DNA of 64,000 nucleotides, taken from positions 28,265,268 to 28,329,267 of the forward strand of contig NC_133237.1 of NCBI RefSeq assembly GCF_040436345.1. The letters run 5' to 3'. The first letter of the stretch is position 1; each line of letters starts with the position of its first letter. This DNA comes from Pagrus major (taxonomy: Eukaryota; Chordata; Actinopteri; Spariformes; Sparidae). The position numbers and the translations under genes were made by a program. The notes beneath the pieces are model-generated. The model searched no databases, was not told the DNA's origin, and saw nothing but the letters and a program-made list of their open reading frames with translations. Below, piece by piece: positions 1 through 64,000 of the stretch.

Positions 1-2211
1 GCCCCTGGTAACCTGCCAGCATGGTGGCGTAGCGGCTCTTGGTCTCAGCCAGAGTCCCCTCCAGAGCTCCTCTCTGCACAGGAGGAAGATGGAGGACGGT
101 CAGGTCAGCGGTGTTCAACAGTGACGCTCACTGCGACTTTACAGTAAAAAACTCAAATGCTTCATGTTCACATTCATATGGAGGCTCAGTTCTGCCAGAA
201 AAGACGTGGATCAGAACATTTATTGAGCCAGTGTTTCATCACCTCGCTGACTGCAGCCTGCAGCTGGATCTCCAGACTCTGGTAAGTGCGTCTGATCTCT
301 GTGATGGAAGACCTGGACGTCTCCAGGGACTCAGTTCTCACTGCCACCTCTTTGTTCAGCTCGGCCGACTGTGGAGCACAAGTATCAATAATGTCATTGA
401 TCACATATCAGGATATTAACTGTCAGCCTCAAAGAATAAAACTACAGACACCATAAAAAATGTTTAACGCTTCAAAATCAGAAGAAATGAAGTAAAAGGA
501 GACAAAGTGGTTTTAGTGTGAGTGTAGTGGGAGCTGGTTCTGGACAGCAGGGGGCAGCAGTCACCACGTTCAGAGCACAAAACAGGACTTTGTGGTCTCA
601 CCTTGGCCTGGAACCAGGACTCCAGTTCTTTGCGGTTCTTGTTGCTGACGGTCTCGTAGTGTTCTCTGATTCCGGCCATGACGACGGACAGGTCCTGCTG
701 AGGAGCGGCGTCCACTTCCACGTTCACCTGGCCTCCCATCTGGGCCCTGAGAGCCAGTAGGTCCTGCAGGAAAAGCCCGGTTACACTTGTGTCTTTCTAT
801 CTTTTCATTTCTTTTGCTCTCTGGGTCGTGTTGCTCTCACCTCCTCGTGGTTCTTCTTGAGGTGGAACAGCTCGTCCTTCAGACTCTCCACCTGCAGCTC
901 CAGGTCGGATCTTCCCAGAGTCAGCTCGTCCAGGACCCTCCTCAGCCCAGCGGTGTCGGCCTCCACCGACTGACGCATGGTCAGCTCGTTCTCGTACCTG
1001 AAAAACACCACCATGAGTTCAGGAAACTCACCTGAGTGTTGGAGCGAAGGGACTGGAACAAAGTGCTTACAGAAAGACCAATGTAATCAGATTACTTTAG
1101 TCTCACACTCACTTGACTCTGAAGTCATCGGTGGCCAGCTTGGCGTTGTCGATGGAGAGGATGAGGGCGGCGTTTCCACGAGTAGCAACTCTGATCTGAG
1201 CAGGAAGGAAGAGAAACACTGTGAGAACGAGTCGACTGAAAGGCCTCAGTGGATCAATGAAGTTTAAACATGTTCAACAGAGTCAGTGGAGCTCTGCTGC
1301 CACCAGGTGGAGCTCTGCTGCCACCAGGTGGAGCCAATACACTTCCTTTATTTTTTATTGTTGTGTTCTAGTTTCATATTTCTATAACCTGAATATGTTT
1401 CAGCAGGTAGAATGATTCAGGTTCAGCTGATTTTAATTCATAAATGTAAATGTTGACTTTAAAACTTAAAAACTACAAATGAACTAAAAGAAGAAGTTAT
1501 AAAAAAGTCAATAAAAAGTTACATATTAAAAAGTCAGATTTAACTTTGATGAAACAAAATGTTGTGAAAACTAAACTTCAGTCTGTTTTCAGTTTGTGTG
1601 GTGACATCATCACTCTCAGGTGTTGTTACCTGTCCACATCACACTCAGGTCTCTGTGCTCTAAACTCAGCTGTTGAGCTGCTCATCGCTCTGTGTTGTAA
1701 AAGTGAAATGAACCTTTAAACCTTGATGCTACCTGCAGAGCTCTGCTGCCTGACAGACTGAATTCAGGGTAAAGTCAGTGTGACCTGGTCTCACCTGGTC
1801 CTGCATGTCGTTGATACGGACGCTGAAGTGTTGGAAGTTGTGAGCCTCAGGTGCAGTCTTGGATTCCAGGAACTGTCTGATCTTCAGCTCCAGATCGCTG
1901 TTGGCCTTCTCCAGGCTGCGCACCTTCTCCAGGTAGGAGGCCAGGCGGTCGTTCAGGTTCTGCATGGTGGCCTTCTCGCTGGCAGAGACGTCGATGGCGT
2001 CGGACAGGTTGAAGCCACCACCAGCTCCGGCGGCGGAGGAGGTGAAGGAGGCCTTGGAGACTCGGACTCCGGACCCTCCGGCTCCTCCGTACACGCTGCC
2101 GGCCCCGGAGCTGCCGACCCGGCGGGAGGAGGAGGACATGGAGGAGCCCATCATGACGGAGCTCCTCATGGGGGAGGAGGTGTAGCTGCTGCGGGTGGAG
2201 AAGGAGGTCAT
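1..2211 (-). CDS. Type I keratin, 5' part (exons 1-6; runs off the left edge)
   Basis: Type I (acidic) keratin, which builds epithelial intermediate filaments as an obligate heterodimer with a type II keratin. Exons by splice consensus and phase: 1795-2211, 1113-1195, 841-997, 602-763, 243-368, and 1-73 (exon 6, cut by the window). The 83, 157, 162 and 126 bp internal exons match the canonical type I keratin structure, and every border is GT-AG. The head (residues 1 to about 78) is rich in Ser/Gly/Arg. The rod starts near residue 79 with the helix-initiation motif [19 protein letters not shown]. Coils 1B and 2 follow; [14 protein letters not shown] and LKKNHEE are typical. The visible part is 339 codons; the helix-termination motif and tail lie outside. 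The start is the first ATG downstream of a TATA box. I cannot assign an orthologue number. It is first in a minus-strand tandem with two further type I keratins. Confidence 0.93.
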
Positions 2212-2244
2212 GGCTGAGTGTCGGCTGGTCGTCGGCTCTGAGCG

Positions 2245-2283
2245 GAGAGTGAAGAGCTGCTGGGACGTCGCCTCCTTTTATGC
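2245..2283 (-). promoter_or_regulatory. Core promoter of first keratin: TATA box and leader motif
   Basis: GCATAAAAGG lies at 2274-2283 on the minus strand, with its near edge 63 bp before the ATG. A 14-bp motif AGCTCTTCACTCTC (2245-2258) lies where the transcription start is expected, about 25-30 bp from the TATA box. The same 14-mer occurs at the equivalent place in the third keratin gene, and the second keratin has the same GCATAAAAGGAG box at the same distance from its ATG. Confidence 0.7.
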
Positions 2284-4556
2284 CTCAGAATGAGACGGGG
2301 GGGAGAGAGGGGGCTGGTCAGTCAGGTCAGGATACCAAACATGCCGGGGGAGTGGCAGCGTGGCCCCGGGGCCCGGAGAGCAAACCGGTCTGAGCTGAGG
2401 AGGTGAGGTCCAGCAGGTCGGGTGGGTTCTCAGAGGAGCTCTCACTATCTGTCTGTCCATCATGGGAGGCTCCGGGGCCTCGGGCTGATTTCTGAGAGGG
2501 GCCCTGCAGCTGTTTGTGCAGCATGAGGATCCAGTCCTGAGTCCACATGGGGCCCCGAGGACCAAACATCCAGGCAGACTTCAGACAGAGCGACTTTAAA
2601 CTGAAGCAAAGTTCACTTCATCTATTCTGTCTTTCCTTCTGGGTGTGTATGTGTCAGTGTATAGATGTGTTAAATAACTGCATACTTGTTTTTATCACTC
2701 TGTGTTGTTTCATGACAAATAAATATCTCAGTGTCACTTCTGTCAAACTTTGAGCTGTAAACAATAATGAAACGTGTTGAAGGTGGAAACTGTCTGAAAA
2801 TGTACCTGAACATGTTTTATTCTTTGTTCTATTTCCTGAACCTCTGAATGGTTTTGTGAGCGCAGGGTGATCTTGTTTCAGGAACGTTTGTTTACCGTGA
2901 AGAATTCAAACTGCATTTTAAGAAGACTGTAAAGACAGAACTGATGTTTGAGTCAATAATTACAGCAGGTTTCCTTCACTGATCAAATGTATGTGGTGTA
3001 CTTAAGTAAAACGTTGAGGTCCTTATTCTTTACTCAGTGTTCTGCATCTTTATACTTCCACTCCACTACATTTGTTTGATAGCTTTAGTTACTAGTTACT
3101 TTACAGATTACATGCTGCATCACATTTTTAACTTAATTTATTTTCGTGACAATGCTGAGGATTATTTAATGTGCCTGATGTACAGGATGTTCAGTGACTA
3201 CTAGTCCAGAATCATCAGGACACTTGTTGATGACTTTTGCAGCGTTCTGACAAACTGTTTTTGGGAAAATGTAACAGGAGAGATCACTGAGAAATGAGCT
3301 CAAACCCACCCGTCTTTGAGGCCTCGCTGCCTCGTCAGACCTCAACATAGAAAAGTGATTCAAAGTTTAAAAGAGTCATCAGAGTTGAGGCTTCACTGGC
3401 CTCAGTGCTCATGATGATAACTCAACACTTTTCAGTCTATCACAGTTTATGTTTCTGGATATTTTCTGTTGATATTTTATAACAGGTCGTCACTCGAGTG
3501 GAAAATCATCTGAAAAATGTATTTTAATCTTAATTAAAATCCACAGATATAAGTGTAGTGTAGTATGAAACTTTGTGCTGGCTGCAGGCACGTCACTGTC
3601 ACAGCACACAGAGTCTGTACGAGCTTTCAAACGACAACAAAACCACAAACTCCCTCATAAGCTCCCATGTTAATATGAGCCTACAGAGAGCAGAACAGAA
3701 CTCGCTGTCATCATCTTTCACTCTATGAAAATAAAATCTACATCGACGCGTTCAGCGACGTCTCCTGTCACTCAGGATATAAAACACTTGGCAGCAGCAG
3801 CTCTACCACCAGATGTTTGGGAGGTTTTTCCCATCAGAAATAATAGAAAATAACTGTGAAATGAGCTCAAACCCAGTTTAAATGGGTTGTCAGAACTGAG
3901 ACTTCGCCGGCCTGAGAGGTCATTTTGAGAGCGTGAACAGTTTACGAGCAATCACAGTTGATGTTTCAGGATGTTTCAGATTTTATAACGGGCGTGTCTC
4001 GCTCCACAGACTCAGTGAAACCTGCTGTCAGTGAACAGCTGATGGCTTAACGAGCAGGAATGGAGCCTCACCTGACCGACCTGTTCCTGGTCCGGTTCCT
4101 GTCCCTCTGGGCAGCTGGACCTTAAACGCCTCACAGCTCTCAGGTCAGTGCACAGAGACATTGAAGAGTCACAGTGAGGCATGTGTTCACAACAGGAGAG
4201 AAACAATGAAGGATTGAACAGCTGAAATAACAATAAGTCTAACTTTATTATGCAGCACCTTACAACAGAAACCAGGCTGGACTGTGGAGAAGTTAAAACA
4301 AAAGTCTGCTGAATAATTTACAGCTTCTGTCTTTCAAACAAAACATATTACCTGATGTTTGACTTGTTGACGTCAAAAAGTATCATGAGTTGTATTAAAG
4401 AGTATTAATGGATCGTAAACTGTTTAATGAAGAAGTTCTGTCGTTAGCAGAACAGAAATTCAACCTCTGAGCTCACTGCAGCAAAGCACTGAAGAAACTC
4501 ACATCAGAACTTCACTTAACTCCTCGGTCCAGTCAAACCGGCCCGTTAACCTGTGA
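2284..4556. other. Intergenic DNA with degenerate repeats
   Basis: No coding exon is seen. Positions 2990-3160 look like a fragment of a teleost hAT-type MITE, with a stretch around ACTCCACTACATTTG and GTTACTAGTTAC. Two diverged direct copies of an unnamed segment lie at about 3290-3500 and 3840-4010; both contain GAAATGAGCTCAAACCCA followed later by a matching TTTTATAAC stretch. Confidence 0.4.
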
Positions 4557-4557
4557 G

Positions 4558-4603
4558 TCCTGCGATCAGCACAGATCAGCACAGATCAGCACAGATCAGC
4601 ACA
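4558..4603. repeat. Short 10-bp tandem repeat
   Basis: Four consecutive copies of a 10-bp unit (CAGATCAGCA). Confidence 0.8.
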
Positions 4604-4856
4604 GTGAGACGTATTTCCAACTGTGAATAACAAAAGACAGTGAGCGAAGCCTCGTTCATCAGGACAGAACGACACCGGCAGCAGACAAACACAAGACAAA
4701 GAACCAGGACAGGATCTGAGAAGAATCGTGTTCACTGGGTTTACTTCAGGAAAAATCCTTTCTTAGGAGATTTTTGTGAGATTTAAAGGTGATTCTGCAG
4801 CAGATGGTTCTGATGGGTTCTGACGGGCTCTGACTGTTGAACCAGTCACACAACTG

Positions 4857-5153
4857 TCACTACATGAAGCTGACAGTACTGCAGTACTTTCACTACATGA
4901 AGCTGACAGTACTGCAGTACTTTCACTACATGAAGCTGACAGTACTGCAGTACTTTCACTACATGAAGCTGACAGTACTGCAGTACTTTCACTACATGAA
5001 GCTGACAGTACTGCAGTACTTTCACTACATGAAGCTGACAGTACTGCAGTACTTTCACTACATGAAGCTGACAGTACTGCAGTACTTTCACTACATGAAG
5101 CTGACAGTACTGCAGTACTTTCACTACATGAAGCTGACAGTACTGCAGTACTT
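4857..5153. repeat. 33-bp minisatellite, nine near-identical copies
   Basis: Nine almost perfect copies of a 33-bp unit beginning CTACATGAAGCTGACAG. Each unit contains the perfect 14-bp palindrome AGTACTGCAGTACT. Because 33 is divisible by three and the unit lacks stops in several frames, it creates spurious open frames on both strands. There is no codon evidence for a real protein. The near-identity of copies indicates recent expansion. Confidence 0.95.
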
Positions 5154-5331
5154 TCACCACATGTGTCACGCCCTCTGTCAGCAGTTTGTATATGTGTAAT
5201 ATCTACGTTGGTCACAGAGGTAGAAATGTAGTTTCACAATAACGGCTTTAAAATTGTAGATAGTTTTTACTGTTCTTCTCTGTTGTCCTGCGTCACGTGC
5301 TTGTAGTGAACTGTTTATCTGTAGAACCAGA

Positions 5332-5425
5332 CTGTTCAGGACCAGACTGTTCAGAACCAGACTGTTCAGGACCAGACGGTTCAGGACCAGACTGTTCAGG
5401 ACCAGACGGTTCAGGACCAGACTGT
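5332..5425. repeat. 15-bp minisatellite
   Basis: About six copies of a 15-bp unit (GTTCAGGACCAGACT, with G/A and T/G variants). Confidence 0.9.
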
Positions 5426-6469
5426 TGCCTGGAGTCTTTTCGTGTGAACACATTTTGTGAACAGCTCTTTGTCTCCATCTGGTGGTGAAAAGTTCCCTGG
5501 CTTTTATTTTGACAGTAGGAGGAAGTGTCCAACAGGAAGTCCCTTCACACAAACCTGTTTCTGCTGTTTCTCTCTGAGCTCTCAAAGGTTCACTTGTAGT
5601 CTGAGTTTCTCTGAAAGTTAATTTTCATCAAAAGCATTTTTAATACTTTATAAACTAATTTAAATTTGGTAACTTGTTAAAATAGCTGTTGTTGTTTATG
5701 TGATGCAGCTCTGCTGTTGTTGTGAAGGGATCAGATCAAAGTTTGTATAAAGGCCCTGATCTCATTTGTTATTCATGTCCATGTCTTTTCATTATCTTTC
5801 ACTTTGTAAAGCACGTGGTCATCTCCAGCAGTATATTAATAAACATTGTTATTTTTGACTTTTTTAAAGCAGCAACAAAGAACCTTGATCTTCTTGATTC
5901 TGGCGCCCCCTGTGGGTAAAGTGGTATGAGCACCGCCTGCTGCCATGAAGCTGATCTGCCAGCTCGTGTATTTGTTTTGAAAGCCAGTGAAAGAAACAGG
6001 CCTCAGGTTTTACACACAGCTGTTTGCTGTATGTATATCTGTTGCTATGTGAGATTAATAACTATAATTTTAGTGCCGTGTCACAGTGAGGTCACATGTA
6101 ATCTCACAGCTGACAGATTCTGTTGCTCAGTTATAGTAATGTTGTTGAGCTAAAGCTAAAGGTATCAACATAATGATCCGTACCAATAATCATAAGCCGA
6201 TAGCAACGTATAGGTCCGTATCAAGGCCAACAGAAAATGTTTGGTTACCAGTCAGTTGTTCTGCTGCCGTCTGACGACAGATACAGAAGCATCAGCTGCT
6301 GTAGAGCCGCAGCTTTCTTCAGTTCATCCTCAGCACTGCACCACAGAGGAAACCTCAACATTGATCAACACACACTTTTTTTTGCAAATCTTGGGGTGTT
6401 TTTTTTTTTTTTTTGCACAATGCACATATGAGTCATACAGTGAGTGAACATTTTCACATTCTTAAAGGA

Positions 6470-7060
6470 ACAGTTCATCCAAACAGTAAAGTCCAGTCAT
6501 CATCTCCTCCCTCCATGCTGATGAAAGTCAGGTGAAGTTCGTACTCCACAAAACATTTCTTGAGCAAAGTCTCCAGAAGCTCTGAGATCCCAAACTGATT
6601 TCAAAAGATGTTATTTAAACCCTCGACATGCGGCCGAGCTCGAGCATGCTAACACTGTTAGCTCAGCACACAGTGAAGATTTCAGGGTGTAAATATGGTC
6701 TCCTCAGATCAGTTTGTGATCTCGGGGCTTCCCCTTCTCAGGGAGACATCTGATGGTTTTTTTGGTGAAGTCTCGTAGTCCACAGAACATTTCTGGAGCT
6801 TCACAGTAAAACAGAGTTGCAGCGTTCTGCTGAACAGCTGAAGCAGCTGGAGATGATTTAAACATCAGATGTCTCCATGCAGCTCGTCTGCTGTGATCAC
6901 AGAGATCACAACCTGATCTGAGGAGACCATGTTTAACCCTTTATTAACATGAAGTCTTCTCTGGAGATGCTCAGATAAAACTGTTCACGTTCACCTCGTC
7001 TGAAGTGGGTGGATGAGCTCCACTGCATGTCGGGGGTGTAAATAACGAGCTGTATGGAGC
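6470..7060. mobile_element. Probable foldback/MITE-like element
   Basis: Two arms are inverted copies. The left arm 6693-6757 (GGTCTCCTCAGATCAG then GAGACATCTGATG) is matched in reverse complement by the right arm 6861-6932 (CATCAGATGTCTCC then CTGATCTGAGGAGACC). The arms are about 100 bp apart. The outer ends are not resolved; the left edge near TTAAAGGAACAGTTCATCC at about 6464 is a guess. No coding capacity. Foldback structure is seen; transposon origin is inferred. Confidence 0.5.
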
Positions 7061-7258
7061 CACTTCATGTTTTCATTGCTTTAGCTTTACGTCTCTTTAG
7101 CTTCCCGTGAATTTTTCTTGGAAATGTATAAAAACACCAGAGTTAATTTCTTTCCTCTGATTCTGTTTAATGACCGTTATGCACCAAAACATCAAGACAA
7201 ATTCTTTGTATGTGAAAAGCTACATGGCAATAAACTAATTTACATTTCTTATTCAATT

Positions 7259-7274
7259 AATAATGATAGTAATA

Positions 7275-7305
<31 letters not shown>

Positions 7306-7315
7306 TAATAATAAC
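7259..7315. repeat. AAT/GAT microsatellite
   Basis: Run of AAT and GATAAT trinucleotides just downstream of the polyadenylation site of the second keratin. Confidence 0.9.
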
Positions 7316-7374
7316 AGTATTTTCACCAGAATAAAATAAACACACACACACAGACGTGTTTCAGTTCATCAGAT

Positions 7375-7380
7375 TTTATT
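7375..7380 (-). other. Polyadenylation signal of second keratin
   Basis: AATAAA on the minus strand, 59 bp beyond the TAG stop, giving a very short 3' UTR. Confidence 0.65.
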
Positions 7381-7438
7381 GGTGTTGTTCTGAGAACGGT
7401 TGACAGCGTGTTGACAGATGTTAGTTGTCTCACTGAGT

Positions 7439-10400
7439 CTAACTGGTCTCAGTGTCCTCTCCCTCGATGATCTCTTTGGTGATGATCAGCACTTTACTGG
7501 TTGTGGATGAGGAAGGCCTGCAGGAAAACACACAAACCGTCTGTCAGCTTTCATTACGCTCATAAAGAAGCTAACAAAGTTTCTTACAGTGTTTGTCAAG
7601 CAGCACCCTGTGAGTCATTCAAATGAGTGTTTCATGAATTATTGACGCTCAAACACACGCACACGTTTCTATATTTAAACTCTGTTTCCTATTATACTTT
7701 TAATAATTCCCAGTCTGGACTGGTCCACTCACATGAACTCTCCGTCCATCAGCCTTCTGTACTCGGCGATCTCCATCTCCAGCCTGGTCTTGGTGTCCAG
7801 CAGCATCTGGTACTCTTGGCTCTGACGCTCCAGGTCGAGTCTCAGCTGAGACAGCTGGTCCTCCAGCATGGACACCTGCCTCTGGTAACCTGCTAGCATG
7901 CTAGCATAGCGGCTCTGTGTGTCGGCGAGGGTTCCTTCCAGAGATGCTTTCTGAAGACGAGAAGGAACAGTGTGAGGAGGTTTACAGACTGTTGATTCAC
8001 ATGAAAACAGATTAAGACATGTTTTAAACCCACCATGCTGAGCTGTGCCTGGAGTTCAATCTCTAGACTCTGCAGCGAGCGTTTGACCTCTGTGACCTCG
8101 GAGCGTGACAGCTGAAGAGTCTCTGTGCTTGAAGCAACCTCCTTGTTGAGCGCTTCAGACTACAAAACAACAAAGAAACAAGAAAATGTCCGTTTGTTTT
8201 AAATCAACACATATGCTGATGACACTCTGCTGTTCCTCACTTTTACTTCCAACGCTGGACTGTTTTTATTGCTCGCTGTACTTGAATTAAAAAAAATACA
8301 ACTTTCTAGACAAAATTGTAGAAGAAATTATTTGACGTAGTGAGTCACAACTCTGGTAAATCATGATTTTGACTTGAAAAGTCAAACATTATACGTATTT
8401 TTTATTCTTTTTCATTGTCTTGTGTAACAGGGTAAAGAATCTCAGTCTGCACTTCCACTAAAAGCCACTAGATTCTGCAAGAAAACCCCATGATTGTATT
8501 GAAGTGAATGGGGAAACACACAACTTTTCTCTGCAAAGACAAGTCAGATGAATGTAGTGGAAGTCAATCAAACTTCTTGTGTTTCTCGGTTATGATTTAG
8601 AAGATTATTGCGTTATTATAAAGACATTGAGGGGATTGTGTCACTCACCTTGGACTGGAACCAGGACTCCAGTTCTTTGCGGTTCTTGTTGGCAACGGTC
8701 TCGTAGTGTTCTCTGATTCCAGCCATGACGGCGGACAGGTCCTGCTGAGGAGCGGCGTCCACCTCCACGTTCACCTGACCTCCCATCTGGGACCTCAGAG
8801 CCAGCAGGTCCTGCAGGAAAACATTTCAGATGAGAAGAGAAATTTGTCAATAAATACGATGACAAGTCATTTTTTTCTTTTTCTCAAGAAATTTTGAGTT
8901 GAATTCGAGTGGTTTACAGACAGTCCAGTCTGAATTTTTGGGACTTTATGTAAACTTAATGAGTAATCAAATCAAAAAGTAATGGATTAACTGTCAACGT
9001 GAAGCTCCTCAGGAAGAGGACGAGGGCCACTGTGAAAAATGTATTTGAGTTTTGACTTTTTATTTATTTGTTTGTATTCGAGAAAGTCAGAACTCAAATC
9101 CATTCTTCACAGTCGCCCTCGTCATCTTCTGTCGATCAAATTCAAGACACTGAAGACATTCAGCACCTTGATGTTGACCGGACTGTCTGCACGCTGTGAC
9201 TCTGATTTACCAACACTTGATTGAAAAGCTGCCAAACCAAGATATTTTTTTGGTGTTTCAACCAAATGAAAGTCACTTAAGTTGATTTCTGGATTGTTTT
9301 TCTCTTAAATAAATGTAAAGATTCCCCAACTTCTTCAATAAACTACAGCTAATAAATATGGACAACGAATGTCATTGATTGAAACATTTTAGAATTAAAT
9401 AAATTTAACCAAAGGTAGTTTGCACTTTGGTGCCCACCTCCTCGTGGTTCCTCTTGAGGCAGATGAGTTCCTCCCTCAGAGATTCGATCTGCATCTCCAG
9501 GTCAGATCTGTTCAGAGTCAGCTCGTCCAGGACCCTCTTCAGCCCGGCGATGTCGGCCTCCACCGACTGACGCATGGCCAGCTCGTTCTCGTACCTGCAC
9601 ACGGCGTCAGGGGCGATCAAAGTGAGTTGATTTTTTTTTTCCTTTTCATAAATTCTGTTTGCATGTGTGACATTTATCAGTATAGTTTGACCCATGTTGA
9701 GCTTCATGTGAACGTTCAGTGTTGGTTTACTCACTTGACCTTGAAGTCGTCAGCAGCCAGCTTGGCGTTATCGATTGCCAGGTAGAGAGAGCCGTTTGTA
9801 CGGGTGGCAAATTGGATCTGAAACGCAACAGAAGTTCAGATTTAGGCTGGATGTGTTTTAGTTTCTAAATGTACTGAGACAAAAAGACACATTTAAAATG
9901 TTAAAGTAAGACTTGAAGCAGCAGACACACGGGCGTGGCTGCACGTTTTGGATTTATCCTGAGTGAGTGTAGAAAGGGTTAACAGAGCTCCACGAGGCAG
10001 CTGCACGACTTATGCAAAACTATTCAAATATAAGTCAAACTTCGCCTCTTTGTTTCACGGTCTTCTGTTCTTTCACATCATGCAAATGGAGCGTGTGTGT
10101 CCTCTGTGTGTTCAGGGTGTGGCTGCACCTGTATCACTCTGCAGGAAGCAGCCAATCACGTCTCTCTGCCTCGCTGCCTGTACACCTGAGTGCAGCCGTG
10201 ACAGTATTTTAATTTCCAAACATAAAGGACGCTCTGTCTTCTCACTGTCTTCATTTTCAGGCAGCATTCTTGTCTTTATGTTGTCACCTGATCTCACACC
10301 TGTCCTCTCTCTTTTGTCTCTCTGACCTCATCACAGACAGAACCGTCATACAGAATCAGAACCTGGACTCACCTGCTCCTGCATGTCGCTGATGACAACC

Positions 10401-10768
10401 TTGAATGCGGCGCAGTCGTGGCCCTCAGGTTGGGTCTTCTTCTCCAGGAACTGCCTGATCTTCAGCTCCAGCTCGCTGTTGGCCGCCTCCAGCTTGCGCA
10501 CCTTCTCCAGGTAGGCAGCCAGACGGTCGTTCAGGTTCTGCATGGCTGCTTTCTTGCTGCCGGAGATGTCGTTGGTGTTGTCCACGGCGTCGGCCAGGTT
10601 GAAGCCAGCGCCGCCGGCAGAGAACCCTGCACCGGCTGAGGAGAAGCTTCTGGGAGCGCTCACGCTGGAGATGCGGACCCCAGAGCCTCCGGCGCCTGCA
10701 TACATGCTGGGGGCCCTCATGCTGCCAAGACGGCTTCCAGTGGAAAAGGTAGAGCGAGAGTAGGACAT
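7439..10768 (-). CDS. Type I keratin, complete (406 aa)
   Basis: Seven coding exons: 10373-10768, 9735-9817, 9438-9594, 8649-8810, 8034-8159, 7733-7950, 7439-7517. They total 1221 nt in one uninterrupted frame with GT-AG borders throughout. The head (residues 1 to about 72) is Ser/Gly/Ala-rich. The rod opens with [19 protein letters not shown] and closes with [15 protein letters not shown]. The tail is short (about 27 aa) and ends [12 protein letters not shown], like the compact tails of K13/K15/K17-type fish keratins. Expected role: acidic partner of a type II keratin in the epithelial cytoskeleton. The start is supported by a TATA box 63 bp upstream of the ATG. It lies in tandem with, and in the same orientation as, its neighbours. 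The exact orthologue cannot be named from sequence alone. Confidence 0.95.
9012..9133. repeat. Imperfect 120-bp palindrome in keratin intron
   Basis: The left arm from 9015 (GACGAGGGCCACTGTGAA then ATTTGAGTT) is matched by an inverted right arm ending near 9128 (AACTCAAAT then TTCACAGTCGCCCTCGTC). Arms are about 37 bp with few mismatches and a loop of about 45 bp. It lies in intron 3 of the second keratin. It may be a small MITE remnant. Confidence 0.75.
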
Positions 10769-10830
10769 GGTGGAGGAGTCTGCCTGCTCTGGATGGAGAG
10801 GAGAGAATGAAGCAGAGGTCCGACCCAGCT

Positions 10831-10840
10831 CCTTTTATGC
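10831..10840 (-). promoter_or_regulatory. TATA box of second keratin
   Basis: GCATAAAAGG on the minus strand, near edge 63 bp before the ATG. This is the same sequence and spacing as in the first keratin, and it is followed by the same AG. Confidence 0.7.
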
Positions 10841-11208
10841 TGGATGAAAGTGAGGGAGGGGTTGAGGGTCTGGGCCTCGCTGCAAGCCTCGGGCGAGGAC
10901 ATGTGACCAACTGACGAATCACAGCAGGAATGTAAAATCTACGCCTGTTGCACAATGACGTAACATCTAAACCCTCTCTGTCTATTTGTTTTGCTATCAG
11001 AAAATGTCTCACAGGTGACTCAATCATCCTGTTTGTTCAGGTGAGTCTGCTCCTCTGTGATCAGATCGACTGTTCATCAATCAGCTTCAGATTTGGGCTC
11101 ATTTTAAATAAAAAGACCCCGACCTTCCTCCTCACACCCACCTGGATTCCTCTGCATGCTCCAACCTGCAGTTGTTTTTGAGTTGTGAGTGTTATTATGC
11201 TGGTCCAC

Positions 11209-11255
11209 ACACACACACACACACACACGCACACACACACACAGACACACACACA

Positions 11256-11294
<39 letters not shown>

Positions 11295-11393
11295 ACACAC
11301 AGACACACACACAGACACACACACAGACACACACACACACACGCACACACACACACACACAGACACCCACACACACACACACACACACACACT
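11209..11393. repeat. (CA)n microsatellite with CAGA/CGCA variants
   Basis: About 185 bp of CA dinucleotides with interspersed CAGACA and CGCA units. Open frames through it are spurious. Confidence 0.95.
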
Positions 11394-14300
11394 CCCCTGT
11401 CTTCTTTTATTGTGCAAGCAAACAGTGAAATCCTTTGTAGCAGCTCTCCAGTCGGCTCTGTTTGCTGTCTCAGAGCTGGTTTGGTCACAAATGTTTGGTG
11501 GCAAAGGAGGAAAAAACGTATTTACAACAATAACATGAACGAGAGGTGGAAGCACATAAATCATAACATGAACACATTAGTTTTGTTGGTTCTTAGAGAA
11601 CAGTAGTCGGATCCTTTGGGATGGGTTAAACAGATGAGGTGTTCATGAGCTTCAGAGGTGGATTTTGTTGTGACTGTACACAGAAAAATATAACAACACA
11701 TGACTGTGTGAGATTATAAATATCAGACATCTACAAGTTATTTACTGTATGATGAGACACTGTCATGATGAAACATGTGAAGGACAAATGTTGGAATAAA
11801 AGTGTAAATGTGATTGTACGCTGCCGCGTCAGATTTCTCTTCAGTGTTACACCTCATTCACATTTTCCTCCAACGTCACGCTCAGGCAACGCTGAGATAA
11901 TTTAATGCTGCCGTGTTCCAGGCTGTAAATCATATAAATGTACATAATCTGACAAATTGTTACAATTATACAGGCAAGTCGGACGTACTTTAAGATAAAA
12001 CATATTTGATAACTTGATTTCATCCTGTGTGTTTCACTTCCAGCGTTAGACGAACGTCTCCAAGATGTTTCACATTTTGTAATGGTGTTACGTTAAAACA
12101 GTAACGTTAGCTAGTATGTGTTGAATGCTAATGTTAGCTGTTATCAAACCTGTTGTTTTACCTTGAAATATGGTCCAGTGTCTGTCCAGATTAAACGATC
12201 TGTTGTCTTAAAGTTGCTAATCAATCAGTAAACAGTGAGTGTGATGTCAGAGGAAAATGGCCGCCATGTGAATGCAGTCTATCCGAGGACGTTACATTAA
12301 ACCTGGACACAGTGTTGGAGGCGTTTCAAAGAAAACTCAACTTCCCTGACTCAGATCTTGTGTGTTGTGCGGCCCACAGAATGGGCTTACTTGAAAGGTA
12401 TAAAATAATTTAACGGTGCAGCTCTTCTAGACTATCCAAATGTTATTTGACTGAAATGTATCCACCATTTTACAGACGCGTCTTTCACAATGTTAGCTTC
12501 TGGGAAAAAGTCTTTTTGGGCCGCAGTGCATCAGTTGATGATGTAATTACACAGTTTGGCAACTATGAAAGTTGGCTTCAAAGCCTGGAGCTCTTCACGG
12601 GGGGTTGGGTCTATCTATCCATGGAAGCTCAAACCAGGAACAACAGACCCAAACACACAGTACAACTGAGTACTTTAACATGTGTCCACATACTTTTGTC
12701 CACAAAGCAAACCTGACTTTATCTGTTTTTGAAATGAGCAGGACTGAATCATGTCCCAGGGCTCTTCTGAGGGACAACTTGGCCTCTTAAACACATTTTT
12801 GAGCCAGGCTTAACCTCAGCCCAGGGCAATATGATCCACACTGCACTTCTGCTAGCCCGGGGTTAACTATCTGTTGGAACGCGTGACTAATTATTGTATT
12901 TCAGCAGCACGCCTCATCACAAAACAGACCGTACAGGTCAACTGTGCAAGCTGCTCGTTACGACACACAGCTACTTAACGTATTTACCTTCAGAGAGTTG
13001 ACTTTTATAAAACTTTATTAGATTTATTTATTTCCAGAGATCACAACTGTTCTTCTGTCAGAAAATAAACTGCTCCACAGTTGACACATGCTTAACACAC
13101 TGTTAGGAAACAGGAGGACATCTTTTTAATACACTGTGGACACTTCCTGTCCTGTTTTGTTTTTTTGTTGTGTGCACTGAAAGCTCTCACTGGCCAGCTG
13201 GGATATCTGTGTTAGCGACTAGTTTGCTACGTTCAACAAGCTCTTTTAGCTTTTTTGTCTAATAATACATAAATTAACAACTCTGTTCAAAGTCGCAGTC
13301 AGATAAAAACAAGAAATGAAGCGTCATGAACATACCTCAGTCTGAAAAGGCTACCCAGCACCACAGTTACTGCACTGTACTGTGGCTGTGTGCTTTGTGC
13401 TAACGTTACAGAGTTAGCTCCTGAACAACAGGCTCAGAGGCTGCGTACCATCAGCAGCTCATCCTGCTTCCTCGTGTCTCAATCACATGTAAAAAAACAC
13501 CGAACATTATCTGAAAGAAATCTACAAACACGGCTGAACTTGAACTCACCACTGTCAAGCTAGCGTGTGAGCTTAGGGACTTGTCTGCCATTCTTATAGG
13601 ACTGGTTTGCTTATAGCTTTAGCCTCACAGACTGACAGTGTTTCTGTGAGCAGCTTCAAACTGGGATGGGCAGCCACATCCCAGGCAAATATTCAGCGGT
13701 GGTTACCGTAGTTACCAAGCTTCCTGTATGTGATGTCGTAATGATGGAGTCGGGTCGGGACCGGCGCTAACTGAAGGAGAGAACTGTGGCTGTGATTTTG
13801 TGCCTAACCCCTCCTTAGTCCCGCTCTGTGCACGGAAAACAGTCGAGCAAGCTTTCTACCAGGATTCACATCCATCAAATGTCCTGTTTCCTGTCACACT
13901 TACATGTGTCAGGTGCTCTGTTCGTCAATATTGAAATAAAAACAAGTTAAGTAGATGGTTAAAGATGTTTCTGGGGGACCTGTTAAAGCAACACTGTGTT
14001 TGTTCTGTTCCCAAAACAAATTCTTTCGGATGTAGCGAGCGGATGAGGGCGTGTGGTCGCCCTCGCCATCAGCTGAGCATCAGCGCCATCACAACAGACA
14101 CATACGTTAGGTTAGGTTGTTTAAAGTTATAGCTTTAGAGAGAGTCGGACATCATCAGCGTGTAGAATATTTCCACATGTTACTCTGTGAACTGAGGATT
14201 TATTTGGACCGAACCAGAGCTGACTGTGGAGACACACCAACACTGTTCTGGTGACTGTGGTCCAGTTTGTGTCCAGTTTGTAGCTGTCACAATATTTCCT

Positions 14301-14900
14301 TTCTTCACGTTTAGTGAGTTTATGTTGTTGACTTGTTAGACTCAGGAGTGAACTGGCTGCTTTTACACTACAGGCTGTCAGACTGTCACCTCTGAGCTAC
14401 AGACTGGTGTTAGCAGCTAGCTGGTTAGCAGCTAGCTGGTTAGCATGCTAACTTCAGTAGTTGTTTCTTCTCTGTTCATCGTGTTAGTTCAGTTTTTTGG
14501 ATGTTTTAAACTACAATGATTGCACACATTATATATTGTATCTTAAAAATCATTTATTTTGTGACTAAGATTGAAACTTAAAGATTGAAAGTATGAATTA
14601 CTTCATGTGAGGCAGCCGGTGTTGCACTGCTTAGCGTTTCTCCAGCTTAACGGCGCCGTAGAGACTTCATCATGTTTCATATTCCATGGAGGAATTTTAT
14701 TTTTGTTTATTTCTGTCTGGTTTTATTTGCTTCATTACCTCCTGATTCAATGATGTAAAGCACTTTTATGAATGAATAAGTCAAAACAAGACTGTTGGAG
14801 AACAATAGTCTGCTGTTGGTATATTCTTACACACTGTAGTGAGATCGCTGAATGAGGCCGATACAGGAAGAGAAACTTCAGTTTGAACAGAAGAGACCAC
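11394..14900. other. Intergenic stretch, no confident gene
   Basis: No keratin-like or other recognisable exon. An 89-codon open frame at 12447-12716 (plus) has no family features I know. On the minus strand, 13549-13590 reads ATGGCAGACAAG and continues 14 codons to a good donor (GTGAGT), but no following exon was found. Around 14398-14450 is a short tandem of TTAGCAGCTAGCTGG. AT-rich and otherwise unremarkable. Confidence 0.4.
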
Positions 14901-14932
14901 AGACGTTTTATTTTGAAGCACCTCAGCAGACT

Positions 14933-14938
14933 TTTATT
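14933..14938 (-). other. Polyadenylation signal of third keratin
   Basis: AATAAA on the minus strand, 48 bp after the stop codon; a second AATAAA lies at 14907-14912. Confidence 0.6.
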
Positions 14939-14985
14939 TGCGTGTTTTTGTGGGTGCGAGCTGTGAGGGCGCCTCCTGCTGGTGC

Positions 14986-17900
14986 TCACAGGGTCTGACT
15001 GATCTCCTCCGTGGAGGAGCTCACCACTTTTCCGTCCACAATCTCCTCTACGATGGTGATGACTTTCTGTTTGGTGGTGGAGGTGATGGTGGAGGAGGAG
15101 GAGGAGGAGGAGATGCTGCAGGAGAGAAACAAACAGATCTTAATTCAACTCACATTAATCATAGATCATATTTCTTCATAAACCTGAGAAGTGATGAATG
15201 TGCAGGACAGTATGTTAAATACATATTATCATTTTATTAGAGATGTCGTACAATAGTTGTGGCTCAACTTTTAGAGGCAAAGTATCATAATTTGATATTT
15301 TCTGCACATATTTTATTGGACATTCAATCATTTTGATCTTCAACTACAAATCTTTTCTAGATTTTACACACTTGCAGTTTTTGACAAAGACTAATATATA
15401 AACAAGATTATTGAAGTCAAAATTGTGAGAAAACAGGCAAAACTCAAACAAATTGTTGTTCCGTTATAGAAATCACTTCTGAGGATAACTTCAGCTTTTT
15501 AACATTATTTGAGCCCACGATCATGAGTCCATTAAACTCTATTATATTTTCAACAGTCCTGCCCCCTTCAGGTTTAATCCTCTCACCTGCCGCCGCCCTC
15601 TCCGTCCAGCAGCCTCCTGTACTCAGCGATCTCCATCTCCAGTCTGGTCTTGATGTCCAGCAGCATCTGGTACTCCTGTGACTGTCTCTCCAGGTCGGCC
15701 CTCAGCTGCTGCAGCTGCTCCTCCATCATGCTCACCTGGTTCTGGTAACCTGACAGCTGCATGGCGTACCGGTTCTGTGTCTCAGCCAGGGTGCCTTCCA
15801 GCGACGCTTTCTGCAGGAGAGAGGAGTCGCAGTTTGTTTATGAGCTCACAAACACAGTGGAGCTAAAAGAGAAGGTGTGGTGTGATGATGGTTCACCATG
15901 CTGAGCTGTGACTGCAGCTCGATCTCCAGGCTCTGCAGCGTCCGCTTGATCTCTGTGATCTCAGATTTGGACGTCTGGAGGGTTTCTGTGCTGACTGCGA
16001 CTTCTTTGTTTAATGCTTCTGACTGTGGAGAAGACAGAAATAACAGCACGTCACATTTACACAGAAACACTCATCAGGTCTTGTTGACGTATCTTCAGTC
16101 TGGACCAAAGTGAGAGAGAGAGTCGTGTTGTGGTTCTTACCTTCGCATTGAACCAGCCCTCCAGTTCTTTTCGGCTTTTGGCGGCGACGCTTTCGTAGTG
16201 CTCCCTGACTTCCTCGATGATCTTTGAGAGGTCTGGTCCCTGAGCGGCGTCCACCTCCACGTTCACCTGTCCGCTCATCTGAGTGCGCATCGCCAGCAGC
16301 TCCTGCAGGAAGACACGTGAGGATTCAGCGCTCGCTTCAACAGAAAAGTTCTACTCAGACGTTTCTTGTGTCTGAGAACCCACTGACCTCCTCGTGGTTC
16401 TTCTTGAGGAAGATCAGCTCCTCCTTCAGGCCCTCGATCTGCATCTCCAGGTCGCTCCGACTCATTGTCAGCTCGTCCAGGACCCTCCTCAGACCGGCGA
16501 TGTCGGCCTCCACAGACTGACGCATGGCCAGCTCGTTCTCGAACCTGCACAGAAGACAACTCGCTCTGTTTCTGTTTTTTACAAAGATACAAGATCCAAC
16601 ACCTTTTTCCAAATTTTCTTTTGGCTCCAGTTGGGATTCAATTCAACCAGTAACTCAGTCACAAAAGCTTCAGGATCTTCTCTCGATTGCTCGCCGTTAG
16701 CAATCTAATTAGCATGGTAGCTAACAGAACAGTTCATTAAAAGCTGTATCAGTATGATGTCTGAGTGTGTCTGAGAGCCTTTATGCTTATTTTCTTGTTC
16801 AGGACTTTTACAACTGATTGATGAATTACTTCACTTACTTGAGCCTGAAGTCGTCGGCAGCCAGCTTGGCGTTGTCGATCATGAGGTAGATGCCACCGTT
16901 GATTCTGGTAGCATCCTGGATCTGTGAGATTAAACAGGAAAGAAAAGCTGTTAGCTTTCATGTTCACTAACAGGACATTTTACAGATTTATCCATCTGAC
17001 ACCGTAACCAACAAAATATATGTGTAACATGCAGATTTATCTTGTTATGTTTTGTATTTTTTCTCAGAGGAGAACGCAGGACGTGATCTACAGATACATG
17101 TTCAGGCAGATTTGAATCATTGATGTTAGAGTTCAAGTGTAATGAAACAAAACTCCTCTTGTCCTTTCAGTTCTGCTCCTCCGCCACTTCCTGCTCAACA
17201 AGCTGAGCAACAATCTGAGAGAAAATATCACCTGTCAGTAAAAAGGTCACACATGAGTCTCGTAGACTTGGCAGTGAATCAGACTTTAATCTGCTTTGGT
17301 ATTTGCAGGATGATTGTGGACTGTTTCCTGGAGCGTACAGACTTCTGTTGCAAAAGTGTGAGACGTGTGAGACGGATGTTATTCCAGCATTACTGGTGAA
17401 ATAATACTGAAGATATCTCAGTGGCTTCAAAGCTGATGCTGAAAGCTACAACTGAGATGGAAGCGTAAGCGTTCATGCTTCCACTTCACCAGTGATGATG
17501 ACAGGTAGAGCAGGTGTGCACACCTTCCCTGGCTGTTAATGGATGCATAATGATTTTGTAGTACTTGTGATTGCGGTGCCTACCTTGCCCTGCAGCTCTG
17601 CGATGGTGACGTAGAAGCCGCTGTAGTCTCTGGCGGAGGGGGAGGTCTTGCTCTCCAGGAACTGCCTGATCTTCAGCTCCAGCTCGGCGTTTGCCGCCTC
17701 CAGCTTGCGCACCTTCTCCAGGTAGGTGGCCAGACGGTCGTTCAGGTTCTGCATGGTGGCCTTCTCGTTGGCAGAGATATCCACGCTGCCGCCACCGCCG
17801 CCGCCGCCGGCTCCACCACCGAAGCCAAATGCAGCACCTCCACCACCACCTGAGCTGCTGTAGCCGAAGCTATAGCCACCTGCACCTCCACCACCACCGC

Positions 17901-18042
17901 CACCGCGACCGAACATGGACATGGAGCCACCAGAGGAGATTTTGACATTGCCGCCTCCAGCTCCACCGTACATGGAAACACCGCTTGAGCGGCCACCACC
18001 ATACCCGACACTAGACATGCTTCTGGAGCTGTAATTCATCAT
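14986..18042 (-). CDS. Type I keratin with glycine-rich head, complete (446 aa)
   Basis: Seven coding exons: 17584-18042, 16839-16921, 16388-16544, 16141-16302, 15897-16022, 15587-15810, 14986-15115. They sum to 1341 nt, one frame, GT-AG borders. The head (about 91 residues) has long Gly runs with Tyr/Phe/Ser ([20 protein letters not shown]), like the flexible glycine loops of epidermal keratins such as K10. The rod starts near residue 92 ([19 protein letters not shown]) and ends at EYRRLLDGE. The tail of about 46 aa has a serine run and the motif [21 protein letters not shown], which is shared with K13/K15-like tails. Two adjacent ATGs (18042 and 18039) could start translation; I give the first. 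Expected to pair with a type II keratin in stratified epithelium. Orthology is not assigned. Confidence 0.95.
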
Positions 18043-18096
18043 TTTGAGTGGTGATGAAGGTAACAGAGGCGGACTGTCTGCTTCAGCTGGAGAGGA

Positions 18097-18132
18097 GAGA
18101 GTGAAGAGCTCAGAGGATGGCTGATTTTATAC
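18097..18132 (-). promoter_or_regulatory. Core promoter of third keratin
   Basis: GTATAAAATC (18123-18132) is 81 bp before the ATG. The 14-bp motif AGCTCTTCACTCTC at 18097-18110 is identical to that of the first keratin and falls at the expected transcription start. Confidence 0.7.
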
Positions 18133-21100
18133 TCTTCGATGAGTCTGTGAGGAGGAGGAGGAGGAGGTGGGGGTGGGATGGCTTGTGCCAAGCCTGCGAG
18201 GAGACACCTGCCCCTGCTGCACCCAGCAGGAGGGTTAATGGGCTGAGGGTGTGTCTGAGAAATGTGGAATCCGCCCATCAGCTGCTCATTCACCTGCTTG
18301 CTTTCATGCAGAGCGATCACCACGCATACATGCGAAGATCAGAGCTCGTGAAGTTGAGCGGGGCAAGTTCAGACCTGGATGACATTTTGATTTAAAGTTC
18401 ACACCCAGCATTGAAAAGCACATTCAATCAGTCAGCAGCAGAGAGCCAGTGACCCTCCTCACAATAACCTCAGTGTGTTGTCACAGCTTTTATGAGCGTG
18501 GTGTTGTGTAACTGCAGGCGGTGGGTTATTGTTTCGTGGCTCAGGAGCCAAACGGGCTTAAAGACTAATCCTCTTGTTTGATTAAAGAGACTCTTTCAGC
18601 CGTCTAATCTCGAGTAAACAGAGCTGACAAAGGCAGAATGAGGAGCGGCTGAATGGACTTTAAGATCAAAACAACAACCCGAGATAGAGTGAAACTCCAC
18701 CAGAGCCTCGGCTGGTTCACTGCATGGGTGATTTATTAAGTCACGTAGATTTAGAGATTATTGTTCTTACAGGTGAGTGAAGCACTCGAACAAACTAAAT
18801 CATTACAAGATTAAAAAGTATTTCTGTGAGCTCGCTCAGCGTCTGCCAAGAAGATGAAGCTCTGAGTGGAGATTCCTCTGAAGCAGCAGCACATTCACAC
18901 CTGCTATTAACCTGCAATCTATATCCCAACACGTTATCCAGATAAGGAGTAGTACAGTACACGTTAATGCACGGTCGATCGGGTCGACCGGGTCTGCCCG
19001 ACCACATGTGTCAGATCTGAGGTACAACGTGCAGACATCTGTACGCATCATCACACTGATACAGACGGTGGTTTAGTGAAATAAGTGAGGAAACAAGAAA
19101 GACTTGTTGCTTCACACACACAGCTAATGATTAAAGGTGCATTTTGTAAGATCCTCATCAACAGCGTGCAAAGGAGTCACAGGGGCGCCCACGGGCTCAG
19201 CTGTCCCATGTACAGAGGCTGTGTCCTGCAGCGGCCCGGGGTCCAGTCCGACCTGAGGCCCTTTGCTGCGTGTCACCAGTGACATATATACTTATAATTA
19301 CACATCTGAACACATTTTTTAAGTGTTCCCTTTATTTTGATACTGTGATTATTCAAATAGACTCTGTTAATTATGCAGGAGACACAAAATGGAGGCTAGT
19401 TCTTGAAAGATGAGCTCACAGTGTTTCTGAACGGTAAGTAACATCTAACGTCGTCTGTCAGTGTAACTAATGACAACACAAACTGTAACAGTCGGCGTGA
19501 TGTCACTGTGTTTTAGGTACTGTGGCGTCGCTAAAGCTGAGCTAAGTCAGCTGTGATATAAACACACTGTATTCTTGTTCGGCTGTCACTTATTAGTTGC
19601 CTTTTTTTGTAACAGCTGCCTGTAGATTGTGATCGTATGGACCCAGTAGGAGACCGAATACACTGTAACGACTTGGCATTACGATTATGAGACTGGTATG
19701 TAACTTCGTTATACATTTTTGAGGACATTACAAGATGTATAACGTGTGTCTCACCGTGGCAGTGACACTGTTAGAGGTGTACAGTCAGTACATCATGAAA
19801 TTCTCGCTTCAGGAAAGAACAGTGAGCAGCTCCGGCTTCCACCCTCCTCAGGAAGTGTCCAGGCCTGCAGATGCTGCTGTATCAAGTGTTGGACTGAGTG
19901 ACAGTGACAAGTAAGTGTCAAGTGGCTAAAGATGAGGAACTGCTCCTTACTTTCCTCCTGAAAGAGGGCAGATGGCACTGTGATGTATGAATTATGAGTA
20001 CTGACATCATCAGAGTGAAATAATCAATAAATCCTGTCTGTAATATTAAAATGAAAGATCTGACTAATCATATCCTCCATGTCCAGAGGGCTGATCGCAT
20101 CGCCGCTCACACTGCATCTGTCTGCTTCTGTTCACATCACCCCCCCAGACTTTGAAGCCAACTTGACATTGTGGCCAATCCGACTGTCCAGAGTGAACCC
20201 TCTTCACAAACAAATCAATAAAGGATCTCTGAAAAAGAAAAAAACAAAAACATCTGTGCTAGGTCAGAGTTAGCTTAGCATTAGCCTGCAGCGTCACTTC
20301 CAGACTCTTCTCCTGTGATGAAGACAATCAGCTGACTGGTACCAGAGGAAACTTGATTTTCTTCTTCAGAGATCCTTTATTGATTTGTTTGTGAGGAGGG
20401 TTCACTCTGGACACATTAGAGAAACTGAACTTTGTAACAAAGTGAATTTCTCTCTCCTGTAGTTTATTGTTGAATGACTGAAGGCTGAAGTGGAGCCGTT
20501 AGTTGATTATTGTTGGTGAATATTATTTGAACTTGTGAAAAAGCCTCCAGGATGAAGTGGAGCTGTTGTTGTAAACCGTCTTTGTAAAGAAGAGTGTGTC
20601 GGGACATAAAACCAACGATCTGTTGCTCTTTACTGATCAATCCGGAAAACCAAAACTCAAATCAAATTTGGGATTAGGAGCATTTTGACACCCTGAGATG
20701 TTACACTAATATTCAGCTTTGTATTTCATGTAAACCGCAGACAGACTCTGCTGCCTGTAGCTTTCCACGCCAGCAGGATGGCGTCTGCACACTAAAGTGA
20801 CTGAACGTTGATTCTGAACCGTGAATCTGACGCTCGACAGAAACAGTTCTGTTGTTTCTTGAGTTCTTGTGTCACATCTGAGGATGAAAATGCAACGAAG
20901 CAAAAGTCTTCTGACAGTTTGAACAGAATCTTGTCTTCACGTACAGACGTTTGATTTTGAGACACTTTCCTGTCAGATGATGCACCGAGACGAGGCTACT
21001 GCAGAGAAGCTGAGGAGTTTAAATGGAGTTCTCATACTGTGGTGACAGACGGACTGCATGACGGCTCGAACCCTCTCCAAGAGGCTCATGAGTCCTCCAT

Positions 21101-22056
21101 CGACTTTAGCGAGAGCAACAGTGTATTCTGATAATCATCAGCACATAAGTGAGTATAAATGACGGCGGTTACACAAACAGTGGCAGAGCATCAAAGATTT
21201 GCTGTAAATGCGTCCCGGAGCAGTGACAGTAATTTAGTTTAATGATTTGGATGAAGTGTTTTGTGCAGCGGGTGTGGCTGCGTGGTATTCTGCTGCAGGC
21301 GTGTTCCCATCGTGTTCAGGCTGCAGGGGAAACTGACAGGTATGAGCCTCGCCCACTGCTTCATCCCCCACTGCACTGAACATTTAGTTTAACTATGTCG
21401 AACAAGTTTGTTTAAGAGGCGTGTAATCCCGTGTTATTTGGCTGTGAAAAAAAGATTAAGCTTCAAAAGAACGAGTTTTAACTGTGTTGGCCTTCTGCAC
21501 GATCTCTGGAGTGAAAACACTGTAAAACACGACGTGGTGCTGTAGACGGACCGGACGTGACCACCTGCACTTTTCATCTGACAAACAATATGCAAAGTGC
21601 AGAAAGTGGTGCAAAATGTAGCCTGTAGCTAAGAAGACTGTTTGCTGTCGACATACTTTAGTGTCCTTCTGGTCTGAGAACAGGAAGTGTTGATCCTGCA
21701 GCAGACAGTCAGCGGTGCTGATGCAGAGTGTGGAAAAGCTCAAATGTAAAAAATAGGATTTGTTATAAATATGTTGAGGAGGGAAATAAGAACAACTGAA
21801 CTGATCTCTAGAATATTTATTGTAAGAAAATGAACAAGGAAGAAACGCAGAGCGAACAGACCACAGCGCTGCAGGACGACAGACTGACGTCAGTGCGTCT
21901 CACACATGTTAGACACAGTGAGGTCGAGGTCACAGTGCTGCCTCCAGGGTTTCAGCTCACACGTCTGGTCGCTCGGTTATTTTGTTGCGTTTAAGCTAAA
22001 GTTAGCGATTCCTGCTAATGTTTTGTCTTTATAATAATAAGACAGTAAGATGAACT
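18133..22056. other. Intergenic DNA with dispersed repeats
   Basis: No exon is recognised. Contents: a SINE-like fragment at about 19186-19285, whose GGGGTCCAGTCCGACC resembles a tRNA-derived B box followed by GGCCCTTTGCTGCGTGTCA, and an inverted repeat at 20186-20412 (listed separately). The remainder is ordinary AT-rich sequence. Confidence 0.35.
20186..20412. mobile_element. Small inverted-repeat element (MITE candidate)
   Basis: Arms of about 55 bp. The left arm 20186-20240 starts GTCCAGAGTGAACCC and contains AATCAATAAAGGATCTCTGA. The right arm 20357-20412 is its reverse complement, ending GGGTTCACTCTGGAC. The loop is about 115 bp. No coding capacity. Confidence 0.65.
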
Positions 22057-24071
22057 CAGTGTTGGTAACGTTACTTTGAAAAGTAACTGATTACGTTATA
22101 AGATTACTGCCACTAAAAAGTAACATTACTGCGTTATCCACTGAGAAAAGTAACTTGTTAGAGTACTTTAGTTACCAGAAGTAATGACAGTAAAACCTCT
22201 TTGTGACTCGTTGCACATGTGTGTTATATCAACTGTACATGAACCTTTGAATGTGTTGACTCTGCCGCCATCTTGTAGTTTCTTTACGGCCCACAGTCAG
22301 TAACTCTGCAGCCTGATGACAGGACGACAGACATCTTTATTCTGCTGACAGACACACAGTGTACTGGACAGAGACACAGTGTACTGGACAGAGACACAGC
22401 GTACTGGACAGAGACACAGTGTACTGGACAGAGACACACAGTGTACTGGACAGAGACACAGCGTACTGGACAGAGACACAGTGTACTGGACAGAGACACA
22501 CAGTGTACTGGACAGACACACAGTGTACTGGACAGAGACACAGTGTACTGGACAGAGACACACAGTGTACTGGACAGACACACAGCGTACTGGACAGAGA
22601 CAGAGTGTACTGGACAGACACACAGTGTACTGGACAGAGACACAGTGTACTGGACAGAGACACACAGTGTACTGGACAGAGACACACAGTGTACTGGACA
22701 GACACACAGCGTACTGGACAGAGACACAGTGTACTGGACAGACACACAGTGTACTGGACAGACACACAGCGTACTGGACAGAGACAGAGTGTACTGGACA
22801 GAGACACAGCGTACTGGACAGAGACACAGTGTACTGGACAGAGACACAGTATACTGGACAGAGACACAGTGTACTGGACAGACACACAGCGTACTGGACA
22901 GAGACACAGTGTACTGGACAGACACACAGCGTACTGGACAGAGACACAGTGTACTGGACAGAGACACACAGTGTACTGGACAGACACACAGTGTACTGGA
23001 CAGACACACAGCGTACTGGACAGAGACACAGTGTACTGGACAGAGACACACAGCGTACTGGACAGAGACACAGTGTACTGGACAGACACACAGCGTACTG
23101 GACAGAGACACAGTGTACTGGACAGACACACAGTGTACTGGACAGAGACACAGTGTACTGGACAGACACACAGCGTACTGGACAGAGACACAGTATACTG
23201 GACAGAGACACAGTGTACTGGACAGACACACAGTGTACTGGACAGACACACAGCGTACTGGACAGAGACACAGTGTACTGGACAGAGACACACAGTGTAC
23301 TGGACAGACACACAGCGTACTGGACAGAGACACAGTGTACTGGACAGACACACAGCGTACTGGACAGAGACACACAGTGTATTGGACAGACACACAGCGT
23401 ACTGGACAGAGACACACAGTGTATTGGACAGACACACAGTGTACTGGACAGAGACACAGTGTACTGGACAGAGACACAGCGTACTGGACAGAGACACACA
23501 GTGTACTGGACAGAGACACACAGTGTACTGGACAGACACACAGCGTACTGGACAGAGACACAGTGTACTGGACAGACACACAGCGTACTGGACAGAGACA
23601 CACAGTGTATTGGACAGACACACAGTGTACTGGACAGAGACACAGTGTACTGGACAGAGACACACAGTGTACTGGACAGAGACACACAGCGTACTGGACA
23701 GAGACACAGTGTACTGGACAGAGACACAGTGTACTGGACAGACACACAGTGTACTGGACAGAGACACAGTGTATTGGACAGAGACACAGCGTACTGGACA
23801 GAGACACAGTGTTGACGCAGCTGACTACATGAGAACAACACAGCTCTTACAGTCTATGATGTTTAAACATGCAACTAATAAACATAAACCTGCATCTCAC
23901 CTGATGTGGTTCTCGTCCTTTTTCGACCAGAAATTCAAAATAATGTGAATATTTCCACAAAGTTAACGCTGTCCTCTTTGACATCTCGCTACATTGAATT
24001 AGCTCGCTACATAGCTCGCTCAGTACTGAGTACTGTAATGGATTACTTTGTAACAACTGACCCCAACACTG
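22057..24071. mobile_element. Non-autonomous DNA-transposon-like element enclosing a minisatellite
   Basis: The left end at 22057 reads CAGTGTTGGTAACGTTACTTT. The right end at 24071 reads, in reverse complement, CAGTGTTGGGGTCAG with a following ACAAAGTAATCCATTAC. Such CAGTGTTGG ends with AGTAACT/ATTAC motifs are typical of abundant teleost non-autonomous elements. I see no clear target duplication, so the two ends may belong to different copies. The interior is almost entirely the 20/22-bp minisatellite. Confidence 0.45.
22344..23812. repeat. 20/22-bp minisatellite, about 70 copies
   Basis: Units of GTACTGGACAGAGACACA followed by GT or GC, with CA insertions giving 20- and 22-bp forms in irregular order. 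The unit lacks stop codons in any frame, so all six frames are open for about 1.4 kb. This is not coding: no start context, no codon structure, and the peptides only cycle the unit. Confidence 0.97.
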
Positions 24072-24091
24072 CTCAGCAGCAGGGCCAAAAT

Positions 24092-25615
24092 CAGGGCCGG
24101 GCATAGGCAGTATAGGCGAATGCTAAGGGCGCCGTCATCCACGGGGGGCGCTGCGAACGGGGGGAAAAAAAAAAAAAATAATAATACTATTTTTTACCAG
24201 TGCTATTACTTATATTATTTCGAAATATTATATAAGCCCACAGCAACATAACCTTATTGCAAAGCCTATTAAATACTGGAGAGGCCTTTCTTCTGGGTTC
24301 CTGGCTCGTTGCACTGTACCTGCCCTCTGTGAGGGGGGGGCGGGGTCGAGAGGTGAGCTGCCTGAATCTGACCGGACCGTGACCCAAAGACCAGGAGAGG
24401 TTTATCAGTACCGTAGCGGAACCACAATGTCCAAAAGACTGAAACCATCCGGCGCCCAGGGAAGGAAAAGAAGGAAAGCAGAGGAAGAAACACGTGAAAA
24501 GAAAGAGGTACAGTGACGTCAATGTGATGAAGTGCATGAAACTAATAGTTTAATGATCGTAGTTACCTTGTTGGAGCAGAGTGTTAACTTGCTCGCTGAC
24601 TTCGGACGATAGTAGCATTGTTTAATAATCAGTAAACAGCTGAGTCGATGTAAGTTAATATTACTCCACCTTAAATTCATCAGGGACATTTGGAAAGTTA
24701 ACATCACCTGTTCAGGTGTTATTTTAACCTGCTGGCTGTGTTTTCCTGCTTGTATGTCAGTTAAAATGCTCTGAGTTTTCCATCCACTTTATAAGTAATA
24801 GGGCAGTTGTAAGACTTTGGTTTATTGTGTCACAGTTTATATTTGTTAAAGTTTACATCAGTGTTAAAGTGCAGTTAAAGTGTATTACTGTTAATACTCC
24901 ATACCTTAGCTTTCCCATATCATTCATAGGCTACATATATATATATAGCTATATATAAGTTTCACTGCACTTTACTTTAGTCTATATTAGTCTTATGTAT
25001 AGCACACACCAAGTATCTGTTTTTATTAAAATGTAACATCCAGTGGTCACATTTACTTCTCTTCTCTCTTCAGATGCACTTTTAAAATATTTCACCACCA
25101 CCCCCAGTGACACAGCATCAGGTGCTCCTGTCCTCTGCCTCAGCACAGAGTGACACAGCATCAGGACTAAAGGCTACACCAGTAGACCTGCTGACTGGCC
25201 ATCTCTTCTAACTGACAAAGTAAGAAAGGAGTTAGTTCACAGAGTCTTAGTCAGTGGGGAAGAAATCAAAAGAAGCTGGCTGATGTACTTAAACAAGAAT
25301 GACAGCTTGCACTGCTTCTGCTGCAAAAGGTTTCCTGCCAAAGAATACAGACTGTTTTTATTTTGTATGTAAACAGAATATTCTTTAATATGTTTGTGCA
25401 AAACCTTATTTATATTGTATTCTTAATGTATCACTTGTTTCTCTCTTCAGTTTTTATTTGGTGTGATATTTTTGACTTAAAAGAAATAAAATCTTGAATA
25501 CATACATGTAGTTTCTGTGTGAGTGTATGAAAACTGATTGTGGAATTGACTGCGATGCGAGGGGGCGCCAGCCAAAATCTGGCCTAGGGCACCAAATTGG
25601 TCAGAGCCGGCACCG
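24092..25615 (+). mobile_element. Degenerate hAT-superfamily transposon with 8-bp target duplication
   Basis: The 8-bp direct repeat GCCAAAAT flanks the element (24084-24091 and 25616-25623), the length expected for hAT insertions. Terminal repeats are imperfect: CAGGGCCGG at the left, CGGTGCCGG in reverse complement at the right. Near the left end an open stretch at about 24427-24510 reads MSKRLKPSGAQGRKRRKAEE, and after a gap about 25150-25370 encodes pieces resembling the start of ZMYM1/DUF4371-type hAT transposases (WPSLLTDKVRKELVHR, then LHCFCCKRFPAKE, a zinc-finger-like CxFCC). Stops and the loss of the whole catalytic region show it is dead or an internally deleted derivative. Confidence 0.75.
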
Positions 25616-26606
25616 GCCAAAATGAACTGTTACGTTGTAATCCAGCTGTTCTGCAGCCGGACTGAAGACAAGCTGATCACTCCAGGATCAGATCGTCTGG
25701 TTTTCACCTCGTTTCATCAGGTTACAGATAAAATAAAATAAATATACATGTTATAAATGAATGTGGGCTCATATTTCCCTCACAGATCAGTTGGTGCAGC
25801 TTCTGAAATGTTTCTGAGGTTAAACGAGGCGAGTTGTGGAGTTGCCGCTCTGTTCTGATCTGCGTGGTTTCTCAGGTTTACACTCAGCTGACTCATTAAT
25901 CCCGTTAATGCTCTTCTGAAGAACTGAGCCGTTTCACTTTGTAACAGATTTCCATCTAATCCGTTCATTGTTTGGACTGAAGAGGTTCTGAGGACGTTCA
26001 TCAGCGGGTCATGAACTCTGGACCTGACGGCATCAGCTGCTGATGTGACTGAAACATCCTGAATGAGTCGTGAAGACGAATGTGTTGATCTGATTTTAGA
26101 CGTTATTCATTTGTAAGATGAATCTGTTTTTTAAAAACGCTGCTTTTATTTTGAAATGCTACTTTAATTTTTCAGACTGTAACTGCTCTGATCCATCAGA
26201 GAGAAATAACGTCTGACGTGACATTAATTAGTTAGTTACTTAATAATTGTGTCTTCTTTAAATGAATCTGTTATCAGTAAGATTAAATATGTTAGATTCA
26301 CACAATTTGAAGTTAGTGGCAACATTTTTGACGAGACGTTGGGAAAAGTAAGTAAATATCAGAATAGTTTGTGCATTTAAAGGCAGTTTGATTTATTTAT
26401 TGAGCCGTTTTACTTTTGTATCGACAGTACGAGTCCTCAAACGTGAAGCCGTCTCTTCTTCTTCCAGACGTGTCGCTGGAACGTTCAGCACGAGGTTTCT
26501 GTGCGTCAACTTTACTCGTGTCACATACAGTAAAGAACAGCATGTACATCATGGCAGACTGACAGCTAACTAACACACACACACACACACACGCACACAC
26601 ACACAC

Positions 26607-26664
<58 letters not shown>

Positions 26665-27756
26665 GGGGGAAACCTGTCCGGCTGAGTGAACCTGCTCCAG
26701 CTCGCCTCCACCTGAATCCTCCGCCTGCGGCTCCAACCTTACATAACTGATGTAACCTGAGAGGGCGGAGCTTACGCAGGCTGCTGTCGCCTGCAGGTAC
26801 ACTCAGGTGTTCTCTGACACAAAGGCTGATTGAAGGAGTGCAGAGTTAAAGTTATGAGATGGAAACTGTTCAGTTGTGTTTTTAGTTTGATGTTTTATTA
26901 AGAGATTTGACTCCAGAATATAAAATGCGACAGAGCTGCAGGATTACAGCTGCAACACGTTCACATCACATCTGAACCGACAGGAGTCCTCACACATCAG
27001 CCATCACACAGATCTGCTGAAGCACAAGATGACGTCGACAGTGGAGCGAATATATTGACATAAACATAAAAACATACATGTTGTGCATTTCTTTCCATGA
27101 AGACACATCAGTGTTGTCTGCTAGTGGAGGCCTCCGTGTCTCCTGACATCACAGATTTACTAATGAAATATGAGAAACACTTCCTGACTATCAGATCAGT
27201 TAGTTAAAGAAGCTTTATGAAACAGAGCAGACGGAAGCGATGATATGTATTTATTGTATTTATGTATTTATTGTGTGCATCGTTTAAAGACGGAGGAAGC
27301 CGTCTGACGTGGAGGCTGCAGGTCAGTGTTTGTGGTTCTGGGTCGTGTCAGCGTCTCACAGTTGTTTTTTCCAACGCTCTCTTTGTGTCAGTCGACCTCT
27401 CGCTCTCCTCGACACGCCTTCCTTTGTTCACACTGAAGCGACAGCTGTGGAACCAGAAGAGGAGTGACGGCTCACATCATCACATGTAAATCTAAAACGT
27501 CTCTGCAGGCTGCTTATGATCATAGTGACGCTGTTAGAAAGTGTCCTGACCCACAATGCATCATCACATCAGTGAACAGAACCCGCCGGACTCTGATCGT
27601 CACACTGACGTCTCCTCACTGGTGTGATGAGGTCGTGTTCTGCCTCCACAAACTACAGCGACACAGTGAGGACAGTGAAGGACACAGAGACCTGAAGTCT
27701 TCTGCTCTGAATCTGGTCACATGATCACCTTCAGTAGACTCTCTGCAAGAGACAGA
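25616..27756. other. Intergenic DNA
   Basis: No gene seen. Contains a (CA)n tract at 26574-26661 with CGCA variants and otherwise unique-looking sequence. Confidence 0.5.
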
Positions 27757-28470
27757 CAGGAGGACAGACAGGACGACAGACAGACAGGACAACAGACAGA
27801 CAGGACGACAGACAGACAGACAGGACGACAGACAGGACAACAGACAGACAGGACGACAGACAGACAGGACAACAGACAGACAGGAGGACAGACAGACAGG
27901 ACAACAGACAGACAGGAGGACAGACAGACAGGAGGACAGGCAGGACGACAGACAGACAGGACCACAGACAGACAGGAGGACAGACAGGACGACAGACAGG
28001 CAGGACAACAGACAGACAGGACAACAGACAGGAGGACAGACAGGACGACAGACAGACAGGACAACAGACAGACAGGAGGACAGACAGACAGGAGGACAGG
28101 CAGGAGGACAGACAGACAGGACAACAGACAGACAGGACGACAGATAGGACGACAGACAGGCAGGACAACAGACAGACAGGACAACAGACAGACAGGAGGA
28201 CAGACAGGACGACAGACAGACAGGAGGACAGGCAGGACAACAGACAGGAGGACAGACAGGACAACAGACAGACAGGAGGACAGACAGGACAACAGACAGA
28301 CAGGACGACAGACAGGAGGACAGACAGACAGGACAACAGACAGACAGGACAACAGACAGACAGGAGGACAGACAGGACGACAGACAAACAGGACAACAGA
28401 CAGACAGGAGGACAGACAGACAGGAGGACAGGCAGGAGGACAGACAGACAGACAGGAGGACAGGCAGGAG

Positions 28471-28502
<32 letters not shown>

Positions 28503-28699
28503 GGACAACAGACAGACAGGAGGACAGACAGGACAACAGACAGACAGGAGGACAGGCAGGACAACAGACAGGAGGACAGACAGGACAACAGACAGACAGG
28601 AGGACAGACAGGAGGACAGACAGACAGGACGACAGACAGACAGGAGGACAGGCAGACAGGACGACAGACAGACAGGAGGACAGACAGGCAGGAGGACAG
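27757..28699. repeat. CAGACAGGA-type minisatellite, about 940 bp
   Basis: Irregular array of CAGACAGACAGGACGACAGA, CAGACAGGACAA and GGAGGACAGACAGA units, strongly asymmetric between strands (few T on the plus strand). Long open frames on both strands are artefacts of the repeat. Confidence 0.95.
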
Positions 28700-29401
28700 T
28701 ATAAATGTATAAATTCTGTATTTATTCCTCATATTAGACGCTGAAGACGCGACCTGCTGCCACATCACTGTTGTTACTTTAACGTTGCTTTGTGGGACAT
28801 TTGTCTTTATTTGACGTTGAGCTGTGAGACTGAACGTCATCAGACCGTCTGTCCTCTGTTTCTACGTCCACTGGAGGACCAGAGGTCTCTGTCACTGTCA
28901 CACAGGCGGCAGCGAGTCAAACTCTGGAAGATTTAATTATTGTGAATGTAACAAACCGACTGTCTGAAGATTCAGAGGGTTCTGATCATCTTATCTGTGG
29001 CTTCATGGAGACGTCCCGCGTCCACAGAGCTGCAGGCGTCAGGAGACTCTGGCTTCATGTCGTGTGCACAGCAGAGGTGATGTGTTACGGACCTGTACGT
29101 CTGTGTGAGCTCGGTAATGTTCGGTCGTTGCTAACGTTACGTTAGCTTAGCGCCCAGCTTTTCACACCAAAGTCAACTTTTTCCACCTGCAGCAGTTTAA
29201 ACACAGTCAGTATGCTCCATGCAGGTATACACACAGAGACAGGTGACAGGTGTGACGGCCTGGAACTCAGATCCCAGATCAGATGAGGGACGCTGACGTG
29301 TCTCCTTCATACCTGAAGTTTAAAAGTTTTATTAGTTTATGTTGAAGTTCCTCAGAACAAATTAACTCATGAACCACAAACTGAATCATAAACCTGACTA
29401 A

Positions 29402-29583
29402 GAGGCGCTCCCTCCTCCTCCTCCTCCTCCTCCCCCTCCTCCTCCTCCTCCCCTCCTCCCCCTCCTCCCCTCCTCCTCCTCCTCCTCCTCCTCCCCTCCT
29501 CCTCCTCCTCCTCCCCTCCTCCTCCTCCTCCTCCCCCTCCTCCTCCTCCTCCTCCCCCTCCTCCCCTCCTCCTCCTCCTCTTC
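29402..29583. repeat. (CCT)n polypyrimidine tract
   Basis: About 180 bp made only of C and T on the plus strand, mostly CTC repeats with CCCCTCC interruptions. A homopurine/homopyrimidine tract of this length can form triplex DNA. Confidence 0.95.
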
Positions 29584-32500
29584 AGGGTGTGACCTGAATT
29601 CTTCGGAGGTTTCTGTAAACCTCCTCCGGCTCTTCTCTGCAGCTCATAAATCAGTTTGGTTCCTCTTCAGTGTCGCTTCGCACGGAAACCCAGACGATAC
29701 ATGTTGAATTAATCCTAAAACACTCCGACACTTTAATTCAGCTCTGCAGCTATGTTTTTGAAGTTGGCATGTTTCCACCAAATTCCATTCATTTTTTAGT
29801 GAATTTCAGTGAAATCTGTCAACACGTTTTTTACACTGTTAGAATGACAAACGTGATTCAGTGAAACAGACGAAGCTGTGACATCAGCTGCTGTGATACT
29901 TTAGCGCATGTTAGTTTGATTTTTGCACCAGCAAAGTTCCCGTCTGGGTCTGCAGACTTCCAGTAAACGACATCCTGATACTCAACATTCAGTGACACGA
30001 AACACAAAGCAGCTGAAGAAAACTATAGAAAGTTAAAATCCTGGACTTCAGGCACGTTGGATTTCTGTCCTGCAGAACATCTTGTGTCAGTTCACCTCCC
30101 TGCAGCTCCGACTGTCGACGCCATCAGATAAACTGAGTTCTGTTCCAACCTGCCTGTTTAAGACCTGCTGCACATTTTCCCCATAAAAGGAAATGTCAAG
30201 GTGATTCTTACCTGCAGCTGCTTTTCTGTGACCTCAGGTAACAGGGGAACAACGCAGCCACAGTTTGAATCACTGCAGTCATGATGGTCTCTGAAATGGA
30301 TCTCTGACGTTTTGGGACAATTAAAAACCTAAAAATGTCTGAAGGGAACGTTTGTGTGTTTGCTGCTGAATCTGAGATCTTCAGTCTGAGAGAAACTGAT
30401 TATATATTATATATCATGTTTTTATATTTCACTAAATTGTTTTCTCAGTGATGTCGTGTCAGATTGATTCACAGTGTGTTCGTCAGCACTCTACGTTTCT
30501 TTATGTGTAATTTGCTCATGCTTTGGTTCAGGCCACAGAAACACAGACAGAATCCTCACGTCCTCCAGCAGAAGTTCAGATACTTGTGTAAAAACAGACT
30601 CCGGTAAAAGTAGAAGTACTGATTCAACTCCTTTACTCCAGTAAAAGTAATCGAGTACAGGCATTTGTGGTCAAAGCGAACTGAAGCTCACGTCATATTA
30701 ATATAATTCAAAGATTATTAAAGATTATTAAAGTTAAAGGTAGAGTCAGTAGGATTTGTCCCAGCTGTTCCTGAACGCACCACAAAGATAGTTGATAGTG
30801 AGTCTCATTCCCAGGACGTCAAACAGCCACATGTTGGGTTGGTAAAGCGTCCCGAGCAGCAACAAAGAGAGAAAATAAGAAACTCTCTGCAGATACGAGA
30901 CACTAACACGCCTTTTCTCCCCATTCAGCCTCCCTCTCTGTCTGTTCACGTCTTTTATGTCTTTTATGTCTTTTACGTCTTTTACGTCTTTGTCTCGTCT
31001 CGCTGCGTCTGCCGTGCGTGATGTGCTCTGATAGGTCGACATCAGTCTGGTGATGTTGGGAAGGCGGCGTGCGATGACGCCAAACAACAATAATCCATAA
31101 TTCACCTCAAATGCATCAAACTAAAGTAACGAGGCTGTTTGAAGCTGTGAGGAGGAGAAAGTTCAGATGTTTGTGTTCAGATGTAGAGAGGGAAAGTCTC
31201 AGAGAGACTCAGGTACAGGACAGATACCTGAAACATGGACTGAAGGACAGTAATGAAGTATTTGTACTTGAAGACGTCCTGCGTCCATGGAGCTGCAGGC
31301 GTCAGGAGACTCTGGCTTCATGTCGTGTGCACAGCAGAGGTGATGTGTTACGTACCTGTACGTCTGTGTGAGCTCGGTAATGTTCGCTCATGTTACTTTG
31401 CACTTCTTGGCTGGAAAATGTCCACAGAGTCGCCGTAAAGAAATCTGGTGGTGTGACGTTTACAAATGTTGAAACGGACTCTGTAACTCCACCAGCGCCG
31501 CTCCACCTGCAGACAACACTCACATGTGATGTGACTCACTGTCACTTTACTGCACCACACTTTACTTATATGTATGTATTTGTACACATATACTGTATTT
31601 ATACAACCTGCACAGATCAGTCAACATATATTTGTTGTACTTCTGCTGACAGGCTGTTTAACCTCCACGCTGTTGTCGATGTTCAGTCACTGATTCTCTG
31701 TTGTTTGTCACCTGAACAAGACTTTCATTCCTAACGACTTCTTCTCTGTAATCGATGTTCATACAACAGATAAAACTTTAATCACACCACAGACTGACAG
31801 CACATCAGCTTCTATTCATCGGCTGCCAAGTTTCTGCTGCCTGCAGCGGATCCATCTGTTAACAGACGACTTCCTGCTAACGAGTTAATGAAGCTCACAC
31901 TCTGTCAGTGTTCTGCACATCGCACACTCTGACATCCATTTCACATCAGTGATGCTTTGTGCTCACCTGCTGCCATCATTTAATCACTCCGTCTGTAAAA
32001 TGCACATCAGTCTCCAGAGTGACGTCTTCAAACATCTTCTTTTGTCCAAAAGACTTTTTTTCCCTCTTTTTTTGCTTTAAAGAAGCAACAAAATCTCATT
32101 TAAGAAGCTGAAAACAATTATTTGACATTTATGGTTGAAAAATGACTAAAACGATTATTCGATTATCAAAAAGTAGTTTGCAATTAATTTCTTTTAATTA
32201 ATCGTGCAGCTCAGAGTCAAAGCTGACTTTTGAACTTTAATGTGAAGATGAAAACCAATTTATTTCATTCAAACATCTTAAAAACAAGAAAACAGAACAG
32301 GAACATTTTGTGTGACAAGTGAAATAAACTGCATTTAAGCAATTTTCTTAATTCATGTATTTATGCACTCAATTAATTAATCAACTTAATTTTAGCATAA
32401 TCTCAGAAAAATCACCTTAAATCAGGACCATAATTATTTCCTACATGTGTAAATGAATATTAAATCATTTAATCTTTTATTATATTTTATCCTCTAAACT

Positions 32501-32916
32501 TGTGTGAAACTTGTTAAATGATGATAAATAACTTGTCAAGTCAACAAAATGTTCAAATCTGCTTTGTTTTAGGAAATCGCTGTCTTTCCACCAAACTCCA
32601 TCACACTTCTGTCCGATTTAAGCTGCGTCTGTCAACAAGTTTTTACTGCAGCTATGATATCTGCCAAAAGTCAGTCAGAACACTGATAATAACAATATTA
32701 ATAATTACAGCTGCTGGTTATTATTTAAAGTGGACGTGTTGTCACACGTCTGCTCTGACTGATCCCGACCGTCACATTTAAACAAACATCAGCTCAACAC
32801 TTTAATGTTTCATGTTGTTTTTGATCGACGTCCAGCAGCGACAGTGACGGGCGTGTCGTTGGCACGGCAACGGCCGTTTTAGATGGTGGACTGATCACCT
32901 GTGAGAAAAAACATGG

Positions 32917-32959
<43 letters not shown>

Positions 32960-33046
32960 GTTTTTGTTCTTCATACTTCACATATTGTAGATTCTGTTCT
33001 AACAGGCCTCTGAGAGAAACCACACAGTCAGGTTCATACATGCATC

Positions 33047-33094
<48 letters not shown>

Positions 33095-33514
33095 GAAATA
33101 CTTCTATTGTTTGCAATATTATGTAATAAAGTGTATTTTTATCATTATAATTATTTTATATAACATGTAGGATGAACTTTATTAACAGACTGTATGTTTG
33201 TCTGCTTTCTCGTGTGTATTTGCTCTTCTGGTCGTCGTCGGTTCTGAAGTTTTGACATCTGAGTTTGGGCCGACCCTTCTGGGCCACCATACATTCCTCG
33301 ACTTTCTCTGCTTTGTTTTAGAAATCGGTGTCTTTCCACCAAACTCCATTACATTTTAGTTCGATTTTAGCTCCGTCTGTCAACAAGTTTTTAACTTCCT
33401 CGACTCTGCTGTTCTGAGTGTCTTCCTGTTCTGAGTGAATGACACACATTTCTTCTTATTGGATTTTGGTGCAACTCATATTTTAATATTAACATTTTTA
33501 TTTAAAAACAGCTT

Positions 33515-33625
33515 CCAGGTCATTTGACCCATCGACTCTATAAAAAAAGGTGATTGTACATCTATTCAACCAGTACAGGGAGACAATTCAGCGTTGACTT
33601 TGAGTCGATGGGTCACATGACCTGG
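33515..33625. repeat. Hairpin with 24-bp arms
   Basis: The left arm 33515-33538 begins CCAGGTCATTTGACCC. The right arm 33602-33625 is its reverse complement with one mismatch (GGGTCACATGACCTGG). The loop is 63 bp. Confidence 0.85.
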
Positions 33626-34377
33626 AGGCTATTGAAAAAACTGCTGACTGTACATTGAACATTTGTAATTACAAAAAGTCAGGACCCTGAAAAACAAATA
33701 AAAACCGAATGCAATCATTTGAAAATCCTTTTTGACTTTAATTTTATTGAATTCAGAACAAAGACAAATAAGTTATTTCTTATTTAAATTGATAAGCTTT
33801 GTTATATTTTGTGAATACTCTGGATGTGTTTGTGTTGGACAGCGGCGTGTTGACCTCGTCAGAGTTTCACCTCATTAATTGTTGAAGTTTTCAAAGTGAA
33901 GTCCTTCCTCCTTCCTGTTGATCTTCGGCATCTCATCTTTCTGTCATCGTATTTGAAACTTAAGTGGGAGGAGGTGTGACCTGCCGGCAGGTCGTGGTAC
34001 CTAATGTGCACGTTATGTGGCCTCACATGCAGCCGTTCAGTCTGAGAGCAGGAGGCTGAAGTGCTGAGATAATGTCGTGCTGCTGTGATCAAGAAGGGAA
34101 GAAGCTCGGTGTGGATTCTTGTCAGCCGACACAGATAACCAGCGCTCAGCTGCTTCTCAGGGCTGATGAGACAATTCCAGTTCAAAAACAAGTTATTTTT
34201 CTGTAGTTTAAGCAAAAGGGTACGCCAAACATTGCTGCTAACTGCTGCTAACACACAGCTAGCTGCTGTTAGCTAGTTAGCTCAGTTGACCATGCAGCTA
34301 GCAGGCGTATTAGCTAACTCTGCCTGGAATGGGAGCTCGGACCACAGGGGGAGTGTTGGTGCTGTTTATTACCGGAC

Positions 34378-34540
34378 TAGAGACTAGCTGGTTAGCAGAC
34401 TAGCTGTTTAGCAGACTAGCTGGTTAGCAGACTAGCTGGTTAGCAGACTAGCTGTTTAGCAGACTAGCTGGTTAGCAGACTAGCTGTTTAGTAGACTAGC
34501 TGGTTAGCAGACTAGCTGTTTAGCAGACTAGCTGGTTAGC
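34378..34540. repeat. 16-bp tandem repeat
   Basis: About ten copies of GACTAGCTGGTTAGCA, alternating with GACTAGCTGTTTAGCA. Confidence 0.9.
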
Positions 34541-37500
34541 ATGCTCACGTCAATAGATAGATATGTATTGTTACATATTGCACCTTTAACTGAACATGAA
34601 GACTTTTAACATCTGAGTGATTGAATGAAATTGAGACACTCACACTGGTGGCTGAGTAAAAACAATATAACACAATATAAACTGAGATACTGAGACAAAG
34701 CAGGGTTCTGACCCGACACAGCGTCCATACGTGCTAACAGAATATTAGACTCGGGAGCACGGATCCGCTCTGCAGACGGGCCAGTTTCAGTTTATGATTT
34801 CTTCTATAATTACCTCTGCTCAGCTGCCAAACTCCCGTCAATCAAACCGAACAATTCATTCACAGCTACAAATAAATGGTCTGAACTACGTGTGCGTCAC
34901 CTCGGGATCTGACTTTACGAGCTCTGCAGAGCGGAGAGACTTACTGCTGCTGCAGCAATCACATCCCAGTCTGCAGGTGGAGAGGCAGCAGATGACAGAT
35001 AACTTTTACTAGACGTCACTTCAGAATGTAAAAACCAGACTGAGAGTCTCCAGTCAGGCCAACAGCTCTGTGAGGCTGAAATGCTAGCTTTGTTGAGCGT
35101 GTTAGCATGCTAACATTTGTTAATCATCTGATGTGAATGTCGTTTGATTTGCAAACAAGTTAATATTTGCATAATGTTTGTATGCATGTATTTGTGTGAG
35201 TTGTTGGAGTGCAGAAACATCCAGAGACACGCCTGGATTCTGCTGAAGGGTTTGTCTCCTGTGATCTTTGACCTCTGCATATCTGAAGAAGGAGAGGCTG
35301 CTACAGACGAGGGTTGTAGATCATTGATCAGTGATTGGTGGATCCATTAACAGACAGGTGAGGGAGGGGGGGAGTCTACAGGTCTGTGACAGTAGTAACT
35401 GCTCTGAGCTCTGAGGGACAGAGGTGATGATATTCAGTTTTCACTTACATCTCAGGTCATTTTGAGGAGGACAGGAGGTTCAGGTGCAACACAACCCTCA
35501 CAGACTACAAACAGTTTCCCATCTGAGGCTTCACCGACAGGTCCAGGATCGCTGCCCATGAGTCATATCTATGTGTCTATAAGGGACCTGGACCTGAAGA
35601 CATCCCCGGACCATCTCTGTTGTTCCTGCAAAATTGTACTCGAGTAAATGTACTTAGTTACAATCCATCACTGGAAATACACACAGTCGTGTGATACATG
35701 TATCAGATTATCTTCGTTCATGAAGGAGCATTAGATTATGAGAATGATTTTTCCACCAAACATATTTAATGTTGCAGTGACTGAATGAAACTGTGAAGAC
35801 GGCAGTGTTGGGTGTGTAAAAACATAGTGTGTTAACTCTGCAGCAGACTTGGAGCAGGGTCAGGGTTTGGACCTGAACACAGAAGGAGGGTTGATATGTG
35901 TGAACAGAATATTAAACCCTGGCAGAGAGAGACACGCTGGTGGTTCTGTGTGGTCCCGACAGGTTTCAACAAGTCCACCATTACCCCGACTCCTCTGCCT
36001 GAACGACTACGCCCAGCAGCACTCACGCTTCACCTCCTCCCTCTCTGACTCTCTGGACCCACCACAGGTCACATACGGACCACACAGATGCAGAGACAAC
36101 ACCTTCACCTCCACACTGCCCTCTCCCACCTAAACCAGAAGAACACACATGTGATGCTGCACCAACATGTTTCATTTCCTGTAAATCCTTCACAACAAAA
36201 GTCCCCCGATACCTGGTTGTTTAAATTATTTACTATGAAGCAGCAGAATTATAAAATGGGATCAGTGAAGTATTTCTGGTTCTAACTGTGATTCCTGAAA
36301 CAGCTGAAAGTGACGTGATGAAACAGTCGAATGAAGCAGATGACTGAGAGTTTAAACAGGAGCTGAGAGCTGAACCGCAGAAACTCTTCTCTGATCAGAT
36401 GAGTCGAGTCTCTCAGCTTGTTTGAGGGGAGACGTGACCACCGCCCGCTTTGGCCCCGGTCCAGAGAAGCTCCCTGTTGTGGCTCGGCACAACTCGGCAC
36501 CGACACTGGTAATGAAAATGCAAATCAGCGCAGCGCAGTTTGACCCGGAGTGGCCAAAAGTACCAGAGCTGCACAGGACGCTCCGCAACTTCTGCTGAGG
36601 CATCATTGAGACCAACGATCAACCGGAAAGCTCCGAAGAGGATCGTGAGAAATACTCGTCACGTCACCAGGATGAAGCTGAGCTCAGAGCTGAAGCTGAG
36701 GTCCAACAGGATCCTCAGACTCCCATCGCCCCGGACACAAACTGTTCTGCCTCCTGGTGGTACCACAGCATCTGGTCCAGAAGCACCAGGCTCAGAGACA
36801 CTGAGCACGTTCACATGCACTCTGATAAACTGATCATTATCTGATTCATGGAGTTACCAGATTATTCAAGTGTTCATGTAAACAACATGATGTGATGAAC
36901 TTCATCAGAGAAAAGCTGTTATCAGATATCAGAAATCTAATAAACACATCTTGTTTTCTGCCCAATATTCTGTTTTATTCTGAGCATGTGGACCATTAAT
37001 CTGGTTTCTTTTGTTCTTTTACATCTTCACATGTGAACAAACATAAAACAGTGGATGTTGTTGAAACGCAGTTCAGAAAACGAAGGAGAAGAAGGAAGAA
37101 GGAGAGCAGGACGGTCCTGACCTGCAGAGACGCCATGATGACAGGACGTGAACAGTTTGACTTCATGTAAACACATCAGGTCAGATTATCATCATACCCT
37201 GATTATTCCCAGTCTTCAGAGTATTGTGGTCATGTGAACGGGCTCAGTGTTGAACTGTGGCTCTAGTTAATGTCACTTCACTGCGTCACACTGTGCACTT
37301 CACCTCACATACAGGACGTACAGCCTCTGACACTGTGAACCTGGAGACAATCAACCTGTTTCAGGATTCAGAAAGAAAATGAAACGTTCAGCTGGAGAGC
37401 CGGCGACAAAAAAACACATGAACATGTGTCTTCACCTGTGTGTGGCCTCTGCAGGTAGATGTGACACTCTGCTGCCCCCAGTGGACAGAGAGAGACTGAC

Positions 37501-37779
37501 ACCGCAGGACCAAACTGTGATCTGGTGACTGCTGCCCCCTACAGACCATCTGGAGAAGATACACATCACACATCCTTTATTTAAATCAACAAGAAGTATG
37601 TATATTTCTACTCATGTACGTTTTACACTTTGTGTATTGATTTCTTCATGATCGATTATTTGATCAATTCTGATTTACTGTTAAATTAAATTGTTGTCTG
37701 ACACAAACTCTTCTGCTTCATGAGCTGCTTGAAGTTTATTTTAATGCTAATAATTTTATACTCTGTCTGGTACTTCTAC

Positions 37780-38610
37780 TTCATCTTTACTCTACTTCAT
37801 CTTTACTCCACTACATCTTCTACTCCACTACATCTTTACTCCACTACATCTTTACTCCACTTCATCTTCTACTCCACTACATCTTTACTCCACTACATCT
37901 TCTACTCCACTACATCTTTACTCTACTTCATCTTCTACTCCACTACATCTTCTACTCCACTACATCTTTACTCCACTACATCTTTACTCTACTTCATCTT
38001 CTACTCCACTACATCTTCTACTCCACTACATCTTTACTCCACTACATCTTTACTCCACTACATCTTCTACTCCACTACATCTTCTACTCCACTACATCTT
38101 TACTCCACTACATCTTCTACTCCACTACATCTTTACTCCACTACATCTTCTACTCCACTACATCTTCTACTCCACTACATCTTTACTCTACTTCATCTTC
38201 TACTCCACTACATCTTCTACTCCACTACATCTTTACTCCACTACATCTTTACTCCACTACATCTTCTACTCCACTACATCTTCTACTCCACTACATCTTT
38301 ACTCCACTACATCTTTACTCCACTACATCTTTACTCCACTACATCTTCTACTCCACTACATCTTCTACTCCACTACATCTTTACTCCACTACATCTTTAC
38401 TCCACTACATATTTACTCCACTACATCTTCTACTCCACTACATCTTCTACTCCACTACATCTTTACTCCACTACATATTTACTCCACTACATCTTTACTC
38501 CACTACATCTTTACTCCACTACATCTTTACTCCACTACATCTTCTACTCCACTACATCTTCTACTCCACTACATCTTTACTCCACTACATCTTTACTACA
38601 TATTTATAAA
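37780..38610. repeat. 16/17-bp minisatellite (CTCCACTACATCTT)
   Basis: About 50 copies of TACTCCACTACATCTT with one-base-longer variants (TCTACTCC). The unit matches part of the hAT-type MITE family seen at about 3050-3080 (ACTTCCACTCCACTACATTT). The 315-codon frame through it is not a gene. Confidence 0.95.
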
Positions 38611-40396
38611 ATCAGATTATTTTTTACAGCAACATTTAAGTTCTGCTTACAAATTAATAATCAATAATAATGATCCACTAACATAACAGTATAACACTGA
38701 AAGTAGCCACTCTGTGTTATGATGTGTTACTGATGTGAATACTTCCTCCATCAGTGCAGACAGGTGAGGAGAGGATGACATCATCACACCTGGAGCGAGC
38801 TGATTGGTTAAGCTGTAATCAGGTCTGACTCCTGCTGGCTGAAAACACTTCATTTCTTCTCTCAGCCTCAGCACGGCTTTAGTTTGATTTTCTTTGTCCA
38901 GATTAAGTCAGGAAGTCAATTTAAAATCAGTTATTACCTGAAATTATCCAGATGTTGTTTCACATGAGAGGAAGTCAATATGATTCAGGAGGAAATCACA
39001 TGTTTTAAAACATAAATAATGAAAAAAAAAAAAAGATGTGAATTGATAAAAACAGCTTAAAGACGTCATGTTCTGCTTTTTGTTTTTTTGTCTTTCCTGT
39101 ATTGTGTCATGAAACATTGTTGTTCATGTCTCCTACAGAAAACACTACCACCTATGTGTCACTGTGTAACAGACGTTATGTTTACATAACATTATATATA
39201 TTTTTTAATTTATTTATTATAAAATATATAAGCCTGTACTGCAGCCATGGTTACCAGCTGTAGCGGCGTTATTTTGGATCACACTACCTTGCTCGGTATG
39301 ACCATGCTCCTACTCTGCCTCTGATTGGCTACAGTCTGCCCATTAGTAAGCGTTCAAGACACAGTGTAGAGGGAAGCTGCAGCGATGCAGCACAGGAGAA
39401 AAATATTTGAAAATTAAAGTATGTGAAGCTGCTTCTACCTGGACCCCGAAGAAAAGTATGAACCTGACAATTAGCACAATGTGACCTCTTTAAGTGAGGG
39501 ATTGAAAACATGGAACACTTGAAAACAAGCTGTTAAATAAATATAAAAATCAGTAGAAAGTCACGTGACAGGTTTTATTATGTTTTTTTGTTTGTGCTGT
39601 TCAGGTTCTTGCTTCTTTGTCTCCTGTTATTGATTGCAGACAGAAGTGAACTTTAAAATATTGTGACCATAACTTCATCCTTGAAATCAGCTCCTCTGCA
39701 GCTGAACAGTCAAAGTTCCTGCTGAGACGTGATTCTCCCTGCTGCTCGTGACTCTGCTGCCACCTGCTGCTCAAACACAAAAACAGCTTCATGTTTGTGT
39801 CAGTTTTATACAACCGACACATTTTCAGCTTCTTCGTTTTCTGTTGAAATGTGCAGTTCAGAAATATGTGTTTTAAGAGAGGTTGAGGTGTTTTCGAACT
39901 ATCTGCTTTCAATTAATTGAAAGACTGAAACATTTTCCTTCTGCCCTTCACACAAAGTTTATTAGCTCAAAATACTGCAGGAGTTAACAGGACACGGGTC
40001 ATTTATCACCATCACATTTATTTTCGGATTAAAATGTACAAATTAGATCATTTTTATTAAAGACAGACCAACAACATGATGAGACAGTGAAAGTGAAGAA
40101 CAAACTCTGAGGAGGCTGATTATAACATGAACACTGAGATACAGAAACTCTTATAAACCAGTGAGACTCTGAGGAAACACCACAGAAGATATTTTGAGTG
40201 AAAGAAGATGGAGAGAAAGTTAAGCTGAGGTTCTGATTATTAAAAACAAGTTGCTTCAAAATCATTAAATCTTCATGATTTTTTAAAACTGATTCTTTAA
40301 ATTTAAAACAAATAAAAAACATTCAAGATTTTTTTTGGAAAATTAAAAAAACTGAATAAAACACACAAGTATAGTAATTTATATATTTGTATTGGT
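38611..40396. other. Intergenic DNA, nothing recognised
   Basis: AT-rich sequence with no exon, RNA gene or element that I can support. Confidence 0.4.
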
Positions 40397-40586
40397 CAGT
40401 GGTGGGAAGTAACTGAACTGTTATATCAATAACACAGACTTTTCTGTATCAAGTACTTTTAGTTTTGATACTTTAAGTAATTTTGTGCTCATGTATCCAA
40501 TAATTTTACTTGTAATGGAGTATCTCTGCATTGTTGTTTTGGTACTTTTACTTAAGTAAATGATTTCAATACTTTTCCCACCACTG
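40397..40586. mobile_element. Short teleost hAT-type MITE
   Basis: 190 bp with inverted ends: CAGTGGTGGGAAGTA at the left and, in reverse complement, CAGTGGTGGGAAAAGTA at the right. The interior is rich in AAGTACTTTT and ACTTAAGTAA motifs, as in the abundant CAGTGGTGG family of fish genomes. No target duplication was found by eye. Confidence 0.7.
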
Positions 40587-40627
40587 TTATTTCTTATTGT
40601 TATATGGACATATTGTTTTATTAAACT

Positions 40628-40633
40628 TTTATT
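40628..40633 (-). other. Candidate polyadenylation signal of the giant-tail gene
   Basis: AATAAA on the minus strand, about 530 bp after the stop at 41163, beyond a minisatellite that would lie in the 3' UTR. Another AATAAA at 41251-41256 would serve an isoform that reads through the last donor and stops at 41540. Confidence 0.35.
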
Positions 40634-40649
40634 ATTATGTTATTTGTGA

Positions 40650-41150
40650 AGGAGTGCAGGTGTGTTCAGGTGTGATCAGGTATGTGCAGGTGTGATCAGG
40701 TGTGATCAGGTATGTGCAGGTGTGATCAGGTGTGATCAGGTGTGTTCAGGTGTGATCAGGTATGTGCAGGTGTGTTCAGGTGTGATCAGGTGTGATCAGG
40801 TGTGTTCAGGTGTGATCAGGTATGTGCAGGTGTGTTCAGGTGTGTTCAGGTGTGATCAGGTGTGTGATCAGGTGTGATCAGGTGTGATCAGGTGTGTGAT
40901 CAGGTGTGATCAGGTGTGTGCAGGTGTGATCAGGTGTGTGATCAGGTGTGTGATCAGGTGTGATCAGGTGTGTTCAGGTGTGTTCAGGTGTGATCAGGTG
41001 TGTTCAGGTGTGATCAGGTATGTGCAGGTGTGATCAGGTATGTGCAGGTGTGTGCAGGTGTGTTCAGGTGTGATCAGGTGTGTTCAGGTGTGATCAGGTG
41101 TGATCAGGTGTGTTCAGGTGTGTTCAGGTGTGATCAGGTGTGATCAGGGT
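40650..41150. repeat. 10-bp minisatellite (GTGATCAGGT)
   Basis: About 45 units of GTGATCAGGT, GTGTTCAGGT and ATGTGCAGGT, some 12 bp long. It starts within a few bases of the predicted stop codon of the giant-tail gene. Confidence 0.95.
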
Positions 41151-41162
41151 TAAAGCATGATG

Positions 41163-44100
41163 TCACTCTGTTCCGGCACTTTTGACCCCAAAGCCTGTGG
41201 ACAGCCACCGCTGGAGGAGAGGAGAGGTGCCTGCAGGGGAGGGAATATTATTTATTATTATAAACTTTAATACAACAATTTTTATTTTCACTGTGAGGGA
41301 AATTGTCCCTGTTGTTTCAGTTAGGAGACGACGTCACTAACAACACTGTTGGCTGTGTCTACTTTATAATGACGTCACAGTCTGATATTTTATTAGTTTG
41401 ATGACAAACTGTCAAACATCATCTGTGTGATTCATGACACAATTCAAACAGGATCAATGCATCATCTGTCTCTCTTCATCAATACCACACAAAGCTTTGA
41501 TCAATAAGGTCCCTGAAGGGAACAGGAAGGGGCGGGGCTTCAGCTCTCTATTGCCTCCTTTTGACACAGTGTCAACACAAAGCAGCTGTTCTCACCTGCA
41601 GCCTGTTGTTGTGGTTGTTGTTGTTGTCTCTGTCTGTCCTGACTTCTCTCCCTCCCCGCTGCTGAGATCGACAGAGCCGCCATCTTACAGACACTGATCC
41701 TCTCCTTGTTGCCTCCGGCTCCGCTGCCGGTGCTCCTGACTGGCCGGTCGCTGCTGCTGATGACCCTCCCCCCAGTACTGTTGGTCCTCCCTGACCCAGA
41801 GGAGCTACTGCTACCCATGCTGACACTCATCTTCCCCCCGGGGCTTGGGGCTCTTTGGCTGCCAATTGCCCCCCCTCCACCTGGTCGTCCTGTACTCCCC
41901 ACACTGCTCCTATGTGCTGAAGCTGAGCTGTAAACAGGCTTCCATTCGCCACTGCCTGTGCTAGCGTATCTCCCAGAGGTGCTAGTCCTGTGGCTCCCAG
42001 ACGAGCCGCTGAGCCTGCCACCACTACCTGAGCTACTTAACCTACCACCACTGCCTACGCTGCTACTACGCCTGACAACACCACCTGAGCTGAGCCGACC
42101 AACACTACTCAGTCTTTGTCCGCCACTCGTGTGGCTGCTTGGTGGACTGATAATTTGGTTACGACTGGTGCCACTGACCCTGTCTGCACTACTGGCACTA
42201 CTCAAGCGTCCAGAACTCCCACCATAAACTCTCCACTCTCCACTCCCTCCACTACTAAACCGCCCTCCCACTGATCCTGGTGGGCTTGTCACTAGCTTTG
42301 CATCTGCTGGGATTTCTTCCCTGCCTGCTTTGGGTAAGTTTTTGCTGCCAGGCCAGCTGCTCATGCGTCCAGAACTCCCGCCATAGACTCTCCACTCTCC
42401 ACTCCCTCCACTCCCTGCACTACCAAATCTCCCTGCTCCTTGTGATCCTGGTGGGCTTGTTGGTAATTTTGCGGCCACTGACGTTATGTCTTCCCTGTCT
42501 GCTTTGGGTAAGTTATTGCTGCCAGGCCAGCTGCTCATACGTCCAGAGCTCCCGCCATAGATTCTCCTGTCTCCACTCCCTCCACTACTAAATCTCCCTC
42601 CTCCTTGTGATCCTGGTGGACTAGTAGGTAGTTTTGCAGCATCTGATGGGATGTCTTTCATGTTTGCTTTGGTTAAGCTATTGCTGCCAGACCAGCTGCT
42701 GATACGTCCAGCACTCCCACCATAGACTCTCCACTCTCCACTCCCTTCACTGCCAAACCTTCCTTTTTCTGGCAGACTTGTTGCAAGGAGCACTGATGGG
42801 CTTTCTTCACTCCTTGTCCGATGTAAGCTGCTTCCACTTCCTCTACTGCCAAATCTCACTGTTTCTTGTGGGTTTGTTGCAGGATTTGGGGTCACTGATG
42901 AGCCTTTTTCTTTTCCTTTGCCGATTAAGCTAGTGCTACCATCCTGGCTGCTCATACGTCCAAGACTGCTGCCATAAACCATCCACTCCACACTTCCTCT
43001 ACTGTTGAATCGCCCTCTTTCTTGTTGGCTTGTTGCTCCTGACAGGCTTTCTTTGCTCCCTGTCTTGGGTAAGCTCGTACTTTTATGTCCCAGAATGCCA
43101 CCATAAACCATCAACTCTCCACTGCTACGTTGGAATGTTCCCTGTACCTCTGCGTTCGCAGAAACTCCTGCCACATTACCACTGACTTTACTTGAGGAAC
43201 TAGCCACCATACCACCATTGCTAGTCATAATACTTCCTGAATTAGTAGCCACACTGCTAATGGTACTTCCTTCTTTGGCAGGGACACTACCAAAGCTAGC
43301 TGATTTAGAAGTCTTGTTCTGGTTTTCCGAAACATACCTGCCTTCTGGACTGCCACCTGGATGCTGGCCAGCCTTGTTATCTGCTGTGCCTCCAAGCTGA
43401 AGGCCGATCCCTTGACCGGTTGATTTAGAATTGTTCGGACCATTTACAGTACCTCTACTTTCTTTATTACCTTCAAATGATCCAAAGCACAAACTGTCCC
43501 CATCTCTCACTGAATTGCTGAGTTTTCCTTTTCTGTCCTGTTCTGGCAAAGCCTGATCTTTTCCAAACGACAGGGACTGGCCTTCCTCTTTTGTCGAGAG
43601 AATGTATTTCTCAACTGGTCTTACATCTGCATTTGCCTCAGTTATACTCAGGCATACTTCTTCATCTTCTTCTTCACCATCTGGACTCAGACACGTGTTA
43701 GCCTCAACTGGACCAAAACATTGTTCTGAGTCATTTGGGCTCAAAAGAGAATCAGGACTTCTAACAAGCTCTTTCAGATCTGTCGTACTCATTAACAACT
43801 CTTTTTCAACGGGGCTCAGACGTTTGTCTGGCTTTGTTGGGCTCGCAGATACATGAACTTCTGTTGGATTTAGCAGCTCTTCAGTGTCCGAAGAACTCAA
43901 AGCCACACTAGAATCTGTTTGACCTGTACACTTTTTTGACTGATTGTCCAACTCAGTAGAGTTGACCTTTACCTTGTTTGTATCATGACAACTATTGACT
44001 ACTTTCCCCTTGTCCACATCTAATTCTACTTTCATTAAACTCTCTGTACTTGCAGTTTTAATCTTAAAGTTGCTGTCTGGGCTGTCAGTGGAAGCACTTG

Positions 44101-47100
44101 CATCGTCGGACCCTGTATCTGCATCTTCTATGACTTTGTCTAATTCGCTATTGGATGCATTGGACAATGCCGAACTCTGATCTAAGCTGGGGACAAGCAA
44201 AGTACTTTCCACTTCTACTACTTCTTTTTCTCCCTTCTTCTCTTGTCTTTCTACTTCCTTGTTATCCATCACAGTCAAGTCACAAGAAACGTTATCCTGA
44301 GCCTCCTCAGACCTAAGAATTCGAGATTCAGAGATGACGGATGCTGTAACCCCAACTTCCCCTCCATTCCCAACTGCTTCTGTTCGAGTCTCCAGACTCA
44401 AAGACACAACCTGTGCAGATTCCTGGTTTTTGGCCTGGATGGAGCCCTCTGTGCAGTTAATTTGAGTTGAAATCACAGTTTCTGTCTCTTTCTTTACCTC
44501 TGCTGCAGTTTGTTTGTTGGGATCACTTATTGCCATATGTGTCATATCTGGTCCTTGCTTTACTTCTGGTTCTGCACAAAGAAGGGTTCTAGTGATCATT
44601 GTTTGAATGTTTGTCTCTGTTTGAGTAGCCTCCAAATCTGCCTCTGTGGAGGTTTCTTCAGATGCAAAGGTTTCTGGTTTTGCCTCAACAGTGGCACACC
44701 TGACAGATTGTGTGTCAGGAACCAATGCAATGGTTCCTTGTGCCATTTTACTCTCAAGGTTGACATTGCTGTCTGGGCTACTGGATGAAGTAGTTGTGAC
44801 GCTGGACCTTGTATCTGCATCCTCTGCGAATGTGTTTTCTTCACTGGAGACAAGCAAAGTACCTCCTACTTCATCTTCTTGCTTCTTTTCTTGTCTTTTT
44901 ACTTCCTCATCCATCAAAGTCAAGTCACCAGAGACCTTATCCTGAGCCTCCTCAGACCTAAGAATTTGAGATTCAGATACAACGGATGCTGTAACCATAA
45001 ATTCCCCTGCATCCCTGACTGCTTCAGTTGGAGACTTCAGACTCAAGGACTCAACCTGTGCAGATTCCTGGTTTTTGGCCTGGATGGAGCCCTCTGTGCA
45101 GTTCATTTGAGTTGAAATCACAGTTTCTGTCTCTTTCTTTACCTCTGCAGCAGTTTGATGGCTGGGATCACTTATTGTCATATGTGTCATATCTGGTCCT
45201 TGCTTTACTTCTGGTTCTGCACAAAGAAGGGTTCTGGTGATCATTGTTTGAATGTTTGTCTCTGTTTGAGTAGCCTCCAAATCTGCCTCCCTGGGGGTTT
45301 CTTTAGATGCAAACGTTTCTGGTTTTGCCTGAACAGGGGCACTCCTGACAGATTCCTTTTCAGGAACCAATGTGATGGTTCCTTCAGCGGTTTTACTCTC
45401 AACATTGTCATTGCTGTGTGGGCTACCAGATGAAGCAGTTGCGATGCTGGACCCACTGGGGGCAAGCAAGGTACCTTCTACTCCTACTACTTCTTCTTCT
45501 CGCTTCTTTTTTTGTCTGTCTACTTCAAGAGCCATATCACCAGAGACCTGAGCCTGAGCCTCCACGAACCTAAGAACTTGAGAGTCAGAGACAACGGATG
45601 CTCTAATAGCAATTTCCCCTGCATCCCCGACTGCATCTGTTGGAGTCTTCAGACTCAAAGACACAACCTCTGCAGGATCCTGGTTCTTAGCCTCAATGGA
45701 GCGCTCTGTGCAAATCATTTCAGCCGACACCACAGTTTTTGTCTCTTTCTTGCTGTGATCAGTTGTGGTTGTATGTGTTAGGGAATGTGATCCTTGCTTT
45801 ACTTCTGGCTCAGCACAAAGAATGGTTCTGGTGATCTCTGTTTGAATGTTTGTCTCTGTTTTATTAGCCTGCAAAACAGCTTCTGGGCTAGTTGGTTTGG
45901 AAGTGAAAGTTTCTGGTTTTGCCTGAACTTCAGCACTCCTGATTGATTGTGTTTCAGGAACCAACTTGGTGGTTCCTTGTGCAGTATTTGTCACCAGTTT
46001 AGAATCTTTGTCAACAACTCTCTGGTCTATACCTTGGCTGATCTGGGTACTAACATTGGATGAATTCCTCAAATCACGATCTTTATCTTCCACTGGGCTA
46101 CTCTGCCTGTTGATTGTCACACTGATGGAGTCTCTTGCGGTCCTTTCAGGAATAGCTCCTGTTCTCTGGTTTTCAGACTTTTGGAATGAGCTGGTCCAAT
46201 TTGGAGTGTTAATCGATGTCACCGGTGTGTTGTTTGGATATTGGCTGTGGACCCTGATTGACTGTACTGTGGTCACTGTTTGTGAAAGTGGGGCACCAAT
46301 AGGTGTTTGTCCGACCGTATAGATGTGGCCTCTAGAGACAGCCTGAACCCCAGTCATTTTGAGACTTCCCCCCTGAACACTGGCTGTTTTGTTCACTGTG
46401 AAGTTTCTCCTCAGGGGAGAGGGGCTTGTTGAAACACAGAAGGATGTGGTGTTAGCCACAGAGTTTGGGTGAAGACTTGAGACCCTGTGAAAAATTATAG
46501 ACAAAAACAATGAGAATGAGAGGAATTTCCTAGAAATCCAAATTAGGACGCTAAAGACCCTGTAACATATAAATATTATGATTGGTAGGTTAACTGTAAC
46601 TGTTGCAGAAGTTAACACATATGTTAGCCTGTTGGAGAGGCTATTCCATTATCATCATCTCATACCCCTTTGGGCTCAGTCCATCCAGCAGCCTCCTGTA
46701 GCCTTGTATCTCAGTCTCCAGTCTGATTGTGATGTCCAGCAGGGTCTGGTTGTCTGCAGCCTGCTGATGTGTAGCCTGCAGCACTGAGTCCAGGTCCCAG
46801 CACAGACTGTCTGCTCTCTGCTGAAGGACCTCCAGCTGCTCGACAAAGGACTCGTTCTGGTCCAGACCAGAGGACTCCAACACCATGTTCTACAGACAGA
46901 CAGGCAGGGACGATGCTGCATGTTAGAGTTGTGTGCCTGGTGGTCCTTTTTCTGCAGATTTATCGTAACAATATCACCCTACTCCCTTAAAAAATGTAGT
47001 GATTTTAAGATTTGTTTCATGAGGAGAAACTTAACAAACTTTGTGAAACTCTGTCTCTGACAGATTCTGAATCATTGTCTCCTTCTTGTAAATTCAGCAT

Positions 47101-50100
47101 TAAATGAAAACAGTAAGTTGTGTGTTTCCTTGTAAAAAGTGTCAGTTTGTGGCAGCATGGCTGCACCAGCCTGTCTGCTTCTGTGTCTAAAGTGCTAAAG
47201 TCTTACCTGCCAACATTTAGCAGCTGTTTGAACACACTGTTTACACTGATTTCACCATTTACACTCAATTTATGAAAGAAGAAACATTTTATTGACGCTA
47301 AACATGTCAAATTTTACAAATACACTAAACAGTAACCAGTACAGGCGACTTCTTTGTCCCCTGACTCCCTTAAAAAATGTGTCAGTTTAGTGAGTTGTTG
47401 AGTTGGAGACACTTTATAAACTGTGTGAAACTCTGTCTCTGACTGATTCTGACTTATTTGTTCCTTCTTGTGAATTCAGCAAATGTTCTACATGAACTTC
47501 TTTCTGTCTTTGAGTAGAAACATGGAGTCTGTTTGTCCCAGTGATGGACGGGTTTATTTGCGGGGGAACTGATATCTGATCACAAGTGGTCACTCAAAAC
47601 AAATGTTAAAGTGTAACTCTCGCCAAAATGCAACCTAGGCTTTTTTTGTGAATGTACCCGAGTCAAACCTTCCTGTAAAAGCATAATTACGATGAAAAAG
47701 CCACTTTTAAGATTTACAGTAGTTTCGTTTTCGGGTCAAAATCGTTTTCAATTACATGTTAGGGGCAGCTGTATGGTAGCATCAAAATCGCTAGAGAACA
47801 TTGTTTGTGTACACAGAGTTTACTAAAAAGAAGGTTTTTAAACAACTCATGTTAGCAGCAGCAGCAGCCGTCCTGCCAGTCGAGATGCGTCGATCCCCGA
47901 GTGTGGGATCGGGGATCGACTCTTCTCGACTGGCAGGACGGTGGCGAGCGGAGCAAGCGCGTGCTAACTTGAGTTGTTGCGGGTGTTCATGTGTAGAGAC
48001 CCTGGTGATGCTACGAGCAAAGTTTCATGTTGTGTCGAGTCTTCTTAGTGTTTTAAAAATAGCGATTTTGATGCTACCATAAAGTTGCCCGTAGCATGCA
48101 ATTAAAAATGATTTTGACCCGAAAACTAAAATACGGTAAATCTTAAAAGTGGCTTTTTCGTCGTAATTATGTTTTTACATGAAGGTTTGACTCGGGTACA
48201 TTCACAAAAAAAGCCTAGGTTGCATTTTGGCGAGAGTTTCACTTTAATGGTGTCTAATCAGGTTCTATGTTTGTGTGTTAACATCCGACATCTATTTTTA
48301 AAGTCCAGTACTTTTATCTCACCAGAGCCTGGAGTTGTCTCAGCTCTTCTTCCAGACCCGCTGCTGTTCTCCTCAGTTCCTCCAGCTCGACCTGGATGAC
48401 CTCTGACTCTGCTGGAGGGTAAAAGGTCACCTCAGGAGAACTCAGCATGGATACCTGAACACAACACACCTGATTAGATGCTGTCTGTACACATTATAAA
48501 CCCCCTCAGACAGAGAACTGTGCTTATAGAATATTTAAAACTGATGCTGTTGATGTTTGTCCACCTGGGTGTTGAACCAACGCTCGCTCTGGTTCTTGTC
48601 AAGCAGCGCCACACTTGTGTGTCTCAGGTCGTCCAGCTGCTGGATCAGGTCTAATGACTCGGTGGGATGCATCTCCATGGTGACGCCTCCTGACATCTGG
48701 GACAGGACAACCTGCATGTCCTGGACAGGTAAACAAAAAACATGACATTGATGTAGTTTGTTCATTTGAATAATCCAGGTGAATGTTTCATTGTTCTACC
48801 TGTTGGTGCTGTATCTGCAGGCCCATCAGTTGTTGTGATTGGTCGTTCAGCAGACTTTGGAGCTCCGGCAGTTTGTGGACCTGCAGCTCCTCCTCCAGCA
48901 GCCTCAGGTCGCTAAGCTCCGCCTCCAGACGGCCACGGCGCTCACGTTCCTTTTCACTCCTGTTCACACAGCAGGGGTTGATGGGAAATGTCTAGCTGTG
49001 CTCTGTATGTGCATGCTGAAGGTGTGTGGATCTACCTGATGTTGAGGTCGAAGACCGTGAGCTCTGCACTGAGTAGCTGAAGCTTCACCTGAGCCTGGGC
49101 CGAGAGACAGTCGGTCATCTGCAAGTAAGAGAAGAGAGAGAGGAACGTTTTTTTAATAGCAACAGTTACGGTACAACAGGTCGGAGGTTATACTGCTACT
49201 ATAGTCGTAGTTGTTGTAGAAGTCAGAGGCGTGGACCAGAGTCATATGTCTGGGACTAGAGTCATGCGTCTGGGACCAGAGTCATATGTCTGGGACTAGA
49301 GTCATACGTCTGGGACTAGAGTCATGCGTCTGGGACTAGAGTCATGCGTCTGGGACTAGAGTCATGCGTCTGGGACTAGAGTTATATGTCTGGGACTAGA
49401 GTAATGCGTCTGGGACCAGAGTCATATGTCTGGGACTAGAGTCATACGTCTGGGACTAGAGTCATGCGTCTGGGACTAGAGTCATGCGTCTGGGACTAGA
49501 GTCATATGTCTGGGACTAGAGTCATGCGTCTGGGACTAGAGTCATATGTCTGGGACTAGAGTCATACGTCTGGGACTAGAGTCATGCGTCTGGGACTAGA
49601 GTTATATGTCTGGGACTAGAGTAATGCGTCTGGGACCAGAGTCATATGTCTGGGACTAGAGTCATACGTCTGGGACTAGAGTCATGCGTCTGGGACCAGA
49701 GTCATATGTCTGGGACTAGAGTAATGCGTCTGGGACCAGAGTCAGATTTGAGTCATGAATCAAAGAAAATTTAGAGCTTGACTTTGACATAAATACCACT
49801 TTAAGTTGGAATGACTCGGCCCGGATTCAACTTTTGGGCAGCTTGTGACTTGTCGATCTTGATTTGGGACTTGGTCTTCACTTTAACTCGACTCAGGACT
49901 TGGTCTTGACTTTGGTCTTGACTCAAGTCTTGTTGGTCTTTGATGGAAACTTGTTGGTCTTGACTCTGAACTTGTTGGACTTGATTTTCAAATGGACGTG
50001 GGAGTTGGTCGTGATTATGAACTTGACTTGGGACTTTTTGTACTCGATTCTGATCTTGACTCAGAATTTTTTTGGACTTTTTTGGGATTTGAAGTTCTTG

Positions 50101-53001
50101 ACTTTAAACTTGTTTTAGGACTTGTTGTTCTTTAATCCGGACTTGCTGCTCTTTGATCGAGACTTGCCAGTCTTGACTTTGAACTTGACTCAGGATTTGT
50201 TAGTTTTGAACTTGGTTTGGTTGTGGTTATTGGTCTTTACTTTTATTTGACTTGGGACATGTTGGTCTTGACTTTTGGACTTAACTCAAGACTTGACAGC
50301 CATGACATAAGACTCGGTTGCGACTTGTCTTTGTCCCCCTCTGGTGGCAGAAACCACAGAAGTACAGTCGCAGCAGAAAAACATCAAACCGTCGTGTACC
50401 TGATGATTTAAAGTCACGTAGCGCTGCAGAGGTTGAGTGAATAAACCGGTTGGTGTTGAACAAAAGAAAACCTTGTATTGTGTTTTAGTTGTTACGTTCC
50501 TGTTTGACCAGAACAGGACAGGAAGTCACCAAAACAAATTAAATGTCACACCACTCTCAGACTTGTTGAATACACTCAGACTTACTTCATGTCCTCGAGG
50601 CAGAAGCTTTTTGTCCGTACAGAGATAACTGGTCGTTAATAAAAACACTCTGTTATTGTCAGAGGATTTGTAGAAGTTCAGATTTAATCTCTGACATTTC
50701 AGATGTGAGTCAGACTCGTCTCAGCCTGTCCGACCTTTAAAGAGACACACGAGAGCCTGACGAGTCGCAACCAGCCTAAAGTTTAACACCATCCCAGAGC
50801 TGAATCTGGACTGTTCAGGCCTTTGTTTGGTCCTGATTATAATCCATGTTCAGCCCCAGGACAAAAGGGGTTTTACTGTGTGTCATGTGCAGACGCTGCT
50901 TTTCTTTATTTATGCTGTTAAAATAACATCCCCAGTGGTGGAGGAAAGATTCAGTTCACTTTCTTACAAATACCACACTGTAAAAATAAAGTATGAACGT
51001 AAACGTACTTCGAGTGTTCAAAGTAAAAGTACCAGTTACTATAAAATGTGACTTTTTTGTCATATGATTTGTTTTAGTATAGATTGTTTGATTGTTTAAA
51101 TGTACTGTGAATCCCATTTTATTTGTTTTATGTATTTATTTGTTTCAGTCTCGTTCTGATTGTATATATTTATGTGTATCTGTAATACAGTGTTGTTGAG
51201 CTGACCTGGTCCTGCAGCAGGGACACTGTCCTCAGGTGTCTGTCCAGCTCTCTCAGCTCTCCGGGACACTTCTTGTCCAGCTCCTCCTGGATCTGACACT
51301 CCAGCTTCTGATTGGCCGCCTCAAGACACTGGACCTGCATCAACCAATCAGATGAGACAAGAAATGAATCAGTTGTGATGATGATGTGTTTGTTGCTATG
51401 ATGATCTTCAGAGCAGACTGAACCTCTGGTCAGACGACGGGTTTGTTTCGTCTTTTTAAACTTCCTTCACTACTTTATTTCCCATGATGCATCATTAAAA
51501 TGATAATTTATTGATTTTGCACCTGGAGGATAAACAACACAGTGCTTATTTCAGTCCATGAAAAACTCCATTGAAAAATTGGCAACTTTTATGTTCTCTT
51601 AAATATAAAAGTTTGTGTAGAACTCATCTGAGACATCTTCTTTATTTTAACTTTCTTAATAATTATGTATCATTTACAAAACTGCCTGTAAAACAAGAAC
51701 TACCATTATACTCAGTCAAGGCAAAACTCCATTAGGAATTTTGTTGTTTTTATATTTTCCTGCTCTTAAAACTATAATTAATCATCACTTATGAATTTCA
51801 GATTAATTGTGGTCTTCATTTGCTGTTGTTGGAACCATCTGGTAGAAATCATGACACAAACACAGTGCCCGCTTCAGCCCATTCAAAACTCCATTTAAAA
51901 ATCTGCATGTTTATGTTCCGCATGATCATTAAAACCTGTTGGTCTTTCACCAATTATGAATTACAAAACACAAAGTATGTTCAGGCAAAGCAAAACTCCA
52001 TTAAGAAATTGGCCTATTTCTGTTTTCCGGCTCTGAGTTCTGTAACTCATGAGTTCAAGTCTAATCTTGGTCTTTATTTACTGTTGTCAGTTATGTGATT
52101 TGTATGTTTTTTGTATGTTTCACCTTTTTCATCAAAGAGTAAAAAGCAGATCTAAAGACAAGAAATCTTAAACACAATACTTGCTTCTGTTCATTCAAAA
52201 CTCCATTTAAAAATCTGCTACTTTTATGTTGTTTTGATGTTTAAAACATTTTGACTCATTACTGACATGTTGATTTAACTTTTGCATCACAACACACAAA
52301 CTATTTCAGGCAACTTCAGGCGAAGCAAAACTCCATTAAGAAATCTGGTATTTTTTAATGTTTTTTCTGCTTTTAAAAATATCTTTAATCTCCACATGTG
52401 GATTTCAGTGTAAGTGTGGCGCTGAGTCCATCAGCTGTGTGAGAAGTAAGGTTTTCATCTCATACATGAAAGAATCAAAAGCAGATGTGAAATCTTAAAA
52501 CAAACACAGGGCTTGTTTCTGACATGCAAAACTCCACTGGAAAATATGCAACTTTTATGTTCTCTTGATCCTAAAAACATACTGACTCTGCACTTCTATG
52601 TCAGTTTAACTTTGGAATTATATGACAAAAACTGAACACAGTCAAAGCAGAAATCTGGCATTTGTATGTTCTCTTGATCTTTAATCATTAATTATCATCT
52701 CTTCAGAGCCTCAGTTTAATTTTGGTGTTTGTTCTGCTGTTGTTGGATCAATCACGACAGTTTTTGTTCCCCCTCATGCGTCTCCTACCTGCTGCAGGTA
52801 CGATGCCAGCCTGCCGTTCAGCTGCTGCAGGGTGGCTTTCTCTCTGGACAAACAGAAGCTCCTGCTGCTGTCCGGAGCAGCAGCAGCAGCAGCAGCAGGA
52901 GCTGCGCTGTAATGGACCGAACCTCCAGATGCATGATGAACACGGTAACCCACAGCTGCCTGGGTCGCTCTGCTGGCACGGAGAACCTGCCACGGTGACA
53001 T
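41163..53001 (-). CDS. Type I keratin-like intermediate filament protein with giant repetitive tail (about 2017 aa)
   Basis: Coding exons: 52789-53001, 51206-51334, 49036-49118, 48800-48959, 48565-48720, 48323-48454, 46666-46889, 41596-46484 and probably 41163-41230; total 6054 nt, phases consistent, GT-AG borders. The rod exons (83, 160, 156, 132 and 224 nt) match the 83/157/162/126/224 pattern of the neighbouring keratin, proving common descent. The head is short (about 52 aa, Ala run). The rod begins at LNGRLASYLQQVQCLEAAN and ends with LETEIQGYRRLLDG near residue 358. The tail (from residue 366) has a Ser/Thr-rich start, three repeats of about 200 aa (TRTLLCAEPEVKQG), an acidic SP-rich part, and about seven Gly/Ser/Arg units (GEWRVYGGSSGRMSS). 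Normal type I keratins are 400-500 aa. The function is unknown. If the last donor is skipped, the protein ends at 41540. The first ATG in the head exon is my chosen start and is unproven. Confidence 0.82.
47606..48247. mobile_element. 640-bp foldback element in intron, TTAA at both ends
   Basis: Near full-length inverted repeat. The left arm starts TTAAAGTGTAACTCTCGCC. The right arm ends GGCGAGAGTTTCACTTTAA. Arms of about 200 bp match through CAAAATGCAACCTAGGC, GATTTACCG/CAGTA and CATCAAAATCGCTA. The centre holds a second perfect-looking stem (GTCCTGCCAGTCGAG with CTCGACTGGCAGGAC). The TTAA at both borders suggests a TTAA-targeting DNA transposon family. No coding capacity. It lies in the intron between two rod exons of the giant-tail gene. 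Confidence 0.8.
49240..49745. repeat. 20-bp minisatellite in intron of giant-tail gene
   Basis: About 25 copies of GTCATGCGTCTGGGACTAGA with ATATGTC, ATACGTC and GGACCAGA variants, in the intron between the 83-nt and 129-nt exons. Confidence 0.95.
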
Positions 53002-54060
53002 CTCGTCACTCCCTTGAGTTTAGTTTTTACGTTTGGATATCACATTTAGACTCATCTGTCCTCTTTTACACGACTGCTCCTTTAAAATGTTCTTTTCTGC
53101 TTAAATCAGGCTCTGGATGCAGTTTGTTCTGTTTCAATCTGCAGCTACATTTCTCCGTCTTCAGCTGTCAACTCCCCGCTGTGGATGTGAAGCCCTCAGG
53201 TGTCACAGAGGGTGTTTGTATTGCAGGTGTGTCAGGACTTGATGGAGCTCAGGTTTAATCGGCATTAACCTTTAAATCGTGATATTTAGAACAGGTTTTG
53301 GCAGAACAGCAGCCCTACCCTCTCACAGGGTTCACAAATGAAGAGAAAAAGACAGTCAGGTTTTCACTTGTTCTGCAGATGTTCTGGATCACTGAGCTCT
53401 GTAACCTGAGGCCTGAACTGTTCGCAGTACTTTACATTTTGAATGCAGGACTGAGTCCTCCACAGAATCATAAAAAACACTGTTAATACTTCATCAGTTC
53501 ACGAGGTTCAAAGAGAAACGTTCCACAGCGCAGGAACAAAATGATCAGAAGGAATACGCATTAATCAGCAGTGTTGTTTTTGTTTTGACGCTCTGTGCTC
53601 AGCCCCACAAAACTCCACTGAGAAATCTACTACTTTTATTTTCTCTTACTTTCTAATAATAATAATTTATCACCACTTATAATTCTCAATTTCATTTGCA
53701 GTCATAAAACAAACACTGTGATAGTTTAATGCAAAACTCCATTGAGAAATCCGGTGTTTTTGGCTCTCTGGCTCTTTAAGCAATAATTGATTATCAATTA
53801 TAGATCTCTATGTTTTCACCTCATGCACAATAGAATATAGATAAAGTCAAATCAAATGGAGAACAGGAATCATAAAGATAATTCATTCGGTACATTCATA
53901 TCGCCTTTGAAAAATCTGTTTTTTTATGTTCTCTTAGTTTTAAAAGAATAATTTATCTTCACATATAAATCTCAGTTTCATGTGGAGTCATAAAACCGAC
54001 CCTGTGGTCAACTCAACTCAGAACTCCATTGAGGAATCTGATATTTTAACGTCTGCTCTT
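51540..54060. repeat. Degenerate tandem array around exon 1 of giant-tail gene
   Basis: A motif close to CAAAACTCCATTAAGAAATC recurs at about 51562, 51722, 51885, 51991, 52197, 52327, 52527, 52647, then beyond exon 1 at 53608, 53732 and 54020. It is each time followed by TTTTATGTTCTCTT-like and TTTAAA blocks. Two subtypes alternate (CATTCAAAACTCC and GCAAAGCAAAACTCC), spaced about 320 bp within subtype. Further isolated copies lie at 55344 and 55546 in the first intron of l3mbtl2. Confidence 0.65.
53079..53088 (-). promoter_or_regulatory. Possible TATA-like element of giant-tail gene
   Basis: ATTTTAAAGG on the minus strand, 78 bp before the chosen ATG, a spacing like that of the third keratin. 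Weak match; no leader motif shared with the keratins. Confidence 0.3.
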
Positions 54061-55013
54061 TAAATCAGTGGGCAGGTTTTTATGTGTTTCCACTTCATGC
54101 AATTAAAAGCAGATGCAAACTGAGCAAAGACGAGGTTTGCTTGATTCAATTAAGGCTGAATACTTAAAATTTATACTTAAAACCACAATTATTTTATCAT
54201 CATCAGTTTTAATTATAATTAACTTTTTTTTCAGAAAGAAATATTGTGATTTTTGCTCCGTCCCATTGATCCAACAGCTGCAGAGACTCGTTAGTTTATT
54301 TATTAAGATTTTCACACAAAATATAAAGTACGATCACCTGTTTAACGATCAGGTAGGGTTATCAAGTGATTTTAGTTTTCTGTTTAAAACAGTTCAAATG
54401 AATTTTCAATCATAATTCCATTGTGGAGACTTTGTTCTTGTTCTTGCTTCTTCTTTCAGGATTATTGTTCATTAGACTTTATTGTTCCAAGAAGAAATTA
54501 TTTTTCACAGCATCGCACCCGTCAGACGACAGCAAATACAACAGACAGCATAATAACACACAGTATGATACTGATATTTCATGACCTTAGTGCAGTAAAA
54601 GACTTTTTTCTCTCATTTTGAGACGATACAGTTTTCAGAATTAACTCTACATCGATCCGCTTCATCAGAACTGGAAGCAGAAACGTTTTATTGATTCCCT
54701 GAGGGAGAAAATCAGGTTATATTAGAGTCAGTCTCTCTATCACAGCTTAGAGCAATAACAACAAAAGAAAGAGAAAAGATGTTAAGTAAAAGGGACTGTA
54801 CAAAATGTTTATATATATAAATATAAAAGGAAAGAGAATTTAAAAAATATGTGCACTCAACTATAAACAGCAACTATATGTACAGAGAGAGAGAAATAGA
54901 TGAATGTAAAGATTTGAGCCTCATACTGAACTGAAACTACAGTGTGGATAATACTGAATATTTATTTTATTTTATTTTATTTTATTGTGTTATTATTGAG
55001 GTTCAGGTTCGGT
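54061..55013. other. Intergenic AT-rich DNA between divergent genes
   Basis: No exon seen. Contains a short ATTTT pentamer run at 54960-54986. Confidence 0.45.
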
Positions 55014-55030
55014 CCAGTAGGGGGCGCTGG
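55014..55030 (+). promoter_or_regulatory. Strong CTCF-like motif
   Basis: CCAGTAGGGGGCGCTGG matches the vertebrate CTCF core (CCASYAGRKGGCRS) fully across its invariant positions. It lies 195 bp upstream of the l3mbtl2 ATG, between the keratin-type gene and l3mbtl2. Confidence 0.6.
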
Positions 55031-55078
55031 CGGCTCCACCACATCATATGGACTCTACACACGAAGCAGAGACGGCAG

Positions 55079-55224
55079 CCAATGAGCGGCCAGCAGCCGC
55101 GGTCCCGGCGCCTGCGCAGTAGCAGTATGATCATTTAGTCGATATGTCCGCCGCTGGGTTTTAATGAGTATTTGTGCGGGTGTCAGTGTTGCGGTGAGTG
55201 CGTGTCCCTGCGCGGTGCGGCCTG
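55079..55224 (+). promoter_or_regulatory. l3mbtl2: CpG-rich promoter of l3mbtl2
   Basis: A CCAAT box at 55079-55083 and an NRF1-like GGCGCCTGCGCAG at 55107-55119 precede a GC-rich leader to the ATG at 55225. No TATA box is seen, as is common for housekeeping chromatin genes. Confidence 0.5.

Positions 55225-64000
<8,776 letters not shown>

Follow-up and report, generated by a model that had tools for sequence, protein, structure and literature searches.

Ordinary keratins are short-tailed, and giant tails are a feature of neural and muscle filament proteins. A gene in the 64,000-nucleotide stretch of the Pagrus major genome analysed here (the window) joins a keratin-like rod to a very long tail, which raises the question of what kind of filament protein it encodes and what such a tail is for. 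The gene, referred to below as GIANT, lies on the minus strand between an ATG at 53001 and a stop codon ending at 41540, has eight exons and appears to be an intact type I keratin gene. The predicted protein of 2013 aa consists of a head, a full filament rod and a tail of 1,647 aa encoded in a single exon.

The exons are as follows. Exon 1 (213 bp, 52789..53001) carries the start codon, a short head and the first half of coil 1A; exon 2 (129 bp, 51206..51334), preceded by an extra intron in coil 1A, encodes the remainder of coil 1A, L1 and the start of coil 1B; exon 3 (83 bp, 49036..49118) corresponds to type I exon 2; exon 4 (160 bp, 48800..48959), in coil 1B, exceeds type I exon 3 (157 bp) by one residue and has a proline in KLPEL; exon 5 (156 bp, 48565..48720) corresponds to type I exon 4 (162 bp); exon 6 (132 bp, 48323..48454), which corresponds to type I exon 5 (126 bp), has coil-2 prolines in SSPEVTFYPP; exon 7 (224 bp, 46666..46889), the counterpart of type I exon 6 (usually 218-224 bp), closes coil 2B with the conserved RLETEIQGYRRLLDG motif; and exon 8 (4945 bp including the stop codon, 41540..46484) encodes the tail. 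AATAAA polyadenylation-like signals are found at 41394, 41286 and 41256. A strong donor at 41596 (CAG/GTGAGA) and an acceptor-like site at 41512 mark a possible alternative 3' end (41540..41596), and splicing between them could swap the last ~18 tail residues; with exons 7 and 8 joined, the tail is near 1,650 aa whichever 3' end is used. The window also contains long minisatellite arrays with shortest periods of 10-20 bp (22347-23812, 27750-28699, 37778-38597, 40657-41148 and 49233-49744), the last of them inside intron 2 of GIANT and that at 40657-41148 just below its 3' end.

The exon sizes and phases had been likened to those of type I keratins, and this holds for the modelled type I genes of the same genome: the rod exons of GIANT measure 83/160/156/132/224 bp, compared with 83/157/162/126/218-224 bp (the last ~221 bp) for type I exons 2-6, and its introns occupy the type I positions, with one additional intron. 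Exon 4 has 165 bp in L051, L052 and L060, exceptions to the usual 162 bp. The borders of exon 4 in L049 were set by hand (159 bp), away from AG and GT, so that a few residues of this row may be wrong and the 55 reference donors and acceptors include one that is not real; exon 6 of L050 could be 215 or 230 bp long, and 230 bp was used. In two neighbouring type I keratins, KA and KB, exon 6 is apparently split by a further intron in coil 2B. The intron between rod and tail has the same place and phase (phase 2, just past the LLDG motif) in GIANT and in the local type I keratins, so GIANT carries its tail exon where ordinary keratins have theirs. The in-phase junction of the rod to a 4.9-kb exon at 46666/46484, proposed in the preliminary description, is confirmed in its sizes and coordinates and keeps the reading frame. 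A short tail, typical of type I keratins but not defining for them, is absent from GIANT; sole keratins, for example, have tails of 16 and 28 aa (PMC2174949, in excerpt).

The rod itself is complete, with the helix start and end motifs of vertebrate filament proteins that had been recognized earlier. Residues 54-361 match PF00038 (model positions 2-309 of 313, E=5e-41), and the closest solved structures are those of K10 and K14. KRT222 lacks coil 1A, which in GIANT is present and conserved. Conservation is confined to the ends: coil 1A and the end of 2B are 63% and 62% identical to the type I majority, and the five segments between them 23-28%, the lowest among 12 rods. Head and rod together are 29-31% identical to three neighbouring keratins, which share 64-71% with each other. 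Prolines are found at one coil-1B column and three coil-2 columns that lack this residue in all 11 other type I rods; L050, likewise a diverged type I gene, has two coil prolines at other columns, so prolines alone are no mark of a new function. L050 (C24:21.964-21.967 Mb) lies near reverse-strand filament exons, possibly as a K8/K18-like pair. On chromosome 6 (C6:24573978-24581067), two apparently type II sets of filament exons, 5.8 kb apart and with near-equal match scores, are likely a recent tandem duplication. The GIANT rod pattern fits a subunit that can still dock into filaments and would no longer need to build them alone.

The same pattern can be read differently. Filensin and phakinin are the beaded-filament proteins of the lens, and GIANT might likewise be a specialised scaffold outside the keratin network, with the rod merely an attachment device. 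The degenerate, proline-containing middle of the rod and its very long branch are consistent with this, and so are published trees that place phakinin with keratins and a report that zebrafish lacks BFSP1 (PMC8733776, in part). However, the helix start and end motifs are conserved, the rod length is nearly unchanged and no evidence links GIANT to the lens, so that we consider a scaffold of this kind unlikely.

A second question is whether rod and tail belong to one transcript. The exon-7 donor (GGG/GTATGA) is weak: it scores below all 55 reference donors (introns 1-5; one reference is not genuine) and matches the donor consensus at five of nine places, whereas the intron-6 donors of 11 other type I genes match at 6-8. 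GC3 also falls at the junction: it is 0.69 for the rod and 0.34-0.56 for the tail, the values for eight other type I genes being 0.73-0.82. Both features could indicate that the rod gene reads into intron 7, where the frame ends after a few further residues with YEMMIME and a stop codon, and is an ordinary short-tailed keratin, the tail being transcribed separately. Four observations make this quite improbable: intron 7 matches type I intron 6 in place and phase; exon 7 is followed after just 181 nt by the in-frame acceptor at 46484; no ATG occurs in the tail frame until 42 codons below this acceptor; and the codon signal begins at the acceptor, with a score of -0.353 just before it and 0.18 just past it (intergenic 95th percentile, 0.069). 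The latter score nevertheless falls a little short of the 5th percentile for windows of the tail (0.189). An alternative in-frame acceptor at 46628 has a slightly better score but was dismissed, since it would leave an intron of 37 nt, which is too short. Joining of exons 7 and 8 is therefore the preferred model, and a short isoform produced by retention of intron 7 is possible. The drop in GC3 fits a foreign or separately evolving tail, which may be under different codon pressure or come from elsewhere. It does not suggest a bulk protein.

The tail frame is open for 1702 aa from stop to stop, while 300 first-order Markov simulations of the same DNA reached at most 244 aa and the other five frames of the region contain 40-129 stops. 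The repetitive tail of ~1650 residues that had been described is thus present, and its segments follow in the order S/T-rich, acidic A repeats, acidic spacer, basic B repeats, Gly/Ser (GS) stretch and short Q-rich end. The A repeats (about aa 532-1175; 44057..45988, minus strand) form three units of ~200 aa with a net charge of -56 over aa 532-1172, and the acidic spacer has a net charge of -13. The B region (aa 1481-1800; 42182..43141, minus strand), rich in Gly, Ser and aromatic residues, comprises about six related units with the sequence VYGGSSGRMSS and has a net charge of +15; it includes an array detected by TRF (42207-42751, period 165, 3.3 copies). The GS stretch contributes +17, so that B and GS together reach +32. 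The Pfam search of the tail frame gave a single match far below the cut-off (E=0.063). In the search of the own genome the tail had a single match, as did its C-terminal 62 aa; the tail is single-copy.

The A repeats were compared by explicit repeat alignment. All 14 pairwise indels are multiples of three (the pairs are not independent) and dN/dS is 0.60-0.85, with P values of 0.03-0.12 for the deficit of amino-acid changes and 0.02-0.12 for the lack of stops; given these modest P values, purifying selection is weak at best. AlphaFold2 applied to one A repeat (three sequences) produced no confident fold (pLDDT 36), a result in which disorder and shortage of data are not distinguishable. The motif VYGGxxGR[IML]S occurs in four copies in the B repeats and in none of 5000 shuffles of aa 1481-1960. 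It resembles an ordinary type I keratin head motif, VYGGAGGxxxR[IV]S, which is present in five of seven other type I heads tested and missing from the short head of GIANT. This resemblance is a lead, because the pattern was written after the sequence was seen and its copies are related.

The ancestry of the gene is best approached through the additional intron, which, like the doubts about the two ends of the tail exon, was not part of the preliminary description. It is a phase-0 intron in coil 1A (RLASYLQQ/VQCLEAAN). The site is uninterrupted in 13 of 14 other type I genes examined (KA-KF, L049-L052, L058-L060), a sample that covers the clusters partly and is not the genome total. The remaining gene, C1a (C1:27.017-27.024 Mb; L062, L057, L063), is a type I keratin of chromosome 1 split at the identical place and phase, which is unusual for type I; its exon 2 likewise measures 129 bp. 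The intron could have been gained twice. Unlike GIANT, C1a has no long frame after the rod: no open frame exceeds 52 aa in ~2.5 kb past exon 6, and no similarity to the GIANT tail was found in its 3' region (best E 4.7). A short piece past the C1a rod presumably represents an ordinary keratin tail, which it resembles.

In a 15-row tree of rods of this genome, GIANT grouped with seven type I keratins of C1 and C23 (97/98) on a branch of 2.79, its position within the group not being fixed. The tree constrained to GIANT plus C1a had an lnL 0.44 above that of the free tree. In AU tests, GIANT with type III/IV (p=0.118) and with L049 (p=0.133) was not rejected, and the value for L050 was 0.051. An 11-row tree lacking C1a set GIANT beside the local keratins (76/49); the p values there were 0.043 for type III/IV, 0.045 for L049, 0.048 for L050 and 0.105 for L051, the last not rejected. 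Both trees were built without KA and KB (exon 6 apparently interrupted), KD (nearly identical to KC), L053 (exon 1 missing), L054 (judged by eye to resemble a lamin) and L061 (judged by eye to be type II). The rod phylogeny that had been called for places GIANT with type I keratins and, in the 15-row tree, leaves type III/IV unrejected; the rod belongs, though not firmly, among type I keratins, with a very long branch. Derivation from an adjacent keratin is disfavoured despite the 11-row placement, as the grouping with KC/KE/KF had an AU p value of 0.036 in the 15-row tree. The nearest structural relative that we found is C1a, not any adjacent keratin.

A relation to hagfish-type thread keratins had also been considered. 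Gamma thread keratins are type I-like fish filament proteins, and we know of no giant tail among them. A gamma thread keratin is known in zebrafish as zgc:136930 (PMC6778804, in part), and gamma thread genes are present in teleosts and have been described as the sister group of type I keratins (PMC10005773, in excerpt). Given this position, and since the long branch makes the placement of GIANT unsure, the gene might be related to gamma thread keratins rather than to epidermal type I keratins. Against this, GIANT falls within the type I group at 97/98, in a tree without named thread keratins, shares a rare intron with the type I keratin C1a and is located beside a type I cluster. A thread keratin link is disfavoured and appears very unlikely.

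The preliminary description had placed the gene inside or beside a type I cluster. It is beside one: GIANT adjoins a group of six further type I keratin genes, of which three lie in the window and the rest at most 41 kb to the left of the window, one of the latter on the opposite strand. The genes in the window (5..18126, minus strand) lie at 5-2277 (cut by the window edge), 7733-10834 and 15587-18126, their upper ends being the ends of open frames. To the left of the window, KA (L012-L013) is ~37-41 kb and KB (L011) ~20-24 kb away. KC (L009, plus strand, ~7.8 to 5.7 kb to the left) and KD (5-2277, minus strand) are near-identical in opposite orientation and seem to represent a recent inverted duplication spanning the left window edge. 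On the other side of GIANT is an MBTD1-like gene (56472..64000, plus strand), which has an FCS zinc finger as well as two MBT exons. In Lates calcarifer, krt13, mbtd1 and utp18 are on a single unitig (PMC10413685), so that the genomic setting of GIANT is probably conserved; GIANT itself is not mentioned in section 7 of that report.

A decaying gene or an assembly artefact would account for the fast-evolving rod and the one weak splice site, but the 2013 codons run without frameshift or stop and all seven introns have GT-AG borders, which makes such an origin very improbable. Type VI membership is hardly conceivable: one huge exon with a long repetitive tail recalls tanabin, whose long repetitive tail is in one 4848-bp exon, but the rods of nestin, synemin and tanabin are encoded in three exons (PMC2075511, in part), whereas seven exons at type I positions encode that of GIANT, which rules membership out and bears out the earlier view that its architecture stands apart from these proteins.

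The explanation we favour, at somewhat less than an even chance, is that GIANT is a derived type I keratin whose tail exon has grown to 4.9 kb and which acts as a low-stoichiometry, projecting side-arm or cross-linking subunit. The exon behind the conserved rod-tail intron, encoding a short tail in ordinary keratins, would have expanded to this size. The conserved rod ends would let GIANT join filaments at low stoichiometry, presumably paired, as other type I keratins are, with a type II keratin; with a degenerate, proline-interrupted middle of the rod, ordinary self-supporting GIANT filaments are unlikely. The tail, predicted to be disordered, would project as a side arm, first the acidic A spacer and then the basic, sticky B and GS end, and could space keratin filaments, cross-bridge them or anchor them to partners.

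Known systems offer parts of this arrangement. Neighbouring teleost type I keratins share with GIANT the rod domain, the exon positions and phases and the rod-tail intron, and C1a additionally the coil-1A intron and the 129-bp exon 2. The tails of neurofilament M and H are long, charged and projecting and have been proposed to space or link filaments; their genes have type IV structure. In K1/K10-type glycine loops, Gly/Ser/aromatic repeats are thought to be adhesive; such tails resemble the GIANT tail in composition but have about a tenth of its length and no acidic spacer. Like GIANT, the proteins nestin, transitin, tanabin and synemin combine a rod with a very long, fast-evolving tail that is often repetitive (PMC2075511, in excerpt), although type VI proteins are of other origin. 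By analogy, GIANT would play the side-arm role of nestin, synemin and the neurofilament tails, having come to it from a keratin. A more specific version is possible, if doubtful: the keratin family of ray-finned fish may have independently invented a nestin- or synemin-like giant side-arm protein, in which a C1a-related type I keratin became a dedicated epithelial cross-linker, lost the assembly constraints on the middle of its rod and acquired a charge-segmented arm of 1,650 residues made partly from head-like motif repeats.

In the open-access literature searched, subscription papers being mostly outside its scope, we found no paper that describes a giant-tail keratin, and GIANT may well be carried in fish genome databases as an unnamed predicted gene. 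As far as we found, the giant-tail architecture of nerve and muscle filament proteins is new for keratins. A giant-tail keratin that evolved separately would provide an independent test of the purpose of long filament tails, and GIANT, with the rod ends kept and the middle released, would be a case that separates copolymerisation from self-assembly. It also suggests that fish epithelia use a structural component absent from the open-access literature that we searched.
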